Below, piece after piece: positions 1 through 64,000 of a stretch of 64,000 bases of DNA. Positions within the stretch are counted from its first letter, which is position 1; every line of letters starts with the position of its first letter. The notes under the pieces are model-generated. The model was not told the DNA's origin. It ran no database searches and was given only the letters and a program-made list of their open reading frames with translations. This DNA comes from Streptomyces resistomycificus (GTDB lineage Bacteria > Actinomycetota > Actinomycetes > Streptomycetales > Streptomycetaceae): NCBI RefSeq assembly GCF_001514265.1, contig NZ_KQ948992.1, forward strand, positions 248,001 to 312,000. Reading direction: 5' to 3'. Made by a program: the position numbers and the translations under genes.

Positions 1-137
1 GTCCTCCGCCTGACGGCGGAGAAGCCGGCCGGACGTACCGGCGAGCTCGCGGGTCGGGTGACTGCATTGGGATTGGGCCGGCTGCGTGTTTCTCGCACAC
101 GCTGGTCCGGCACCGCACTCGGTGTGGTGACGGGCCG

Positions 138-176
138 CTAGCCCGCAGCCACCTCGCGCGTCCGGGTTTCACTCAT
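138..176 (-). CDS. 12-codon leader-like ORF
   Basis: This ORF reads MSETRTREVAAG and stops at TAG. It follows an exceptionally complete Shine-Dalgarno sequence (AAAGGAGGTGATC on the minus strand, 183-195), about 11 bases from the ATG when measured from GGAGG. A strong promoter lies just upstream, so the 5' leader would be very short. Downstream, towards the left edge, lie two small hairpins: GCCGG/CCGGC and TCCGCC/GGCGGA. The layout of strong promoter, perfect ribosome site, very short ORF and hairpins fits a leader peptide that controls a gene outside the window. That is inference, and it could also be chance translation in a 5' leader. Confidence 0.3.
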   Translation of the reverse strand: MSETRTREVAAG

Positions 177-208
177 GTACCCGATCACCTCCTTTCGGCG
201 TGCCCCAC

Positions 209-245
209 ACATTAGGAAGCGGCCGGGCACGGATCAACCCGTTTT
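209..245 (-). promoter_or_regulatory. HrdB-type promoter, minus strand
   Basis: On the minus strand, TTGATC (232-237) and TAATGT (209-214) are separated by exactly 17 bases. An A-tract complementary to the T-run starting at 242 lies just upstream like an UP element. It would start transcription around 200-203, a few bases before the Shine-Dalgarno of the 12-codon ORF. Confidence 0.55.
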
Positions 246-300
246 TTTCCGGTGAAGCCGGTTCCCGTGAATTTCATGTCTTCCGACGAGGGGAGTGGGT

Positions 301-756
301 GTGGTGGCCGACCTGCGGATCGACGTGGTCGACGGTGACCGCATGCTCAAGCAGTGGCGGTACGTGCACAACGTGATCGTGCCGCCCGCCGCGATGGGGC
401 TCGACGAGGTGCGGGAGCGCAGTGGACGGTACCGGCTGGAGAACGCGTATCTCGGTGAGGAGCTCGTCGGCTGTTCCACCGTGCGGCCACCGGAGGGCGA
501 GGAGGGCGTGGCGACCGTCATCGCGCGCGTGCTGCCCGGGTTCCGGCGGCGGGGGTTCGGGACGGCGCTCTACGAGAAGGGGCTCGCCCACGCGCGCGTG
601 CTGGGGGCGCGGGTGATCGAGACGTGCGTGCTGGCCGCCAATGACGACGGGGTGCGGTTCGCGGAGGTCTGCGGGTTCGTGGAGGTCGACCGGTACGTGC
701 TGGACGGGGAAACCGATCTGTGGCTGGACCTGCGGCTGGTGCGGGCCGCAGGGTAG
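301..756 (+). CDS. GNAT-family N-acetyltransferase
   Basis: A protein of about 151 residues with the acetyl-CoA binding signature RRRGFGTAL near residue 81 (Q/R-x-x-G-x-G/A type). The C-terminal half reads like GNAT beta strands 5-7 (AANDDGVRFAEVCGFVEVDR). It is expected to move an acetyl group from acetyl-CoA to an amine; the substrate cannot be predicted. GTG 301 is preferred because GAGGGG lies 7 bases upstream; GTG 295 and GTG 304 are also in frame. The gene stands alone, followed by about 150 bases of leader for the PAS gene. Confidence 0.8.
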   Translation: MVADLRIDVVDGDRMLKQWRYVHNVIVPPAAMGLDEVRERSGRYRLENAYLGEELVGCSTVRPPEGEEGVATVIARVLPGFRRRGFGTALYEKGLAHARVLGARVIETCVLAANDDGVRFAEVCGFVEVDRYVLDGETDLWLDLRLVRAAG

Positions 757-907
757 AGGTGAGGGCACCGGGACGGGACCGGCGCACAACGATTCCCTCA
801 ATCTTGTGGGAACCCGGTGTGTGCTGCGTCACGTTCACGTTAGATGATTGCCAGTGAGTGAACCGACGTGCCGTACGTGCGGACGCGGCAGCCTGCAGGG
901 GGTCCAG

Positions 908-2311
908 GTGAGTGCTTCCCGGCGTAGTGGGACCACCGACGAGATCGGGCCGGACGAGCCCGAGCGGGACGGCCCGGAGGGCTCGGACGGCTCGGATCTG
1001 CTGGCCGCGCTGCTCGACGGGATGGACGCGGCCCTGTGTGCCTTCGACGCGGACGGCGTGGTGACGCACTGGAACCGCGAGGCCGAGCGGATCCTCGGAT
1101 GGAGTGCCGCCGAGGCCGTCGGGCGGCACGGGTTCGCCGGGTGGGCGGTGCGCAGCGCCGACGCCGAGGAGGTGGAGGGGCGGCTGCTGTCCGCCATGCA
1201 CGCCCCGGGCCGCCAGGTGCACGAGTTCGCGCTGCTGACCAAGGACGGCGGCCGGGTGCTCGTGCGCACCCAGTCGGCGGCCGTACGCGGGCCGGACGGC
1301 AAGCCCGCGGGGCTGTACTGCGCCTTCAGCGAGGTGCACACGCAGATCGACCTGGAGCGGTCCATCGCGCTGAGCGAGGCCCTGTTCGAGGACGCGTCCT
1401 GGGGTGTCGTGCTGGTCGACGCGGATCTGCGCCCCGCCGTGGTCAACGCGCACGCGGCCCGGGCGCTGGGCATCGGGCGTACGTCCGTCCTGGGGCGCCC
1501 TCTCGGGGACCTGCTCGCCCAGGGTGTGGAGGAGCTGGAGAGCGCGCTCACCCATGTGCTGGCGGAGGGAGCGCCGCCCGCGCCCGCCGAGATCTGGGTG
1601 AGCGTGCGCACCCCGGACGGCGAGCAGCGGCGCTGCTGGCGCTGCGGCTTCGTGCGGCTGGCGTCACCGCTCACGGAGGAACCCGTGCCGCTCGGCGTGG
1701 GCTGGCTCTTCCAGGACGTCACGGAGGGCAAGCAGGGCGAGCAGGAGGCGTCGCTGCTGCGGTTCCGTACCAATCAGCTGCACCGGGCCGCCCGGGCCGC
1801 CGGTGAGTGCGAGGACCCGCGGGAGGCGGCCGCCGTCCACCTGGACTTCGCGCTCGCCGGGTTCGCCGACCACGCGCTGGTCGACCGGGTGGCGGGCGGT
1901 GCGGTGGCGGACGGCGAGACCGACTCCGTACGGCTGGTCCGGGTCGTGGCGACACCCTCCGGGGCGCCCGGGCCGAGCCTGCTGACGGGGCAGGCGGGGC
2001 TGCCGGTGCGGTACGGGCAGGGGCATCCGGCGTTGCAGTGCGTGGAGCGGGCCGGGTCGGTGCGGGCGAGTGTGGGGGCCGTGCGGGCGGAGGAGGCCCG
2101 TGAGTGGGCCGAGGCCCGGCAGTGGCCGCCGGACGCGGTGCACGCGCTGTGCGCGGTGCTGCGCAGCCGCGGCCGGACGCTCGGAGTCGTGACGTTTCTG
2201 CGGGGGGCCGGGCGGAGCCGGTTCGAGCGGCAGGACGCGGTGTACGCGGAGGATGTCGCCGTGCGGATCGGGTCGGCGTTGGATCTGGCCGAGGTGCTGG
2301 GGCGGGGGTAG
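908..2311 (+). CDS. PAS-domain signalling protein with GAF-like C-terminus
   Basis: About 467 residues. A PAS domain covers roughly residues 30-140, with the typical start ALLDGMDAALCAFDADGVV and the motif HWNREAERILGWSAAEAVG. A second PAS-like unit lies around 150-270 (LFEDASWGVVLVDADL), and a GAF-like region fills the C-terminus. There is no kinase, GGDEF or phosphatase motif, so it is a sensor or adaptor of unknown ligand. GTG 908 has AGGGGG 6 bases upstream. An in-frame extension to TTG 848 or GTG 854 would add a CxxC-containing N-terminus (CRTC) and is possible but less well supported. Confidence 0.8.
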   Translation: MSASRRSGTTDEIGPDEPERDGPEGSDGSDLLAALLDGMDAALCAFDADGVVTHWNREAERILGWSAAEAVGRHGFAGWAVRSADAEEVEGRLLSAMHAPGRQVHEFALLTKDGGRVLVRTQSAAVRGPDGKPAGLYCAFSEVHTQIDLERSIALSEALFEDASWGVVLVDADLRPAVVNAHAARALGIGRTSVLGRPLGDLLAQGVEELESALTHVLAEGAPPAPAEIWVSVRTPDGEQRRCWRCGFVRLASPLTEEPVPLGVGWLFQDVTEGKQGEQEASLLRFRTNQLHRAARAAGECEDPREAAAVHLDFALAGFADHALVDRVAGGAVADGETDSVRLVRVVATPSGAPGPSLLTGQAGLPVRYGQGHPALQCVERAGSVRASVGAVRAEEAREWAEARQWPPDAVHALCAVLRSRGRTLGVVTFLRGAGRSRFERQDAVYAEDVAVRIGSALDLAEVLGRG

Positions 2312-2376
2312 CGGAGCCGGGGCGGGAGTAACGGGCCGGGCTGCCCGGGCAGGCTGCCCCGGGCAGGGGCCGGGGA

Positions 2377-3132
2377 TCAGCGCCGGTAGAAGATCCGCTC
2401 TGCGTACTCCTCGAACACCCGCCCGTTCCACTCGTGTCCCCCGTCCACGTTCCCCGAGCGCAGCAGCGGCGGCTCGATGCCGCGGTCGGCCAGGGTGCTC
2501 GCCGTGGTGGCCATGACCGCCTGGAGGAGGGCCGCGGTGACGACGGTGGAGGCGGGGGCGAAGGGCGCCGGGACGGTGTCGAGGGTGAGTTCCGCGTCGC
2601 CGACGGCGATCTTCGAGTCGAGGACGAGGTCGCAGTGGTCCTTGAGGTACGTGCCGGACACGTGCCGGGACGTCGTCTCGGTGGCGTAGGCCACCGAGGT
2701 CACGCCGATGACCTTCACGCCCAGGGCGCGGGCGTGCGACGCCATCTCGACCGGGAGGGCGTTGCGGCCGGAGAGGGAGATGATCACGAGGGCGTCGCCC
2801 GCGCGGAGCGGGGAGGAGTCCAGGACGGCGCTCGCCAGGCCGTCGACGCGCTCCAGGGCGGAGCCGAGCGTGGCGGGCATGACGTCGACGCCGACGGCAC
2901 CGGGGACGGCCAGCAGGTTCATGAGGGCGAGACCGCCGGCCCGGTAGACGACGTCCTGGGCGGGGAGCGAGGAGTGCCCGGCGCCGAAGGCGAAGAGCCG
3001 GCCGCCGTTTGCGACGGTGTCCGCGAGCAGCACGCCGGCCGCTTCGATGTTCCCGGCCTCCTCGTCCCGGACCCGCTGCAGCAGGCCGATCGCGGCGTCG
3101 AGGAACTGCCCGGCCGGCTTGCTGTCGCTCAT
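2377..3132 (-). CDS. SIS-domain sugar-phosphate protein (UPF0309, SCO4393-like)
   Basis: 251 residues with one SIS fold. The phosphosugar loop is visible as FAFGAGHSS near residues 48-56, and a second ligand segment as IISLSGRNALPVE near 115-130. SIS proteins bind phosphosugars and act as isomerases, etherases or regulators. This protein is of the family annotated UPF0309 in Streptomyces. The DasR-type operator just upstream points to aminosugar metabolism (N-acetylglucosamine or N-acetylmuramic acid phosphates). It is transcribed divergently from dmdR1. The enzyme activity is not known from sequence. Confidence 0.85.
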   Translation of the reverse strand: MSDSKPAGQFLDAAIGLLQRVRDEEAGNIEAAGVLLADTVANGGRLFAFGAGHSSLPAQDVVYRAGGLALMNLLAVPGAVGVDVMPATLGSALERVDGLASAVLDSSPLRAGDALVIISLSGRNALPVEMASHARALGVKVIGVTSVAYATETTSRHVSGTYLKDHCDLVLDSKIAVGDAELTLDTVPAPFAPASTVVTAALLQAVMATTASTLADRGIEPPLLRSGNVDGGHEWNGRVFEEYAERIFYRR

Positions 3133-3178
3133 GCGGAGCCCCTTCGGAGCGTCGTGAGTCTGTGTCGCGGATCACGGT

Positions 3179-3193
3179 GCGGTCTGGACCAGT
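3179..3193 (-). promoter_or_regulatory. DasR-responsive element (dre-like)
   Basis: The minus strand reads ACTGGTCCAGACCGC, close to the DasR consensus ACTGGTCTAGACCAC. It lies 47 bases upstream of the SIS gene start, a position fit for repression by the GntR regulator DasR, which senses glucosamine-6-phosphate. It is also about 165 bases from the dmdR1 start, so an effect on dmdR1 is possible but unproven. Confidence 0.75.
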
Positions 3194-3357
3194 GGGATGT
3201 CAATACGGGGTTGGAATGCCCGGTGCCACGCGCCCGGGGCCTCTTCGTGGCGACGGCGCGGCACGCTTGTCATCGGTATCCGGCAGAATTGGTGTCAGGG
3301 CCAGCGCACAAGCCGGGAAGCTGTCGTGCTTCCGGCAGATCTCATCAAGGGGCACGT

Positions 3358-4050
3358 ATGTCCGGACTGATCGACACCACGGAGATGTATCTCCGCACCA
3401 TCCTCGAGCTGGAGGAGGAAGGTGTGGTCCCCATGCGCGCCCGGATCGCCGAGCGACTCGACCAGAGCGGACCGACGGTCAGCCAGACGGTGGCGCGGAT
3501 GGAGCGCGACGGTCTGGTGGCCGTCGCCAGCGACCGTCACCTGGAACTCACGGACGAGGGCCGCCGGCTCGCCACGCGGGTGATGCGCAAGCACCGGCTC
3601 GCCGAGTGTCTGCTCGTCGACGTGATCGGTCTGGAGTGGGAGCAGGTGCACGCCGAGGCCTGTCGCTGGGAGCACGTGATGAGCGAGGCCGTCGAGCGGC
3701 GGGTCCTCGAGCTGCTGCGCCACCCCACCGAGTCGCCGTACGGCAACCCCATCCCGGGGCTGGAGGAGCTGGGCGAGAAGGACGGCGCCGACCCCTTCCT
3801 GGACGAGGGCATGGTGTCGCTGGCCGACCTCGACCCGGGGGTGGAGGGCAAGACGGTCGTGGTGCGCCGGATCGGCGAGCCGATCCAGACGGACGCGCAG
3901 CTGATGTACACGCTGCGTCGGGCGGGTGTGCAGCCCGGCTCGGTGGTGAGCGTGACGGAGTCGCCGGGCGGGGTGCTCGTCGGCAGCGGTGGTGAGGCGG
4001 CGGAGCTGGAGGCGGACGTGGCCTCGCACGTGTTCGTCGCGAAGCGCTGA
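3358..4050 (+). CDS. dmdR1: Iron-dependent regulator DmdR1 (DtxR/IdeR family)
   Basis: 230 residues, the family's usual length. The N-terminal winged helix covers about residues 1-72, followed by the dimerisation and metal domain and a C-terminal SH3-like domain. Every metal ligand of diphtheria DtxR is present at the same number: Met10, Cys102, Glu105 and His106 (site 2), and His79, Glu83 and His98 (site 1). With Fe(II) bound, the protein represses siderophore and iron-uptake genes. The synteny and sequence match S. coelicolor DmdR1 (SCO4394). The opposite strand carries a long ORF, as reported for adm in S. coelicolor. No classical iron box was seen upstream. Confidence 0.93.
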   Translation: MSGLIDTTEMYLRTILELEEEGVVPMRARIAERLDQSGPTVSQTVARMERDGLVAVASDRHLELTDEGRRLATRVMRKHRLAECLLVDVIGLEWEQVHAEACRWEHVMSEAVERRVLELLRHPTESPYGNPIPGLEELGEKDGADPFLDEGMVSLADLDPGVEGKTVVVRRIGEPIQTDAQLMYTLRRAGVQPGSVVSVTESPGGVLVGSGGEAAELEADVASHVFVAKR

Positions 4051-4638
4051 CCGGCCGGTGGGGCGAGCGGCCCTGACCTCCGCCGTCTCAACTTCCGAGA
4101 CCGGTGGGGCAGTTGTGGTCTCCTGGCGATCACGTCGCCTCCGAGATTCACTGTGCCGAATCGCAGCGCTCGGACGCTTCCCGTGCGAGGCTGTCGCGTG
4201 AGGCATATGACCTGAGGGCTCTTGGCCGTGGTCCGGCAGCGATGTCGCGACCGGCCGGGGAGGGGGCGGGAAGATGTGCCGCAGACGTGCGGAGGGCCCC
4301 GGCGCCTTATGGCGCCGGGGCCTGTCCTCCCCTGTGCTGACCCGGAGCCCCGAGCTCTCAGGGTCATCCCCTTCGGACCGTTTTCCCCGAGCGGTCCGCC
4401 TCCCGTTGAAGATCTCCCCTCGGCTGCGGCGATCATTCCTTGAGGGTGGTCACTCGAACGAGGGGTGTTGTCGGCGAGAACAGCATTCTCGAATGGGTAT
4501 TCGATAGTCTGCGTGACGCATCGCACGGATCGTGCGCTTCAGGGGTGTGGGTAGGAACGACAGACACGGCAGGGCAGGACGCGGTTCACAGGACCGCCGC
4601 CTCGAGCGGGAGCGAGCGGTCCGAGCGGAGCTAGGGGG
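4051..4638 (+). other. Gene-poor interval with hairpin and palindrome cluster
   Basis: Between dmdR1 and the alpha/beta hydrolase I see no gene I would defend. A 77-codon ORF (4274-4507) runs straight through a terminator-like hairpin and is doubtful. The stretch holds the hairpin at 4295-4322 and four small perfect palindromes at 4476-4536, probably part of the promoter region of the downstream hydrolase. Confidence 0.5.
4295..4322 (+). terminator. Strong GC hairpin, terminator-like
   Basis: A perfect 12-bp inverted repeat, GGCCCCGGCGCC / GGCGCCGGGGCC, with loop TTAT. It lies 244 bases after the dmdR1 stop. No T-run follows, as is common for Streptomyces terminators. Confidence 0.6.
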
Positions 4639-5544
4639 GTGCCAGGACCAGTGGCGCGACGCATCGACGTGACCGGGGCGGGCGGCGTACGCCTCGCAGC
4701 CTGGGAGTTCGGCGACCCTCCCAAGCCCGACCCTCCCACGAAGCAGCCGACGGACGAGAAACAGGCCCCCGGCGTGCTGTTACTGCACGGCCTGATGGGC
4801 CGTGCCTCGCACTGGGCGGCCACCGCCCGCTGGCTCTCCGAGCGGCACCGTGCCGTCGCCCTCGACCAGCGTGGCCACGGACAGAGCGAGAAACCCCCTC
4901 GGGCCGCCTACACCCGCGAGGCCTACGTCGAGGACGCCGAGGCCGCCCTGGAACAGCTCGGGCTCGGGCCGGCCGTCCTCATCGGCCACGCGATGGGTGC
5001 CCTGACCGCCTGGCAGCTCGCCGCCAAGCGCCCCGACCTGGTCCGCGGTGTGATCATCTGCGACATGCGGGCCTCCGCGATCGGCGCCGCCTCGCAGCGC
5101 GAGTGGGAGGACTGGTTCAAGGCCTGGCCCGTCCCCTTCAACACACTCGCCGAGGTCCGCAGGTGGTTCGGCGAGGACGACCCCTGGGTGGAGCGCCCGA
5201 GCCCGTCCCGCGGCGAGTTCTACGCCGAGGTCATGCACGAGTCCCCGGACGGCTGGCGCCCCGTCTTCGAACCGGAGCAGATGCTCGAGTCCCGGCAGAC
5301 CTGGGTGTACGACGCCCACTGGGAGGAGCTCGCCCAGGTCAGGTGCCCCGCCCTGGTGGTCCGCGGACTCGACGGCGAGCTGGGCCGCGCCGAGGCCCAG
5401 GAGATGGTCCGCGTGCTGCCCCGCGGCCAGTACGCGGAGGTCGCCGACGCCGGTCATCTCGTGCACTACGACCAGCCGGACGCGTGGCGGGGAGCCGTCG
5501 AGCCCTTCCTGGACACCGTTGTCGCGGAACACCTCAAGGGCTGA
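4639..5544 (+). CDS. Alpha/beta-hydrolase-fold protein with altered nucleophile
   Basis: About 301 residues of the alpha/beta hydrolase fold. The oxyanion motif is VLLLHGLMGRASHW, the strand-4 motif is LDQRGHGQSEKP, the acid is near VRGLDGELG and the histidine is in DAGHLVHYD (near residue 273). The nucleophile elbow reads GHAMG (around residues 116-120), so alanine replaces the serine needed by lipases and esterases. A normal serine hydrolase mechanism is therefore unlikely; a lyase, a cofactor-free or a non-catalytic role is more likely. GTG 4639 has GGAG 8 bases upstream; GTG 4651 is an alternative. It is convergent with the ABC operon. Confidence 0.8.
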   Translation: MPGPVARRIDVTGAGGVRLAAWEFGDPPKPDPPTKQPTDEKQAPGVLLLHGLMGRASHWAATARWLSERHRAVALDQRGHGQSEKPPRAAYTREAYVEDAEAALEQLGLGPAVLIGHAMGALTAWQLAAKRPDLVRGVIICDMRASAIGAASQREWEDWFKAWPVPFNTLAEVRRWFGEDDPWVERPSPSRGEFYAEVMHESPDGWRPVFEPEQMLESRQTWVYDAHWEELAQVRCPALVVRGLDGELGRAEAQEMVRVLPRGQYAEVADAGHLVHYDQPDAWRGAVEPFLDTVVAEHLKG

Positions 5545-5562
5545 AGGCGCCGACGGCCCCGC

Positions 5563-7170
5563 TCACCCCTTGCTGACCGCCGTGAGGATCTCCGGCAGCT
5601 GGCGAGCCGTGCGCGGGGCGGCCAGCCGCAGCCCCGCCACCGTGATCGCCGTCCCGTAGACCGTCCCCACCGGCAGCAGCAGCCAGCTCCAGTCGTCGCC
5701 GCCCTCGCTGACGTTGAGCCAGATCGTCCCGACGATGACGGGCGCGCACAGCAGGGCCGCCGAGACCATGCCGCCGAGGATGGCCATGAAGGCGAGCCCG
5801 GACTGCCCGGGCGCCACGTTCCTGTGGCCCTCCTGCGGGATGGAGTACGGGAAGCGCGCGGACGTCCACGCGCCGGTCGCCAGCATCGCCCCGAGCAGCG
5901 CGAAGGACAGTCCGAGCACCTCGGGCAGCTTCGGCCAGTCACCGAGCAGCGCCGTGGTCATGACGGTCACGAGGGTGGCGTACGGCAGGGTGATCACCAG
6001 CAGGGCGAGTGCGCGGGCGCGCAGTTCGACGTAGGCGTCCCGGGTCGAGGAGATCGTCATCGCGACCATCCAGAACGCCGACGTGTCCTGTCCGAACTGG
6101 TTGTACATCTGCACGCCGAGCATCCCGGCGGCGAAGCAGGCGAAGTAGATCGAGCCGGTGCCCTGCAGGGCGTTGAACAGGGGCACGATCAGACCGATGG
6201 CCAGGGAGGTCACCCAGGCGGCCTTGGTCTTCGGGTCGCGCCACACATAGCGCAGGCTGCGTTCCATCACCGTGCCGGTGCGGCCGGCCGGCAGCAGCCG
6301 GGACAGGCCGGTCGAGGACCGGTCGCGGGCCTTGGAGTCGGCGGCCTGGAGCGTGGAGCCGTCCGGCGCGGTCATCAGCCGGTCCAGATGACGCGCCCAC
6401 ACGGCGAGCAGGCCCACCAGGGCGGCGGCGGTCAGGGCGAGCTGGAGGACGGCGACGCCGTACGACCCCTCGCTCGCGGAGTCCACCGCGCCGATCGCCG
6501 ACGCCGGCGGCACCCACCTCAGCACGTCGGCCGGCCCGTCGAGCTGGCCCAGCCCGCCCGAACCCAGCCGCTGCGCACCGAAGTTGACGACCTGCGCGCC
6601 GACCGCGATGAGCAGCCCGCTCAGCACGGCGAGGTCCCGGCCCTTACGGCTGGTCAGCAGCCTGAGGTTGGCGGCTGCCACGGCCCGCGCGAGCGCCACG
6701 CAGACCAGCAGCGCGAGCACGACACCGACGACCGCGACGACATACGCCACACCGCCGTGCGCGACCGCGACGACCGAGCCGGCCAGCACGCACAGGGTGA
6801 ACAGCGGCCCGATGCCCACCAACGAGGCGGTGAGCAGGGCCCGTACCAGCGGGCGGGGCCGCAGCGGCAGCATCACCAGGCGGGTGGGGTCGAGGGTCTC
6901 GTCGCCGCCGGGGAAGAACAGGGGCATGACCGCCCAGCCCGCCGCCAGCACCGCGACCAGCAGCACGACCACCGACTCGGCGTGCGCGTGCCCGCGCAGC
7001 GCGATCAGGCCGATCAGCTGCACCACGGTCAGCAGCAGCACGCTGACGGCCGAGGCGATGTAGGCGGCGCGGCGGCCGCCGGACTGCCGCAGCCCGTTGC
7101 GCAGCAGCGACACCTTCAGCCGGACGACAACAGGGGTGACGGACGCGGTGGACGCGGTAGAAGTGCTCAC
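5563..7170 (-). CDS. ABC transporter permease (ABC-2-like exporter subunit)
   Basis: 535 residues with about twelve hydrophobic segments, for example SAVSVLLLTVVQLIGLIAL near the N-terminus and repeated Ala/Leu/Val-rich stretches to the end. The long loop around residues 265-300 carries charged residues and is probably cytoplasmic. It overlaps the ATPase gene upstream by four bases (ATGA), so the two are translationally coupled and form one exporter. The substrate is unknown; exporters of this architecture move drugs, lipids or peptides. Confidence 0.85.
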   Translation of the reverse strand: MSTSTASTASVTPVVVRLKVSLLRNGLRQSGGRRAAYIASAVSVLLLTVVQLIGLIALRGHAHAESVVVLLVAVLAAGWAVMPLFFPGGDETLDPTRLVMLPLRPRPLVRALLTASLVGIGPLFTLCVLAGSVVAVAHGGVAYVVAVVGVVLALLVCVALARAVAAANLRLLTSRKGRDLAVLSGLLIAVGAQVVNFGAQRLGSGGLGQLDGPADVLRWVPPASAIGAVDSASEGSYGVAVLQLALTAAALVGLLAVWARHLDRLMTAPDGSTLQAADSKARDRSSTGLSRLLPAGRTGTVMERSLRYVWRDPKTKAAWVTSLAIGLIVPLFNALQGTGSIYFACFAAGMLGVQMYNQFGQDTSAFWMVAMTISSTRDAYVELRARALALLVITLPYATLVTVMTTALLGDWPKLPEVLGLSFALLGAMLATGAWTSARFPYSIPQEGHRNVAPGQSGLAFMAILGGMVSAALLCAPVIVGTIWLNVSEGGDDWSWLLLPVGTVYGTAITVAGLRLAAPRTARQLPEILTAVSKG

Positions 7171-7961
7171 CGGGCGGCCCCGCCGCCCAGCCAGTCGAGG
7201 TGGGATCCGGTGTCGCGGCCGCCCGCCCCGACGAGTTCGAGGAACGCGCGCTGCAGGGTGGGAGCCTCGCCGCGGACCTCGGCGAGCGTGCCCTGGGCGC
7301 GGATGCTGCCCGCGGCCATCACCGCCACCCAGTCACAGAGCGACTCGACGAGCTCCATGACGTGGGACGAGAAGACGACGGTGGCGCCGGAGGCCGTGTA
7401 GCGCTCCAGCACGCCTCGGATCGTCTGCGCGGACACCGGGTCGACGCCTTCGAACGGCTCGTCGAGGAAGAGCACTTCGGGGTTGTGCAGGAGCGCGGCC
7501 GCGAGCCCGATCTTCTTGCGCATGCCGGTCGAGTAGTCGACGACGAGCTTGTGCTGCGCACCGGCCAGGTCGAGGACGTCGAGCAGTTGGGTGACCCGCT
7601 TGTCGACCTCCGCGCGGGGCAGCCCGCGCAGCCGCCCCGAGTAGACGAGCAGTTCACGCCCCGACAGCCGCTCGAACAGCCGCAGGCCCTCCGGCAGCAC
7701 CCCGATCCGCGCCTTCACCTCCACCGGATCCCGCCACACGTCGTGACCGACGACCTCGACGGACCCGTGGTCGGGCCGCAACAGCCCGGTGATCATGGAG
7801 AGGGTCGTGGTCTTCCCGGCGCCGTTCGGCCCGACGAGCCCGATGAACTTGCCCGCGGGCAGATCGAGATCGATCCCGGCGACGGCGACCTGCTGTCCGA
7901 ACCGCTTCCACAGCCCGCGCACCCGTACGGCGGCTGTACCCGCCACTGCTCCCGACGTCAT
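7167..7961 (-). CDS. ABC transporter ATP-binding protein
   Basis: 264 residues. Walker A is GPNGAGKTTT (near residue 44), the ABC signature is YSTGMRKKIG, Walker B is VLFLDEPFEGVD, and a switch histidine is in VVFSSHVMEL. This is the energising subunit of the exporter whose permease gene overlaps its 3' end. It resembles the CcmA/NatA-type ATPases that pair with ABC-2 permeases. The gene starts a two-gene operon reading away from the prim-pol gene. Confidence 0.93.
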   Translation of the reverse strand: MTSGAVAGTAAVRVRGLWKRFGQQVAVAGIDLDLPAGKFIGLVGPNGAGKTTTLSMITGLLRPDHGSVEVVGHDVWRDPVEVKARIGVLPEGLRLFERLSGRELLVYSGRLRGLPRAEVDKRVTQLLDVLDLAGAQHKLVVDYSTGMRKKIGLAAALLHNPEVLFLDEPFEGVDPVSAQTIRGVLERYTASGATVVFSSHVMELVESLCDWVAVMAAGSIRAQGTLAEVRGEAPTLQRAFLELVGAGGRDTGSHLDWLGGGAAR

Positions 7962-8018
7962 GCCTGAACCCTACGGTGGGGCAACGCTCCGAAGGGGTGC
8001 GGGAGGGTGCCTCGTGAA

Positions 8019-8696
8019 CTACCGGTCCCGCCCGCAGGCGTAGGCGAGCGGCGAGATCAGCTCCTCCGCGTCCGGCAGCCACCGATTGGCCGGGGTGGGC
8101 CGGCAGGCCCACTGCACGGCCCCCCGCGATCCGAACCGGGTGGGCGGCCCGGCCACGTACTCCCCCTCGCCCAGCGCGACCAGATCGAGCGAGGACGGGG
8201 ACCAGCCCAGCTTCCGCACCAGCTCCGGCATCTTCACCGACGCACCCGGCAGCACGAAGAACTGCATCCGGCGATCCGGCGTCAGCGTCACGGGTCCGAG
8301 CGTCAGCTCCATCCGCTCCATCCGTGCCAGCGCGAGAAACCCGGCCGTCTCCGGCACGGAGATCGCGTCGAACGTGCGCCCCGTCGGCAGCAGGATGGAG
8401 GCCGTCGGCTGCTTCTGCCACATCCGGCGCGCGACGGTCGCACTGCCGGTCGCCTGGGTCGCCCAGTCCACGCGCGCGGGGTGCGCGCCGGGGACGGCGC
8501 ACGCGGCGTCGCCGCACGAGCAGCGCTGCACCCCCTCGACGGCTTCCAGCCAGGTGCCGGGGAAGACGTCCCAGTGGCGCTCCTCGGCGTAGCGTACGGC
8601 TGTCTCCAGCAGCGATTCCCCGCGCTGCTTCGGAATCTGAACGGCTTCGGTGCCCGCGATCGTCTCTTCCACGCTGAACACAACTCCCGCGCCCAC
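8019..8696 (-). CDS. Bifunctional DNA primase/polymerase-domain protein
   Basis: 225 residues with the prim-pol N-terminal domain pattern seen in many Streptomyces proteins: LLETAVRYAEERHWDVFPG at the start, a cysteine cluster (RCSCGDAAC) before GAHPARVDW, and FDAISVP in the core. Only the N-terminal domain is present and there is no helicase part, so it is unlikely to be a replicative plasmid or phage primase. It is divergent from the TPR regulator at 9002, a pairing that suggests a shared promoter region. Confidence 0.8.
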   Translation of the reverse strand: MGAGVVFSVEETIAGTEAVQIPKQRGESLLETAVRYAEERHWDVFPGTWLEAVEGVQRCSCGDAACAVPGAHPARVDWATQATGSATVARRMWQKQPTASILLPTGRTFDAISVPETAGFLALARMERMELTLGPVTLTPDRRMQFFVLPGASVKMPELVRKLGWSPSSLDLVALGEGEYVAGPPTRFGSRGAVQWACRPTPANRWLPDAEELISPLAYACGRDR

Positions 8697-9001
8697 CTCG
8701 GGTTACGGGCGTAGCGCGCGCGGGGGAAGCGCATCGATTCCGCATCTGGGGCGCATGGATGCATGTGTGGGGGCGCGCAGGAGGAAGTGGGGAGTGAGCT
8801 GGGTAGCCAGGTGTGGGGGCGGCATCCGCCTTTACCCCGGCAATCCTCGCAAGCCTCGCATTTTCGGTACCGCCGCGGGGCATTGATCTTCACGGCCGGA
8901 TCTTTTCGCTGGACGTATCTCGATCGAGGCGACCCGATCCGGTCGTGGAAGACACGTCAACTCGGTGCGTGGGCAGGCACCGCAGCCACAGGGGGTACGC
9001 C
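8697..9001. promoter_or_regulatory. Divergent promoter region, prim-pol / TPR regulator
   Basis: 305 bases between two outward-reading genes. AGGGGG at 8990-8995 serves as ribosome site for the gene at 9002. The reading frame of that gene stays open upstream to GTG 8813, but that stretch reads like leader rather than protein. I see no recognisable operator. Confidence 0.4.
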
Positions 9002-10387
9002 ATGGCCGCAAGGCCTCTCGTCGCGCGGCAGCCGAACGAACGGCTGCAGGCGCTCATCCAGGAAGCGGGCTGCTCCAACGCGGGGCTCGCCCGCCGGGTC
9101 AACATGTGCGGCGCCGAGCACGGTCTCGACCTGCGGTACGACAAGACGTCCGTGGCGCGCTGGCTGCGCGGACAGCAACCACGGGGCCGCGCACCGGCGA
9201 TCATCGCGGAGGCGCTCGGCCGCAAACTCGGCCGTACGGTCACGATCGACGAGATCGGCATGGCCAACGGCAAGAACCTCGCCTCCGGAGTCGGCCTCCA
9301 GTTCTCCCCGACGGTCCTGGGCGCCATCGAGCAGGTCTGCGAGCTGTGGCGCAGCGACGTGGGCCGCCGGGACTTCCTGTCCGGCTCCTCCGTGGCCGCG
9401 TCCGCGCTGGTCGAGCCGAGCCGGGACTGGCTGATCTCCTCGGCCGACTCGCAGGTGGCGCGGGCGGCGGGGCCGCGGGTGGGCCAGTCCGACGTGGCGG
9501 CGGTGCGCGCGATGACCCAGGCGCTCAGCGACCTGGACCACCAGTACGGCAGCGGGCACGTGCGCCCGGTCGTCGTGCACTACCTCAACAGCGTGGTCTC
9601 CGGGCTGCTGGCCGGCTCCTACCGGGAGGCGGTGGGCCGGGACCTGTTCGCCGCGGTGGCCCGACTGACCGAACTCGCGGGCTACATGGCCGTCGACACC
9701 GGCCAGCCCGGCCTCGCCCAGCGCTACTACATCCAGGCGCTGCGGCTCGCGCAGGCGGCGGGCGACCGCGGGTACGGCGGGTACGTCCTCGCCGCGTCCA
9801 TGAGCCACCTCGCCGCGCAGCTCGGAAACCCGCGGGAGATCGCGCAGTTGGCGCGCGCGGCGCAGGAGGGGGCGCGCGGGCGGGTCACTCCGCGCGCGGA
9901 GGCGATGTTCCACGCGGCGGAGGCCCGGGGGCACGCGTTGCTGGGCGACGCGCGGGCGGCACAGGTGGCGTCCGGGCGCGCGGTGAACGCGCTGGAGCAG
10001 GCCGACGCGGACGCCGGGGACGACCCGGTGTGGATCGCGCACTTCGACGAGGCCTACCTCGCCGACGAGCTGGCGCACTGCCACCGGGACCTGGGGCAGG
10101 CCGAGGCGGCGGCACGGTGTGCTCGGGAGTCGCTGGCCGGGCATCCCGAGTCGCGGACCCGGCGCCGGGCCATCGGCTATGTGCTGCTGGCCACCGCGCA
10201 GGTGCAGCAGCGGGAGGTGGAGCAGGCCTGCAACACCGGCACGAAGGCGGTGGAGTTGCTGGAGACCCTCCGCTCCAACCGGGGCGCCGAGTATCTCGAG
10301 GACTTCCAGCAGCGGCTGGAGCCGTACCGGGACGAGCCCGTGGTAAGGGAGTTCGGGGCGCGACTGGACCTTCAGGCGGCGGCGTGA
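9002..10387 (+). CDS. Transcriptional regulator with TPR repeats (NsdA/NsdB-like family)
   Basis: 461 residues from ATG 9002, chosen for the AGGGGG ribosome site just upstream. The N-terminus (LQALIQEAGCSNAGLARRV, then TSVARWLRGQQPRG) is a Xre-like DNA-binding segment. The middle carries DFLSGSSVAASAL, and the C-terminal two thirds are alanine-rich helical hairpins of the TPR type (for example QRYYIQALRLAQAAGDR). Streptomyces proteins of this architecture, such as NsdA, act as regulators of development or antibiotics. This one is a family member and not clearly NsdA itself. Confidence 0.75.
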   Translation: MAARPLVARQPNERLQALIQEAGCSNAGLARRVNMCGAEHGLDLRYDKTSVARWLRGQQPRGRAPAIIAEALGRKLGRTVTIDEIGMANGKNLASGVGLQFSPTVLGAIEQVCELWRSDVGRRDFLSGSSVAASALVEPSRDWLISSADSQVARAAGPRVGQSDVAAVRAMTQALSDLDHQYGSGHVRPVVVHYLNSVVSGLLAGSYREAVGRDLFAAVARLTELAGYMAVDTGQPGLAQRYYIQALRLAQAAGDRGYGGYVLAASMSHLAAQLGNPREIAQLARAAQEGARGRVTPRAEAMFHAAEARGHALLGDARAAQVASGRAVNALEQADADAGDDPVWIAHFDEAYLADELAHCHRDLGQAEAAARCARESLAGHPESRTRRRAIGYVLLATAQVQQREVEQACNTGTKAVELLETLRSNRGAEYLEDFQQRLEPYRDEPVVREFGARLDLQAAA

Positions 10388-10610
10388 ACGCACGGGGAAC
10401 GGGAGCCTGAACGGCAGGGAAACGAAGGCGTCGGAGGCGGAAGGGGGCTTGTACAGCGGCTGGGGGACCGGTTCTGTCACCGCGTCCAAGGTGATCTGTT
10501 ACCGCGGTCACAGGGACGCAGGTCACGCCATGAGCTGCGTGGCACCGGGCTCCGCGGACCCGGTAGCGTGAGCCGACGATTCCGAAGGTCCCCCATTAGT
10601 AGGAGTCCCG

Positions 10611-12503
10611 GTGACGCAGAGTGGACAGGGCGAGGAGCCCTCGGCGCGCGAAGCGCGCGAAGGCATCGTGCTGCCCTCCGACGGCGGGGAACCCCTGCTG
10701 CCGGGAACGACGGGTGGATACGGCGGACAGAGCGGCGGGTACGGCGGACAGGGCGGTCAGGGGGGATACGGCGGCCGGCAGGACGGCGCCGGTCACCGCG
10801 CGCCGGCGCCCGGTGCGTCGTCCGGCCCGGCGGCCGACCAGCCGCCAGGACCGGCCGGCGGCCAGGCCTGGGGCACGCCCTGGGGCCCCGACCAGCAGCA
10901 GGCCCCGGCCCCGCCGCAGGACCAGGGCTGGACGTCCCGGCCCGAGCAGTCCTGGGGAACCCCCGACCAGGCGTGGCGCGCCCCGCAGACGCCGGGCGGC
11001 ACGTCGTCCGGACCACAGCCGCAGGAGGGCCGGCAGGGGCAGGGCCAGGCGTACGGGGCCGACGCCTACGGCTCCGCGATGCCGCCCGCGGGACCTTACG
11101 GCTCTCCCACGCCGCCCCAGGGCCCCTACGGTTCGGCAGGCCCGTACGGCACGGCGGGCGCAGACACCTACGGCTCCGCCGACGCGAGCGCCTCCCTGCC
11201 GCCCGCCGACGCCTACGGCGCACCCCTTCCGCCCGCCGACGCCTACGGCGCACCCCTTCCGCCCGCCCAGGGCGCCTCCCTGCCGCCGGCCGAGCCGTAC
11301 GGCACTCCCGGCGCCGGCGCGCCGCTGCCGCCCGTGGTGCACGGCGGTGGTGGTCACGCCGCTCCGCTGCCGCCCGCCGACGAGGGCGCCACCCAGTACA
11401 TCCCGCCGGTCGCGGCCGACGGGGCGACGCAGTACATCCCGCCGGTGGGGCCCGGGGCGTTGCCGCCCGAGGTGCACGCCGAGTCGCCCGGCGAGTCGAC
11501 GCAGTTCCTGGGCCGCGCCCCGCGGGGCGCCGGGCCCGGCGCCGGAGCGCAGCCCGCCGCCGGACCGGTGCCGCCCGCCGGGGGCCCTGACGCCGAGGCC
11601 ACGCAGTACATCCCGCCGGTGCCCGGAGCGGCGGGTGGCGACCGGCAGCCGCCCGCCGAGTTCGACAACCTCTTCCGCAGCGGGCCCGGCGGCGCGGAGC
11701 CGGCCGGGGCGACCCAGCAGATGCCGCGCATCCAGCAGCCCGGCGCCCAGCCTCCGTACGGGCGGCCCGGCGCCCCGCAGTCCTACGGGCAGTCCGCGCA
11801 GCCCCCGTACGCCGGTCCGCCCCAGGCCCGCGGGTACGACGACGAGGACGACCGCGGCCCGCGAGGCGGGCGGTCCCGCTCGCGGGTGCCGGTGATCGCC
11901 GCCGTGGGGATCGGCATAGCCGTACTCGGCATCGGCGCGGGCGCGCTGCTCGCCGGTGGCGGGGGCGGGGGCGACGACCAGAGCGACAAGAACCAGCCGG
12001 TCTCGGCGACCGCCCCGGCGAGCGAGTCGGCCTCGCCGTCGGCCGACCCGGCGCGGGAACAGGCCGCCGCCCTGGACAAGTTGCTGGCGGACAGCGGCGA
12101 CAGCCGTACCTCGGTGATCAACGCGGTGGCCAGTGTGAAGTCCTGCAAGAACCAGGAGCAGGCGGCCAAGGACCTGCGGGACGCGGCCCGGCAGCGCACC
12201 GACCTGGTCACCCGGCTCTCCGGCCTCACGGTGGACGAGCTGCCCGATCACGCCGCGCTGACCGACGCCCTCACCAAGGCGTGGAAGGCGTCCGCGTCGG
12301 CCGACAACCACTACGCCGCGTGGGCCGACCAGGCGGCCGGGAAGAAGGGCTGCAAGAAGGGGCAGGCGAGGATCACCGGCCAGACCCAGGCCGGCAACAG
12401 GGCCAGCGGCATCGCCAGCGCGGAGAAGACCAAGGCCGCCCAGCTGTGGAACGCGATCGCGAAGACGTACGGCCTCACCGAGCGCCAGCCCACCCAGCTG
12501 TGA
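10611..12503 (+). CDS. Proline-rich single-pass membrane protein with TQYIPPV repeats
   Basis: 630 residues from GTG 10611 (AGGAG 5 bases upstream). About 420 N-terminal residues are Gly/Pro/Gln-rich and probably disordered, with repeats of PPADAYGAPL and of ATQYIPPV (three perfect copies, plus STQFLG and ATQQMP variants). One transmembrane helix (VPVIAAVGIGIAVLGIG, near residue 430) follows a basic stop RGGRSRSR. The outer part of about 180 residues is charged and helical with two cysteines. The topology is cytoplasmic tail in, small domain out. Function is unknown; the TQ repeats look like Ser/Thr-kinase targets. Confidence 0.75.
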   Translation: MTQSGQGEEPSAREAREGIVLPSDGGEPLLPGTTGGYGGQSGGYGGQGGQGGYGGRQDGAGHRAPAPGASSGPAADQPPGPAGGQAWGTPWGPDQQQAPAPPQDQGWTSRPEQSWGTPDQAWRAPQTPGGTSSGPQPQEGRQGQGQAYGADAYGSAMPPAGPYGSPTPPQGPYGSAGPYGTAGADTYGSADASASLPPADAYGAPLPPADAYGAPLPPAQGASLPPAEPYGTPGAGAPLPPVVHGGGGHAAPLPPADEGATQYIPPVAADGATQYIPPVGPGALPPEVHAESPGESTQFLGRAPRGAGPGAGAQPAAGPVPPAGGPDAEATQYIPPVPGAAGGDRQPPAEFDNLFRSGPGGAEPAGATQQMPRIQQPGAQPPYGRPGAPQSYGQSAQPPYAGPPQARGYDDEDDRGPRGGRSRSRVPVIAAVGIGIAVLGIGAGALLAGGGGGGDDQSDKNQPVSATAPASESASPSADPAREQAAALDKLLADSGDSRTSVINAVASVKSCKNQEQAAKDLRDAARQRTDLVTRLSGLTVDELPDHAALTDALTKAWKASASADNHYAAWADQAAGKKGCKKGQARITGQTQAGNRASGIASAEKTKAAQLWNAIAKTYGLTERQPTQL

Positions 12504-12542
12504 CCCCGGCCCGCGGCTGAGGGACCGTGAACCGCGGGTCCC

Positions 12543-13853
12543 TCAGCTCAGGTCCGCGCTCTTCAGCGTCTGAGTCACGTCGGTGAAGCCCTCCTTCGCC
12601 GACACCAGCCGCCCGGACCGTACGACCTGCAGGGTCACGTCGGTGTTGACCAGGCGGGGGAAGCCGACGGAGGCGAGTTCGCCCTGGAACTCCCAGTGGA
12701 GCGTCGGCGTCAGACCGCCCGTGCCGATCTTGAGCCCGCCGTCCAGGGCCCGGCTGACCGTGTCGGCGCTCACCTCGCCGTCGCCGAGCGACTCGACGAC
12801 CGCCCTGAGCACCGTGTAGGCGATCCAGGTCGTCTGCACCCCGGCGTCCGCCGGGTCGATCCGGTTGTCGCCGAACGCCTTCTCGCTGATGACCTTCTTC
12901 ATCGCGTCCCACCGGGCGTCGGTCTCCACCGGGTACCAGCCGGTGATGTACGACCCCTCGTAGGGCCCGCTCCGGCCGCCGGACGCGTCGATCACGGTCT
13001 GGTCGACGCTGCCGAGGACCGTGCCGGTGCGCACTTGCGGGTACTCCTCGCGGGCGCGGCGGAAGGAGTCCATGAAGGTGCCGGTGCGGTCGCCGAGCGA
13101 GGGGACCACGCAGCCCTTGCGCGCCGGGTCGGTGGTGGACCTCCGCAGTGCCTGCTCCGACTGCTCCGAGTACTGGGTGGCGTCCTCCGCCGCCCGCACG
13201 TCCTGCGCCTTCGCGTGTCCGCCCGCCGTGAGGCCGGAGTCGAGCAGGACCGGCAGTTCGTCGCCGGCGATGGTGTCGGGCCGCACCAGGGTCACGGAGC
13301 CGCAGTCCGGGGCGAGGGCCTTGCCGAGTCCGGCCAGGAGGGTGGGCGCGCCGCCGTTGACCGGGTAGGAGAGGGGGCTGGTGAACTCGTCGGTCGTGAC
13401 GCCGTAGCCGCCTATGTAGGGGATGCCCGCGCCCTCCAGGGGTGGGAAGAACGAGTCGGCGTACTGGCTGTAGGAGCCGACCACCGCCACGACGTTCTCC
13501 TTGACCGCGCGCCGGGCGCACTTCGCCGCGGCCACGCTGTCGTTGTGGTCGTTGCAGGTCAGGACGGTGAGCTCGCGGCCGTCGATACCGCCTTTGGCGT
13601 TGATCCAGCGGGCGTACGCCTGTGCGAAGGCGGGCATGCCGGGCTTGTTGGTTGCGTCGGTCTCCTGCGGGGCCCAGGTCATGACCTTGATCGGGCCGTC
13701 GTCCCCGGAGCCCCCCGTGACACCGGGGACGACCCCGCAGCCGGCGACCAGCGACGCACTCGCCACCAGTGCTCCCGTCGCGCCTGCGGCGGCTCGGACG
13801 GGCCGGGTGAACCTGAGGAGGAAGGTGCTGCGTTTACGTCGCCTGCCGGTCAT
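12543..13853 (-). CDS. Substrate-binding lipoprotein (branched-chain amino acid ABC type)
   Basis: 436 residues from ATG 13853. A twin-arginine-rich start (MTGRRRKRSTFLLRF), a hydrophobic stretch and the lipobox LVAGC mark an exported lipoprotein. The mature part is a periplasmic-binding-protein fold of the Leu/Ile/Val receptor type: AFAQAYARWINAKGGIDGR, LTCNDHNDSVAAAKCARR, VVGSYSQYADSF, IPYIGGYGVT. No permease or ATPase genes are adjacent, so it is an orphan receptor or sensor. It is divergent from the SCO4402-family gene. Confidence 0.85.
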   Translation of the reverse strand: MTGRRRKRSTFLLRFTRPVRAAAGATGALVASASLVAGCGVVPGVTGGSGDDGPIKVMTWAPQETDATNKPGMPAFAQAYARWINAKGGIDGRELTVLTCNDHNDSVAAAKCARRAVKENVVAVVGSYSQYADSFFPPLEGAGIPYIGGYGVTTDEFTSPLSYPVNGGAPTLLAGLGKALAPDCGSVTLVRPDTIAGDELPVLLDSGLTAGGHAKAQDVRAAEDATQYSEQSEQALRRSTTDPARKGCVVPSLGDRTGTFMDSFRRAREEYPQVRTGTVLGSVDQTVIDASGGRSGPYEGSYITGWYPVETDARWDAMKKVISEKAFGDNRIDPADAGVQTTWIAYTVLRAVVESLGDGEVSADTVSRALDGGLKIGTGGLTPTLHWEFQGELASVGFPRLVNTDVTLQVVRSGRLVSAKEGFTDVTQTLKSADLS

Positions 13854-13970
13854 GGACCCACACGCTTCCGGCACATCACCAACCCAGGAGTGACCTTCGG
13901 TTAGGAGACGGTGACGCACAGGTGAACAGCGGGGGCCGGTGCGGCCCTCGGGGCGGGGAACGTACGATCG

Positions 13971-14471
13971 ATGACCGTGCAAGGTTCGGAGAAGTCTTCC
14001 CGTCACGGCCGTCGCTCATCCACCATGGGCGGCATGCCACAGAACGACATGCCGTGGTGGCGCTGGCGCAGCAACGTGCGTTCCGCGCTGCACATGCTCT
14101 CCGATCCGGTGTTCCAGCGGGACGTCTGGCTGGCCGGTGTCGACGGGTACGGGGACGTCACCGACGCCGTGTACCGCCTGGTCGAGGACACCTGGCTGGA
14201 CAACTGGTCCGCCGAGAAGTACGTCGGCACGATCTTCCGGGACTCCCAGGAGGCGGCCCTCGTGGACACCGCCGTCCTGCGGGTGCTGCGGATCATGCAC
14301 CAGGTCGGGCCGGACGCCCCGGTGTCCGCCTACGTCGACCACCAGGGATGGCCGGACGCGATCCGCGCGGCGCGTGACGCGCACGTACGGATGGCGACGG
14401 CCGACGGCGAGGACCCGGACACCCCGCCCCGCACCCTCGAGGTGCTGCGGATCCTCACGCGGTCTGCGTAG
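13971..14471 (+). CDS. SCO4402-family conserved protein
   Basis: Up to 166 residues. The conserved core begins PWWRWRSNVRSALHMLSD and is a compact all-helical, Trp-rich protein with no signal peptide or membrane segment. It matches the streptomycete family named after SCO4402, of unknown function. ATG 13971 is used here; ATG 14025 or 14034 would remove a basic, poorly conserved N-terminus, and none has a strong ribosome site. It lies 47 bases upstream of purU in the same direction, so the two may be co-transcribed. Confidence 0.75.
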   Translation: MTVQGSEKSSRHGRRSSTMGGMPQNDMPWWRWRSNVRSALHMLSDPVFQRDVWLAGVDGYGDVTDAVYRLVEDTWLDNWSAEKYVGTIFRDSQEAALVDTAVLRVLRIMHQVGPDAPVSAYVDHQGWPDAIRAARDAHVRMATADGEDPDTPPRTLEVLRILTRSA

Positions 14472-14518
14472 CGAGACGGCGGGACGGCCGCGGCCCCGGA
14501 TATGCGACCCTGTCCTGC

Positions 14519-15400
14519 ATGAACGCGCAGTCCAGCCGAGCCGAGGCTCCCGCCGACCAGTACGTCCTCACCCTTTCCTGCCCCGACAAGCAGGGCATCG
14601 TGCACGCCGTGTCGAGCTATCTCTTCATGACCGGCTGCAACATCGAGGACAGTCAGCAGTTCGGTGACCACGACACGGGACTGTTCTTCATGCGGGTCCA
14701 CTTCTCGGCGGAGGCGCCGGTGACCGTGGACAAGCTGCGGGCCAGCTTCGCGGCGATCGGTGACGCCTTCCACATGGACTGGCAGATCAACCGGGCCGAC
14801 GACAAGATGCGCATCGTGCTGATGGTCAGCAAGTTCGGGCACTGCCTGAACGACCTGCTCTTCCGCGCCCGGATCGGCGCGCTGCCGGTGGAGATCGCCG
14901 CAGTGGTGTCCAACCACACGGACTTCGCCGAGCTCGTGGGGTCCTACGACATCCCCTTCCACCACATCCCGGTGACGAAGGACACGAAGGCGGAGGCCGA
15001 GGCGCGGCTGCTGGAGCTGGTCCGCGAGGAGAACGTCGAGCTGGTCGTGCTCGCCCGCTACATGCAGGTGCTCTCCGACGACCTGTGCAAGCAGCTCAGC
15101 GGCCGGATCATCAACATCCACCACTCCTTCCTGCCGAGCTTCAAGGGCGCGAAGCCGTACCACCAGGCGCACACCCGGGGTGTGAAGCTGATCGGCGCGA
15201 CGGCCCACTACGTGACCGCCGACCTCGACGAGGGCCCGATCATCGAGCAGGAGGTCGAGCGCGTCGGCCACGACGTGAACCCGGACCAGCTCGTCGCGAT
15301 CGGCCGTGACGTGGAGTGCCAGGCGCTGGCGCGCGCGGTGAAGTGGCACGCGGAGCGCCGGATCCTGCTCAACGGGCGGCGGACGGTCGTGTTCGCCTAG
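14519..15400 (+). CDS. purU: Formyltetrahydrofolate deformylase PurU
   Basis: 293 residues: an N-terminal ACT domain (LTLSCPDKQGIVHAVSSYL, residues about 15-95) joined to a formyl-transferase/hydrolase domain. The catalytic Asn-His-Asp set is visible in AAVVSNHTDF, NIHHSFLPSFKGAKPY and TADLDEGPIIEQ. The enzyme hydrolyses 10-formyl-THF to THF and formate, balancing one-carbon pools and supplying formate for purine synthesis. The length and all motifs are normal. A bidirectional terminator follows. Confidence 0.95.
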   Translation: MNAQSSRAEAPADQYVLTLSCPDKQGIVHAVSSYLFMTGCNIEDSQQFGDHDTGLFFMRVHFSAEAPVTVDKLRASFAAIGDAFHMDWQINRADDKMRIVLMVSKFGHCLNDLLFRARIGALPVEIAAVVSNHTDFAELVGSYDIPFHHIPVTKDTKAEAEARLLELVREENVELVVLARYMQVLSDDLCKQLSGRIINIHHSFLPSFKGAKPYHQAHTRGVKLIGATAHYVTADLDEGPIIEQEVERVGHDVNPDQLVAIGRDVECQALARAVKWHAERRILLNGRRTVVFA

Positions 15401-15448
15401 GAGCCCGGCGGCTCTGTTTCGCGGGCGGCCGCGGGTGCGTGGAGGGCT

Positions 15449-15525
15449 GGTCGCTCAGTTCCCGCGCCCCTTGAGCAGTTCCACTGGACGCCCTTTCAGG
15501 GGCGCGGAGAACTGCGCGAGCAACC
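15449..15525. terminator. Bidirectional terminator between purU and the anti-sigma gene
   Basis: A long imperfect inverted repeat. The left arm covers 15449-15471 (contains AGTTCCCGCGCCCCT) and the right arm 15498-15525 (contains AGGGGCGCGGAGAACTG). This sequence type recurs between convergent genes in Streptomyces. Confidence 0.7.
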
Positions 15526-15565
15526 ACGCGTCACTCGCAGCCGCCGACGAAACGGCAACCAGCCC

Positions 15566-17062
15566 CTACATCCGGCTCAGGCTCGCCGCCGCGAACAGCA
15601 CATCCCTGATCGCCTCCCGATCACCCAGCTGCCCCGCCGCGGCCTCCGCAGGAGACACGTGGCCCGCAGCGAGCCTGCAGAATTCCACGCCGTCCAGAGC
15701 GACATGGGCGACCTCGTGGTCGGCGGAGCCGACCGCGCCGGGGGAGTCCAGGGGGATCAGCCACTCGCCGCCGCCGTGGCCCTCGATCTCCAGGCGCAGG
15801 CTGCGGCCGGGTTCGCCGGCCGGTACGAGGTGCCGGCCGGCCGCCGGTGCCGCCCGCCCGGTCTGCCGGCGTACCGCCAGCACGGTGGGCAGCATGCGGG
15901 CCGCGAGGTCGATCATCCGGTTGAGGTGGCGTGGCGAGGGCGGGCCGTAGGGATAGTCCACCGCCTCGGCGATGTCCTCCGCGTGCACCCAGCACTCGAA
16001 GGCGCGGTCCAGCATCGCGTCGTGCAGCGGCAGCTCGAAGGTGCCGTACGAGACGGCCGGTCGGCCGGTGCCGACGCCGGTGAAGGACACCGTGCGCACC
16101 AGGTCGTGGCTCTGCTCCCGCCAGGGCACCCGCACCGAGCGGGTGGGCGGGAAGTGCGAGGCCCGCCAGTACGCCTCCGTGCGCCCGGCCGGGGTCGGCG
16201 CGTCCGCACGGACCTCGCCCAGCGGGTCGTCGAGCCCCAGGGCCACGGCGATCAGACCGTCCACCGTGAGCAGGTGGGCGATGACCCCGGCGACCGTCGT
16301 ACGGCGGCTGGTCGCCTCGTCGGCCTCGAACCAGCGCAGCCGCACGGGCGCGTGCCACTCGGCGTCGCCTATGTCCTGGAGCAGGGCGTCCAGCCGGGCC
16401 GTCTCGGCGTCGTACGGCGTCGCCCAGTCCGGCACCGGGATGCGCGGCGGACGCCGGTCGAGGCAGCTCTCCAGGACGCGGGTGCGCAGGCCGGGGTCCA
16501 GGTCGAGGCTCTCGGGGCGTTGCAGCAGGCCCACCGCCTCGCGCAGCCGCAGGGCCTCGTCCGCGCAGCTTCCGCAGCCGCCGAGGTGCTCCTCCACGGC
16601 CTCCGCCTCCTGGGGGGAGCAGGCGGCCAGCGCCCACGCCCCGAGGAGCGACTTCAGGACGGGGTGCTCCAGCACCAGCGGCGGGACGGACGGAATCGGC
16701 TCCTCCAGGGCGGGCAGCGGCCGGTCGCCGTCCTCGACGGACGCCCGGGGCATGGGGATACGGGGCGGCTGACCGGGGGCGGGGACGGGACCGGAGCCGC
16801 CAGAGCCGTCGCCGGGGCCGCCGGGACCAAAACCGCCGGAGCCCTCGCCGGGGTCCCCGAAGCCGTCGGCCGGGCTGCCGGAGCCGGCTCCCGAGTCGCG
16901 GGAAACGCCGTGGCCGCCCCACTCACCGCCGTCCGCGCCACCCGAGTCGCTTCTGGCCCCCGCGTCCCCCGGACCGCCCTCCTCGCCGATGCCGCCTTGA
17001 GCGCCCCGGTCCTCGGGCCTGCCCGAGCCGCCGTACGCCTCGAACCGGTCTGCTCCGCTCAC
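15566..17062 (-). CDS. Zinc-finger anti-sigma-like protein fused to a maleylpyruvate-isomerase-like domain
   Basis: 498 residues. The first 105 or so are Gly/Ser/Pro-rich. A zf-HC2 module follows (EEHLGGCGSCADEAL, the H-x3-C-x2-C of zinc-binding anti-sigma factors). Then comes a mycothiol-dependent maleylpyruvate isomerase/DinB-like domain (VAGVIAHLLTVDGLIAVAL, CWVHAEDIAEAVDYPYG). There is no transmembrane helix, so the sensor would be cytoplasmic. The start GTG overlaps the stop of the sigma gene (GTGA), so the two are translationally coupled and this is most likely its anti-sigma factor. The fused domain suggests thiol sensing. Confidence 0.82.
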   Translation of the reverse strand: MSGADRFEAYGGSGRPEDRGAQGGIGEEGGPGDAGARSDSGGADGGEWGGHGVSRDSGAGSGSPADGFGDPGEGSGGFGPGGPGDGSGGSGPVPAPGQPPRIPMPRASVEDGDRPLPALEEPIPSVPPLVLEHPVLKSLLGAWALAACSPQEAEAVEEHLGGCGSCADEALRLREAVGLLQRPESLDLDPGLRTRVLESCLDRRPPRIPVPDWATPYDAETARLDALLQDIGDAEWHAPVRLRWFEADEATSRRTTVAGVIAHLLTVDGLIAVALGLDDPLGEVRADAPTPAGRTEAYWRASHFPPTRSVRVPWREQSHDLVRTVSFTGVGTGRPAVSYGTFELPLHDAMLDRAFECWVHAEDIAEAVDYPYGPPSPRHLNRMIDLAARMLPTVLAVRRQTGRAAPAAGRHLVPAGEPGRSLRLEIEGHGGGEWLIPLDSPGAVGSADHEVAHVALDGVEFCRLAAGHVSPAEAAAGQLGDREAIRDVLFAAASLSRM

Positions 17063-17640
17063 GCCGCACCCCCGTATCCGGGAGGCGCGCCGGGCGCCCC
17101 GGCGTCGTGGGCGGTGGACAGCAGTTGCAGGCCGAGGCGGAGCCGGCGGCGGGCCTCGTCCTCGGTGACGCCGAGGTCGGTGGCGGTCTGGCGGTAGTCG
17201 CGGCGCTGGAAGTAGGCGAGCTCCAGGGCGGCGCGCAGGGGGACGGGCATGGACTGGACGATGTAGTCGGCGCGGGCGGCGACCGAGGCGTGGCGGACCT
17301 TGCGCTCCAGGTCCTCGGTGGTGCCGTGGCCGTCCTGGGCCAGTGCGGCGGTCTCGGTGGCGCGCAGCCGCTGCACGGCGAGGCGGTGGGTCAGGGTGGC
17401 GACCCAGGTGCGCAGCGGGCCCTGTTTGGGGTCGTAGGTGTCGGGGTGCTCCCAGACATGGGCGAAGACCTCGCGGGTGATGCCGTCGGCGGCGCGTTCG
17501 TCCCCCAGCACCCGGTGGGCGAGGCCGTGCACGAGGGAGGCGAAGCGGTCGTAGAGCTCGCCGAGGGCCGCCGCCTCACCGCGCGCGAGCCGCTGTTGCA
17601 TCTTGCGGTCCCAGCGGGGCGGTGTGTCCTTCTTCGCCAT
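17059..17640 (-). CDS. ECF RNA polymerase sigma factor (SCO4409-like)
   Basis: 193 residues with sigma region 2 (LGELYDRFASLVHGLAHRV ... EVFAHVWEHPDTYDP) and region 4 (VPLRAALELAYFQRRDYRQ, TDLGVTEDEARRRLRLGLQ). It is an ECF-type factor coupled to the zinc-finger protein downstream. Just upstream of the ATG are three 12-base direct repeats beginning GTGTC (17661-17696), and further out a GATCAG-AC-CTGATC palindrome (17827-17840) that could be an operator. It is divergent from the STAS gene, consistent with the S. coelicolor SCO4409-SCO4411 order. Confidence 0.92.
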   Translation of the reverse strand: MAKKDTPPRWDRKMQQRLARGEAAALGELYDRFASLVHGLAHRVLGDERAADGITREVFAHVWEHPDTYDPKQGPLRTWVATLTHRLAVQRLRATETAALAQDGHGTTEDLERKVRHASVAARADYIVQSMPVPLRAALELAYFQRRDYRQTATDLGVTEDEARRRLRLGLQLLSTAHDAGAPGAPPGYGGAA

Positions 17641-17983
17641 GCGGCCCTCTCAGCCTGCCCGTGTCCCGGCTCGTGTCGCGGACTGTGTCCCTGTCAAGCC
17701 TGCGCCCAGCGTCTCCTCGAATGTAGTCGGCACCTCCGGTGGTGCACGCCCCTTTGTTCCAATGCGCGCCCCCGGCGGTCACCTCCTGGTAGAGGGGTCG
17801 GGCGGCGCCTACCCACCCATCCCTCCGATCAGACCTGATCGAACAGGATCGAATGCGACTGAAACAAGCCTCTTTCGCCTTCCTGCCGTTTCTGGGCCCG
17901 TGTTTCAGGGAACTGCCGCTGGGCAGCCGCGCTGCAAGGAAGCGAAGGGACGGCTTCCGGTTGCTTTCCGGCGAGCGAAGGGC
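17641..17983. promoter_or_regulatory. Divergent promoter region, ECF sigma / STAS protein
   Basis: 343 bases with no convincing gene; the STAS frame stays open upstream but reads like leader. It contains three tandem 12-base repeats (17661-17696) and a palindrome with 6-base arms, GATCAG/CTGATC, at 17827-17840. These are the only notable regulatory signals. Confidence 0.4.
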
Positions 17984-18364
17984 ATGGTGGTGGCGTTCAA
18001 TGTGACCGACAGCGGGCAGGGCGATTGGGCCGTGCTCCAGGTGTCGGGCGAGCTGGACCTGGTGACGTCGCCCGTGTTGCGACAACGGGTGCACGACGAG
18101 GTGGCCGAGGGCCGTCACAGTCTCGTCCTCGATCTGTCCGAGGTGTTCTTCTGCGACTCCAGCGGCGTCGGCGTGCTCATCGCCTCCCGTCGCCTCATCC
18201 GCTCCTGCCAGGGCCGGCTCCGTCTGATCCTCCCGGCTCAGGGCGCGGAGGACGGCTCCCACGTCAACCGGGTGCTGGGCGCGCTGGGCGTGCGCAGACT
18301 GTTCGACGTGCATCCCGACCTCGCGTCGGCAGTGAGCGAGGAGGCCGGCCCGCTGTCCGCGTGA
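17984..18364 (+). CDS. STAS-domain anti-sigma factor antagonist
   Basis: 126 residues of a single STAS domain: WAVLQVSGELDLVTSPVLR, then the phosphorylation site motif LVLDLSEVFFCDSSGVGVL with the target serine in DSSG (near residue 57). Such proteins bind RsbW-type kinases and free sigma factors when dephosphorylated. GAAGGG lies almost against ATG 17984, so GTG 17990 may be the real start. It is adjacent to, and divergent from, an ECF sigma gene that has its own zinc-finger partner, so its cognate kinase is probably elsewhere, for example the ATPase at 23230. Confidence 0.88.
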   Translation: MVVAFNVTDSGQGDWAVLQVSGELDLVTSPVLRQRVHDEVAEGRHSLVLDLSEVFFCDSSGVGVLIASRRLIRSCQGRLRLILPAQGAEDGSHVNRVLGALGVRRLFDVHPDLASAVSEEAGPLSA

Positions 18365-18529
18365 CGGCGAGGCCGCCCGGCCGGACGAGGGCTGTGGTTC
18401 TGCCACACCGTCGTCCCGAAATTCACCCGGTCCTGGCACAAGCGTCGCTTTCCCGCGCCCGGAGATGCCCTCGCGTCGTACGCTCCGTGCCAGAGCACCC
18501 CGACGTCACGTAAGGCGGCACGAGAAGAC

Positions 18530-19042
18530 ATGGTCAGCAGCGAGTACGAGCGCAGGATCGCCGCCCGGTTCGCCACCTTCGACCAGGACGGCAACGGATA
18601 CATCGACCGCGAGGACTTCAACGTGGCGGCCAAGGCGCTGCTCACGGAGTTCGGCACGGCGGCCAGGTCCGACAAGGGACAGGCCCTGTATCTCGGTGCC
18701 GAGGCGTTCTGGCAGGGCATGGCCGGGATAGCGGACCGGGACGGTGACCAGCGCATCACCCAGGACGAGTTCGTGGGCGGAGCGGTCAAGCGCCTGCGGG
18801 ACAACCCGGAGCGGTTCGCCGAGATCGCCCGTCCCTTCCTGCACGCGGCGCTCGCCGTGGCCGACCCCGACGGGGACGGCGCGGCCACCGTCGAGGACAC
18901 CGCGCGCGTGCTGAGGATCCTCGGCGTCCCCCAGGAGGTCGCCCGGTCCGCCGCGACGGCGATCGACACGGACGGCGACGGCAGGATCGGCGAGAACGAG
19001 ATCGTGACCGCCCTCGCCCGCTACTTCACCGTCCCCGAGTGA
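18530..19042 (+). CDS. Calcium-binding protein with four EF-hands
   Basis: 170 residues with four regular EF-hand loops: DQDGNGYIDRED, DRDGDQRITQDE, DPDGDGAATVED and DTDGDGRIGENE. All carry Asp at positions 1, 3 and 5; three have Glu and one Asp at position 12. It is cytoplasmic, with no signal peptide, and calmodulin-like in layout, as in the Streptomyces CabC type and SCO4411. The role is probably calcium buffering or signalling in aerial growth. Its 3' end overlaps the convergent ligase gene by 22 bases. Confidence 0.92.
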   Translation: MVSSEYERRIAARFATFDQDGNGYIDREDFNVAAKALLTEFGTAARSDKGQALYLGAEAFWQGMAGIADRDGDQRITQDEFVGGAVKRLRDNPERFAEIARPFLHAALAVADPDGDGAATVEDTARVLRILGVPQEVARSAATAIDTDGDGRIGENEIVTALARYFTVPE

Positions 19043-20562
19043 TCTGACCCCGAGTGAGCTGAGAAACGCTCCCTGAGCTTGTACTTGAGCACCTTCCGCA
19101 GGGTCTCGCCCCGCGGAAGGGCCGCCACCACCTCCAGCCGCTCCGGCAGCTTGTGCGTCGCCAGCCCTTCCGCGCGCAGGTACGAGGTCACCGCCTCCAG
19201 CGTCAGCGCGCCGGTCGGCGAGGGCTGTCGCGGCGGCTCGACCACGGCACAGACCAGCTCCCCGCGCTCCGGGTCCGGCAGCCCGATCACCGCCACGTCC
19301 CCGACGCCCGGGTGCCGGTGCAGCAGGTCCTCGATCTCCTTCGCCGAGATGTTCTCGCCCTTGCGGATGATGACGTCCTTGAGCCGGCCGGTGAGAACCA
19401 GATGGCCGGTGTCCGTCAGCCGCCCCAGGTCCCCGGTGCGCAGAAAGCCCTCCTCGTCGAAGGCGTCGGCGGTCTGGGCCGGATCCAGGTACCCCCGGCA
19501 CACGGCCTCGCCCTTCAGCCGCACCTCCCCGTCCACGATCCGTATCTCCATCCCCTCGGGCGGCCGTCCCTCCGTCGTCGCCAGCATCTCCGGGGTGTCG
19601 TCCGGCGCCCCCATCGTGATCATCGGTACCTCGGTCATGCCGTATCCGTGGGTCAGCTGCACCCCCATCTCCCGGACCACGGCGTGGTACACCTCCGGCG
19701 GCTTGGGCGCCCCGCCGCCCGCGAGCAGCCGCAGGGACGGAATCACCGGGACGCCGGGCTGTCCGCGCTGCTCGGCGAGGAACATCGAGTAGAACGCCGT
19801 CGACCCGCCCGCCATCGTCACCCCGTGCCCGCGGTAGCCCGCGAGCGCGTCCGGCAGCGCGAACTGCTCGAACAACACCGCCGGGAAGCCGTACAGCAGC
19901 AGCATCACCAGGTAGTCGGGGCCACCGATATGGGCGTAGGGGAAGGCGATGGAGCCCACGTCGGAGGCGGTGGGCCGCAGTGCGTGGGCGAGGCAGGAGC
20001 CGCCCGCGATCAGTGAACGGTCCGTGTGCAGGACGCCCTTGGGGTCGGAGGTCGTGCCCGAGGTCCAGTAGATCCAGCGGACCGACGTGCCCTCGGCGGG
20101 AGGCGGCGGCAGCACGGACGGGTCGCCGTCGGGCAGGCGGTCGTACGCCTCGACGACGCCCTTGGCGCCGAGGCGGCGTGCCATCTCCGTGTGGTCGAAG
20201 CCGCGCCACTCGCCCGGCACCGCGAAGTACTCCGCCTTCGACTCCCGCAGCGCGAAGCCGACCTCGCGCTCCCGGTAGAACGGGATCACCGGGGTCTGGA
20301 CGGCGCCCAGGCGGGCCAGCGCGAAGGACAGCACGACCGTCTCGATGCGGGTCGGCAGCTGCCAGGCGACGACCGTGCCGGGGCGCACCCCCAGGTCGTA
20401 CAGGCCCGCCGCGACCCGCTCGGCCCGGTCGCGCAGCTCCCCGAAGCTCAGTGCCCGGTCGTCCTGGAGGAGGAGCGGGCGGTCGGGGGTGAGGTCGGCG
20501 CAGCGGGCGGCCAGGTCCCAGAGGGTGCGGGAGGCGCCGAGCGTGTGGGCGGTGTCGTTCAC
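19021..20562 (-). CDS. AMP-forming acyl-CoA ligase (cyclohexanecarboxylate/FadD17-like)
   Basis: 513 residues from GTG 20562 (GGGGG just upstream). P-loop IYWTSGTTSDPKGV, A5 motif HGYGMTEVPM, A7 TGDLGRL, A8 GRLKDVIIRKGENISAKEIE, and a C-terminal lysine in LRKVLKYKLRERF. It converts a carboxylic acid, ATP and CoA to acyl-CoA, AMP and PPi. The A8 form with GENISA is common in ligases for alicyclic or steroid acids. It is divergent from the acyl-CoA dehydrogenase pair, and the operator at 20580 lies 18 bases upstream of its start, placing it in the palindrome regulon. Confidence 0.9.
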   Translation of the reverse strand: MNDTAHTLGASRTLWDLAARCADLTPDRPLLLQDDRALSFGELRDRAERVAAGLYDLGVRPGTVVAWQLPTRIETVVLSFALARLGAVQTPVIPFYREREVGFALRESKAEYFAVPGEWRGFDHTEMARRLGAKGVVEAYDRLPDGDPSVLPPPPAEGTSVRWIYWTSGTTSDPKGVLHTDRSLIAGGSCLAHALRPTASDVGSIAFPYAHIGGPDYLVMLLLYGFPAVLFEQFALPDALAGYRGHGVTMAGGSTAFYSMFLAEQRGQPGVPVIPSLRLLAGGGAPKPPEVYHAVVREMGVQLTHGYGMTEVPMITMGAPDDTPEMLATTEGRPPEGMEIRIVDGEVRLKGEAVCRGYLDPAQTADAFDEEGFLRTGDLGRLTDTGHLVLTGRLKDVIIRKGENISAKEIEDLLHRHPGVGDVAVIGLPDPERGELVCAVVEPPRQPSPTGALTLEAVTSYLRAEGLATHKLPERLEVVAALPRGETLRKVLKYKLRERFSAHSGSDHSGTVK

Positions 20563-20579
20563 AACGGCCCCCTGTATAG

Positions 20580-20594
20580 CTGACGGGTAGTCAG
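20580..20594. promoter_or_regulatory. Regulon palindrome 1 (ligase side)
   Basis: CTGACGGGTAGTCAG, with perfect 5-bp arms. It lies 18 bases upstream of the GTG of the ligase at 19021-20562. Confidence 0.75.
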
Positions 20595-20670
20595 ATCGTG
20601 GGCAGAGCGTAGGGCCCGGTGCCTTGTCGGTCCAGAGGCGCGGGGCTAGCCTTCCCGGGAGCAGCAAAAA

Positions 20671-20685
20671 CTGATGAGGCGTCAG
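20671..20685. promoter_or_regulatory. Regulon palindrome 2 (dehydrogenase side)
   Basis: CTGATGAGGCGTCAG. One arm deviates by one base. It covers the alternative ATG 20674 and so supports the GTG 20707 start of the dehydrogenase. Confidence 0.65.
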
Positions 20686-20706
20686 ATCGCAGTCTGGGGG
20701 CCGCCG

Positions 20707-21861
20707 GTGGATCTCGCCCAATCGCCCGAGGAGGAGGAGTTCCGGGCGCGGCTGAGGGAGTGGCTGGCGAAGGTGCTGCCGACGCTGCCGCCCAGGCCGT
20801 CGCCGGACGACTGGCCCGGGCGCCGCGCCTACGACCTCGGCTGGCAGCGCACGCTGTACGACGCCGGGTACGCCGGCCTGCACTGGCCGGTCGACGCGGG
20901 CGGGCAGGGCGCCACCCCGACCCAGCACCTGATCTTCCTTGAGGAGACGGAACGGGCCGGCGCGCCCTACGTGGGCGCCAACTTCGTCGGCCTGCTGCAC
21001 GCCGGGCCCACCATCGCCGCCGAGGGGACGCCGGAGCAACGGGCGCGCTGGCTGCCGCCCGTGCTGCGCGGCGAGGAGGTCTGGTGCCAGGGCTTCAGCG
21101 AACCGGACGCCGGAAGCGACCTGGCGTCGCTGCGCACGCGCGCGTGCCGGGACGGCGATGACTACGTGGTCACCGGCTCCAAGATCTGGACCTCGCACGC
21201 CGAAGTCGCCGACTGGTGCGAGCTGTTGGTGCGCACGGATCAGCGGGCCCCCAGGCACCGGGGCATCACGTGGCTCGCCCTGCCGATGGACGCCCCGGGC
21301 GTCACCGTACGGCCGCTCAGAACGCTCGCCGGGTCGGCCGAGTTCGCCGAGGTGTTCCTCGACGAGGTGCGGGTGCCCGCCACCCATCGGGTCGGCGAGG
21401 AGAACGACGGCTGGCGCGTGACCATGGTGACCCTCTCCTTCGAACGCGGCACCGCCTTCGTGGGCGAGGTGGTCGCCTGCCGTCGCGTGCTCGGCGAACT
21501 CGCCCGCACCGCACGCGAGAACGGCCGCTGGGACGATCCGGCCCTCCGTCGGCGGCTGGGCAGGCTGAACGCCGAGTTCCGCGCCCTGTGGCGGCTCACG
21601 CAGTGGAACGTGAGCGAGGCGGAGGCGGGCGGCGGTGTGCCCGGCGTGGGCGGCTCGGTCTTCAAGCTGCGCTACTCACAGGCCCGCCAGCGGCTCTACG
21701 ACGCCGCCGCGGACGTCCTCGGCCCCGACTGTCTCGACCTGGACCGGCCCTGGACGCTCGACCGGCTGTCGTCCCTGTCGTACACCATCGCCGCCGGGAC
21801 CTCGCAGATCCAGCGGAACATCGTGGCCGAGCGGATCCTCGGGCTGCCGAAGGGACGATGA
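20707..21861 (+). CDS. Acyl-CoA dehydrogenase, large-type subunit
   Basis: 384 residues from GTG 20707 (GGGGG 6 bases upstream, and ATG 20674 lies inside an operator). The flavin signature WCQGFSEPDAGSDLASL and GSKIWTSHAEVADW are clear. The C-terminal motif reads TIAAGTSQIQRNIVAERI: the catalytic Glu of the usual YEGT form is replaced, as in heteromeric actinobacterial steroid dehydrogenases where the active site is shared. It is followed one base later by a smaller dehydrogenase subunit, so the pair probably forms an alpha2beta2 enzyme. It would introduce a 2,3-double bond in an acyl-CoA. Confidence 0.9.
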   Translation: MDLAQSPEEEEFRARLREWLAKVLPTLPPRPSPDDWPGRRAYDLGWQRTLYDAGYAGLHWPVDAGGQGATPTQHLIFLEETERAGAPYVGANFVGLLHAGPTIAAEGTPEQRARWLPPVLRGEEVWCQGFSEPDAGSDLASLRTRACRDGDDYVVTGSKIWTSHAEVADWCELLVRTDQRAPRHRGITWLALPMDAPGVTVRPLRTLAGSAEFAEVFLDEVRVPATHRVGEENDGWRVTMVTLSFERGTAFVGEVVACRRVLGELARTARENGRWDDPALRRRLGRLNAEFRALWRLTQWNVSEAEAGGGVPGVGGSVFKLRYSQARQRLYDAAADVLGPDCLDLDRPWTLDRLSSLSYTIAAGTSQIQRNIVAERILGLPKGR

Positions 21862-21862
21862 C

Positions 21863-22726
21863 GTGCGTTTCCGACTGACCGAGGACCAACGCGCCCTGCG
21901 GGAGGGCGTACGGCAACTGCTGGCCCGCCGGTTCGGCCGCGAGGCACTGCGGGCGGCCGTGGCGGCGCCCGGGCTGGACCGCGCGCTGTGGCGGGAGCTC
22001 GGCGCCGCCGGGTTCTTCGCGCTGCGGCTGCCGGAGGCGGACGGCGGGGTGGGACTCGGGCTGCCCGAGACGGTGTTGGCCTTCGAGGAGGCGGGGCGGG
22101 TGCTGCTGCCCGGTCCGCTGGTGGCCACGCATCTCGCGGCCGCGAGCGTGCCGGGGGCGGCCACTGGGGAGACGGTGGTGGCCGCCGCCGACGGAAGGCT
22201 GGTGGAGTGGCTGACGGAGGCGGACGTCGTACGGGGGGAGGTCGCCGGAGCCGTACCGCTGCGGTCGGTCGATCCGCTGACCCCACTGCACCGGACGGCC
22301 GCCGCCGGGCCAACGGACCCCGTCGCCGTTCTCCTCACCGCCGCCGAGCAGCTCGGCACCGCCACACGCGTGTGCGAGCTGGCCGTGCAACACGCCCGGA
22401 CGCGTGAGCAGTTCGGACAGCCGATCGGGGCCTTCCAGGCGGTCAAGCATCTGTGCGCCGAGATGCTGGTGCGCGCGGAGACGGCCCGGGCCGCGGTGTA
22501 CGCGGCGGCCGTCACCGCGCAGCCGGCCGACATCGCGACGGCCCGGCTGCTCGCCGACGAGGCGGCCCAGCTCGGCACCCGGGACTGCCTCCAGGTGCAC
22601 GGCGGCATGGGGTTCACCTGGGAGAGCGAGGTCCACCTGCATCTCAAACGCTCCTGGGTGCGGGCACAACGTGGCGGTGCGAACACGGAGAGTGAGGAAC
22701 TTCTGGCGGCCGATCTGGTGGGCTGA
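21863..22726 (+). CDS. Acyl-CoA dehydrogenase, small-type subunit
   Basis: 287 residues, about 95 fewer than a full-length dehydrogenase, with most of the middle beta domain missing. The N-terminus RFRLTEDQRALREGVRQLL and the C-terminal ARTREQFGQPIGAFQAVKH and VHGGMGFTWESEVHLHLKR are intact. The GTG start lies one base after the stop of the previous subunit, giving coupled, equimolar translation. The short form and pairing match the beta subunits of alpha2beta2 steroid-type dehydrogenases (compare FadE26-FadE27 and FadE28-FadE29). It lies in the palindrome regulon through the promoter at 20671. Confidence 0.9.
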   Translation: MRFRLTEDQRALREGVRQLLARRFGREALRAAVAAPGLDRALWRELGAAGFFALRLPEADGGVGLGLPETVLAFEEAGRVLLPGPLVATHLAAASVPGAATGETVVAAADGRLVEWLTEADVVRGEVAGAVPLRSVDPLTPLHRTAAAGPTDPVAVLLTAAEQLGTATRVCELAVQHARTREQFGQPIGAFQAVKHLCAEMLVRAETARAAVYAAAVTAQPADIATARLLADEAAQLGTRDCLQVHGGMGFTWESEVHLHLKRSWVRAQRGGANTESEELLAADLVG

Positions 22727-23229
22727 GCGGCTCGGAACGCGTGTGGGCTGCGGTGGTGCCGAGGCGGCCGGGACGGATGTCGCGGATTGTGGCATACCGG
22801 AATCACGCTGCGTTGATATCGGGTTGTGTCCTAGGTGTGACTCGTCACGTCCCGGAGTCGGACGGTCGCTCCGGTACCTTGTGTGAGATGCGAGTGGTTC
22901 CGAGCACGAGCCATGCCGGTGGCGCCTTCGAGGCGGCTCCGGATTGGGCGGTGCGCACCCCGGTTCGCAGGGCAGGAAGGCCGTCGGCCCCTGCTTGTTC
23001 GACTCCCCACTACGAGCGTCGCACAGTATGGCGCACGGGTACTCCTTCGCGCTGGAATATGCCCGAAGCGCTTGTTGGGGTGACTGTACGTCAACCATGC
23101 TGTCTCATCAGGGATTCACGTTCCGTGATCCCGGCTTTGGCTGTTGTTCTGGTCATGCAAAAAATGGCTACGATCGTGGCCCTCGTGAGGCGCGAGGCTA
23201 TGTGTCCGCCGGTTCGGATGGTGTGAGCG
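22727..23229 (+). other. Long leader/promoter region before the anti-sigma ATPase
   Basis: 503 bases without a gene I would defend. An ORF of 112 codons (22889-23226) ends 4 bases before the next start, but its composition is not protein-like except for a short tail. A TTGTTC...TACGAT pair around 23140-23175, 19 bases apart, is a possible promoter. GTGACTCGTCAC (22837-22848) is a small perfect-arm palindrome that differs from the regulon palindrome. Confidence 0.35.
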
Positions 23230-23706
23230 GTGCAGGTGCTTCAAGTGCAGCTGGAGATCCGTCCCGACCCCGCTGAGGTGGGGCGGGCCCGGAAGTGGGC
23301 CCGCTCGCGCCTCGCCGGGTCCGGGATACGGGACGACGAATCGCTCGCGGAAACCCTGATCCTGCTCGTCTCCGAACTGGTCACCAACGCCGTGGTGCAC
23401 ACCGGCTGTCCGGCGGTGCTGCGGTTGTCCCTGCCGTCCGGGGTGACCGAGTCGGCCACCGTGCGCCTCGAGGTGGCCGACCGCAGCGACCGTGCCCCGG
23501 TGCCGCGGTGTGTGGACGGCGAGGAGACCGGGGGCCGGGGTCTCGCCCTCGTCGACGGACTCGCCGACCGCTGGGGCTGGAGCCCCGAGGGCGCCGGCAA
23601 GCGCATCTGGTGCGAACTGGATCGGTGCGCGGGCTCCCGCGACGGCGCCACGGCCTACAGCGGTGGCGCCTCGGCGTATGAGGGGCTGGCGTACGAGGCC
23701 GTGTGA
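23230..23706 (+). CDS. RsbW-type ATP-binding anti-sigma regulator
   Basis: 158 residues with a GHKL/HATPase fold. The N box is SELVTNAVVHTG (the ATP/Mg residues E and N), and the G1/G2 region is ADRSDRAPVPRC ... GGRGLALVDGLADRWG. Such proteins are the many Streptomyces orphan anti-sigma-type ATPases that bind or phosphorylate STAS proteins. The last 30 residues are a Gly/Ala/Tyr-rich tail. It stands alone, without a sigma gene beside it; the STAS protein at 17984 is the nearest possible partner. It is not part of the palindrome regulon. Confidence 0.88.
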   Translation: MQVLQVQLEIRPDPAEVGRARKWARSRLAGSGIRDDESLAETLILLVSELVTNAVVHTGCPAVLRLSLPSGVTESATVRLEVADRSDRAPVPRCVDGEETGGRGLALVDGLADRWGWSPEGAGKRIWCELDRCAGSRDGATAYSGGASAYEGLAYEAV

Positions 23707-24008
23707 CCGGCGCACGGCGGGCCGAATTCCGGGCACCTGCGCGTGGCTTGGCGCACGGACGCAGAAAGCGCTGTCGGCACCTGACGGCCGGTGTACGCGT
23801 GCGCCGGGACATGCTTCCGTGCGCGCCCTTGGCATATCGGGGCATAAGTAATGAAGCGCCGCACGGGTGTTGACGAGGCGTGTCCGTTTGATCACGCTTG
23901 TGGTCAGCGATTCGCCGCGAGGGGACGACGAGGGCTTCGGTGACGGAGGCCCTCGGCGAGCGTGGGTCGTGATTCGGCGTCGGTTCTCTCGGGGCCACGG
24001 GAGCCGAT

Positions 24009-24044
24009 GGGGGTCCCCCCGCTCGAGCGGAGTCGAGAGCGGGG
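24009..24044. repeat. Streptomyces intergenic hairpin repeat
   Basis: GGGGGTCCCCCC followed by CCCCGCTC ... GAGCGGGG stems. This sequence type is very frequent between Streptomyces genes. It lies in a 415-base interval (23707-24121) that otherwise shows no gene. Confidence 0.6.
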
Positions 24045-24057
24045 AGGGTGCGCCGGA

Positions 24058-24116
24058 GTCGGACGGCGGTGCGCGATGCCGTGTTCGGGGCGGGCAGTTG
24101 CGCGCCGCCGTCCGAC
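24058..24116. terminator. Inverted repeat after the cyclase-family gene
   Basis: The left arm GTCGGACGGCGGTGCGC (24058-24074) pairs with GCGCGCCGCCGTCCGAC (24100-24116) with one mismatch. It starts 6 bases after the stop of the minus-strand gene at 24122 and fits its terminator. Confidence 0.7.
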
Positions 24117-24121
24117 GGTCC

Positions 24122-25048
24122 TCACAGGATGGCGACGGGTGCGACCGGGGTGCCGGTGGCGCCGACGAAGGGTTCGGGCATCGCCGACAGCAGGAACGCG
24201 TAGCGCCCTTCTTCTCCACAGGCTGTGGACAACTTTTCGAGATTCCAGTTCTGGCCCTGGAGCATCCCCATCTCCACGAGATGGAGCGCGTGCACGGGCA
24301 GCCACAGGTCCTCGACCTCGGGCGGGAAGATCTCGAAGGTGAGGGTGTCGTTCGCGACCGCGGCCACCTCGCGCGCGTGGAACCACTCCGGGGTGCGGAC
24401 GGACAGGCCCGGTGACGGATAGCCGTACGCCTCCCTGTCGCCCGCCAGGTACACCTGCACCTGTCCGGTCCGCACGAGCACGATGTCGCCGGTCCGCACC
24501 CGTGTGCCGGCGAGTTCCTCCGCGGCCTCCAGGTCCTCGGGCGTGACGGCGTGCGAGCCGTCGAGGCGGTCCCGGCCGAGGGCGCGGGCCACGTCGAGCA
24601 GCACCCCGCGCGAGACGACGTGCCGGGCTTTGTCGATCCCGCTGAACTCGGCGCCGCCGTGCGGGGTGATGGTGCCGGCCGGGCGCCCGTTGTAGAGCCG
24701 CCCCGAGTGCGAGACGTGGGTGAGCGCGTCCCAGTGGGTGGCGGCCTGCAGGCCCATGGTCACGGTGTCGTCGCTGCACGCCACCGTTCCCGGACCGAAG
24801 ATCTCCTGGTTGATCTGCACCATGGAGTGCAGCGGGTTGACCCGGCCCGGAATCAGCCCGGTCTGCACCCCGTCCTGCCTCAGGGGGAGGGCGAGGGGGA
24901 CGCGGCGCCCGGTCCTGACCTCCGTCGCTGCCCGGGCCACGACCTCGTCGGTGATCAGGTTGAGGGTGCCTATCTCGTCGTCCGCCCCCCAACGGCCCCA
25001 GTTGTTCACGCGCTTGGCGATGTCGTGGAACGCGGCGGGTAGCGACAT
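24122..25048 (-). CDS. Cyclase-family (kynurenine-formamidase-like) metal hydrolase
   Basis: 308 residues from ATG 25048 (GGAAGG upstream). It is of the PF04199 cyclase family: the metal-binding segment is ATHWDALTHVSHSGRLYN, and NWGRWGADDEIGTLNLI is at the N-terminus. Family members hydrolyse cyclic amides or lactones, or N-formylkynurenine. In a catabolic cluster it could open a ring or a lactone. The divergent operator at 25096 lies 48 bases upstream, and the gene pairs with the SDR-dehydrogenase operon on the other strand. Confidence 0.85.
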   Translation of the reverse strand: MSLPAAFHDIAKRVNNWGRWGADDEIGTLNLITDEVVARAATEVRTGRRVPLALPLRQDGVQTGLIPGRVNPLHSMVQINQEIFGPGTVACSDDTVTMGLQAATHWDALTHVSHSGRLYNGRPAGTITPHGGAEFSGIDKARHVVSRGVLLDVARALGRDRLDGSHAVTPEDLEAAEELAGTRVRTGDIVLVRTGQVQVYLAGDREAYGYPSPGLSVRTPEWFHAREVAAVANDTLTFEIFPPEVEDLWLPVHALHLVEMGMLQGQNWNLEKLSTACGEEGRYAFLLSAMPEPFVGATGTPVAPVAIL

Positions 25049-25095
25049 GGGTCCTTCCCGGGGCTTGTCTCCGACAGTCTGGCGGGTCATAAAAT

Positions 25096-25110
25096 CTAAC
25101 GGTCCGTCAG
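25096..25110. promoter_or_regulatory. Regulon palindrome 3 (cyclase / SDR)
   Basis: CTAACGGTCCGTCAG, one base off perfect arms. It is shared between the divergent cyclase gene and the SDR operon. Confidence 0.72.
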
Positions 25111-25131
25111 AAACCGCGGGAAGGGGCCGGC

Positions 25132-26043
25132 ATGGGGAACTTCTTGGCAGGCAAGGTGGTCGCCGTGACGGGTGCCGGGCGGGGGATCGGCCGGGCCGTG
25201 GCGCTGGCGGCCGCGGCCGAGGGCGCGCGGGTCGTGGTCAACGACTACGGCGTCTCGATGGACGGCGCCTCACCCACGAGCGAGATCGCCGAGTCCGTGG
25301 TCAAGGAGATCGAGGCGGCGGGCGGCGACGCGGTCGCCGTCGCCGACGACATCTCGACGATGGCGGGCGGGCAGCGCGTCGTCGACGCGGCGCTGACCTC
25401 GTACGGACGGCTCGACGGGGTCGTGTGCGTCGCCGGGATCCTGCGCGAACGCATGCTGTTCAACATGTCCGAGCAGGAGTGGGACCCCGTGCTGGCGACC
25501 CACCTCAAGGGCACCTTCACCGTGTTCCGGGCGGCGTCGGCGGTCATGCGCCGACAGCGCTCCGGCACCCTCGTCGGCTTCACCAGCGGCAACCACCAGG
25601 GCTCCGTCTCGCAGGCCAACTACAGCGCGGCGAAGGGCGGGATCATCTCGCTGGTCCGCAGCGCCGCGCTGGGCCTGCACAAGTACGGGGTGAGCGCGAA
25701 CGCGGTGGCGCCGGTGGCCCGTACGCGGATGTCGGCGAACGTTCCGACGGAGCTGACGGAGATCGGCGAGCCGGAGGACGTCGCGGCGCTCGTGGTCTAC
25801 CTGCTGTCCGAGCGGGCCGCGGAGCAGGGGATCACGGGCCAGGTGTACACGGTCGCCGGACCGAAGATCGCGGTGTGGGCACAGCCCAGGGAGCTGCGGG
25901 CCGCGTACGCGGAGGGCGCCTGGACGCCGGAGCGGATCGCCGAGTTCCTGCCGGGGTCGGTGGGGGTGGACCCGATGCCACTGCTGTCGCAGGTGGAGGG
26001 GATGTCCCGGGCGGCGGCGCGAGGGGACAGGCCGAACGCCTGA
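25132..26043 (+). CDS. Short-chain dehydrogenase (17beta-HSD4 / (3R)-hydroxyacyl-CoA type)
   Basis: 303 residues. Nucleotide loop VTGAGRGIGRAVAL, then NDYGVSMDG, the CVAGIL motif and the active site YSAAKGG with an upstream serine in FTSGNHQG. The NDYG segment after strand 2 and the extended C-terminus resemble peroxisomal multifunctional-enzyme-like dehydrogenases acting on 3-hydroxyacyl-CoA or steroid hydroxyls. It is the first gene of an operon with a dehydrogenase (26152) and an alcohol dehydrogenase (27387), driven from the palindrome at 25096. Confidence 0.88.
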   Translation: MGNFLAGKVVAVTGAGRGIGRAVALAAAAEGARVVVNDYGVSMDGASPTSEIAESVVKEIEAAGGDAVAVADDISTMAGGQRVVDAALTSYGRLDGVVCVAGILRERMLFNMSEQEWDPVLATHLKGTFTVFRAASAVMRRQRSGTLVGFTSGNHQGSVSQANYSAAKGGIISLVRSAALGLHKYGVSANAVAPVARTRMSANVPTELTEIGEPEDVAALVVYLLSERAAEQGITGQVYTVAGPKIAVWAQPRELRAAYAEGAWTPERIAEFLPGSVGVDPMPLLSQVEGMSRAAARGDRPNA

Positions 26044-26151
26044 CGGGGACGGTGTGCGTGGAGCGGCGCCCGTGGGCCGGCTGTGGAGGGCCGCGCGGGT
26101 CTCCGTGCCCCTGGCGGTGTCAGGGGCGACCGGTGTCGAGAGGAGAGCTCC

Positions 26152-27372
26152 GTGGACTTTGGATTCGGGCCCGAGGACGAGGAGTTCCGGGCGGAGGCGA
26201 GGGCGTGGCTCGCCGCGCACGCCGGCGCGGCGTCGGACCGGCGGAGCTGGGAGCGGACCCTCGGCAAGTCCGGCTGGATAGGGCTGGGCTGGCAGGAGAG
26301 CGGATACGGCAACCGGACCGCCGGTCTGACCCGGCAGGTCGCCTGGGCCGAGGAGTACGCACGGTCCGCCGCGCCCCCGCGCTCGGGCCACATCGGGGAG
26401 AACCTGCTCGGCCCCACGCTGCTCGCGCACGGCACCGACGAGCAGAAGGCGCGGTTCCTGCCGCCCGTCGCCGCCGGAGAGGAGCTGTGGTGCCAGGGGT
26501 ACAGCGAGCCCGGGGCCGGATCGGACCTGGCCGGTGTGCGGACCACGGCCGTGCGGGAACCGGACGGGGCGTCCTACCGGATCACCGGGCAGAAGATCTG
26601 GACGTCGCTGGCCCAGGAGGCCGACTGGTGCTTCGTGCTGGCCCGTACGGACCCGGGGTCACGGCGTCACCACGGGCTGACCTTCCTGCTCGTCCCCATG
26701 GACCAGCCCGGCCGGATCGAGGTCCGCCCCATCCGGCAGCTGACCGGCACGAGCGACTTCAACGAGGTCTTCTTCGACGGGGCACACGCGCGTGCGGAAC
26801 ACGTCGTGGGAGGTGAGGGCGGCGGCTGGCGGGTCGCGATGAGTCTGCTCGGGTTCGAACGGGGGGTCTCGACGCTGGCCCAGCAGGTGGGCTTCGCCCA
26901 GGAGTTGGGGCGGGTGGTGCGGACGGCCGTGGAGAACGGCGCCGTGGACGATCCCGTCGTGCGGGAGCGGCTCCTGCGGCAGTGGGCCGAGTTGCGGGTG
27001 ATGCGCTGGAACGCGCTGCGCACGCTGGGCGGTTCGGGCGACGCGGGAGCGCCGAGCGTGGCCAAGCTGCTGTGGGGCGGCTGGCATCAGCGGCTGGGTG
27101 AGCTGGCGATGCTGGTGCGGGGGGCGGCGGGGGCGGTCGGGCCGGCGGAGTGGACGTCTTCGGGGTCGTCTGCGGGGCCGTCCGCAGGGTCGCCTTCGGG
27201 GTCGCCTTCTGTGTCGTCTGCGGGGTCGTCTTCGGGGTCGTACGAACTCGACGAGTTCCAGCACCTGTTCCTGTTCTCACGCGCCGACACCATCTACGGC
27301 GGTTCCGACCAGGTCCAGCGCACGATCATCGCCGAGCGCGTGCTCGGTCTGCCGAGAGAACCCAAGGGCTGA
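26152..27372 (+). CDS. Acyl-CoA dehydrogenase with Gly/Ser/Pro insert
   Basis: 406 residues from GTG 26152 (GAGGAGAG upstream). The flavin motif is WCQGYSEPGAGSDLAGV, with GQKIWTSLAQEADWC and DEFQHLFLFSRADTIYGGS at the end, where the catalytic Glu position of YEGT reads GG. Between about residues 332 and 364 an unusual run rich in Ser, Gly and Pro replaces the normal loop, coded by a GC-rich microrepeat (27153-27239). It is probably one half of a heteromeric dehydrogenase; the small subunit could be the one at 45089. The SDR lies upstream and the alcohol dehydrogenase 14 bases downstream. Confidence 0.88.
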   Translation: MDFGFGPEDEEFRAEARAWLAAHAGAASDRRSWERTLGKSGWIGLGWQESGYGNRTAGLTRQVAWAEEYARSAAPPRSGHIGENLLGPTLLAHGTDEQKARFLPPVAAGEELWCQGYSEPGAGSDLAGVRTTAVREPDGASYRITGQKIWTSLAQEADWCFVLARTDPGSRRHHGLTFLLVPMDQPGRIEVRPIRQLTGTSDFNEVFFDGAHARAEHVVGGEGGGWRVAMSLLGFERGVSTLAQQVGFAQELGRVVRTAVENGAVDDPVVRERLLRQWAELRVMRWNALRTLGGSGDAGAPSVAKLLWGGWHQRLGELAMLVRGAAGAVGPAEWTSSGSSAGPSAGSPSGSPSVSSAGSSSGSYELDEFQHLFLFSRADTIYGGSDQVQRTIIAERVLGLPREPKG

Positions 27373-27386
27373 CAGGGGGCCGCGTG

Positions 27387-28436
27387 ATGCGAGGCGTGGT
27401 GTTCGACGGGAAGCGGATCGAGGTCGTGGACGATCTCGACGTACGGGATCCGGGGCCGGGAGAGGTGCAGGTCGCCATCTCTGCGGCGGGGTTGTGCCAC
27501 AGCGACCTGTCCGTGGTCGACGGGACCATTCCCTTCCCCGTTCCCGTGGTGCTCGGCCATGAGGGCGCCGGGGTGGTGGAGGCCGTCGGGGCGGGGGTCA
27601 CGCATGTGGCGCCGGGGGACCATGTCGCCCTGTCCACGCTGGCCAACTGCGGGGCGTGCGCCCAATGCGACCGGGGGCGGCCGACGATGTGCCGGCAGGC
27701 GATCGGGCGTCCCGGGCAGCCGTTCACCCGGGGCGGGCGGCCGGTGTTCCAGTTCGCGTCCAACTCCGCCTTCGCGGAACGGACCGTGGTGAAGGCCGTG
27801 CAGGCGGTCCGCATCCCGAAGGACATCCCCTCGCCGTCCGCCGCGCTCATCGGGTGCGGGGTGCTGACCGGTGTCGGCGCCGTGCTCAACCGGGCCGGGG
27901 TGGACCGCGGGGACAGTGTGCTCGTGATCGGCACGGGCGGGATCGGCCTGAACGTGCTGCAGGGCGCGCGGATCGCGGGCGCCCTGCGGATCGTGGCCGT
28001 GGACGCCAACCCGGCCAAGGAGGCGGTGGCCCGGCAGTTCGGGGCCACCCACTTCCTGACCTCGACGGACGGGGTGCGGGACATCCTGCCGACCGGGGCG
28101 GACCACGCCTTCGAGTGCGTCGGCCGGGTCGAACTGATCCGGGAGGCGATCGACGCCCTGGACCGGCACGGGCAGGCGGTCCTCCTCGGCGTCCCGCCGG
28201 CCACCGCCGAGGCGTCCTTCCTCGTCTCCTCGATGTACCTGGACAAGTCGATCCTGGGCTGCCGGTACGGGTCGTCGCGGCCGCAGCGGGACATCGCCCT
28301 GTACGCCGAGCTCTACCGGGAAGGGCGACTGCTCCTCGACGAGTTGGTGACGCGGACGTACCCGGTGGAGGACTTCGAGCGGGCGGCGGCCGACGCGGAG
28401 GCGGGGAAGGTGGCTCGGGGGGTGCTGACGTTCTGA
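27387..28436 (+). CDS. Zinc-dependent alcohol dehydrogenase
   Basis: 349 residues. The catalytic zinc ligands are in GLCHSDL and GHEGAG, and the structural zinc cysteines in CGACAQCDRGRPTMC. The Rossmann motif is VIGTGGIGLNVLQGARIAGA. It belongs to the MDR family related to mycobacterial AdhD and class III enzymes. It oxidises an alcohol with NAD(P), in this context probably an intermediate from the acyl-CoA pathway. It is the last gene of the SDR-dehydrogenase operon (start 14 bases after the previous stop, AGGGGG ribosome site). Confidence 0.9.
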   Translation: MRGVVFDGKRIEVVDDLDVRDPGPGEVQVAISAAGLCHSDLSVVDGTIPFPVPVVLGHEGAGVVEAVGAGVTHVAPGDHVALSTLANCGACAQCDRGRPTMCRQAIGRPGQPFTRGGRPVFQFASNSAFAERTVVKAVQAVRIPKDIPSPSAALIGCGVLTGVGAVLNRAGVDRGDSVLVIGTGGIGLNVLQGARIAGALRIVAVDANPAKEAVARQFGATHFLTSTDGVRDILPTGADHAFECVGRVELIREAIDALDRHGQAVLLGVPPATAEASFLVSSMYLDKSILGCRYGSSRPQRDIALYAELYREGRLLLDELVTRTYPVEDFERAAADAEAGKVARGVLTF

Positions 28437-28460
28437 ACGTGCCGTTGTTCCGGCCGGGGC

Positions 28461-29501
28461 TCAACCGCCGTGCCGCGCACGTGCGTCGGCGTTGTCGCCG
28501 CCTGCGCGGAAGGTGCGCCGATAGCTGGTGGGCGTGACGCCGAGGGCCGTCTGCAGGTGTTGGCGCATCGACTGGGCCGTGCCGAAGCCGGCGTCCCGGG
28601 CCACCTGGTCGACGGACAGGTCGGTGGACTCCAGGAGGTGGCGGGCCCGTTCCACCCGCTGCCGGGTCAGCCACTGGCCGGGGCTGACGCCGGACTCCTC
28701 GCGGAAGCGGCGGGTGAAGGTGCGTACCGACATGGCCTCCCGCGCGGCCATGTCCCGCAGCTGGATCGGTTCGTGGAGGCGGCCCAGCGCCCAGGCCCGG
28801 GCGGCGGTCGTCGTGGCCAGCTGCGGGTCGGGCACGGGGCGGTGGACGTACTGCGCCTGACCGCCGTCGCGATGCGGCGGTACGACCGTACGGCGGGCCA
28901 CCTCGTTGGCGACCGCCGCGCCGTGGTCGCGGCGCACCATGTGCAGGCACAGGTCGATACCGGCCGCGACGCCCGCCGAGGTCAGGATGTCGCCGTCGTC
29001 GACGAACAGGACGTCCGCGTCGACCCTGACCCTCGGGAAGAGCCGTTGCAGGTGCTCCGCCTGGGCCCAGTGCGTGGTGGCGGGGCGGCCGTCGAGGAGA
29101 CCGGCGGCGGCCAGGACGTAGACGCCGGTGCAGATGGAGGCGAGCCGGGTGCCGGGCCGGATGTGGGCGAGGGCGGCGGCCAGTTCGCCGGTGAGCACAC
29201 CCTGCTCGAAGACCGGGCCGAGCTCGTACGACGCCGGGACGACCACGGTGTCGGCGGTGGCCAGGACCTCCGGGCCGTGGGCGACCTGGACGGCGAAGTC
29301 GGCGTCGGTCTCGACCGGGCCCGGTGGCCGGACCGAGCAGGTGATCACTTCGTACAGCAGCCGCCCCTCGGCGTCCCTGGGGCGGCCGAAGATGCGGTGC
29401 GGGATGCCCAGCTCGAAGGGGAGCAGACCGTCGAGGGCGAGCACGGCGACGCGGTGGGGCCGGAAACCCGGTGTGGCTGCGGAGTCTGTGGCCGAATCCA
29501 T
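28461..29501 (-). CDS. GlxA-family AraC-type transcriptional regulator
   Basis: 346 residues: a DJ-1/PfpI-like N-terminal domain (LDGLLPFELGIPHRIFG, with the elbow ASICTGVYVLAAAGLL carrying the conserved Cys) and a C-terminal double AraC helix-turn-helix (MSVRTFTRRFREESGVSPG, VARDAGFGTAQSMRQHL). This is the architecture of amidase and glyoxalase-type regulators. It is convergent with the alcohol dehydrogenase and divergent from the MFS gene at 29573, which it probably controls. No regulon palindrome lies between them, so this pair is separate from the island's main control. Confidence 0.9.
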   Translation of the reverse strand: MDSATDSAATPGFRPHRVAVLALDGLLPFELGIPHRIFGRPRDAEGRLLYEVITCSVRPPGPVETDADFAVQVAHGPEVLATADTVVVPASYELGPVFEQGVLTGELAAALAHIRPGTRLASICTGVYVLAAAGLLDGRPATTHWAQAEHLQRLFPRVRVDADVLFVDDGDILTSAGVAAGIDLCLHMVRRDHGAAVANEVARRTVVPPHRDGGQAQYVHRPVPDPQLATTTAARAWALGRLHEPIQLRDMAAREAMSVRTFTRRFREESGVSPGQWLTRQRVERARHLLESTDLSVDQVARDAGFGTAQSMRQHLQTALGVTPTSYRRTFRAGGDNADARARHGG

Positions 29502-29572
29502 GGCCCGATCCTAACGAACGCTGTCTTTCGGGCCACTCGATCGGAGGCGCGCCGGATCGCAAGCTCTATGTC

Positions 29573-30895
29573 GTGACCCAGACAAGCGAAGCCGCCCCAG
29601 AGGCCCCCGGCGACGGAAAGAGGCCGGTGTCCCCCCGTCGGCGTCGCGTGACGTCCGTGCACCGCGCCTGGTTCGTCGCCGCCGTCACCTTCGTGACGAT
29701 CATCGGCGCCGCCGCCTTCCGTTCCCTGCCCGGACTGCTCATCGATCCCCTCCATGACGAGTTCGACTGGTCACGCGGCACGATCAGCGCCGCCGTCTCG
29801 GTCAACCTCGCCCTGTACGGGCTCACCGCGCCCTTCGCGGCGGCGCTCATGGACCGTTTCGGCATCCGCCGGGTGGTCGCCGTGGCCCTGACGGTGATCG
29901 CGATCGGGTCCGGGCTGACCGTGTGGATGACGGCGGCCTGGCAGCTGATGCTCTACTGGGGTCTCCTGGTCGGCCTGGGGTCCGGCTCCATGGCGCTGGC
30001 CTTCGCCGCCACGGTCACCAACCGCTGGTTCACCGAGCGGCGCGGCCTGGTCACCGGCGTCCTCACCGCCGCCTCGGCCTCCGGCCAGCTGATCTTCCTG
30101 CCGCTGCTGTCCTGGATGGTCGAGACCCACGACTGGCGTCCGGCGGCCGTTACCGTGGCGCTGGCGGCCCTCGCGGTCGTCCCCTTCGTGTGGCTGCTGC
30201 TGCGCGACCACCCGGCCGACGTGGGCCTGAAGCCGTACGGCGCGAAGGAGTTCGTACCGAAGCCGCCACCGGTGACCGGTGCCGCGCGCCGGGCCGTGAC
30301 CGTCCTCCTCAAGGCCGCCCGCACCGGCCCGTTCTGGCTATTGGCCGGCACCTTCGCGATCTGCGGCGCCTCCACCAACGGCCTGGTCCAGACGCATTTC
30401 GTGCCCGCCGCCCACGACGACCACATGCCGGTCCCCGCGGCGGCCTCGCTGCTCGCCGTCATCGGCGTCTTCGACGTGGTCGGCACGATCGCCTCCGGCT
30501 GGTTCACCGACCGCTTCGAGCCGCGCCGGCTGCTGGCGGTGTACTACGCGCTACGAGGCGTCTCGCTGCTGTTCCTGCCGATCCTGCTGGCCCCGACGGT
30601 CCACCCGCCGATGGTCTTCTTCATCGTCTTCTACGGCCTCGACTGGGTCGCCACCGTGCCTCCCACCGTGGCGCTGTGCCGGGAGCTGTACGGCGAGGAC
30701 AGCGCGATCGTCTTCGGCTGGGTGCTGGCGTCCCACCAGGTGGGGGCGGCCCTCGTGGCCTTCGTCGCGGGCGTGGTGCGGGACGTGTTCGGGGAGTACG
30801 ACATGGTCTGGTACGCGGCGGGCGCGCTGTGCGCGGCGGCTGCGCTGATGGCGCTGATGATCCGGCGGCGGCAGCCGGCGGCGGTCGTGGCCTGA
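29573..30895 (+). CDS. Major facilitator transporter (OFA-like)
   Basis: About 440 residues and twelve predicted membrane helices; the first begins AWFVAAVTFVTIIGAA. Other marks are MDRFGIRRVVAVAL after helix 2 and the central loop RDHPADVGLKPYG typical of oxalate/formate-type and monocarboxylate porters. The N-terminal about 30 residues are polar. GTG 29573 is the assumed start; no good ribosome site is visible, so the start is uncertain or the message is leaderless. It is divergent from the GlxA regulator. It probably imports a carboxylate. Confidence 0.85.
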   Translation: MTQTSEAAPEAPGDGKRPVSPRRRRVTSVHRAWFVAAVTFVTIIGAAAFRSLPGLLIDPLHDEFDWSRGTISAAVSVNLALYGLTAPFAAALMDRFGIRRVVAVALTVIAIGSGLTVWMTAAWQLMLYWGLLVGLGSGSMALAFAATVTNRWFTERRGLVTGVLTAASASGQLIFLPLLSWMVETHDWRPAAVTVALAALAVVPFVWLLLRDHPADVGLKPYGAKEFVPKPPPVTGAARRAVTVLLKAARTGPFWLLAGTFAICGASTNGLVQTHFVPAAHDDHMPVPAAASLLAVIGVFDVVGTIASGWFTDRFEPRRLLAVYYALRGVSLLFLPILLAPTVHPPMVFFIVFYGLDWVATVPPTVALCRELYGEDSAIVFGWVLASHQVGAALVAFVAGVVRDVFGEYDMVWYAAGALCAAAALMALMIRRRQPAAVVA

Positions 30896-30937
30896 GCCCG
30901 GTCCCGTGAGCCCCCCGGAGGCTGTCCGGCGGATTCC

Positions 30938-31552
30938 CTAGCCGAACCTGCCCCGGTGGAACAGCAGGGGCGGGAGGTCCTCCTCGTTCGTGCCGAGCGC
31001 CTCCACCCGTCCGACCACGATCAGGTGGTCGCCGCCCGTGTGCACCGCGTGGATCGTGCAGTCGATCCACGCGAGCGTGCCCGCGAGGCGCGGCGAGCCG
31101 GAGACGGGCGCCGGGTCGTGGGCCACCCCCGCGAACTTGTCCCGGCCGCTCACCGCGAAGCCACGGCACAACTCGCCCTGGTGGGCGCCCAGGACGTTGA
31201 CGCAGAAGACGCCGGCCCGGGCGATCCGCGGCCAGGTCGTGGACGTACGGCCGACCATGAAGACGACGAGGGGCGGGTCGAGGGAGAGGGAGGAGAACGA
31301 CTGGCAGGCGAATCCGGCGGGAGCGGTCTCGCCGTCTGTCGCGGGCGCCGTCACGACGGTCACGCCGGTCGCGAAGCTCCCCATCACCCGCCGGAACTCG
31401 CCCTGTTCGACGGGCGCCCGCTCGTCCTCGCCCACACAGCGCAGCTCGGGGCGCGGCAGGGCTTCCACCGGGGCCGTGGGCGCGGTCCCGGCCGACCTGA
31501 GGTAGCGCACTGCGGCTTCGGCCATCCCGGCTTGTCCCATCACGTCACCCAT
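30938..31552 (-). CDS. Flavin reductase (HpaC/HsaB-like)
   Basis: About 204 residues. The flavin reductase domain begins near FRRVMGSFATGVTVVTA, with AGFACQSFSSLSLDPPLVVF and DHLIVVGRVEALG. Members supply reduced FMN/FAD to two-component monooxygenases, such as HsaA in steroid A-ring cleavage. No matching oxygenase is in the window; its partner must lie elsewhere, or be the LLM protein at 63114. ATG 31552 lies only 5 bases from the operator; ATG 31537 or 31525 are alternatives. It is controlled by the palindrome at 31558. Confidence 0.87.
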   Translation of the reverse strand: MGDVMGQAGMAEAAVRYLRSAGTAPTAPVEALPRPELRCVGEDERAPVEQGEFRRVMGSFATGVTVVTAPATDGETAPAGFACQSFSSLSLDPPLVVFMVGRTSTTWPRIARAGVFCVNVLGAHQGELCRGFAVSGRDKFAGVAHDPAPVSGSPRLAGTLAWIDCTIHAVHTGGDHLIVVGRVEALGTNEEDLPPLLFHRGRFG

Positions 31553-31557
31553 TGAAA

Positions 31558-31572
31558 CTGACGGAGCGTCAG
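31558..31572. promoter_or_regulatory. Regulon palindrome 4 (flavin reductase)
   Basis: CTGACGGAGCGTCAG, with perfect 5-bp arms. It abuts the start of the flavin reductase, where a ribosome site would normally be. Confidence 0.75.
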
Positions 31573-31605
31573 ATGGGAAGGGGTGGAGCGGGACTCCGAC
31601 GGGCT

Positions 31606-32481
31606 TCAACGGCCCCGGAACACTGCGCTTCTGCGCTGTACGAAGCTCGCCACGCCCTCCCGGGCGTCCGCCGTCGTCATGTTGACCTCCTGGGCCGCCG
31701 CCTCGGCGGCGAAGGCGGTGGCGCGGTCGGTGTCGAGGGAGGAGTTGACGAGTTGCTTGGTGAGGGCGAGCGTGCGGGTCGGGCCGGTGGCCAGGCGCTC
31801 GGCCCAGGCGCGGGCCGTCCTGTCCAGCTCCTCGTCCGGGACGACCCGGTTGACCAGCCCGAGCCGCTCGGCGTCCGACGCGGTCAGCGCGTCCCCGAAG
31901 AACATCAGCTCCTTCGCGCGCCGCGGGCCGATCAGACGGGGCAGGAGATAGGCGCCCCCGCCGTCGGGGACGAGCCCGCGCCGCACGAACACCTCGATGA
32001 ACCTGGCGGACTCCGCGGCGAGTACGAGGTCGCAGGCGAACGCGAGATGGGCGCCGAGGCCGGCCGCGGTGCCGTTGACCGCGGCGATCACCGGCTTCTC
32101 GCAGTCGAGGACGGCGGCGACCAGACGCTGGGCGCCCGCGCGGATCGTGCGGGCCACGTCACCGGCGACCCGGTCGCCTGCCGGAGGCCCGCCGCGAAGG
32201 TCCGCGCCCGCGCAGAAGCCACGGCCGGTCCCGGTGAGGACGACGGCCCGTACGTCCGGGTCGGTGGAGGCTCCGTCGAGCAGCCGGATGATGCGTTCTC
32301 GCTGGTCAGGGGTGATGGCGTTGAGGGCCTCGGGTCGGTTGAGGGTGATCCGGCTGACCTGGTTGTCAGTGGTGTGCCGTATCAATGACTCAACGGAATC
32401 TTCCGGCACGTCGGTCTTTGCGTCGGTACGGGGGGAGTCGGACATGTTCGTCTCAGGTGCGTTCGCCTCAGGGCTGCTCAT
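31606..32481 (-). CDS. Enoyl-CoA hydratase/isomerase
   Basis: 291 residues of the crotonase fold. The CoA oxyanion segments are GRGFCAGADLRGG and VNGTAAGLGAHLAFACDLVLA, and VRRGLVPDGGGAYLLPR carries an acidic residue of the active-site region. It hydrates trans-2-enoyl-CoA in beta-oxidation. The N-terminus (about 30 residues) is polar and may be shorter, since ATG at residue 13 is also possible. It starts one base after the stop of the ADP-forming synthetase, so the two are coupled in one operon under the palindromes at 34742 and 34766. Confidence 0.9.
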   Translation of the reverse strand: MSSPEANAPETNMSDSPRTDAKTDVPEDSVESLIRHTTDNQVSRITLNRPEALNAITPDQRERIIRLLDGASTDPDVRAVVLTGTGRGFCAGADLRGGPPAGDRVAGDVARTIRAGAQRLVAAVLDCEKPVIAAVNGTAAGLGAHLAFACDLVLAAESARFIEVFVRRGLVPDGGGAYLLPRLIGPRRAKELMFFGDALTASDAERLGLVNRVVPDEELDRTARAWAERLATGPTRTLALTKQLVNSSLDTDRATAFAAEAAAQEVNMTTADAREGVASFVQRRSAVFRGR

Positions 32482-32482
32482 C

Positions 32483-34708
32483 TCAGGTGCACACCACCAG
32501 CGCGTCCAGAGCCACCGCGCCCTGCCCCCTGGGCAGCACCATCAGCGGGTTGATGTCGAGCTCCGCGACATGGTCCCCGAGTTCGAGGGCCATGCGCTGC
32601 ACCCGCAGGACGACTTCGACGAGCGCGTCGAGGTCCGCCGGGGGGCGCCCCCGGACCCCGTCGAGCAGGGCCCGCCCGCGCAGCTCGGCACACATGTCCC
32701 GCGCCTGTTCCTCGCCGAAGGGCGGCACCCGCACGGCCACGTCCCGCAGCACCTCGACGAGCACCCCGCCCAGCCCGACGGTCACCGTCGGGCCGAACAG
32801 CTCGTCGTGGGTGACGCCGACGACCATCTCGACGCCCCGCTCGACCATCTGGCAGACGAGGACGCCGTCCAGGGAGACGTCCTCGTAGCGGGCGATGTCG
32901 GTCAGCTCCCGGTAGGCGTCCCGGACCTGGCTGGCCGAGGTCAACCCGATCTTCACCAGGCCGAGCTCCGTCTTGTGGGCGATCCGCGCGCCGGACGCCT
33001 TCATCACCACCGGGTAGCCCACCAGGCCGGCCGCCCGCACGGCCGCCGCCGCGCTGGTCACCAACTGCTCGCGCGGTACCCGGATCCCGTACGCCCGCAG
33101 CAGCTGCTTCGCCGCGTGCTCGCTCAGCTGCTGGCCGGGGCGCATCAGCTCGCGCGCCTTGCGGAAGGAGGGCGAAGGGGTGCGGGGTGCCGAGTCGAGA
33201 GGAGAGCGGTAGCGGGTCACGAAGCGGTGGTGGTCGAGGTGGGCGCGGACCGCGGTGAGGCAGTTGGCGACCGTGCGGAAGGTGGCCACCCGGGACGAGC
33301 CGAGCAGGACCTCGCGGTAGGCCGGTTCGGTGCCGACCGGCGACCCCCACACCACGCACACCAGTTTGTCGGTCCGCTCGGCGGCGTCCACCAGGTCCTG
33401 GACGAGCCGGTCGCTCAGGGGCGGGAAGGGCCCGGTGATCGGGCAGATCAGCACACCGACCTCGGGGTCGGCGAGGATCGCGTCGATGATCTTCCGGCCG
33501 CGCCAGTCGCCGACCGGGTGCCCGCCGTTGTCGACGGGGTTGGCCACGTTGAGGTACTCGGGTATCCACTGGTGCAGCTCGGCCTGCCGGGCCTGCGACA
33601 GCTCGGGCAGGCTCAGGCCGGCCTCGGTTGCCAGGTCGGCGACGTGCGCGCCCGTGCCGCCCGAGATCGAATAGACCACCACGCCGTCCGCCCGGGGCGG
33701 CCGGGCGCGGGCCAGCAGGGCGGCGGTGTCCTGGAGTTCGTCGAGGCCGTCGACCCGGATCACCCCGTACTGCCGCATCGCCGCGTCCACCACCGCGTCC
33801 GCGCCGGTCAGCTTGCCGGTGTGTGAGGCGGCCGTGCGGGCGCCGGTCTCGGTGCGGCCCACCTTGACCGCGACCACCGGCACCCCGCGCCGGGCGGCCC
33901 GGTCGGCGGCGAGCAGGAAGGAGCGGCCGTCCTTCAGCCCCTCGACGTAGCAGGCGATGGCGCCGACCTCGGGCTGCTCGGCGAAGTAGGAGAGGAAGTC
34001 GGAGGTCTCCAGGTCGGCCTCGTTGCCGGTGGGCGCCCAGTGGGAGAGCCGGATGCCGAGTTCCTGGAGGGCGAAGACGGGGCGGCCCTGGTGACCGGAC
34101 TGGGTGATCAGGGCGATCGCCGGACCGGCCAGGTCGTCCCGGAAGTGCTCGAAGGCGTTGAGGTTGGTGTTGGGGCCCAGCATCCGCATCCCGGACCTGT
34201 TCACGGCCGCCGCGAGCCGCGCCTGCGCGATCGCGCCCTCCGCACCGGTCTCCGCGAACCCGGAGGCGAAGACGACCGCGAACCTCACCTTGGCCTCGGC
34301 GAGTTCCTCGATCACGGGGAGGGGGTCGGCGACCAGCAGCACGGCGAGGTCGACCTGCTCGGGCAGGTCGGCGACGGAGGGGGAGCAGGGGATGCCGAAG
34401 ACGGACGGGCGGGTGGGATGCACAGGGTGCAGGCGGGCCCCGACGCGCTCGGACCAGGCGAGCAGTTGGCGGGTGACCCCCGTGTTGGGCCGCCCTTCGG
34501 CGTCCGAGGCACCGATCACCGCCACGGACCGAGGGCGGAAGAGGCGGTCCAGATCGGGGACGTCGGAGTACAGCGGCCGCCCGCTGACGTCGAGATCGTC
34601 GACCTCGGCGGGCCGGCCGTGGACGGCGGGTCCGGGTTGCTCGCCGCAGGCGATGACCCGGGCTCGGCGGGAGTCGGTGGTGAGGGTGCCGTGGGTTGAT
34701 CCAAGCAT
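32483..34708 (-). CDS. ADP-forming acyl-CoA synthetase (acetate-CoA ligase family)
   Basis: 741 residues from ATG 34708. The order is CoA-binding domain (PRSVAVIGASDAEGRPN), a flavodoxin-like Succ-CoA-ligase domain with phosphohistidine region (AASHTGKLTGADAV), and an ATP-grasp domain (AKQLLRAYGIRVPRE, GYPVVMKASGARIAHKTELG, AELDINPLMVLPRG). It makes acyl-CoA with ATP to ADP and Pi. The substrate could be a short acid released in the pathway, such as propionate or acetate, but this is inference. It leads the operon with the hydratase. Confidence 0.9.
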   Translation of the reverse strand: MLGSTHGTLTTDSRRARVIACGEQPGPAVHGRPAEVDDLDVSGRPLYSDVPDLDRLFRPRSVAVIGASDAEGRPNTGVTRQLLAWSERVGARLHPVHPTRPSVFGIPCSPSVADLPEQVDLAVLLVADPLPVIEELAEAKVRFAVVFASGFAETGAEGAIAQARLAAAVNRSGMRMLGPNTNLNAFEHFRDDLAGPAIALITQSGHQGRPVFALQELGIRLSHWAPTGNEADLETSDFLSYFAEQPEVGAIACYVEGLKDGRSFLLAADRAARRGVPVVAVKVGRTETGARTAASHTGKLTGADAVVDAAMRQYGVIRVDGLDELQDTAALLARARPPRADGVVVYSISGGTGAHVADLATEAGLSLPELSQARQAELHQWIPEYLNVANPVDNGGHPVGDWRGRKIIDAILADPEVGVLICPITGPFPPLSDRLVQDLVDAAERTDKLVCVVWGSPVGTEPAYREVLLGSSRVATFRTVANCLTAVRAHLDHHRFVTRYRSPLDSAPRTPSPSFRKARELMRPGQQLSEHAAKQLLRAYGIRVPREQLVTSAAAAVRAAGLVGYPVVMKASGARIAHKTELGLVKIGLTSASQVRDAYRELTDIARYEDVSLDGVLVCQMVERGVEMVVGVTHDELFGPTVTVGLGGVLVEVLRDVAVRVPPFGEEQARDMCAELRGRALLDGVRGRPPADLDALVEVVLRVQRMALELGDHVAELDINPLMVLPRGQGAVALDALVVCT

Positions 34709-34741
34709 CGGTCCGCCCGCTCCTGTGTGACAGCCAATTAA

Positions 34742-34756
34742 CTGACGGTCTGTCAG
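34742..34756. promoter_or_regulatory. Regulon palindrome 5
   Basis: CTGACGGTCTGTCAG, with perfect arms; the operator proximal to the synthetase gene. Together with palindrome 6 it encloses a TAATCT -10-like element on the minus strand. Confidence 0.78.
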
Positions 34757-34765
34757 ATTACAGAA

Positions 34766-34780
34766 CTGACGGGTTGTCAG
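34766..34780. promoter_or_regulatory. Regulon palindrome 6
   Basis: CTGACGGGTTGTCAG, with perfect arms. Its centre lies 24 bases from that of palindrome 5. On the minus strand TTCCTG overlaps its outer edge, 17 bases from TAATCT. Confidence 0.78.
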
Positions 34781-34885
34781 GAACGGCCCTGCACGCAAAG
34801 GATGCCCTCCGGACCGGCGAGGGAACCGTGGGGAGGGGGAGTCGGGGAGTCCGGAGGCAGGCGGGGGAGAGCGGAGGCGGGAGTT

Positions 34886-36112
34886 CTACGTCACCGGCAG
34901 GCGGGAGGTCTGCCGTGATCCGTCCCTGGCGACGGCCTTCGCGATCTTCGCCGCGTCGATGGCCAGCTCGCGGAACATCCCGCTGATGGGGTTGGTGAAG
35001 CCGCTGAAGAACAGGCCGGGGGCGTTGTCGGGGCAGCGGGCGCCGTGCACGACCGGCCTGCCGCGGGGGTCCAGCACGTCGAGGTGGCCGACGAGGTCCT
35101 CCAGGGCCCGGGTGTAACCGGTGGCCGCGATCACGGCGTCCGGCTCGACACGGGTGCCGTCGGCGAGGACGACCTTGCCGTCCTCGAACGCCTCGACGGC
35201 GGCCACGACCTCCACGGTGCCCTTGCGGACTGCGTCGATCAGGCCCACGTCCTGTACGGGGATGGAACCCTCGTTGACGCGGGAGTAGAGGCCGGTTTGG
35301 GGGCGGGGCAGACCGTGGGCCGAGAGGTCGGGCACGCTGAGTCTGGCCATCGGTCTGGCCAGCCGGTCGACGACGGCCACCGGCAGGTGCCGGACCAGGA
35401 CGCCGGTGTACTGGGCGGCCCAGCCGGCTGTCGAACGGCGGACGATGTGCGGGGCGGTGCGGACGGACAGCCGTACCCGCGAGGCGCCGCCCTCGACCAG
35501 GTCGACGGCGATCTCGGCGCCGGTGTTGCCGACCCCGACGACGAGGACGTCACGGCCCGCGTAGGCCTCCGGGTTGCGGTACTCGGCGGCGTGCCGGAGG
35601 TCGCCGGTGTAGGAGTCGCGGCCCGGCCAGTCGGGCACCCGGGGCGTGTGGTTGTGGCCGGTGGCGACGACCACCGCGGCGCCGGTCAGCTCCCGGCCGC
35701 CGGTGGCGTGCAGCAGCCATCCGGTGCCGTCGGGGGAGCGGTCGACGCGGGAGACCTCGACGCCGGTGATGATCTCCAGCTCGTGGTGCTCGGCGTACTT
35801 CTCCAGGTACCGCACCACGTTGTCCCGGGAGACCCAGCGGCCGAACCGGCGCGGCATCGGCAGCCCCGGCAGTCCCGACAGACGGCGGGTGGTGTGCAGG
35901 TGCAGCCGGTCGTAGTGCCCCCGCCAGGAGGCTCCGACGCGGTCGGACTTCTCCAGGACGACGGCACGCAGTCCCCGGGCGCGCAGCGCGTACGCGGCGG
36001 CGAGCCCGCCGGGGCCGCCGCCGATGACGTACACGGGGCGGTCTGCGGGTTCTGCGCGGTTCGGCTCCGCGGGGTTCGCGGACGCGGAAGGGGACGCGGT
36101 CGAGTCGGCCAT
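34886..36112 (-). CDS. Flavin-containing monooxygenase-like NAD(P)/FAD oxidoreductase
   Basis: 408 residues from ATG 36112. FAD motif YVIGGGPGGLAAAYALRAR near residue 28, NADPH motif VVGVGNTGAEIAVDLVEGG near 195, and ATG motifs VVVATGHNHTP and AVIAATGYTR. It resembles Baeyer-Villiger/YUCCA-type monooxygenases. The classical FxGxxxHxxxW motif is not clear; the segment near it reads WPGRDSYTGDLRHA. It could oxygenate a ketone or amine. No palindrome lies upstream, so its membership in the island pathway is uncertain. Confidence 0.85.
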   Translation of the reverse strand: MADSTASPSASANPAEPNRAEPADRPVYVIGGGPGGLAAAYALRARGLRAVVLEKSDRVGASWRGHYDRLHLHTTRRLSGLPGLPMPRRFGRWVSRDNVVRYLEKYAEHHELEIITGVEVSRVDRSPDGTGWLLHATGGRELTGAAVVVATGHNHTPRVPDWPGRDSYTGDLRHAAEYRNPEAYAGRDVLVVGVGNTGAEIAVDLVEGGASRVRLSVRTAPHIVRRSTAGWAAQYTGVLVRHLPVAVVDRLARPMARLSVPDLSAHGLPRPQTGLYSRVNEGSIPVQDVGLIDAVRKGTVEVVAAVEAFEDGKVVLADGTRVEPDAVIAATGYTRALEDLVGHLDVLDPRGRPVVHGARCPDNAPGLFFSGFTNPISGMFRELAIDAAKIAKAVARDGSRQTSRLPVT

Positions 36113-36240
36113 GTTCGCGAGCGTAATCACGCACCGGGTTGATGGGTCTCGGTCAAGACGGGAATTGGTTGCGGATTGATCACGGCTGTAGGAGGAGTGG
36201 GCGGGACCCGTGGCGCAGGGCGCCCGGTTGTGAGGGAGGA

Positions 36241-36470
36241 GTGGGGGAGCGGCGGGATCAGCCCTCGGACGCATACGTCCTCCCGTCCAAGCAGGAGTGG
36301 ACCTCGCAGCGCGTTGGCATCACCTGATCTACGTCGTCGCCCGCACTCTGCGCATCGAGGTGACCGACACCCGTGGTGATCGCCTGCCCTGCCCACAAGT
36401 CCCCGCCCGCGACGCGGAGTCCGGCCGGGCCTCCTCACTGCTGGCCCACCGTCTGCGCGTCCAACTGCCG
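36241..36470 (+). pseudogene. Decayed RsbW-type ATP-binding protein gene
   Basis: After GGAGGA (36235-36240), GTG 36241 opens a frame ending SDAYVLPSKQEWTSQRVGIT and stop, which looks like the N-terminus of a GHKL anti-sigma-type ATPase. In another frame (36297 on) the C-terminal piece LRIEVTDTRGDRLP ... DAESGR follows, where intact homologues continue GLLLVDALADRW; here the frame is shifted. The central ATP-binding part is deleted. This 636-base interval (36113-36748) holds no other gene I can support. Confidence 0.55.
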
Positions 36471-36641
36471 CCCCCACCGCCGTTCCGGTCACCGGCGCCG
36501 CCGCCGACGGTCCGCCACCCCTTCCAGACCTGCGACGGGTGCGACCGGCCCTCCGCGCGGCCCACCCCGGCCGCTGCCGGGACTGCCGGGACCATCCGGA
36601 CCATCGGGACCCCGTGTCCCCGCCCGGCTGACAACGCGACG

Positions 36642-36680
36642 ACGGCGCCGGGCCCGACTCGCGGAGGGGCCCGGCGCCGT
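36642..36680. terminator. Perfect GC hairpin after the tannase-like gene
   Basis: GGCGCCGGGCCC (36644-36655) pairs perfectly with GGGCCCGGCGCC (36667-36678) across an 11-base loop. It lies about 70 bases after the stop of the minus-strand gene at 36749. Confidence 0.7.
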
Positions 36681-36748
36681 GGCGGGCGGTGGCCGGAGAC
36701 ATGACGGGAGACCGGTACCGCGTGCAAGGGGCCGCCGGGGCGGCGGAG

Positions 36749-38371
36749 TTACTTCTTCTTGTTCTTGTGGCCCGTCACCTTCGCGATCCACGTGATGAAG
36801 TCGCCCGGGTCGGTGTTGGCGCCGTGGCCCTGGTCCCAGTAGTAGAGGTGGTTGACGTCGTCGCCGAGGCCCGCCGCGGCGGCGGCGAGGTTCGCGGAGA
36901 CGGTCAGCGAGGTGTCGCTGTCCTCCGTGCCGAGACGGATCCACCAGTGCTTGGAGCGGCCGGGGTTCCCGCGCTCCAGGTGGTACATCGGGTTCATCAG
37001 GTTCAGCGTCTCGGGGATGTCGCTCGCGACGCGCTTGCTGCTGAGCCCCGTGGTGTCGTTCTTGGCGCCGTACGCCGTGAAGTGGCGGTTCTGGGTCGTG
37101 CCCGCTCCGAACAGGTTGTTCTCGCCCGCCGACAGGTCGAAGGCGTCGAAGGCGGGGACGGTCTTCTTGCGGGCGCCCACGTGGGTGAGGAAGTCGGCCC
37201 AGCTGAAAGTGGCCTTGCCGCCGGACCAGGTGATGAAGGTGTTCGCGGCGAGGTAGGTCGCGCGGTCGGAGTCCGACAGGCCCTTCAGGTACGTGGTCGC
37301 CGAGGGCTCCAGGTACTGCTTGACCAGGTACTCGTCGTAGTTGCGGGCCGTGAGCGTGCCGAAGCCGTTCAGGCCGCGCAGTTTCAGGGAGGCCTGGTAC
37401 TCGGCGAACTGCGCCTGCAGGACCTTGGAGACGGTCTGGTCGACCTGCTTGCCGGTGCTGAGCTTGTTGGCGCCCCAGTTCCACTCGTAGGCGCCGTCGG
37501 CGTGCTCCAGGTCGGTGATCGGGCACCAGGCGCCGGTCGCGAAGATCGCGTCGGAGGCGTCGGCGGCGCCGAGTTCCTTGAGGTACTTGTCGTAGATCCT
37601 GCTGTCGCCGGAGGCGCCCAACAGGGCGGACAGGGCACCGCCGGCGCTGGTGCCCGCGGAGACGATCCGCTCGACGTTGCCGGGGATGCGGCCCTTGTTG
37701 GACCTGATGTAGCGCACCGCCGCCTTGAGGTCGACGATCGCGGCCGGGGCGGTGCCGTAGTACTCGCCGGCGGAGTTCTTGAGGGTACGGCCGCGGGCGC
37801 CGGGCTCGATGACTACGTAACCGGCGGCCAGGGCGAGGAGTTGGTTGCTGGACGTGGCGCCGCCCGTGGCGTTGGTGTTGCCGTTCGCGTTGGAGGCCGC
37901 GCCGCTGGGCGCGCCGCTGGGCGCGCCGCCACCGCCACCGCCCATGGCCGAGCCGCCGCCGCCGACCTTGGTGGCGTCCGCGACGGAGGAGGGCATGTAG
38001 CCGCCGACGGAGTTGGCGAGCAGGATGGGCGCGTCGGTGGCGTCCACCGCCTTGCCGTCGATCTTGACGGGGGCGCTGACGATCAGGCTCTGGTAGGTCT
38101 CGTCGACCGGCTTGGCGACGTAGGTGATCGCCTTCCAGAAGTGGTACGTCACCGAGTGCTCGGTGCCGTCCGTGTCGGTGATCGTCGTGGTCAGCTCGCT
38201 GTAGGCGTCCTTGTCGAAGACGAGGGAGCCGGAGCCGGAGGACGACGCCGTCGAGTCGGTCTTGTCGTCCGACGCCTGGGCGGAGAGGGCGATGCCGCCG
38301 ACTGCCGCGACGCCCGCGGTCGCCCCGATCCCCAAGACGACGCTCCTGCGCTTCACTGCCCTGTGCTTCAC
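36749..38371 (-). CDS. Secreted subtype-B-tannase-like alpha/beta hydrolase
   Basis: 540 residues from GTG 38371 (GAGAGG upstream). An export signal (KRRSVVLGIGATAGVAAVG) is followed by a Ser/Thr-rich mature start. The nucleophile motif is VSAGTSAGGALSALLGASG, with GAWCPITDLEHADGAYEWN and YYWDQGHGANTDPGDF (histidine) near the end, a pattern of bacterial tannases and feruloyl esterases. A Gly/Ala/Asn-rich insert lies near residues 138-175. It would hydrolyse galloyl or related aromatic esters outside the cell, releasing aromatic acids. It has no regulon palindrome. Confidence 0.82.
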   Translation of the reverse strand: MKHRAVKRRSVVLGIGATAGVAAVGGIALSAQASDDKTDSTASSSGSGSLVFDKDAYSELTTTITDTDGTEHSVTYHFWKAITYVAKPVDETYQSLIVSAPVKIDGKAVDATDAPILLANSVGGYMPSSVADATKVGGGGSAMGGGGGGAPSGAPSGAASNANGNTNATGGATSSNQLLALAAGYVVIEPGARGRTLKNSAGEYYGTAPAAIVDLKAAVRYIRSNKGRIPGNVERIVSAGTSAGGALSALLGASGDSRIYDKYLKELGAADASDAIFATGAWCPITDLEHADGAYEWNWGANKLSTGKQVDQTVSKVLQAQFAEYQASLKLRGLNGFGTLTARNYDEYLVKQYLEPSATTYLKGLSDSDRATYLAANTFITWSGGKATFSWADFLTHVGARKKTVPAFDAFDLSAGENNLFGAGTTQNRHFTAYGAKNDTTGLSSKRVASDIPETLNLMNPMYHLERGNPGRSKHWWIRLGTEDSDTSLTVSANLAAAAAGLGDDVNHLYYWDQGHGANTDPGDFITWIAKVTGHKNKKK

Positions 38372-38604
38372 CGTGGTGCCTCTCTCGTGCCGTGCCTGCC
38401 AGGCAGGTGCCGGTTTCGGCCTTGCGGAAGCGAACGTAATCGCGTGCTGACGGAATCGCCAACAATCCAGCCACATTCACGGGGGACGCACAGTTTCATG
38501 GGGAGTGCACAGGGATTAGCTAGCCATCCTCTTATGGAACGCAAAGGTTTGACGTCGGAATCACCCCTCCCGGTGTCTTGCGGAAGTCCCGCCCGTCCGC
38601 TGAA

Positions 38605-38619
38605 CTGACGTACCGTCAG
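38605..38619. promoter_or_regulatory. Regulon palindrome 7 (DoxX-DUF35)
   Basis: CTGACGTACCGTCAG, with perfect arms. It ends 29 bases before ATG 38649 of the DoxX gene. Confidence 0.75.
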
Positions 38620-38648
38620 ATATGGCTTCGGCGTCGGCAGGAGCGTCC

Positions 38649-39098
38649 ATGGACACGATCTGGCTCACCGGTGCGCAGTGGTTGGCCGTGTTGCGTATCG
38701 GGCTCGGGCTGTGGTGGCTGGAGAGCTGGCGGCACAAGGACAAGAAGGCCTGGTTCGAGGGGGCGGGGATCGCCTGGGCCGCGGACGTGGCGGCCAAGCA
38801 CCGGTGGAACGCGGTGCGCGGCGGCTTCGGCGTCGTCGTCACGCCGTATCCGAAGACCATGGCGTACGTCGTCGTGTACGCGGAGCTCGCGCTCGGCCTC
38901 GGGTTGATCCTCGGCGCCCTGACGCCGGTCGCCCTGGTCGGCGGGTTGCTGCTCAACCTGCTCTACCTGGTGCTGATGATCCACGACTGGGCCGAGCAGG
39001 GGCAGAACTCGATGATGGCGCTGATCTCGGTGGTGGCCCTGTTCGGGATGTCCTGGCAGACCTGGTCGCTGGACAGCGCGCTGGGGCTCTTCGGGTGA
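38649..39098 (+). CDS. DoxX-family membrane protein
   Basis: 149 residues from ATG 38649 (AGGAG 5 bases upstream; ATG 38622 is less likely because it lies next to the operator). About four membrane helices: QWLAVLRIGLGLWWLESW, then AYVVVYAELALGLGLILGA, PVALVGGLLLNLLYLVLM and ALISVVALFGMSW. DoxX-type proteins are small quinone-linked or scaffold membrane proteins. It is the first gene of a two-gene unit in the palindrome regulon, and its stop overlaps the DUF35 start. Confidence 0.82.
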   Translation: MDTIWLTGAQWLAVLRIGLGLWWLESWRHKDKKAWFEGAGIAWAADVAAKHRWNAVRGGFGVVVTPYPKTMAYVVVYAELALGLGLILGALTPVALVGGLLLNLLYLVLMIHDWAEQGQNSMMALISVVALFGMSWQTWSLDSALGLFG

Positions 39099-39487
39099 GC
39101 GCGCGCTTCGACCTCCCCGAGGCGGACGGCTTCACCCGGACGTACTGGGACGCGGCGGCGCGGGGGCGGCTGCTGCTCCGGCGCTGCGGGGAGTGCGGGC
39201 GACCCCACCACTACCCGCGCGAGTTCTGCCCGCACTGCTGGAGCGAGGACGTCGACTGGGAGCCGGCGAGCGGCCGGGCCACGCTCTACACCTGGTCCGT
39301 CGTCCACCGCAACGACCTGCCGCCCTTCGCCGAGCGCACCCCCTACGTCGCCGCGGTCGTCGACCTCGCCGAGGGCCCGCGGATGATGACGCAGGTCGTG
39401 GAGTGCGCGCCTGATCGGCTGCGGGCCGGGATGCCACTGGAGGTCACCTTCGCCGACGGGGTGCCGGTGTTCCGGCCGGGTGGGTGA
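39095..39487 (+). CDS. Zn-ribbon/OB-fold protein (DUF35, ChsH2-like)
   Basis: 130 residues from GTG 39095, overlapping the DoxX stop (GTGA). The rubredoxin-like zinc ribbon is visible as RRCGECGRPHHYPREFCPHC (C-x2-C ... C-x2-C), followed by an OB fold with TLYTWSVVHRNDLPPFAE. In actinobacteria DUF35 proteins pair with thiolase-fold lipid-transfer proteins and donate CoA-acyl binding, as ChsH2 does for Ltp2 aldolase. The likely partner is the Ltp at 43682, which has no adjacent DUF35. It belongs to the palindrome regulon. Confidence 0.87.
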   Translation: MSARFDLPEADGFTRTYWDAAARGRLLLRRCGECGRPHHYPREFCPHCWSEDVDWEPASGRATLYTWSVVHRNDLPPFAERTPYVAAVVDLAEGPRMMTQVVECAPDRLRAGMPLEVTFADGVPVFRPGG

Positions 39488-39543
39488 GGCGGGGGCGGTG
39501 GGGCCGCCTTCGGAGGCGCTGACCGAAGAGATTCAATGGCCCG

Positions 39544-40140
39544 ATGAGCCACGTCGACCAGTACCCCTCCCGCCCCTTCCCCGACCTCCACGCCCACGGC
39601 ATACGCCTGTGCCCCTGGGATCCCGACTCCGACGCCGACTGCGCGACCTGGCTGCGGGGGACGACGGAGCCGGAGTTCCGGCGTTGGAACACCCCGCTCA
39701 GGCCGGTCACCGACCTGGCGGGCGCCCGCGAGTCGCTGCGCGGCAAGGCCGTGCGGGCCCTGGACGGGTCGGCGGCGTCGTACCGGGTGGCCGACGCCGA
39801 CAGCGGTACGACGCTGGGGCACATCGGCGTCCAGGACATCGACCACACCATGCGCCTGGCCCGCGTCGGCTACTGGGTCCTGCCCGAGGCCCGGGGCCGC
39901 CGTGTCGCCACCCGTGCCCTCGCCCTCGCCTCCCACTGGGCCTTCACCGACCTCGGCCTGTACCGACTGGAACTCGGCCACGCCCTCGGCCACGACGCCT
40001 CCTGCCGGGTCGCCGAGCGCTGCGGGTTCCGGTACGAGGGGACACTGCGCGGCGCGATGTTCGAGGCAGGCCGGCAGGACGCCTTCAGGGACCTGCACCT
40101 GCACGCGCGCCTGGCCACGGATCCGGCCCCGGAGCTTTGA
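39544..40140 (+). CDS. GNAT acetyltransferase (RimJ/RimL type)
   Basis: 198 residues. VGYWVLPEARGRRVATRALALASHWAF is the acetyl-CoA binding region (R-G-R-R-V-A) near residue 118, and AERCGFRYEGTLRGAMFEAG is typical of RimL-like N-terminal or small-molecule acetyltransferases. The RimL-like members acetylate ribosomal protein N-termini or antibiotics. The gene starts 57 bases after the DUF35 stop and may be read through, but has no operator of its own. Confidence 0.85.
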   Translation: MSHVDQYPSRPFPDLHAHGIRLCPWDPDSDADCATWLRGTTEPEFRRWNTPLRPVTDLAGARESLRGKAVRALDGSAASYRVADADSGTTLGHIGVQDIDHTMRLARVGYWVLPEARGRRVATRALALASHWAFTDLGLYRLELGHALGHDASCRVAERCGFRYEGTLRGAMFEAGRQDAFRDLHLHARLATDPAPEL

Positions 40141-40675
40141 CCTGAATCCGCAACGCTCCGCGTCGTGGCTGTGTCAGCGTCTCTTGGCGTCGCATGCGCG
40201 TGCGAGTGGTGGGTTCCGCCGGGGCAGCCTGCTCGGCATGGATCGAGACCGCCTGCTCATCGAGAGCACGCTGAGCCCCCCTTCGAACCCGCACCCGCCG
40301 ATGTCGCGGAACTCAGCACGCGGATCGCCCGTCTCGAACACGGCCTCGGGGAGCAATGGAACAGTGGTTGGCGCCAAGTATTGACCGACGTCATGGACGT
40401 CGTTGACGGCGGGCGTTCCCGCCGGGCACCCGTGCTTGTCCGGTTCGGCGTCGGCGAGGCGCGGTATCCGCCGAGATCTCGGGCTGGGCGAGGACGTCGC
40501 CGCGGTGTACGACTCGGACCGGCCCCGGGGCCATCATCGGATGCTGATCCGCCGGCGTAGCGAGGTCGTGTCGGACATTCAGCGAGACCGCCGTCGTCAT
40601 CACCGCGAAGTCCGCCGGGCGCGAGGTCTTCGGCCTCGCCACCGCAGGCGTCCGTCTCGCTTGACTTCTTGCGCG
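40141..40675. other. Interval without a defensible gene
   Basis: 535 bases between the GNAT stop and the LysR stop. Short open stretches, for example the one containing VAELSTRIARLEHGLGEQW around 40300, look protein-like but lack a start and are broken. It may contain gene remnants. Codon bias here is weaker than in the neighbours. Confidence 0.4.
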
Positions 40676-41578
40676 TCAGTCCGGCAGCCAGTGCAGCTCG
40701 TGCGCCAGGGTTTTGGCGACGGCACGGACGCGGCGGTGCAACGGCGACTGCTCGCGTGGGAGGACCAGGTGGATCGTCAGGCTGGGCCCGCCCCGCAGCG
40801 GTCGCCAGGTGAGACCGGCCGGTTGTGCCGTGACCGCGGCTTCTCCGGCCGGGGCGAGGGTGACCCCGTCGCGCAGGTCGCGCTGAGACATGTCGAAGGA
40901 GACTGCGGGCGTGTGGAACCGGGGGTGTGGTCGGGTGTCTCGGAACAGTGCGGACAGCTGATCGTGGATCACGGGGTTGGCCGCACGGTCCGGGAGTCGC
41001 AGCGGATACGCGGCCGCGTCGGCGATCTCGATCTCCGGGTGTTCGGCCAGCGGATGGTGCTGCGCCAGCTGGACCCCGATGCGCGCACGCCGCAGCAGGA
41101 ACCGGCGCACGCCACGGCCCGGCTGTTCACCGCGGGTGATACCGGCATCGATGCGGCCGTCGGCGACCGCGGGGGAGATCTCCGGTGTCGCCATCGGGAC
41201 CGCGCCGACCTCGAGTCCGCTGTTGCCGCGAATCAGCCTGTCCACCAGGGCAGGTGCCGTCTCGGCCCCGGTACTGAGGCTGTATCCGATGCGCAGCGTG
41301 CCCAGTTCACCGACCGCCGCGCTCCGGGCGGTGTCCCATGCCCGGTCCAGCGCCGCCAGTGCGGGCGGCGCGGACTCCGCCAAAGCCGCGCCGGCCGTGG
41401 TCAATACGACGCTACGCGTGGTGCGGACCAGCAGAGCCGTACCGAGTTCCGCCTCCAATCGGCGCATCCGGGCGCTGAGTGCGGGCTGCGCGATGCCGAT
41501 CCGTGCGGCCGCGCGGGTGAAGTTCAACTCCTGCGCCAGCACCAGGAAGTACCGCAGGCTCACCGTATCCGGCGCCAC
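40676..41578 (-). CDS. LysR-family transcriptional regulator
   Basis: 300 residues from GTG 41578 (GGGAGGG 4 bases upstream). The winged helix-turn-helix reads LRYFLVLAQELNFTRAAAR, QPALSARMRRLEAELGTAL; the ligand-binding domain follows (IGYSLSTGAETAPALVDRL). It is divergent from the DUF1330 gene at 41767 with 188 bases between them, the classical LysR-target layout. It probably controls that gene together with its own. Confidence 0.92.
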   Translation of the reverse strand: MAPDTVSLRYFLVLAQELNFTRAAARIGIAQPALSARMRRLEAELGTALLVRTTRSVVLTTAGAALAESAPPALAALDRAWDTARSAAVGELGTLRIGYSLSTGAETAPALVDRLIRGNSGLEVGAVPMATPEISPAVADGRIDAGITRGEQPGRGVRRFLLRRARIGVQLAQHHPLAEHPEIEIADAAAYPLRLPDRAANPVIHDQLSALFRDTRPHPRFHTPAVSFDMSQRDLRDGVTLAPAGEAAVTAQPAGLTWRPLRGGPSLTIHLVLPREQSPLHRRVRAVAKTLAHELHWLPD

Positions 41579-41766
41579 GTGCCCTCCCTGCCGATTGATA
41601 ACGATCCATTCTGAGCCTAGCCCGTACCGGTCTTTCCCTCGACCGCACATCAAGCCCTAACCTGCGCCTATGGCGATTCAACTGACCGCAGTACCCGTCG
41701 CCGGGATCGATCGATCTGAGTGTCAATTCGAAGTCGGACGTGTCCGGCCCAACACAGGAGGATTCC

Positions 41767-42072
41767 ATGGCTAAGGGCTACTGGGTCAGTGTCTACCCCG
41801 CCAATTCCGACCCCGAGAGGCTGACTGCCTACGACAAGCTGGCCGGTCCGGCTGTCCAGGCTGGGGGCGGGCGCACCCTGTCCCGGATCCCGTCCCGTGG
41901 CGGTCGAGTCGTCGCCCACGAGGCCGGAATCACGCAACGCGTCGTTCTGATCGAGTTCGACAGCTTTGAACAGGCCGTCGCGGCATACGAGAGCGAGGCA
42001 TACCAGAAGGCGCTGGTGGCTCTCCCCGACGGCGTCGAGCGCGACTTCCGCATCATCGAAGGCATCGACTGA
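41767..42072 (+). CDS. DUF1330-family protein
   Basis: 101 residues from ATG 41767 (AGGAGG 6 bases upstream). A small ferredoxin-like alpha-beta fold: KGYWVSVYPANSDPERLTAY, then VVLIEFDSFEQAVAAYESE and AYQKAL. DUF1330 proteins are of unknown activity and often sit under LysR-type regulators, as here. It is an isolated gene and belongs with the LysR pair rather than the catabolic regulon. Confidence 0.85.
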   Translation: MAKGYWVSVYPANSDPERLTAYDKLAGPAVQAGGGRTLSRIPSRGGRVVAHEAGITQRVVLIEFDSFEQAVAAYESEAYQKALVALPDGVERDFRIIEGID

Positions 42073-42199
42073 CCGGCGGGCCCAGCCACCACAGTCACCG
42101 CGAAACGACTCCCGAAGTCGCCGCTGTAACCAGCGTCGCCACCATCAGATGCGCTGCACCACCGGCCTGAAGGCCGATGCACTGCGAGTGAATGCCGGT

Positions 42200-42290
42200 A
42201 GCCGTAAAGCCCGTACTGGTGGTCGAGCCTGTTCCGGCCCGTGAGCCCGTCCCGGTGGTCGAGCCCGTTCCGGCCGTCAAGCCGGTCAGG
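42200..42290. repeat. 18-base tandem repeat downstream of the PdxH-like gene
   Basis: About five imperfect copies of an 18-base unit of the type GTGGTCGAGCCTGTTCCG. It begins right after the stop of the minus-strand gene at 42295. On either strand it reads as a low-complexity peptide (VEPVP or TGTGST), but no gene supports it. Confidence 0.6.
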
Positions 42291-42294
42291 GCCC

Positions 42295-42960
42295 TTACGG
42301 CCAGAGCAGCTGCGTCGTCCACGTGTCCTCCGCGCGCCGGTACAGCAGCCGCACGTGCTGGCGGCGGCCGTCGCCCTGGAAGAACTCCACCTCCAGCGGG
42401 CGCAGGTGGTACAGCGTCCAGGTGGGCACCGGGGAGTCTGGCTCGCGCTGCGCCCGCTCCCACGCGGTCTGCGACACCTTCGCCAACTCGTCGAGCGACA
42501 CGAGGACTTCGCTCTGGCGTCCGGTGAGGGCGGCAGCCAGCGCCCCCGTGGAGCGGGCGTGCAGGTCCGCCTGGCCGTCCGCGGAGGGGGCGGCCGTGAC
42601 CGGGCCCCGGACGCGCACCTGACGGCCCAGGACCGGCCAGTAGAAACCGAGGGCGGCGTACGGGCGGGCGGTCAGCTGCTCGCCCTTCCGGCTGGTCACG
42701 TGGGTCGCGAAGGACCAGCCGTCCGCGTCGGCGCCGTGCAGCATCACGGTCCGTACGTCCGGCCGGCCCTCCGCGTCCGACGTCGCGAGGGACATCGTGT
42801 GCGGCTCGGTCTGGCCGGCCGCGACGGCCTCGGCGAACCAGGTGGTGAAGAGGGGCAGTGGCTCGGCGGGGGCGTCGGCCGGGTCGAAGGCAGGCAGCGC
42901 GGTGACCTCCGGGTCCCACACCCGCAGTGACCTCAGCAGCTCGTGAAGATCGGTTCCCAT
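42295..42960 (-). CDS. Pyridoxamine 5'-phosphate oxidase (PdxH-like)
   Basis: 221 residues. A split-barrel flavin enzyme with PHTMSLATSDAEGRPDVRTV near residue 53, SFATHVTSRKGEQL and ALGFYWPVLGRQVRVRGPV, the typical PdxH order. The usual C-terminal R-L-x-P is replaced by QLLWP, so substrate contact may differ; a PhzG-like oxidase is an alternative. The reaction in the family is oxidation of PNP/PMP to PLP with FMN and oxygen. It stands alone. Confidence 0.85.
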   Translation of the reverse strand: MGTDLHELLRSLRVWDPEVTALPAFDPADAPAEPLPLFTTWFAEAVAAGQTEPHTMSLATSDAEGRPDVRTVMLHGADADGWSFATHVTSRKGEQLTARPYAALGFYWPVLGRQVRVRGPVTAAPSADGQADLHARSTGALAAALTGRQSEVLVSLDELAKVSQTAWERAQREPDSPVPTWTLYHLRPLEVEFFQGDGRRQHVRLLYRRAEDTWTTQLLWP

Positions 42961-43095
42961 GCTCCGATTGTCACGCCTCCGGCGCTTCGGATCGTGCGGG
43001 GCCCGAAGACGTCGCCCCGATGGTCACGTGCTGGTCGAGCATGCAGCGAGGGGCCGTGGACGAGCGTGCTCGCCATCCTCACGCTGTCCGGCGCC

Positions 43096-43521
43096 TCAGA
43101 CCGTACCGAGGTCCGAGGACAGCCAGCGTTCGGGTCGCATCCGGATGACGACCTGTTCGCCGTGCTCCTTCCAGGCCGTGGCCACGTATCCGTCCACCTT
43201 GTCGGCCGGGAGGTAGCGCGCGGAGATCTCCCGGAGCTGTTCCAGGGTGGCGGGCACGGTGTCGACGACCGGCCCCTCGACGGACACGTACCGGATGGTG
43301 GGTTCCAGCCGGTCGACCATCAAGGTGAACCGGCCCGCCGCGCTGATCAGCTCGTTCTTACGGGTGTGCAGTCCCGTCATGATCCACACCGTGCCGTCGG
43401 ACTCGTACTGGTACCAGATCGGCACGGTCAGCGGAGCGCGCCCCGCCCCCGCGTCGATCGCGAGTGCGGCCACGTGCGGCTCGGCCAGGAACTGTGCTCG
43501 TTCTTCGCGGGTCAGGGCCAT
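43096..43521 (-). CDS. Pyridoxamine-phosphate-oxidase-family protein (split-barrel flavin/F420)
   Basis: 141 residues from ATG 43521 (GGAGGAG 6 bases upstream). LTVPIWYQYESDGTVWIMTG and KNELISAAGRFTLMVD are the split-barrel core seen in actinobacterial F420- or FMN-binding reductases. It has no PdxH C-terminal signature. The specific cofactor cannot be fixed from sequence. It lies about 160 bases from the Ltp gene end, in the same direction, and might be read through from it. Confidence 0.82.
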   Translation of the reverse strand: MALTREERAQFLAEPHVAALAIDAGAGRAPLTVPIWYQYESDGTVWIMTGLHTRKNELISAAGRFTLMVDRLEPTIRYVSVEGPVVDTVPATLEQLREISARYLPADKVDGYVATAWKEHGEQVVIRMRPERWLSSDLGTV

Positions 43522-43681
43522 GCGGACTCCTCCGGCGGCTCGGGCATCATCGTCCTCTGTCACGCCCCAACACCCGTCGGGGGCTGCCTGTTCCCGCCCC
43601 GCCCGGACCGGCGTGGGGTGCCTGAGCCGGCCACGTCAGACGATCTCGGCGGTCGGCTAAAGGCATCGCAACAGGCCCCGC

Positions 43682-44860
43682 CTACGGACGAGTTCGCCCC
43701 AGCACCACCGTCCCCGACGAGCAGAACCAGCCGCCCGTCCCCGAGGCCACCGCCAGTTCCGGCAGCCGCCCCCCGTCCTTGCGGACCTGGCGGCCCTCCG
43801 CCTCCCCGCGCAGCTGCCGTACCGCCTCCACCAGCAGGAACAGTCCCCGCATGCCGGGATGCTGGGCCGACAGCCCGCCCCCGTCCGTGTTCACGGGCAG
43901 TTCGCCGCCCTCGACCCGCAGCCGGCCCTTCTCCACGAACGCCCCGCCCTCGCCCTTCCCGCAGAAGCCGAGGTCCTCCAGGGTCACCAGCGTCATGTAC
44001 GTGAACGCGTCGTAGATCTCCGCGAAGTCGATCTCCCCGGGTCCGACGCCCGCCCGTTCGAAGGCGAGCCGTCCGCTGACCGCCGCCGGGGACACCGTGA
44101 AGTCGGCCCACTCGGACATCGCGGAGTGGGAGACGTGCTCCCCGGTGCCGAGGATCCACACCGGTGCCGTACGGCAGTCCGTCACGTAGTCCTCGGCGGC
44201 GAGCAGGACCGCCGCCCCGCCGTCGGACCGCAGGCAGCAGTGCAGCTTGGTGAAGGGGTCCGCGATCATCGGGCCGGACAGTACGTCGTCGACCGTGACC
44301 GGGTCGCGGAACATCGCCTCGGGGTTCAGGGCGGCGTTGGCCCGCGCCTGCACCGCCACCTCCGCCAACTGCTCGATCGTCGTGCCGTGTTCGAGCATGT
44401 GGCGGCGGGCCGCCATGGCGTACTTGGCGATCAGTGTGTGGCCGTACGGCACCTCGAACTGGAGCGGTCCCCGGGAGCCGAACGACAGGTTCCCCGTGCG
44501 GCGGCCCGACTTGACGTCCGCGCGGGCCGTCGAGCCGTAGGCCAGCAGCACCGCGTTCGCGTGGCCGGCGGCGATCGCGTCCGCCGCGTGTGCGGCCATG
44601 ACCTCCCAGGTGGAACCGCCCACCGACGTCGAGTCGACCCAGGTGGGACGCAGGCCCAGGTACTCGGCGACCTCGATAGGCGCGAGGGTGCCGGTGCCCG
44701 CCGAGGCGAAGCCGTCGACCAGCGAGCGTTCCAGGCCCGCGTCGGTCAGGGCGCGGCGGGCGGCCTGGGCGTGCAGGGCGTAGGCGGTCGCGTCGTCCAC
44801 GCGGCCGCAGTCGGAGAGGGAGACGCCGACGATCGCGACTTTCCGGGAGCCGGTCCTCAT
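43682..44860 (-). CDS. Thiolase-fold lipid-transfer protein (Ltp2-like aldolase)
   Basis: 392 residues. Thiolase fold (KVAIVGVSLSDCG at the start, SVGGSTWEVMAAHAADAI), but at the position of the usual nucleophile Cys the loop reads SVGGSTWE, so it is not a standard thiolase. YDAFTYMTLVTLEDLGFCG and KGEGGAF are the Ltp2 signature, including the tyrosine used by steroid side-chain aldolases. With a DUF35 partner this group cleaves 17-hydroxy-steroid acyl-CoA into a ketone and propionyl-CoA. The partner may be the DUF35 at 39095. Operator 44865 lies 4 bases upstream of the ATG. Confidence 0.87.
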   Translation of the reverse strand: MRTGSRKVAIVGVSLSDCGRVDDATAYALHAQAARRALTDAGLERSLVDGFASAGTGTLAPIEVAEYLGLRPTWVDSTSVGGSTWEVMAAHAADAIAAGHANAVLLAYGSTARADVKSGRRTGNLSFGSRGPLQFEVPYGHTLIAKYAMAARRHMLEHGTTIEQLAEVAVQARANAALNPEAMFRDPVTVDDVLSGPMIADPFTKLHCCLRSDGGAAVLLAAEDYVTDCRTAPVWILGTGEHVSHSAMSEWADFTVSPAAVSGRLAFERAGVGPGEIDFAEIYDAFTYMTLVTLEDLGFCGKGEGGAFVEKGRLRVEGGELPVNTDGGGLSAQHPGMRGLFLLVEAVRQLRGEAEGRQVRKDGGRLPELAVASGTGGWFCSSGTVVLGRTRP

Positions 44861-44864
44861 GGAT

Positions 44865-44879
44865 CTGACGGTACATCAG
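44865..44879. promoter_or_regulatory. Regulon palindrome 8 (Ltp2-like gene)
   Basis: CTGACGGTACATCAG, one base off. It sits 4 bases upstream of the ATG at 44860 with no room for a ribosome site, suggesting a leaderless message. Confidence 0.68.
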
Positions 44880-44907
44880 ATACGGCGGTGTGCGGCAGGT
44901 GTCACGA

Positions 44908-44960
44908 GGTGGCCGACGTCATGCCGCGAGAGCCGTGGCCGACGTCATGTCGCGAGAGCT
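44908..44960. repeat. 26-base direct repeat in the divergent interval
   Basis: Two adjacent near-identical copies of GTGGCCGACGTCATG plus CGCGAGAGC, followed by degenerate GCGAGTGC units. They lie between the Ltp and dehydrogenase genes. Confidence 0.5.
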
Positions 44961-45045
44961 GCCACGAGTGCTTTCGCGAGTGCTGTCGCGACAGCTGCCG
45001 TGAGAGCTGTCACGGGGCTGGGCATCCCGCGCCGCCCGCCCTAAT

Positions 45046-45060
45046 ATGACGGCCCGTCAG
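45046..45060. promoter_or_regulatory. Regulon palindrome 9 (dehydrogenase operon)
   Basis: ATGACGGCCCGTCAG, one base off at the outer end. It lies 28 bases upstream of ATG 45089. Confidence 0.7.
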
Positions 45061-45088
45061 ATCATGCGGACGGCTCAGAGGAGGTCCC

Positions 45089-46273
45089 ATGGACGCCGGC
45101 TTCACCGCTGAGCAGGACGAGATCCGCCGCACCCTGCGCGAGCTGCTCCGCAAACGCTGTGGGCCCGCCGACGTGCGCGCCGCCGTCGACACCCCGGCCG
45201 GACACGACCCCACCCTGTGGTCCGCCCTCGCCGAACACCTCGGGCTGCCCGGCATCGCCCTCCCCGAGGCCTACGGCGGTGTCGGCTGCTCGGTGACCGA
45301 ACTCGCCCTGGCCTTCGAGGAGACCGGCCGCCGCCTGGCCCCCACGCCCCTGTTCGCCACCGCGGCCCTCGCCGCCCCGCTGCTGCTCGCCCTCGGCACG
45401 GACGCCCAGCGGGCCGGGCTGCTCCCGGGCATCGCCGCCGGCTCCCTGACCGCCACCCTCGCCGTACCCGGCACCCACCTCTCCACCGCCCTCGCCCTCA
45501 CCGGTGACAACGACGGCGGCTGGGCGGGCGGCGGCCGGGCCGGGGGCGTGCAGGCCAGGCGGGCGGGGGAGGGCTGGCGGCTGTACGGGCAGGCCGACCA
45601 GGTGCTCGACGGGCACAGTGCCGGGCTGCTGCTGGTCGCCGCCCACGCGGGCGGGTTCGCCCGCTCGCGGACGCTGCTCTTCCTGGTGCGCGGGGACGCG
45701 GCCGGACTCGTGCGGGCCCGGCAGACCGCCCTCGACGCGACCCGGCCGCAGGCGCGTGTCCAACTGAGGGAGGTGGCAGCGGAGTTGCTGGGCGACGAGG
45801 AGACGGACGTACGCACCGCGCTCACCGCTCTCGGTGACGCGGCCGCCACCGTCCTGGCGGGCGAGGCCGTCGGGGCCGCCGACCAGGTACTGAAGCTGAC
45901 CGTCGAGTACGTGCGGCAGCGCGAGCAGTTCGGGCGGCCGATCGGGTCCTTCCAGGCGGTGAAGCACCGGCTGGCCGACGTCTACGTACAGGTGCAGGCG
46001 GCCCGCTCGGCGGCCTACTACGCGGCGTGGGCCGCGGCGAACGGGGAGCGGGTCGGACGGCTGGCCCTCGCGCAGGCCCTCGAAGCCCTGCGCCGCGCGT
46101 CCGCCGAGGGGATCCAGCTGCACGGCGGCATCGGTTTCACCTGGGAGCACGAGGCTCACCTGTACTTCAAGCGGGCCGCCGGGGACGAGCTGCTGTTCGG
46201 GCCGGTGCACCGGCTGCGGGCGCACGCCGCCGACGCGGCTCGGCTCTTCCAGGGGCAGGAGGTGACGGTGTGA
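45089..46273 (+). CDS. Acyl-CoA dehydrogenase, FadE small-subunit-like
   Basis: 394 residues from ATG 45089 (GAGGAGG upstream). It begins DAGFTAEQDEIRRTLRELL, the central FAD domain lacks the flavin signature found in the large subunits, and it ends EQFGRPIGSFQAVKHRLAD and QLHGGIGFTWEHEAHLYFK, the form seen in partner subunits. It may pair with the subunit at 26152, which has no partner next to it; this is inference. Its stop overlaps the start of the next gene. It belongs to the palindrome regulon. Confidence 0.88.
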   Translation: MDAGFTAEQDEIRRTLRELLRKRCGPADVRAAVDTPAGHDPTLWSALAEHLGLPGIALPEAYGGVGCSVTELALAFEETGRRLAPTPLFATAALAAPLLLALGTDAQRAGLLPGIAAGSLTATLAVPGTHLSTALALTGDNDGGWAGGGRAGGVQARRAGEGWRLYGQADQVLDGHSAGLLLVAAHAGGFARSRTLLFLVRGDAAGLVRARQTALDATRPQARVQLREVAAELLGDEETDVRTALTALGDAAATVLAGEAVGAADQVLKLTVEYVRQREQFGRPIGSFQAVKHRLADVYVQVQAARSAAYYAAWAAANGERVGRLALAQALEALRRASAEGIQLHGGIGFTWEHEAHLYFKRAAGDELLFGPVHRLRAHAADAARLFQGQEVTV

Positions 46274-46740
46274 TCGGCGAACGGATCGTGCAGAAGGTGT
46301 CGTCGACGCGGGGTTTCGCCAAGGTCGCGCCCCATGTGATCCCCGCGCTCGACCGGGCCGTCCACCGGCTCACCCGCGGGCGGTTCCTGCTCAGCGCACA
46401 GCTGCTGCCCGGGGTGATCCTGACCTCCACCGGGGCGCGCAGCGGCCTGCCCCGCCGGGCACCGCTGGCCTGTATGCCCGAGGAGGGCGGCCGCAGCTGG
46501 CTCCTCGTCGGCTCCAACTTCGGCCGCCCGGGGCATCCCGCCTGGACCGCCAACCTCCTGGCCCACCCGGACGCCTCGGTCAGCTGGAAGGGCCGGGACA
46601 TCCCCGTCACGGCCCGGCTGCTGCAAGGCGAGGAACGGGCGGCCGCCTGGAAGGCGGTGCTGACCTTCTGGCCGCCGTACGCGACGTACCAGGCACGGGT
46701 GGACCGCGAGATACGCCTCTTCAGGATCGTGCGGAGGTGA
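46270..46740 (+). CDS. Deazaflavin (F420)-dependent nitroreductase-family protein
   Basis: 156 residues from GTG 46270, overlapping the dehydrogenase stop (GTGTGA). It is of the Ddn split-barrel family: LLPGVILTSTGARSGLPRR, WLLVGSNFGRPGHPAWTANL and HPDASVSWKGRDIPVTAR match the F420-binding motif order (GRxSGxxR and SxGGxxxxPxWxxNL). These enzymes reduce activated double bonds or quinones with F420H2. Co-expression with a dehydrogenase suggests reduction of an enone intermediate. Confidence 0.88.
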   Translation: MIGERIVQKVSSTRGFAKVAPHVIPALDRAVHRLTRGRFLLSAQLLPGVILTSTGARSGLPRRAPLACMPEEGGRSWLLVGSNFGRPGHPAWTANLLAHPDASVSWKGRDIPVTARLLQGEERAAAWKAVLTFWPPYATYQARVDREIRLFRIVRR

Positions 46741-46772
46741 CGGCGGGGCCGTGGGTGGTGCGGAGGTGACGG

Positions 46773-47432
46773 TCAGAGCGTCGCCAGTCGCTGGACCAAC
46801 AGCAGCGTCCCGATGCCCAGCATGGCCGCCCCCGACGTCCGGGTGACCGCCCGCGCGGCGGCCGGGCGGGCGCCGAGGACCGCGCGGGCCGCGAGGCCGA
46901 CCGTCAGGTAGACGGCGGCGCAGCACGCCATGTGGAGCAGTCCGAATACGGCGGTCTGCGCGGCCACAGGCAGGTGCCCACCCCCGGTGACCAGGAACTG
47001 CGGCAGGACCGACAGGTAGAGCAGCAGGCCCTTGGGGTTCAGGCCGCTGATCGTGGCGCCGCGCAGGAAGACGCGGGCGGGAGACGGGGTCACGGGCTCT
47101 CCCGCCGACTCCGCAGACTCCGCCGACCCCGTCGGCGCCCCTGTGTCCGGGGTGCCGGGCCTGCGCAGCAACCCCCACCCCAGCCACACCAGGTAGGCGG
47201 CGCCGGCGGCCGTCAGCGCGGTGAGCAGGCCGGGCGAGCGCGCCACCAGGACCGCGAGACCGGCCACCGCCAGCACCGTGTGCAGGGCGTAACCGGAGAC
47301 GAGTCCGGCCACCGCCACCACCGGAGACCGGTCCCTCAGGCCCGCCGAGATCGCGTACGCCCAGTCCGCGCCCGGCACGCACACCAGCAGCAGGTCGACG
47401 GCGAGGAAGGAGATGAGGGTTCCCGAGTGCAT
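46773..47432 (-). CDS. LysE/RhtB-family amino-acid exporter
   Basis: 219 residues from ATG 47432. About six membrane helices: GTLISFLAVDLLLVCVPGAD (with the family P-G-x-D after helix 1), VVAVAGLVSGYALHTVL, and FLRGATISGLNPKGLLLYL. It exports amino acids such as homoserine, threonine or leucine. It is divergent from an Lrp/AsnC regulator 82 bases away, the usual regulator-exporter pair. It has no regulon palindrome and reads convergently to the catabolic operon ending at 46740. Confidence 0.9.
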   Translation of the reverse strand: MHSGTLISFLAVDLLLVCVPGADWAYAISAGLRDRSPVVAVAGLVSGYALHTVLAVAGLAVLVARSPGLLTALTAAGAAYLVWLGWGLLRRPGTPDTGAPTGSAESAESAGEPVTPSPARVFLRGATISGLNPKGLLLYLSVLPQFLVTGGGHLPVAAQTAVFGLLHMACCAAVYLTVGLAARAVLGARPAAARAVTRTSGAAMLGIGTLLLVQRLATL

Positions 47433-47514
47433 GGTGGGGACATTAGGCGCAATGGGGTCGAAAGTGTTGTCGAAGTTTGCCCATGATCCGTGCTTTGGGA
47501 GGAGAATCTCTCCC

Positions 47515-48006
47515 ATGGACGACGTGGACCGGAAGATTCTTGCCGAGCTGCAGCAGGACGGGCGGCTGACCGTGACCGAGCTGGCCGCACGGGTGCGGCT
47601 GAGCGTCTCGCCGTGCCACCGGCGACTGCGTGAGCTGGAGCGGTCGGGGGCGATCAGCGGCTACCGGGCCGTCGTGGACCCGACGGCCGTCGGGCTGACC
47701 TTCGAGGCGCTGGTCTTCGTCTCGATGCGGCAGGAGGACCGGGACACGGTCGTCGGGTTCGAGCGGGCGCTCGGCGAGGTGGAGGAGGTGCTGGAGGCGC
47801 AGCGGCTGTTCGGGGAGCCCGACTACCTGCTGCGGGTCGTCGCCGCCGACCTCGCCGCCTACCAGCGGCTCTACGACGAGCGCCTCGCCACCCTGCCGGG
47901 CGTGCAGCGGCTGACGTCCACGCTGGTGATGAAGCACGTGGTCAGGGACCGGCCCCTGCCGGCACAGCGCGGCGGGCGGCAGTCCGGTGGACTGCCGCCC
48001 GCGTGA
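47515..48006 (+). CDS. Lrp/AsnC-family transcriptional regulator
   Basis: 163 residues from ATG 47515 (GGGAGGAG about 9 bases upstream). The helix-turn-helix is MDDVDRKILAELQQDGRL, with TELAARVRLSVSPCHRRL; the RAM effector domain follows (VVGFERALGEVEEVLEAQ, GEPDYLLRVVAADLAAY). It is divergent from the LysE exporter and very likely responds to an amino acid to control it. The last 20 residues are a basic, Gly-rich tail. Confidence 0.92.
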   Translation: MDDVDRKILAELQQDGRLTVTELAARVRLSVSPCHRRLRELERSGAISGYRAVVDPTAVGLTFEALVFVSMRQEDRDTVVGFERALGEVEEVLEAQRLFGEPDYLLRVVAADLAAYQRLYDERLATLPGVQRLTSTLVMKHVVRDRPLPAQRGGRQSGGLPPA

Positions 48007-48043
48007 CAGGACTCGGGGTCTGGGAAACGATCGCTCGACGGGC

Positions 48044-48691
48044 CTACTTCGTCGGCTTCTTGCCGGTCACGCCCAGGTGCACCAGTAGCGCCAGGTTCGG
48101 CTTGAGTTCGGCCTGCTTGACGCCCCACGTCTGGAAGCCCTTCTGATGCGAGGCGACGGCCGCGAGCATCGCGACGATCGAACCCGCCACGGCCGCGGGG
48201 TTCACGTCCTTGTCGACCCGGCCCTTGGACTGCAGTTCGGCGACCGCGTCCGAGAGGGAGTTGTTCACGGAGTTCAGGATCTTCATACGGAGCTTGTAGA
48301 ACCGCTTGTCGCCCTCGGCGGCCCCGAGGTCGACGACCCGGAGGATCGCGTCGTTGCGGCGCCAGAACTCCAGGAAGCCGTCGACGAGTTCCTGTGAGGT
48401 CTGCCAGCCCGCCTTGCCGACCCAGGAGCGTCCGGCGACCAGATCGGTCAACTCGGCGCCCTCGGCGGCCATTTGCTCCGCGATCTCCAGGACGGCGCCT
48501 TCGACGTCCGGGAAGTACTGGTAGAAGGTCGCGGGTGAAGTCCCCGCCTTCCGGGCGACATCGATGACTTTGACGTCCCGGTAAGGGGAGGAGCTGAGCA
48601 TCTCGCTGAGGCAGTCGAGCAGCTTCTGCCGGGTCGCCTGCCCACGCCGGCCGGCCACCCGGCCGTCGACGGTACGCACTTGTCCTGTCAT
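48044..48691 (-). CDS. TetR-family regulator, proposed controller of the palindrome regulon
   Basis: 215 residues. The TetR helix-turn-helix is RQKLLDCLSEMLSSSPYRD, with VARKAGTSPATFYQYFPDV (residues about 19-66). The C-terminal ligand domain is all helical and hydrophobic (for example ELVDGFLEFWRRNDAILRV, PAAVAGSIVAMLAAVASHQ), as in CoA-thioester or lipid-sensing TetR proteins. The ATG lies inside a degenerate copy of the regulon palindrome (48685-48699), which suggests autoregulation. It is divergent from kbpA and matches the position of SCO4421. The control of the catabolic operons is inferred from the operators, not shown. Confidence 0.85.
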   Translation of the reverse strand: MTGQVRTVDGRVAGRRGQATRQKLLDCLSEMLSSSPYRDVKVIDVARKAGTSPATFYQYFPDVEGAVLEIAEQMAAEGAELTDLVAGRSWVGKAGWQTSQELVDGFLEFWRRNDAILRVVDLGAAEGDKRFYKLRMKILNSVNNSLSDAVAELQSKGRVDKDVNPAAVAGSIVAMLAAVASHQKGFQTWGVKQAELKPNLALLVHLGVTGKKPTK

Positions 48692-48699
48692 GCCGTCAG
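48685..48699. promoter_or_regulatory. Regulon palindrome 10, weak, over the TetR start codon
   Basis: The minus strand reads CTGACGGCATGACAG, 11 of 13 defined bases of CTGACGGnnCGTCAG. The ATG start codon of the TetR gene lies within it, a layout that would allow autorepression. Confidence 0.5.
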
Positions 48700-48813
48700 C
48701 TTACCGAGGGGTGATCGGAGCGCGATTCGGCCGACTGCAAATGGGGTGCGCGGGTGTGCGGGGGCGGGTGTGCCTGGTCTGCGGGGTGCGGGAGACGCCG
48801 TTACTTTGGCGGC

Positions 48814-49554
48814 ATGGCCGAAAACAGGGCATCCGGGTACGCAGAGGACGTCTACGGAGAGGGCGTCCCCTGCTGGGTGGACGCGCAGCTTCCCGACGTC
48901 GAGGCGGGCAGGCGTTTCTACGGTGAGCTCTTCGGGTGGACCTTCGAGGAGTCGCACGGCGGCTCGGTGTGGGCCCGCCTCGAGGGCGAGCCCGTCGCCG
49001 CCCTCGCCCGCAAGGCGGACGGCCGGCTGCCCACCGTCTGGACCGTCTACTTCGCCACCCCGGACGTCGAGGGGCTCGCCGACCGGGTCTGGGCGGCCGG
49101 CGGGCAGGTCGTCACCGCCCCACTGCCGGTCGGCGACCTCGGCACCGCCGCCCTGGTCACCGACCCCGAGGGCGCAGTCTTCGGCCTCTGGGAGCCCGGC
49201 ACGCACACCGGCTTCGGCACCCGGCACGAGCCAGGCACCTTCGCCTGGGCCGAGCTGTACGCCCGCGACACCGAGGCCGCCAACACCTTCTACGGCGGAC
49301 TCTTCCACGAGGCCCTCTTCGGTTCCGGCGCCCGGCCCGACTTCGGCCGCGCCCCGGTCTCCGACGTCTTCCCCGCCGAGATGCCGCCGCACTTCCTCGT
49401 CCACTTCGCGGTGGCGGACTGCGCGGCCGCGCTCGGGACGGTGAACCGCCTCGGCGGACGGGTCCAGGCGCCCCCCTTCGAGACCTCGTACGGACGGGTG
49501 GCCATCGTCACCGACAATCAGGGAGCGTCGTTCGCACTGCTGGAGCGAGGGTGA
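48814..49554 (+). CDS. kbpA: KbpA-like VOC-family protein upstream of afsK
   Basis: 246 residues from ATG 48814, made of two glyoxalase/VOC modules: PCWVDAQLPDVEAGRRFYG near residue 18 and FAWAELYARDTEAANTFYG near 143. A gene in this position, directly before afsK, encodes KbpA in S. coelicolor, which binds the kinase and inhibits its autophosphorylation. The identification rests on position and family. VOC metal ligands are not clearly conserved, so an enzymatic role is doubtful. About 170 bases separate it from afsK. Confidence 0.8.
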   Translation: MAENRASGYAEDVYGEGVPCWVDAQLPDVEAGRRFYGELFGWTFEESHGGSVWARLEGEPVAALARKADGRLPTVWTVYFATPDVEGLADRVWAAGGQVVTAPLPVGDLGTAALVTDPEGAVFGLWEPGTHTGFGTRHEPGTFAWAELYARDTEAANTFYGGLFHEALFGSGARPDFGRAPVSDVFPAEMPPHFLVHFAVADCAAALGTVNRLGGRVQAPPFETSYGRVAIVTDNQGASFALLERG

Positions 49555-49724
49555 ATCCTGCTTTGATGTGAGACACCCCATTTGTTTCCGGGTTCGCAAC
49601 CGGCGCCCCGGCCAGGAAGAATCAGGGTGCGTGCCGCCATGGCGGTGCGGTGGTGAGACGCTGCACGGGGTCGTGCACACACGTGGGCGTGACGCGGCCC
49701 GTACGGGGAGGTGGCAGGCAAGTG

Positions 49725-52073
49725 GTGGATCAGCTGACGCAGCACGATCCGCGCAGGATCGGGCCGTTCGAGGTGCTGGGACGGCTGGGTGCCGGCGGCA
49801 TGGGGCTGGTCTATCTCGCGCGCTCGGCGTCCGGCCGGCGCGTGGCGATCAAGACGGTCCGTACGGAGCTCGCGGAGGACCAGCTCTTCCGGGTGCGCTT
49901 CACCCGTGAGGTGGAGGCCGCCCGGGCGGTCTCCGGCTTCTACACGGCGGCCGTGGTCGACGCCGATCCCCGTGCGGCCGTGCCCTGGCTGGCCACCGCG
50001 TACGTGCCCGCCCCCTCCCTCGAGGAGATAGTGAACGAGTGCGGGCCCATGCCGGCCCAGGCGGTGCGCTGGCTCGCGGCGGGCGTCGCCGAGGCGCTTC
50101 AGTCGATCCACGGCGCCGGGCTGGTCCACCGCGACCTCAAGCCCTCCAACGTGCTGGTCGTCGAGGACGGCCCCCGGGTCATCGACTTCGGCATCGCGTC
50201 CGGCGTTTCGAACACACGTCTGACGATGACCAACGTGGCCGTGGGCACCCCCGCCTACATGTCCCCCGAGCAGGCGAAGGACTCCCGCAGCGTCACCGGC
50301 GCGAGCGACGTCTTCTCGCTCGGTTCCATGCTGGTGTTCGCCGCCACGGGCCACCCGCCCTTCCACGGCGCCAACCCCGTCGAGACCGTCTTCATGCTGC
50401 TGCGCGAGGGACCGGACCTCGAAGGCCTCCCGGACGAGCTGCGCCCCCTCATCGAGTCCTGCATGCAGATGGAGGCCACGGCCCGCCCCAACCCGGCCGA
50501 CCTCCAGTCCCAGCTCGCCCCCCACCTCTTCGGCTCCGGCTCCGACGACAGCGGTACGGCGTCGGCGTGGCTGCCCGAGCGGGCGGTGGGCCTCATCGAG
50601 GCGCGCCGCGGCGGCAGACCGCCGAAACCGGCGCAGGCCGGCGGACGCAGCGGCGGCGGCCGGATCGGCGCGGTACCGCCTCCGCCGTCCCGCGATCCCG
50701 TGATCCCGGCTCCGGCGCCGTCCCCGGTGTCCGTGGGCGCCCCCGACACCGGCCCGGTGCGTCTCGCCGGCGCCCAGGTGCCCATCGGGCCCGGCCCGCG
50801 TGTCGCCGACGCCCGCGCCGCCGCCGTCAAGGCACCCCCGCCCGAGGCCGGCCTGGTCGCGACCTGGTCCAGGCCCCGCCCCGGCGTCAACGGCGCCGAC
50901 CCCGCCGTGACCGCCGCGCCGCCCGTCCCCCCGGAGACCGCGGCCGGCTGGCGCCCCTGGCGCTTCCGCATGTCCAACGACGTCTGGGGCACCCCCTCCG
51001 TCGCCGGCGACCTCGTCTACGTCACCTCCTTCGAGGTACACGCGCTGGACGTGGCCACCGGCCGGCGGCGCTTCAAGACACGGGACGTGGCCTGGTCGAT
51101 GGCGGTCGCGGACGGCCGGGTCCACGCCTCCGACGGGCCCACCCTGTTCGCCCTGGACGCCCGCGAGGGCGGGGACCTGTGGCGGCTGTCCACGGACGCC
51201 TGGGTGTACTCCGTCAAGGCCGACCGGGGCACCGTGATCACCGGCACCCGCGGCGGCGGCGTCCAGGCCTGGGAGGCCTCGGGCGGTCAGAAGCTGTGGG
51301 AGCTCACCGGCTGTCAGAGCGACTTCGAGTCCCCGGAGGCGGGGCCCACCCTGCACGAGGGCACGGTGTACGTCTGGCACGACGCCCGGCTGCGCGCCCT
51401 GGACGCCCGCAGCGGCGACGAGCGCTGGTCGTACCCCATCGGCGACGCGGCCTCCTGCGGCGGCGTGCCGGTCCGGGTCGCCCAGGCGCACGACGGCCAT
51501 GTGTACGTGTCGGCGGGTACCCGGGTGCTGGCCCTCGACGTGGCGAGCGGCCGCGTCCGCTGGCACTTCGAGGCGCCGGCCGTCTTCCTCTGCCCGCCGA
51601 CCTTCGTGCCCGGCCCCGCGGTCGCCGGCGGCGGTGTGTACCTGGCCGACTACCTCGGCACGGTCTACGCCCTCGACGCGACCGACGGCCGTGACCGCTG
51701 GCGTATCGCCACCGAGGCCCGCTCCTCCGTCGACTCGGTACTGGTGGCCGGCGGCCATGTGCACGTGGGCAGCGGCAAGGGCCTCTACACCCTGGACGCG
51801 GTCACCGGCACGCCCAAGTGGCGCTTCCAGGCGGGCGGCGACATCGTCGGCGCCCCCACGGTCGCCGAGGGCCGCATCCACTTCGGCTCCACCGACCACC
51901 TGCTCTACACCCTGAAGGCCGACGACGGCCGCCTGCGGTGGAAGCTCGCGACCGGCGGCGAGATCACCGGCTCCCCGGTCGTCAAGGACGGCGTCGTGTA
52001 CGCGTGCAGCAAGGACCGGTGCGTGTACGCGCTGGACGCGGAGAAGGGGACCGGGACGGCACGCACCCCGTGA
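49725..52073 (+). CDS. afsK: Serine/threonine protein kinase AfsK
   Basis: 782 residues from GTG 49725 (GTG 49722 equally possible). A kinase domain (about residues 12-275) with GRLGAGGMGLVYLAR, the lysine in RRVAIKTVRTEL, HRDLKPSNVLV, IDFGIASGVSN and GTPAYMSPEQ. A Pro/Ala-rich linker (about 305-400) joins a C-terminal beta-propeller of PQQ-like repeats (ALDVATGRRRF, ALDARSGDERW, ALDATDGRDRW, ALDAVTGTPKW-like). No transmembrane helix is seen. AfsK phosphorylates AfsR in the control of antibiotic production. Sequence, length (about 799 in S. coelicolor) and position support the name. Confidence 0.95.
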   Translation: MDQLTQHDPRRIGPFEVLGRLGAGGMGLVYLARSASGRRVAIKTVRTELAEDQLFRVRFTREVEAARAVSGFYTAAVVDADPRAAVPWLATAYVPAPSLEEIVNECGPMPAQAVRWLAAGVAEALQSIHGAGLVHRDLKPSNVLVVEDGPRVIDFGIASGVSNTRLTMTNVAVGTPAYMSPEQAKDSRSVTGASDVFSLGSMLVFAATGHPPFHGANPVETVFMLLREGPDLEGLPDELRPLIESCMQMEATARPNPADLQSQLAPHLFGSGSDDSGTASAWLPERAVGLIEARRGGRPPKPAQAGGRSGGGRIGAVPPPPSRDPVIPAPAPSPVSVGAPDTGPVRLAGAQVPIGPGPRVADARAAAVKAPPPEAGLVATWSRPRPGVNGADPAVTAAPPVPPETAAGWRPWRFRMSNDVWGTPSVAGDLVYVTSFEVHALDVATGRRRFKTRDVAWSMAVADGRVHASDGPTLFALDAREGGDLWRLSTDAWVYSVKADRGTVITGTRGGGVQAWEASGGQKLWELTGCQSDFESPEAGPTLHEGTVYVWHDARLRALDARSGDERWSYPIGDAASCGGVPVRVAQAHDGHVYVSAGTRVLALDVASGRVRWHFEAPAVFLCPPTFVPGPAVAGGGVYLADYLGTVYALDATDGRDRWRIATEARSSVDSVLVAGGHVHVGSGKGLYTLDAVTGTPKWRFQAGGDIVGAPTVAEGRIHFGSTDHLLYTLKADDGRLRWKLATGGEITGSPVVKDGVVYACSKDRCVYALDAEKGTGTARTP

Positions 52074-52140
52074 GTTCGGGCCGGCCGGCGCCGGCCACCC
52101 GCCACGCGGTGCCCGTCCGGGGCGCCGATAGGGTGATCAC

Positions 52141-52701
52141 ATGCGGACACGGGGGCGCACACTCAGGCTGACAGCGGTCGTCGCGATGGTGGGACTGGCC
52201 CTGACGGGCTTCTCGTCGGGACGGCACCACAGCCGCGGCGGGAGCGGCGGTGGGGACGGCGGCGGCTGCAGCAGTTCCCGCCAGAACCACGGCGGTTCGT
52301 CGTCGTACCGCGACTCGGACGACGACAGTTACGGCAGTAGCGGCAGCAGCAGTGGCAGCGGCGGCGGGAGTTCGGACCGGCGCCGTTCCACGCCCACGTC
52401 CTCCAGCACGGGCGGCGGTGACTGGCTGGAGGACGCGACGGTGAAGCTGGTGAGCTGCGCGACGAAGAAGACCCCCTACGCGACGGCCGAGGTCACCAAC
52501 CCGAACGGCCGCAAGGGCACCTTCACGGTGAGGGTCAACTTCATGAACGCCCGGGACGACTTCCCGGTCTACTTCGGGAGCACGGACGTGACGGTGCCCG
52601 CCAAGGGCAGGAAGACCGTCAGGGTGCGGTTCGCCGACTGGGAGGACATCACCACGGTCGACCACTGCGAGGCCGAGCGGGACGCCTACCCGGTGGACTG
52701 A
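52141..52701 (+). CDS. Secreted Gly/Ser-rich protein (SCO4424-like)
   Basis: 186 residues. An N-terminal signal (MRTRGRTLRLTAVVAMVGL, ALTGFSSG) is followed by about 65 Ser/Gly/Arg/Asp-rich residues, then a compact C-terminal domain of about 90 residues with two conserved-looking cysteines (KLVSCATKKTPYAT, ITTVDHCEAERD). It resembles small FxLD-like secreted beta-sandwiches. The lipobox position reads LTGF instead of LTGC, so it is probably not lipidated. It follows afsK by 67 bases in the same direction and has the SCO4424 position. Function unknown. Confidence 0.75.
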   Translation: MRTRGRTLRLTAVVAMVGLALTGFSSGRHHSRGGSGGGDGGGCSSSRQNHGGSSSYRDSDDDSYGSSGSSSGSGGGSSDRRRSTPTSSSTGGGDWLEDATVKLVSCATKKTPYATAEVTNPNGRKGTFTVRVNFMNARDDFPVYFGSTDVTVPAKGRKTVRVRFADWEDITTVDHCEAERDAYPVD

Positions 52702-52706
52702 CCGCC

Positions 52707-53687
52707 TCAGCCCCTGAGTCCGGTCAGGAAGTCGATCAGGGCCGCGTTCACCTCGTCCGGCCGCTCCTGCTGGGTCCAGTGGCCGCAGCCCGGCAGCTCG
52801 ATCGGGTCGCGCACCAGGTTGGGCATCAACTCCGGCAGCTTCGCGATGAGTTCGGGAGTGCCGGGGAAGGCCGGGACCAGGTCGCGGTCGCCGTACACGT
52901 AGAGCGCGGGCGGGCTGACGACCGCGCCGTGCCAGGGGGCGGTGAGTTCCCAGTTGCGGTCCAGGTTGCGGTACCAGTTGAGGGCACCGGTGAAGCCCTG
53001 GGCGTAGCTCTCGGTGAGCTCGTCCAGGTCCGCCTCGGTGAGCCAGTCCGGCAGCACCTCGGGGTCGGGGCTGTCCGCGAGCCAGCCCCGCTCCGGGTCG
53101 CTCACCAGGGCCTGCTCGTAGCGGCCGGCGCCGGGGGCGTCACCCGAGGCCCCGTACAGCAGCCTGCGCAGGGTGCTGCGAGGGTCCTTGCCGAACTCGG
53201 CGTCGGCGACCCCCGGACGGTTGAAGTAGTTCCAGTAGAACCGCCCGTCGAACCGTTCCCGCATGGCCTCCAGCGGTGGACGCTCCCCGCGGAACGGCGG
53301 CGCCACGCTCAACCCCGCCACCCCGCGCACCACGTCGGGCCGCAGCAGCGCGGTGTGCCAGGCCACCGGCGCGCCCCAGTCGTGCCCGACGACGAACGCC
53401 CGCTCCTCACCGAGCGCGTGGACCAGCCCGACCACGTCCCCGACGAGGTGGAGGATGCTGTACGCGGCCACGTCCTCGGGGTGGTCGCTGCTGCCGTACC
53501 CGCGCTGGTCGGGCGCGACCACCCGGAACCCGGCGGCGGCCAGCGGGCCGAACTGGTGGCGCCAGGAGTGCCAGGACTCGGGGAAGCCGTGCAGCAGCAC
53601 GACGAGCGGTCCCTCGCCCTCCTCGGCTATGTGCAGCCGGATTCCGTTCACGTCGACCATGCGATGTTCAACCATGGGGGCGAGCAT
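52707..53687 (-). CDS. Epoxide hydrolase (alpha/beta hydrolase, EphA-like)
   Basis: 326 residues, or 322 from ATG 53675, or 317 from 53660. HGFPESWHSWRHQFGPLA, then nucleophile elbow VVGHDWGAPVAW (aspartate nucleophile), lid region with FYWNYFNRPG, acid in YVYGDRDLVP and histidine in LPGCGHWTQQERP. The Asp nucleophile and HGFPE mark epoxide hydrolases, which open epoxides to diols; haloalkane dehalogenases share the fold. It is the last gene of the operon from 56049, starting 25 bases after the hydratase stop. Confidence 0.9.
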   Translation of the reverse strand: MLAPMVEHRMVDVNGIRLHIAEEGEGPLVVLLHGFPESWHSWRHQFGPLAAAGFRVVAPDQRGYGSSDHPEDVAAYSILHLVGDVVGLVHALGEERAFVVGHDWGAPVAWHTALLRPDVVRGVAGLSVAPPFRGERPPLEAMRERFDGRFYWNYFNRPGVADAEFGKDPRSTLRRLLYGASGDAPGAGRYEQALVSDPERGWLADSPDPEVLPDWLTEADLDELTESYAQGFTGALNWYRNLDRNWELTAPWHGAVVSPPALYVYGDRDLVPAFPGTPELIAKLPELMPNLVRDPIELPGCGHWTQQERPDEVNAALIDFLTGLRG

Positions 53688-53712
53688 ACGCCTGTACGGG
53701 CCACGTAAATTG

Positions 53713-54486
53713 CTAACGCAACCTGTACTCGCGCTGTCGGGCCCGAAACAACTCGGCCTGCCCGCCGGGCGGCAGATTCCCGAGCGCGATGAGATGCGGC
53801 GCCTGTGCGAAGCCCTGGGCGAGGCTCGCCTGCTTGGCGGCCCACAGGGCGCGGACGGTCCCCTGCACCGCCTCCGTCGGACACCCGGCGATCACCCCGG
53901 CGGCAGCGGTCGCGGCCGCCAGCGCCCCGCCCGGTTCGGTGAGTTCCGTGACCAGCCCGATGGTGTGGGCCCGCCGGGCGGACAACCGCTCCGCCGTGCC
54001 CATCAGTGCCGTCCGGGCCGCCTCCCCGTGCGGCATCAGCTGCGCCATGAGGACCGACTCGTACGCGCTGACCATGCCGTAGGTGGTGTGCGGGTCGAAG
54101 AAGGTCGCCGTCGTGTCCGCCACCAGGAAGTCGCACTCGCCGAGCAGGTAGAAGGCCCCGCCGCAGGCCATCCCGCGCACGGCGGCCACCACCGGCTTCC
54201 ACAGGTCGTTGGACTTCGGCCCGATGCCGAGCAGCGGATCGTCCGCCATGTAGGGCGAGTCGGGCTGCGGCACGACCGCGTCCCGGTCGATCCCGGTGCA
54301 GAACGCCCGCTCCCCCGCGCCGGTCAGCACCACGGCCCGTACGGAGTCGTCGAACCGCAACCGCCGCCAGACGTCCCGGAGTTCCCGAACCATGGCGAGG
54401 TCGACGGAGTTGAGCCGGTCGGGCCGGTCGAGGGTGACGACGGCGACACCGGTGTCCTTGTCGACGCCGACCCGCACGGCGGTCAC
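53713..54486 (-). CDS. Enoyl-CoA hydratase/isomerase
   Basis: 257 residues from GTG 54486, overlapping the DUF35 stop (GTGA). Crotonase fold: VAVVTLDRPDRLNSVDLAM, GAGERAFCTGIDRDAVV (oxyanion segment 1), AVRGMACGGAFYLLGECD (segment 2). Position and operon suggest hydration or isomerisation of an enoyl-CoA, feeding the Ltp/DUF35 pair encoded upstream. It is downstream of the DUF35 and upstream of the epoxide hydrolase, all in one unit under palindromes 11 and 12. Confidence 0.9.
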   Translation of the reverse strand: MTAVRVGVDKDTGVAVVTLDRPDRLNSVDLAMVRELRDVWRRLRFDDSVRAVVLTGAGERAFCTGIDRDAVVPQPDSPYMADDPLLGIGPKSNDLWKPVVAAVRGMACGGAFYLLGECDFLVADTTATFFDPHTTYGMVSAYESVLMAQLMPHGEAARTALMGTAERLSARRAHTIGLVTELTEPGGALAAATAAAGVIAGCPTEAVQGTVRALWAAKQASLAQGFAQAPHLIALGNLPPGGQAELFRARQREYRLR

Positions 54487-54899
54487 GGGCGCTCCGGGAT
54501 CCACCGGGGGAGCCCGTCGGCACCGAAGACGACCCGCACCCCGGCCCCGATGCGGACCCGGTCGGCAGGCACCGAGTCCAGCGGCGCCCCGGCCGCGGCG
54601 ACCAGGTTGCCGACGAGCCGGATGTGCGGCGCCTCGGCCAGCTCGACCAGGACGACGTTGTAGGGAGCCAGCGCCGCGTAGTCGGGCAGGAGAGGCGGGT
54701 GCGGCACGACGTACGACCAGATCCGGCCGTGCCCGGACACCGGGCGCCACTCCTGCGCGAAGGACTGGCAGTGCGGGCAGCAGGGGCGGGGCGGGAAGCG
54801 GAGCTCGCCGCAGTCGGCGCACGCCTGGACGCGCAGCTCGCCCCGGGCGGCGTACTCCCAGAACGGGGCGCCGTCGGTGTCCACGGCAGGCTTCAGCAT
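54483..54899 (-). CDS. Zn-ribbon/OB-fold protein (DUF35, ChsH2-like)
   Basis: 138 residues. Zinc ribbon QACADCGELRFPPRPCCPHC, then an OB fold (GRIWSYVVPHPPLLPDYAA, NVVLVELAEAPHIRLVGN). It starts one base after the Ltp stop (TGA-G-ATG), so this is a coupled Ltp/DUF35 pair, the arrangement of the steroid side-chain aldolase Ltp2-ChsH2. It would stabilise the thiolase-fold partner and bind acyl-CoA. The overlap with the next hydratase (GTGA) couples all three. Confidence 0.9.
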   Translation of the reverse strand: MLKPAVDTDGAPFWEYAARGELRVQACADCGELRFPPRPCCPHCQSFAQEWRPVSGHGRIWSYVVPHPPLLPDYAALAPYNVVLVELAEAPHIRLVGNLVAAAGAPLDSVPADRVRIGAGVRVVFGADGLPRWIPERP

Positions 54900-54900
54900 C

Positions 54901-56049
54901 TCAACTCCTCAGCAGCAGAGCGGACGTCGGGACTCCCTCACCGGCGGTGACCAGACAGGTCGACGCCCCCGGGACCTGCGCCGTACCGGTGCCGCGCAGC
55001 TGCTTCACGCCCTCGTTGAGGAGGTTGAAGCCGTGGACGTACGCCTCGCTGAGCCCGCCGCCCCCCGTGTTGAGGGGCAGCCGGCCGCCGATCTCCAGGG
55101 CGCCGCCCTCGGTGAACGCCCCGCCCTCTCCCCGGCCGCAGAAGCCGTAGCCCTCCAGGGAGAGCGGGACGAGGGCGGTGAACGCGTCGTAGATCTGGGC
55201 GACGTCGACGTCCTCGGGCGCGAAGTCGGCGTGTTTCCACAGGTGCCGGGCGGCGGTCCAGGCGGGGCCGGTCAGGGGGTCGTCGTTCCAGTAGTTGACC
55301 ATGCCGTGGTGCTGGGCGGGCAGTCCCTGGGCCGCCGCGTGGACGTAGACCGGCCGCCGGCGGCAGTCCCGGGCGCGCTCGCTGCCGACGATAACGCAGG
55401 CCAACGCCCCGTCCGTCTCCAGGCAGTTGTCGAAGAGGCAGAGCGGCTCGCTGATCCAGCGCGCGTTCATGTACATCTCGCGGGTCAGCGGGCGGTCGTA
55501 CATGATCGCGGCGGGGTTCTGGTTGGCGCGGTTGCGGCAGGCGAGGGCGACGTTGAAGAGGTGGTCGCGGGTCGCGCCGTACTCGTGCAGATAGCGGCGC
55601 GTGAGCATGGCGATCTCGTCGACGGGTCTGAGCAGGCCGTAGGGCCGGGTCCACTGGGCGGGGGTGGGGAGTTGGACGGTGGTGTCGCGCCAGGGCCGGG
55701 GCCCCGAACCGCGTTTGCGGGAACGCCAGGCGACGCCGACCGTGGCCTGTCCGGTGGCGATGGCGGCGGCGAGGTGCGCGACGGTGGCGCAGGAGCCCCC
55801 GCCCCCGTACCCGACCCTGCTGAAGAAGGTGAGGTCACCGAAGCCGACCGCCTTGGCCAGCTCGACCTCGTCGGTCTCCTCCATCGTGTAGGAGGCGAGC
55901 GCGTCGACCTCGCCGGGGGCGATGCCCGCGTCGTCGAGAGCGGCCAGGACGGCCCGGCAGGCGAGCGTCCTCTCGTCCTCGTCCAGCCGCTTGGCGAAGG
56001 CGGTCTGGCCTATGCCGACGACGGCGGTGGCGTCCTTGAGTGAGGCCAT
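54901..56049 (-). CDS. Thiolase-fold lipid-transfer protein (Ltp2-like)
   Basis: 382 residues from ATG 56049 (GGAGGTG 8 bases upstream). Starts DATAVVGIGQTAFAKRLDE. The loop GYGGGGSCATVAHLAAAI lacks the standard thiolase NxCxSG form, and IYDAFTALVPLSLEGYGFCG with GRGEGGAF is the Ltp2-like signature with the YDAF tyrosine. Adjacent to its DUF35 partner, it is a good candidate for a retro-aldolase that cleaves a beta-hydroxyacyl-CoA side chain and releases acyl-CoA. It is the first gene of the operon, divergent from the fadD3-like gene. Confidence 0.9.
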   Translation of the reverse strand: MASLKDATAVVGIGQTAFAKRLDEDERTLACRAVLAALDDAGIAPGEVDALASYTMEETDEVELAKAVGFGDLTFFSRVGYGGGGSCATVAHLAAAIATGQATVGVAWRSRKRGSGPRPWRDTTVQLPTPAQWTRPYGLLRPVDEIAMLTRRYLHEYGATRDHLFNVALACRNRANQNPAAIMYDRPLTREMYMNARWISEPLCLFDNCLETDGALACVIVGSERARDCRRRPVYVHAAAQGLPAQHHGMVNYWNDDPLTGPAWTAARHLWKHADFAPEDVDVAQIYDAFTALVPLSLEGYGFCGRGEGGAFTEGGALEIGGRLPLNTGGGGLSEAYVHGFNLLNEGVKQLRGTGTAQVPGASTCLVTAGEGVPTSALLLRS

Positions 56050-56091
56050 GCTGGGGGCACCTCCGCATGCTGGCACGACACGGCACGACAG

Positions 56092-56106
56092 CTGACAGTG
56101 CGTCAG
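56092..56106. promoter_or_regulatory. Regulon palindrome 11
   Basis: CTGACAGTGCGTCAG, with perfect arms. On the plus strand its first hexamer CTGACA can serve as -35, exactly 17 bases from TAATCT (56115-56120), for the FadD3 gene. Confidence 0.78.
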
Positions 56107-56118
56107 GTTACAGCTAAT

Positions 56119-56133
56119 CTGACGGGCAGTCAG
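56119..56133. promoter_or_regulatory. Regulon palindrome 12
   Basis: CTGACGGGCAGTCAG, with perfect arms, 45 bases upstream of GTG 56178. It overlaps the -10 element TAATCT by two bases. Confidence 0.78.
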
Positions 56134-56177
56134 CTAGTGCGTTTCGGCTGGGTTCTACTGGGCCGGGGAGGCCGGTT

Positions 56178-57800
56178 GTGCGCGAGGACGTGGAGTGGGG
56201 CAGCATTCCGGGGCTGGTCAGGTCGGCGGCCGAACGGTACGCGGACGCCGAGGCGGTGGTGGACGGCCGGACCCGGATCTCGTACGCGGAGCTCGGCGCC
56301 CGGGTGGAGCGGGCGGCGGCCGCCTGCGTCGCGAACGGGGTCTCGGTCGGTGACCGGGTCGGGGTCTGGGCCCCGAACTCCCTGGACTGGATCGTCTCCG
56401 CCCTGGGCGCGGTCTCGGCGGGCGCGGTCCTCGTCCCCCTGAACACGCGCTTCAAAGGGGCGGAGGCGGCGGACGTCCTGCGCCGCTGCGGTGCGCGCCT
56501 GCTGTTCGTGACCGGGACGTTCCTCGGCACCTCGTACGTGGCGTCGCTGCGGCGGGCGGCGGGGGAGGGGGCCGGGCCCGGCCCGCTGCCGGGGCTGCCG
56601 GCGCTGGAGCAGGTGGTGGTGCTGTCGGACGACGCGCCCGCCGACTTCCGTACCTGGAAGGACTTCCTGGTGAGCGGGGACGGGGTCGGGGAGGCGGCGG
56701 TACGCGCCCGCGCCTCGGCGCTGCACGGCGGACTGCCCTCGGACATCATCTACACGTCCGGGACGACCGGCCGCCCCAAGGGCGCGGTGATCACCCACGC
56801 GCAGACCCTGCGGGCCTACGCGGTGTGGAGCGACCTGGCGGGACTGCGGCGGGGCGACCGCTACCTGATCGTGAACCCCTTCTTCCACACCTTCGGTTAC
56901 AAGGCGGGCATCGTGGCCTGTCTGATGAGGGGCGCGACGATGATCCCCCAGCCGGTCTTCGACGTCGACACGGTGCTGGCGAACATCGCGGCGGAACGCG
57001 TGTCGGTCCTGCCGGGCCCGCCGACCCTGCACCAGTCGCTCCTGGACCACCCCGCGCGTGACGCCCACGACCTGTCGGCCCTGCGCCTGGTGGTGACCGG
57101 CGCGGCGGTGGTGCCGCTACGGCTCGTGGAACGCCTGCGCGGTGAACTGGGCGTCGGCACGGTCCTCACCGCCTACGGCCTGTCCGAGGCCTGCGGCGTC
57201 GTCACGATGTGCCGCCGCGGCGACGACCCGGCGGTGATCGCGTCGACCTCGGGGCGCGCGATACCCGGCACGGAGGTGCGGGTGGTGGACGCGGACGGGG
57301 CCGCCGTGGGCCCCTCAGTTCCCGGCGAGGTCCTGGTCCGCGGGTTCAACGTCATGCGCGGCTACTACGAGGACGCGCCGGCGACGGCGGAGGTTGTGGG
57401 GCCGGAGGGCTGGCTGCGGACGGGCGACGTGGGCGTGCTCGACGAGGCGGGCAACCTGCGCATCACCGACCGCCTCAAGGACATGTTCATCGTCGGCGGC
57501 TTCAACGCCTACCCGGCGGAGATCGAGCAACTCCTCGGCCTGCACCCGGACGTGGCGGACGTGGCCGTCGTCGGCGTCCCCGACCCGCGACTCGGGGAGG
57601 TCGGCAGGGCATACGTGGTCCGGCGGCCGGGGGCCGTGCTGACGGGGGACGACCTGATCGCGTGGGCGCGGCGCGAGATGGCGAACTACAAGGTGCCCAG
57701 AGCGGTGGAGTTCCTGGACGAGCTGCCTCGCAACGCCGGAGGCAAGGTCGTGAAGGGGGAGCTGCGGAGGCGGCAGGGGCAGTCGACGGCGGGGCGGTGA
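56178..57800 (+). CDS. fadD3: FadD3-like AMP-forming acyl-CoA ligase
   Basis: 540 residues from GTG 56178. P-loop IIYTSGTTGRPKGA, NPFFHTFGYKAGIVACL, VLPGPPTLHQSLLDHPAR, TAYGLSEACGVVTMCR and DRLKDMFIVGGFNAYPAEIE are all very close in order and wording to mycobacterial FadD3. FadD3 makes the CoA thioester of the steroid C/D-ring fragment HIP (a propanoate on an indanedione). The substrate here is not proven, but the close resemblance is the strongest pointer to steroid-like chemistry. It is divergent from the Ltp-DUF35 operon and carries two operators. Confidence 0.9.
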   Translation: MREDVEWGSIPGLVRSAAERYADAEAVVDGRTRISYAELGARVERAAAACVANGVSVGDRVGVWAPNSLDWIVSALGAVSAGAVLVPLNTRFKGAEAADVLRRCGARLLFVTGTFLGTSYVASLRRAAGEGAGPGPLPGLPALEQVVVLSDDAPADFRTWKDFLVSGDGVGEAAVRARASALHGGLPSDIIYTSGTTGRPKGAVITHAQTLRAYAVWSDLAGLRRGDRYLIVNPFFHTFGYKAGIVACLMRGATMIPQPVFDVDTVLANIAAERVSVLPGPPTLHQSLLDHPARDAHDLSALRLVVTGAAVVPLRLVERLRGELGVGTVLTAYGLSEACGVVTMCRRGDDPAVIASTSGRAIPGTEVRVVDADGAAVGPSVPGEVLVRGFNVMRGYYEDAPATAEVVGPEGWLRTGDVGVLDEAGNLRITDRLKDMFIVGGFNAYPAEIEQLLGLHPDVADVAVVGVPDPRLGEVGRAYVVRRPGAVLTGDDLIAWARREMANYKVPRAVEFLDELPRNAGGKVVKGELRRRQGQSTAGR

Positions 57801-57831
57801 GCCGCGGTGCCGTGGTCGGCGTTGCGCGGAG

Positions 57832-58166
57832 GGCCGGCCGGGCGCTTGCCTCGAAGTCCGGGGCGGTGGGCCGCCGTGCGGTGGGCGGCGGTGCGGCGGG
57901 CTGGATGCCCGCCGCGTTCGGAGCTTGCCGAAGAGCGGTCCGTGGCAGGGCCACCGTGGTGAGGGCGGCGTCGCGCAGGGGGCCGGCCGGGCGCTTACTC
58001 GAAGCCCGGGGCGGTGGGCCGCCGTGCGGTGGTCGGCGGTGGGGCCGGCTGGTTGTCCGTCGCGGTCCTGGCCTGCCGAAGGCCGGTCCGCGCCGGGGCC
58101 CGCCCGTGGTGAGGGCGGCGTCGCGCGGGGGGTCGGTCCGGCGCCTGCCTCGAACCTCGCGGCGAG
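57832..58166. repeat. Long tandem repeat of about 150 bases, 2.3 copies
   Basis: Copy 1 starts at 57832 (GGCCGGCCGGGCGCTT), copy 2 at 57981, and a partial third copy at 58131 (GGTCGGTCCGGCGCC). Each copy ends with GTGGTGAGGGCGGCGTCGCGC. It fills most of the 435-base interval 57801-58235 between fadD3 and afsS, where no gene is supported. Confidence 0.75.
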
Positions 58167-58235
58167 TCCGGACGCACCTCGGCCGCGGCGGCTCCCCCTC
58201 CGCGCCGCCGCGGCCGATCCCCGTGCGGGAAAGGT

Positions 58236-58439
58236 CTAGTTCGGGTCGGACGTCACGTGGGTGTTGTCCGGCGTGGTCTCGGTCCCGCCCTCGTCCACCT
58301 CGGTGACATGGGTGTTCAGCGGCTTGATCGGGCTACTGGTCACGTGGGTGTTGAGCGGCTTGATCTCCTCGCCGGCCGGCTCGTCGGTGACGTGGGTGTT
58401 GTCCGGTGTGGCGACCGGGTCCTTCGTGGCGTCGCTCAT
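58236..58439 (-). CDS. afsS: AfsS-like small repeat protein
   Basis: 67 residues from ATG 58439 (AGGGGAGG upstream), with no Cys and few hydrophobic residues. It has four copies of P-D/L-NTHVT: PDNTHVT, PLNTHVT, PLNTHVT and PDNTHVT. In S. coelicolor AfsS is a 63-residue repeat protein encoded just downstream of afsR whose expression is activated by AfsR. The repeat type and position agree, though the repeat sequence differs from the one described for S. coelicolor AfsS. Its promoter carries an AfsR-like direct repeat. Confidence 0.78.
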   Translation of the reverse strand: MSDATKDPVATPDNTHVTDEPAGEEIKPLNTHVTSSPIKPLNTHVTEVDEGGTETTPDNTHVTSDPN

Positions 58440-58614
58440 GCTGCTGCCTCCCCTTGTTGAAGCAAGTCGGAACGTGAGGGCCCGTCCGGTCACTCCCCCG
58501 AGGGTGACCGGACGGACCTTCGGGCCGCCCACCCTAGACAACGGGTGGGGCGACCTGACCGACGACCCGTCTGCCCCCCGACGCGACGGATCGACTACTC
58601 AGAGAGTGCCGGTC

Positions 58615-58636
58615 GGCGATAAACGAACGATGAACG
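58615..58636 (-). promoter_or_regulatory. AfsR/PhoP-type binding repeat upstream of afsS
   Basis: On the minus strand two adjacent 11-base units read CGTTCATCGTT and CGTTTATCGCC (8 of 11 identical). They lie about 180 bases upstream of the afsS start, just after the afsR stop. AfsR and PhoP are known to bind such 11-base direct repeats at the afsS promoter. Confidence 0.6.
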
Positions 58637-58673
58637 CCCGTGAGTCGCCCTCGGACGGCCGCGCCGCCGCGTG

Positions 58674-61646
58674 CTAGGCGGCCGCGACCGGAGTGAGCAG
58701 CTCACGCACCTGGACGGCCTCGGGGGAGCCCAGCTTCTCGTAGATCTCCAGGGCCTCGTGCCAGCAGACCCGTGCCCTCCCGGACTGGCCGAGGCCGGTC
58801 AGCGCCCTGCCCAGCACGGTGAGCACGTGGGCGCGACGCCACTCCCCGCCGACCCCGCGCAGCACCGCGAGCGCCGTCTCGGCGTTGCTCGCCGCCCGGG
58901 CCGGCTTCTTCGCGTCGAGGTCGACCTCCGCGAGACGGCAGAGGGTCATCCCCTCCCACAGGCGCTGGCGGCTGGAGCGGAAGACGTTCAGCGCCTTCTC
59001 CAGCTGCTCGGCCGCCCGGGAGTGCTGCCCCGTCTTGCCGAGCGCCATCCCCAGCGCGTACTGCCCGTTGGCCCCGCGCAGGGCGTGGCCCAGGGTCTCG
59101 TAGATCGCGGTTCCCTGGTGGGCGAGGTCGACGGCGGTGTCGGCACGGCCCGTCGCGAGGTGGAGGCGGGAGAGGTTGCACAGCCCCGAGGCCGCCCCGG
59201 CCAGGTCACCGCAGCCGCGGAACTTGCCGATGGCCCGGCTGAAGTACTTCTCGGCGTCCTCGTGCCGGTTTTGGTAGAAGGCGATGCTGCCGAGGATGTT
59301 CGCCGCCCAGCAAGGCGGCAGCGGGTCGTCACCGCCCTCGGCGAGCCGGCACGCGTCCTGTGCCTCCTGGTAGGCCGTGTCGAAGAGGCCGGAGAAGAGA
59401 CGGGCGTTGCTCAGCACGACGGAGGCGCGGGCTTCGGCGCGGACGTCCCCCAGCGAGCGGGCGGCGTCCCGCAGGGCCGCGGCGGCGGCCTCGTACTCCT
59501 TGGAGTTGGCGCCGGACTCGGCGAGGTCGACCGACGCCCACAGGAGGTCGATCGCCCGGCGCAGGGTGCCGCCCTCGGTGGACTGGCGCACACAGGCGAG
59601 CAGCGGCACGGCCTCCGAGTAGAGCCAGTCCCAGGCCGCCTGCCGGTGGGTGAAGGTCAGCCCGGCGGTGCCGGTCGGTTCCAGGTGGTCCACCAGCCGG
59701 TCCCCGGGCCGCTCGATGGCGTACACCCCGGCGGCCGTGGCCAGGTAGAAGTCCAGCAGTCGGGACAGCGCCGCCTCCCGCTCGCTCGGCGGCCACTCGT
59801 CCCGTTCCGCGCAGGCACGCGCGTAGAGCCGGACCAGGTCGTGGTAGCGGTAGCGGCCGGGTGCCGCCGACTCCAGCAGGGAGGTGTCGACGAGGGACTC
59901 CAGCAGGTCCTCGGTCTCCTCGACGGGGAGGTCCAGTACGGCGGCGGCGGCCGCCAGCGAGATGTCGGGGCCGTCCGCCAGGCCCAGCAGGCGGAACGCG
60001 CGGGCCTGGGCGGGTTCGAGGGCCCCGTAGCCCAGCTCGAAGGTCGCCTTCACCGCGAGGTCGCCGGCCTGGAGCTCGTCCAGGCGGCGGCGTTCGTCGG
60101 CCAGCTTCGCGGCCAGCACCGAGACGGTCCAGGTGCGGCGGGCCGCGAGGCGGGACGCCGCGATACGGATCGCGAGCGGCAGGAAGCCGCACGCGGCCAC
60201 CACGTCCAGCGCGGCCTCGCGCTCGCTGCCCACCCGCTCCTCGCCCACGATCTTCGTGAACAGCGACAGCGCCTCGTCGGGGGACATCACGTCCAGGTCG
60301 ATCAGATGCGCCCCGGCCAGGTCCACCATCCGCACCCGGGAGGTGATCAGGGTGGCGCAGCCCTCCGTGCCGGGGAGCAGCGGCCGCACCTGGGCGGCGT
60401 CCCGCGCGTTGTCCAGCAGGACGAGCACCCGGCGGCCGTCCAGCACCGAGCGGTAGAGCGCCGCCCGTTCCTCCAGGGAGTCGGGGATGGAGGAGTCCGC
60501 CGTGCCCAACGCCCGCAGGAACGAGCCGAGTACCGTCTCCGGCTCCGCGGCCCGCGCCCCGGCGCCCTGGAGGTCGACGTACAGCTGGCCGTCGGGGAAG
60601 GCGCCGCGCGCCTGGTGGGCCACGTGCACCGCGAGGGTCGTCTTGCCGACGCCGCCGATCCCGGCCAGCGCCGACACGGCCATGACCCGGCCCTCGACCG
60701 AGGCCAGTACGTCGCCGAGCTCGGAGACGAAGGCCGACCGCCCGGTGAAGTCGGGGACCGTCGCCGGGAGTTGGGCGGGGCGGACCGGCGTGGAGGACGG
60801 CTCGGCCCTCGGTGTCGAGGGTTCCGCCAGGGTTGGGTCGGCCCGCAGGATGCGCTGCTGGAGTTCACTGAGGCCGGGGCGGGGGTCCACGCCGAGCTCG
60901 TCGGCCAGCAGGCGGCGGGTGTCGGCGTAGACCGCGAGGGCCTCGGCCTGGCGTCCGCTGCGGTACAGCGCCAGCATCAGCAGCTCGCGCAACCGCTCCC
61001 GCAGGGGGTGCGCCGCGGTCAGGGCGGTGAGCTCGGAGACCGCCTCCGCGTGGCAGCCCTGCTCCAGGTCCATGTCCATCCGGGATTCGAGGAGTTGCAG
61101 GCGCCACTCCTCCAGCCGCACCCGCTGCGTCTCCGCGTACGGGCCCGGCACCCCGGCCAGCGCCTCGCCGTCCCACAGGGCCAGGGCCCGGCCCAGGAGG
61201 TCCCGGGCGTGGCACAGGTCGCCGGTGTGCCTGGCCTTCTCCGCCTCCGTCGCCAGGTCCTGGACGACGGACAGGTCGAGGGCGCCCTCGGGCAGGCCGC
61301 GGATCGCGTAGCCGCCGGACTCGCTGACCAGGACGCCGGGGTCCAGCACCTTGCGGAGCCGGGAGGCGTACGTGCGCAGGGCCGCCAGTGCCTGCGAGGG
61401 GGGTTCCTCGCCCCACAGGGCGTCGATCAGCTCGGCGGCGGTGGCCGTGCGGCCCTCGCGCAGCAGCAGGGCCGCCAGGAGGGCGCGTTGCTGGGGTGAT
61501 CCGGTGCTCAGCGACTCCTCGCCGCGCCAGGCCCGCACCGGGCCGAGCAGTCCGAAGCGCAACGCCGGTGCCCGCTCCACGGAGGCGTCGGGACGCCTCT
61601 GCTCCGGCACACGCGGTACCTCCGGCACGCGCGGTACACCGTCCAT
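58674..61646 (-). CDS. afsR: SARP-type global regulator AfsR
   Basis: 990 residues (993 in S. coelicolor). OmpR-like winged helix near residues 28-100 (RFGLLGPVRAWRGEE, LRTYASRLRKVLD), BTAD domain about 105-260 (AVSELTALTAAHPLRERLR), then an NB-ARC ATPase with Walker A GIGGVGKTTLAVHVA near residue 335 and VLVLLDNARDA, and C-terminal TPR repeats. AfsR is phosphorylated by AfsK and activates afsS. It is divergent from the amidohydrolase operon, whose operator lies 176 bases upstream of the afsR start. Confidence 0.96.
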   Translation of the reverse strand: MDGVPRVPEVPRVPEQRRPDASVERAPALRFGLLGPVRAWRGEESLSTGSPQQRALLAALLLREGRTATAAELIDALWGEEPPSQALAALRTYASRLRKVLDPGVLVSESGGYAIRGLPEGALDLSVVQDLATEAEKARHTGDLCHARDLLGRALALWDGEALAGVPGPYAETQRVRLEEWRLQLLESRMDMDLEQGCHAEAVSELTALTAAHPLRERLRELLMLALYRSGRQAEALAVYADTRRLLADELGVDPRPGLSELQQRILRADPTLAEPSTPRAEPSSTPVRPAQLPATVPDFTGRSAFVSELGDVLASVEGRVMAVSALAGIGGVGKTTLAVHVAHQARGAFPDGQLYVDLQGAGARAAEPETVLGSFLRALGTADSSIPDSLEERAALYRSVLDGRRVLVLLDNARDAAQVRPLLPGTEGCATLITSRVRMVDLAGAHLIDLDVMSPDEALSLFTKIVGEERVGSEREAALDVVAACGFLPLAIRIAASRLAARRTWTVSVLAAKLADERRRLDELQAGDLAVKATFELGYGALEPAQARAFRLLGLADGPDISLAAAAAVLDLPVEETEDLLESLVDTSLLESAAPGRYRYHDLVRLYARACAERDEWPPSEREAALSRLLDFYLATAAGVYAIERPGDRLVDHLEPTGTAGLTFTHRQAAWDWLYSEAVPLLACVRQSTEGGTLRRAIDLLWASVDLAESGANSKEYEAAAAALRDAARSLGDVRAEARASVVLSNARLFSGLFDTAYQEAQDACRLAEGGDDPLPPCWAANILGSIAFYQNRHEDAEKYFSRAIGKFRGCGDLAGAASGLCNLSRLHLATGRADTAVDLAHQGTAIYETLGHALRGANGQYALGMALGKTGQHSRAAEQLEKALNVFRSSRQRLWEGMTLCRLAEVDLDAKKPARAASNAETALAVLRGVGGEWRRAHVLTVLGRALTGLGQSGRARVCWHEALEIYEKLGSPEAVQVRELLTPVAAA

Positions 61647-61821
61647 CGCCGTCGTCCCCCTAGATGTCCTGAGCCACCCCGCCAGTTTGCCTTGTTCATG
61701 GCAGATGCGTCAGCTGTGGAGGGCGCGATCACCGGGAGGCGCGCGGGATATCACAAGCCCCTCACGCTGTCTTCGCACACTTCCGCACAGGAACGCCCGT
61801 AACCGGGCCCCGTCGCGCTAG

Positions 61822-61836
61822 CTGACGGGTCGTCAG
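61822..61836. promoter_or_regulatory. Regulon palindrome 13 (amidohydrolase operon)
   Basis: CTGACGGGTCGTCAG, with perfect arms, 21 bases upstream of ATG 61858. It sits in the divergent interval with afsR (61647-61857). Confidence 0.78.
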
Positions 61837-61857
61837 ATCGGCGCTACCGTGCCCCCT

Positions 61858-63117
61858 ATGGAGACCATAGTCACCGAAGCCGTCGAGACGGACCCGGCAC
61901 TTCCGCTGATCATCTCCGTCGACGACCACACCGTTGAGCCCCCCACCGTCTGGCAGGACCGGCTTCCCAGGAGGTACCTGGACACGGGGCCCCGCGTAGT
62001 CCGCGCCCCGCTCAGGGAGATGACCTTCCTCGGCGGCCGCTTCAAGCCCGTGATGGGCACTCCCGGCACCGACGACGGCCCGGTCGGCGACTGGTGGGTC
62101 TACGAGGACCTGCACCGCCCCCTCACCCGCCTCGACACCGCCGTCGGCTACAGCAGGGACGAGATCAGGCTCGAGGTCATCACGTACGAGCAGATGCGGC
62201 CGGGCTCGTACGACGTGCCGCAGCGCCTCGCCGACATGGACGTCAACCACGTCCAGTCCGCCGTCTGCTTCCCGACCTTCCCGCGGTTCTGCGGCCAGAC
62301 CTTCACCGAGGCCGCCGACCACGAGCTGGGCCTTCTGTGCGTCCAGGCCTACAACGACTGGATGGTGGAGGAGTGGTGCGGGCCCCAGGCGCGCGGCCGC
62401 CTCATACCGCTGACCCTCATCCCGCTCTGGGACGCCGAGCTCGCGGCCCGTGAGGTACGGCGGAACGCGGCCCGCGGCGTCCGGGCCGTCGCCTTCTCCG
62501 AGATACCCCCGCACCTGGGCCTGCCGTCCGTCCACACCGACGACTGGGACCCCTTCCTCGCCGCCTGCGACGAGACCGGCACGGTCGTCGCCATGCACAT
62601 CGGCTCCAGCAGCCGTATGCCGTCCACGTCGAAGGACGCCCCGCCCGCGGTCGGCTCCACCATCACCTTCGCCAACTGCTGCTTCTCGATGGTCGACTGG
62701 CTGATGAGCGGCAAGTTCGAGCGCTTCCCCAACCTGCGGGTGATGTACGCGGAGGGCCAGATCGGCTGGATCCCGTACATCCTCGAACGCGCCGACATCG
62801 TGTGGGAGGAGAACCGCGGCTGGGGCGGGGTCGCCGACAAGGTGCACCGGCCGCCGTCCGAACTCTTCGCCGAACACGTCTACGGCTGCTTCTTCGACGA
62901 CGCCTTCGGCCTGCGCAACCTGGACGCCATCGGCGTCGGCAACGTCCTCTACGAGACCGACTACCCCCACTCCGACTCCACCTGGCCGAAGTCCAAGGAG
63001 GTCGGCGAGGCGCAGATGGGGCACCTGGACGCGGACGTCGTGGAGCGGATCGTACGGGGGAACGCGATCGATCTCCTCGGGCTCACACCGGACGGACTCT
63101 GGGACGGTCCGAGGTGA
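61858..63117 (+). CDS. Amidohydrolase-family protein (PF04909-like)
   Basis: 419 residues from ATG 61858; a longer GTG 61849 start is less likely. TIM-barrel marks: IISVDDHTVEPPTVWQDR near the start, HIGSSSRMPST and LFAEHVYGCFFDD, and YETDYPHSDSTWP near the C-terminus. Family members are metal-dependent hydrolases or decarboxylases, many acting on aromatic or cyclic acids. It lacks a good ribosome site, so the message may be leaderless. It is the first gene of an operon with the LLM oxidoreductase. Confidence 0.88.
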   Translation: METIVTEAVETDPALPLIISVDDHTVEPPTVWQDRLPRRYLDTGPRVVRAPLREMTFLGGRFKPVMGTPGTDDGPVGDWWVYEDLHRPLTRLDTAVGYSRDEIRLEVITYEQMRPGSYDVPQRLADMDVNHVQSAVCFPTFPRFCGQTFTEAADHELGLLCVQAYNDWMVEEWCGPQARGRLIPLTLIPLWDAELAAREVRRNAARGVRAVAFSEIPPHLGLPSVHTDDWDPFLAACDETGTVVAMHIGSSSRMPSTSKDAPPAVGSTITFANCCFSMVDWLMSGKFERFPNLRVMYAEGQIGWIPYILERADIVWEENRGWGGVADKVHRPPSELFAEHVYGCFFDDAFGLRNLDAIGVGNVLYETDYPHSDSTWPKSKEVGEAQMGHLDADVVERIVRGNAIDLLGLTPDGLWDGPR

Positions 63118-64000
63118 TCCGGTACGGCATCCAGCTCCCCGTCCAGTCGCAGAGCACCCTCTACGCCGAACCGTGGGAGGCCGCCGCCGGACCCGAGGAC
63201 CTCCTGGACATCGCCCGCGGCGCCGAGCGCGCCGGCTTCGACTACGTCGCCTGCTGCGACCACGTCGCCATCCCGCGCCGGCTCGCGCCCGCGATGAGCA
63301 CGGTCTGGTACGACCCGGTCGCCACCCTCGCCTTCCTCGCCGCCGCCACCGAGCGGGTACGGCTGCTCAGTCACGTCGCCGTCGTCGGCCTGCGCCACCC
63401 GCTGCTCACCGCCAAGCAGTACGCCACCCTCGACCACCTCAGTCGCGGCCGGCTGGTCCTCGGGGTCGGCGCCGGCCATGTGGCGGAGGAGTTCGAGGCG
63501 CTCGGGGTGGACTTCCGGCAGCGGGGGCCCGTCCTCGACGAGACGATCGACGCCCTGCGCGCCGCCCTAGGCCCCCAGGAGTTCCCCGAACACCACGGCA
63601 AGGTGCACGACTTCCAGGATCTCGGCCAGCGGCCCAGACCGGCCCAGACCCGCGTACCGCTGTGGGTCGGCGGCTCCTCGCCCGCCGCCGTACGCCGGGC
63701 CGCGCTCAAGGCGGACGGCTGGCTGCCGCAGGGCGACCCGCGCGAGCGGCTGCCGGCCCAGATCGAGCGGATCCGGGAGATCCGCGAGAAGGGCGCGATC
63801 CAGGGGCCCTTCGTCATCGGCGCCATCGCCGAGCCGCTCTACGTCGGCACGCCCGGCTGGGACGTCGGACGGCGCACGCTCACCGGCCCGCCCGAGACGC
63901 TCGCCGAGTCCCTGCGCGCCTACCGCGCGATGGGCGTCCACCAGATCCAGGTCAGGTTCCGCAGCCGCAGCAGAGCCGAACTCACCGACCAGATTGCCGC
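63114..64000 (+). CDS. LLM-class F420-dependent oxidoreductase, truncated by the window edge
   Basis: At least 295 residues, reading out of the window. GTG 63114 overlaps the amidohydrolase stop (GTGA). TIM-barrel luciferase-like fold: ERAGFDYVACCDHVAIP, VRLLSHVAVVGLRHPLL, LDHLSRGRLVLGVGAG, and VPLWVGGSSPAAVRRAALK. The family uses FMN or F420; the actinobacterial subgroup with this wording is usually F420-dependent. With an Ddn-like protein elsewhere in the regulon, F420 use by the pathway is plausible. The C-terminus is not in the window. Confidence 0.88.
   Translation, partial: MIRYGIQLPVQSQSTLYAEPWEAAAGPEDLLDIARGAERAGFDYVACCDHVAIPRRLAPAMSTVWYDPVATLAFLAAATERVRLLSHVAVVGLRHPLLTAKQYATLDHLSRGRLVLGVGAGHVAEEFEALGVDFRQRGPVLDETIDALRAALGPQEFPEHHGKVHDFQDLGQRPRPAQTRVPLWVGGSSPAAVRRAALKADGWLPQGDPRERLPAQIERIREIREKGAIQGPFVIGAIAEPLYVGTPGWDVGRRTLTGPPETLAESLRAYRAMGVHQIQVRFRSRSRAELTDQIA

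Follow-up and report, generated by a model that had tools for sequence, protein, structure and literature searches.

The tetR locus and its neighbourhood

The stretch of DNA analysed here (the window) comprises 64,000 nucleotides of the Streptomyces resistomycificus genome and carries one gene of the TetR family:

48044-48691, minus strand: TetR-family repressor gene (TetR_C_38), presumed SCO4421 orthologue, assigned from its open reading frame and domain matches

A TetR_N scan of the whole genome identified 117 TetR genes with only this one inside the window, in keeping with the initial annotation, which had described it as the sole TetR gene of the stretch. The open reading frame begins with ATG and encodes a 215 aa protein belonging to both TetR_N (26.7 bits, curated cut-off 24) and TetR_C_38 (PF19352), the latter matched from end to end (240.9 bits, curated cut-off 23.9). 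An AlphaFold2 model of the protein is all helical with a TetR fold (pLDDT 92, pTM 0.84), and TSPATFYQYF, the recognition-helix core, does not vary within alignment A2. The solved fold nearest to the predicted structure is EthR, aligned over 190 residues that make up almost the full protein (Z 19.5, rmsd 2.4), with FasR, DesT, FadR and others behind it at Z ~15. The C-terminal domain had been proposed to be of the lipid- or CoA-sensing kind, which is plausible in that the predicted fold fits a lipophilic or acyl-CoA ligand, with the reservation that EthR is nearest and the fatty acyl-CoA regulators come further down. Identity with KstR (14.2 bits, model cut-off 280) and FasR (14.2 bits, model cut-off 330) was rejected, as was identity with the nucleoid occlusion factor SlmA (28.2 bits, cut-off 120), though this was the top NCBIfam match.

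Divergent from tetR is a glyoxalase-fold KbpA-like gene (start 48814), followed by an AfsK-like kinase gene (49650-52073) and, further along, an AfsR-like gene. A TetR gene beside kbpA-afsK is the SCO4421-type context, SCO4421 being the TetR gene near afsK in S. coelicolor (PMC3878966), and on this basis tetR is most likely the SCO4421 orthologue. Expression of SCO4421 is WhiA-dependent in sporulating hyphae and spore chains, with a deletion mutant (strain K319) having no visible phenotype (PMC3878966). The ~45 bp upstream of the tetR -10 element (48704-48748, minus strand, CCCCATTTGCAGTCGGCCGAATCGCG...GATCACC), lying between tetR and kbpA, is strongly conserved across many Streptomyces genomes, a conservation absent from the most divergent genera, and may contain a developmental or kbpA promoter element.

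Predicted operator sites across the window

Sites were scored with a matrix trained on sites of distant loci together with those of two further distant loci (L060 and L061), using no Streptomyces sequence. Twelve strong sites of 23-31 bits were found in the window, the thirteenth being the tetR start site (14.1 bits) and the next scoring 8.4, while the best score in the reversed window was 6.3. The strong predicted operators, with the amidohydrolase gene downstream of the last, are as follows:

20580-20685: a 23.6-bit operator at 20580 and a 24.9-bit operator at 20671, the latter covering the ATG (20674) predicted for an acyl-CoA dehydrogenase gene
25096-25110: operator (26.4 bits) in the gap separating a cyclase-family gene (24122-25090, minus) from a divergent SDR gene (25132-26043, plus)
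31558-31572: operator (26.0 bits) where a flavin reductase gene begins (30938-31609, minus)
34742-34780: operators at 34742 (31.1 bits) and 34766 (24.2 bits), where an ADP-forming acyl-CoA synthetase gene begins (32483-34798, minus)
38605-38619: operator (29.1 bits) just 5' of a DoxX-like gene (38622-39098, plus)
44865-45060: operators at 44865 (28.2 bits) and 45046 (29.2 bits) in the gap separating a thiolase-fold gene (43682-44860, minus) from a divergent acyl-CoA dehydrogenase gene (45089-46273, plus)
56092-56133: operators at 56092 (23.0 bits) and 56119 (25.2 bits), flanked by a thiolase-fold/OB-fold operon (minus) and by a gene for an AMP-forming CoA ligase (56178-57800, plus)
61822-61836: operator (25.4 bits) 5' of the amidohydrolase gene, with the start codon of the AfsR-like gene ~180 bp downstream of it
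61849-63117, plus strand: amidohydrolase gene (PF04909), the best-conserved regulon target

Elsewhere in the genome strong sites were found at genes for an isochorismatase-type hydrolase, three luciferase-like oxidoreductases and AMP ligases and at an OB-fold/dehydratase gene. A gene similar to the flavin reductase gene at 30938-31609 adjoins tetR in one other genome (G044), also with a site. Operators are often paired, 24-38 bp apart, as at 34742/34766 and 56092/56119 and after tetR in loci L112, L115, L118 and L124, and double sites also occur at the ADP-forming acyl-CoA synthetase gene family in Actinomadura.

Linkage of the motif to the TetR subfamily

A scan based on a TetR_C_38 alignment yielded 80 loci, 39 of which lie outside Streptomyces (Acidimicrobiia, Actinomadura, Frankia and others). 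The 568 kb of these distant loci hold 56 exact copies of CTGAC-N5-GTCAG, with the reversed pattern and the N3, N4 and N6 spacings giving none and N7 giving one. Likewise, 81 matrix sites of at least 18 bits were found, against none in the reversed sequences, with 68 of the 81 outside predicted genes even though genes make up 81% of the sequence. Sites cluster just upstream (11 of 81, 0.95 expected) and just downstream (14 of 81, 1.23 expected) of tetR, figures that are indicative because the loci include close relatives and the expected counts overstate their independence. The distant sites adjoin the same gene families as those in the window.

Among 198 sampled genomes of the phylum, 7/8 with TetR_C_38 outside the family carried the strict motif, as did 35/182 lacking TetR_C_38 (Fisher p 1e-4). 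One genome counted among the latter (G163) holds a homologue after all. A few genomes with no clear TetR_C_38 hit (G258, G199, G160 and G177) also have several sites. Raw per-genome palindrome counts were left out for genera with high numbers (up to 377 sites), as dispersed repeats could be inflating the counts there. In genus g14 some genomes (G027, G041 and G081 among those concerned) carry at least 300 CTGAC-N5-GTCAG palindromes and others ~45, such that a dispersed repeat is suspected.

These comparisons establish at the sequence level that the motif and the TetR subfamily travel together across actinobacterial classes. Within S. resistomycificus, the remaining 116 TetR genes are all more than about 4 kb away from any exact site. 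The initial annotation had put forward this TetR as controller of the regulon, a proposal that gains support from the motif tracking its subfamily and no other regulator of the window. It is very probable that the product of 48044-48691 acts as a self-limiting repressor of a scattered acyl-CoA catabolic regulon through one palindrome.

A conserved site over the tetR start codon

The features at the start of tetR are as follows:

48685-48699, minus strand: predicted self-operator CTGACGGCATGACAG, weak (14.1 bits), with the ATG (48691-48689) inside it
48698-48703, minus strand: -10-like TAAGCT, six bases before the ATG and overlapped by the operator

The sequence CTGACGGCATGACAG has a single occurrence in the genome (48699-48685, minus strand). 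It agrees with CTGACGG...CGTCAG at 11 of 13 positions, confirming the match across the ATG on the minus strand that had been counted initially, and with CTGAC-N5-GTCAG at 9 of 10. Dinucleotide shuffling of the window yields 0.19 hits of at least 14 bits per 64 kb, and the chance of such a hit falling no more than 12 bp from a given start codon is about 7e-5. The score of 14.1 bits alone is no proof, because a few unrelated hits of 14-15 bits occur in other stretches of the same genome. It is the position and the conservation that argue for a genuine site, with CTGACGNNATGACAG present in 88 of 91 Streptomycetaceae start regions, even where the upstream sequence has diverged. The three departing start regions have an extra spacer base (L039) or CTGACTG (L120 and L134).

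The arrangement recurs in other genera, where stronger sites are present at tetR. In Actinomadura, CTGACGGTATGCCAG covers the tetR start codon and TAAACTGACGGTATGCCAGAAAC has the ATG in the same register with Pro rather than Thr as second residue, while in Aquihabitans CTGACGGGTCGTGAG overlies a GTG start codon and in another distant locus a perfect palindrome falls within the first codons of tetR. In other distant loci full sites lie 30-80 bp upstream of tetR or 14 bp inside it. Within the window, 20671-20685 shows the same layout, the start codon predicted for the acyl-CoA dehydrogenase gene (ATG at 20674) lying under a strong operator.

At a position where T is 96% conserved elsewhere, the Streptomycetaceae self-site carries A, and since it lacks this highly informative base weak autoregulation is expected. 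Judged from sequence conservation, the repressor probably limits its own production through the start-codon operator, and probably weakly. The autoregulatory layout first read from this locus is supported by its conservation and its recurrence in other genera, but the self-site, with one key base missing, is weaker than the target sites.

The -10-like element TAARCT is invariant in the relatives compared, and its position six bases 5' of the ATG suggests a leaderless tetR promoter. A simple promoter scan scored no sigma-70 consensus promoter at the tetR start. Codons 2-4 of tetR (ACA GGA CAA) are conserved past the operator, which may reflect translation of a leaderless message.

The predicted amidohydrolase target and the breadth of the regulon

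The operator is found 5' of the amidohydrolase gene in 16/19 homologues of distant loci. In Streptomycetaceae 29 of 30 orthologues carry it in almost the same position, the arms being invariant or nearly so and the spacer varying. The regulator is the more widespread, with a TetR orthologue in all 101 Streptomycetaceae genomes and the amidohydrolase in 47, bearing out the earlier suggestion that homologues exist where catabolic genes may be absent; TetR must therefore have other work. Within the genus, site density is 4.8 per Mb in genomes with the amidohydrolase and 2.5 in those lacking it, although genome size also differs between them. Two genomes (G012 and G098) keep TetR and the self-site with few sites, among which no convincing surviving core catabolic target was seen in those inspected.

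Large Streptomyces plasmids carry TetR paralogues (L047-L051) that are ~40% identical, several lying beside ligA, HU or DNA-modification genes. The CTGAC palindrome is absent from the promoters of these plasmid paralogues.

Proposed mode of regulation

From these arrangements we infer binding and repression along the following lines. A dimeric TetR-family repressor would bind the 15-bp palindrome CTGACGNNNCGTCAG within a longer AT-flanked site, located at promoters or start codons in genes that serve acyl-CoA activation and breakdown. The predicted targets include CoA ligases, acyl-CoA dehydrogenases, enoyl-CoA hydratase, thiolase and OB-fold proteins and flavin reductase, along with luciferase-like oxidoreductases, the isochorismatase-type hydrolase and the amidohydrolase. 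A pathway intermediate, probably an acyl-CoA or other lipophilic acid, would release the repressor. The weaker palindrome extends over both the -10 region and the start codon in the apparently leaderless tetR; if the message is leaderless, a dimer bound there would cover the -10 element, the transcription start and the start codon, blocking RNA polymerase and holding the level of the repressor low.

The self-site (48685-48699) lies 122 bp before kbpA, in the upstream region shared with kbpA-afsK, and the 61822 site ~180 bp before afsR, in the upstream region shared with afsR. Release by acyl-CoA could conceivably also alter the AfsK/AfsR pathway, a doubtful extension to which we assign little weight; if true, this repressor would couple acyl-CoA supply to antibiotic control.

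Alternative explanations

The conservation at the start of tetR might be explained differently if TetR controls the regulon while the start-codon sequence is a conserved -10 element and leaderless gene start and no operator. The position of TAARCT is that expected of the -10 of a leaderless start, the A-ending codons 2-4 are conserved beyond the operator and the self-site reaches 14.1 bits compared with 23-31 for the targets. However, hardly any variation is seen in the GACG that separates the -10 element from the ATG, whereas the base that follows does vary, Actinomadura retains xCAG behind its ATG despite encoding another amino acid there, in sites scoring 18.9-20.4, and other loci have full sites upstream of tetR or inside it, such that we regard this account as unlikely. 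Far less credible is that another regulator, encoded inside or outside the window, binds the palindrome with TetR as a bystander. The window does encode Lrp (47413-48006), LysR (40676-41653) and AraC-like (28461-29501) regulators, some genomes have sites with no clear TetR_C_38 hit and a TetR_C_20 gene is divergent from tetR in three distant loci, but the other regulators of the window have no homologue (1e-20) in the 39 motif-bearing distant loci, and no other TetR gene of the genome adjoins an exact site, with sites clustering at this tetR.

A broader question is whether the main task of the regulator in Streptomycetaceae is developmental or chromosomal, the catabolic regulon being secondary and kept in some species. 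The regulator outnumbers the core amidohydrolase in the family (101/101 against 47), the few sites of G012 and G098 include none at a clear catabolic gene, SCO4421 is expressed WhiA-dependently in spore chains, plasmid paralogues lie beside ligA or HU genes and SlmA heads the NCBIfam matches, far below threshold. Set against this, strong sites with recognisable targets are nearly all at catabolic genes, the plasmid paralogues lack the motif and SlmA scores 28 against a cut-off of 120, and a chiefly developmental or chromosomal role appears improbable. The reading preferred here is that of a repressor of acyl-CoA catabolism acting at its targets and, weakly, on its own gene.

Comparison with known systems

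EthR of Mycobacterium tuberculosis is the closest solved fold but is ~18% identical to this TetR, and its operator and regulon differ from those of this TetR. The palindrome of KstR and KstR2 differs from CTGAC-N5-GTCAG. AccR of Streptomyces avermitilis is a TetR repressor of acyl-CoA genes responding to short-chain acyl-CoA (PMC8546615, PMC10933834); its motif GTTAA-N6-TTAAC, taken from a review, has no copy in the window even when one mismatch is allowed, and the AccR regulon was rejected as an explanation of the sites. AcrT of actinomycetes is a TetR repressor that leaves DNA upon binding acyl-CoA, but its motif nttGaTc is unrelated and its orthologues are SAV4017 and SCO4194, not SCO4421 (PMC8546615), and AcrT was rejected on both counts. 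SCO4421 is likewise a TetR gene close to afsK, for which the literature gives developmental expression and a phenotype-free deletion, with no operator or targets given in the publications found. For TetR_C_38 no description of an operator or regulon was found in the literature searched.

Systems of this kind are already known, KstR being one such TetR repressor that controls itself along with a scattered catabolic regulon. KstR and KstR2 are autoregulated TetR repressors of mycobacterial steroid catabolism with many palindromic sites scattered over acyl-CoA catabolic genes (for KstR, PMC1995591, PMC3068626). For a regulator found in every sampled Streptomycetaceae genome, the present analysis would define its operator, its targets and the way it controls itself, with the same regulator-operator pair predicted to run in Acidimicrobiia and Actinomadura. 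Many acyl-CoA enzymes with no known substrate would be joined in one regulon, whose inducer would point to the substrate.
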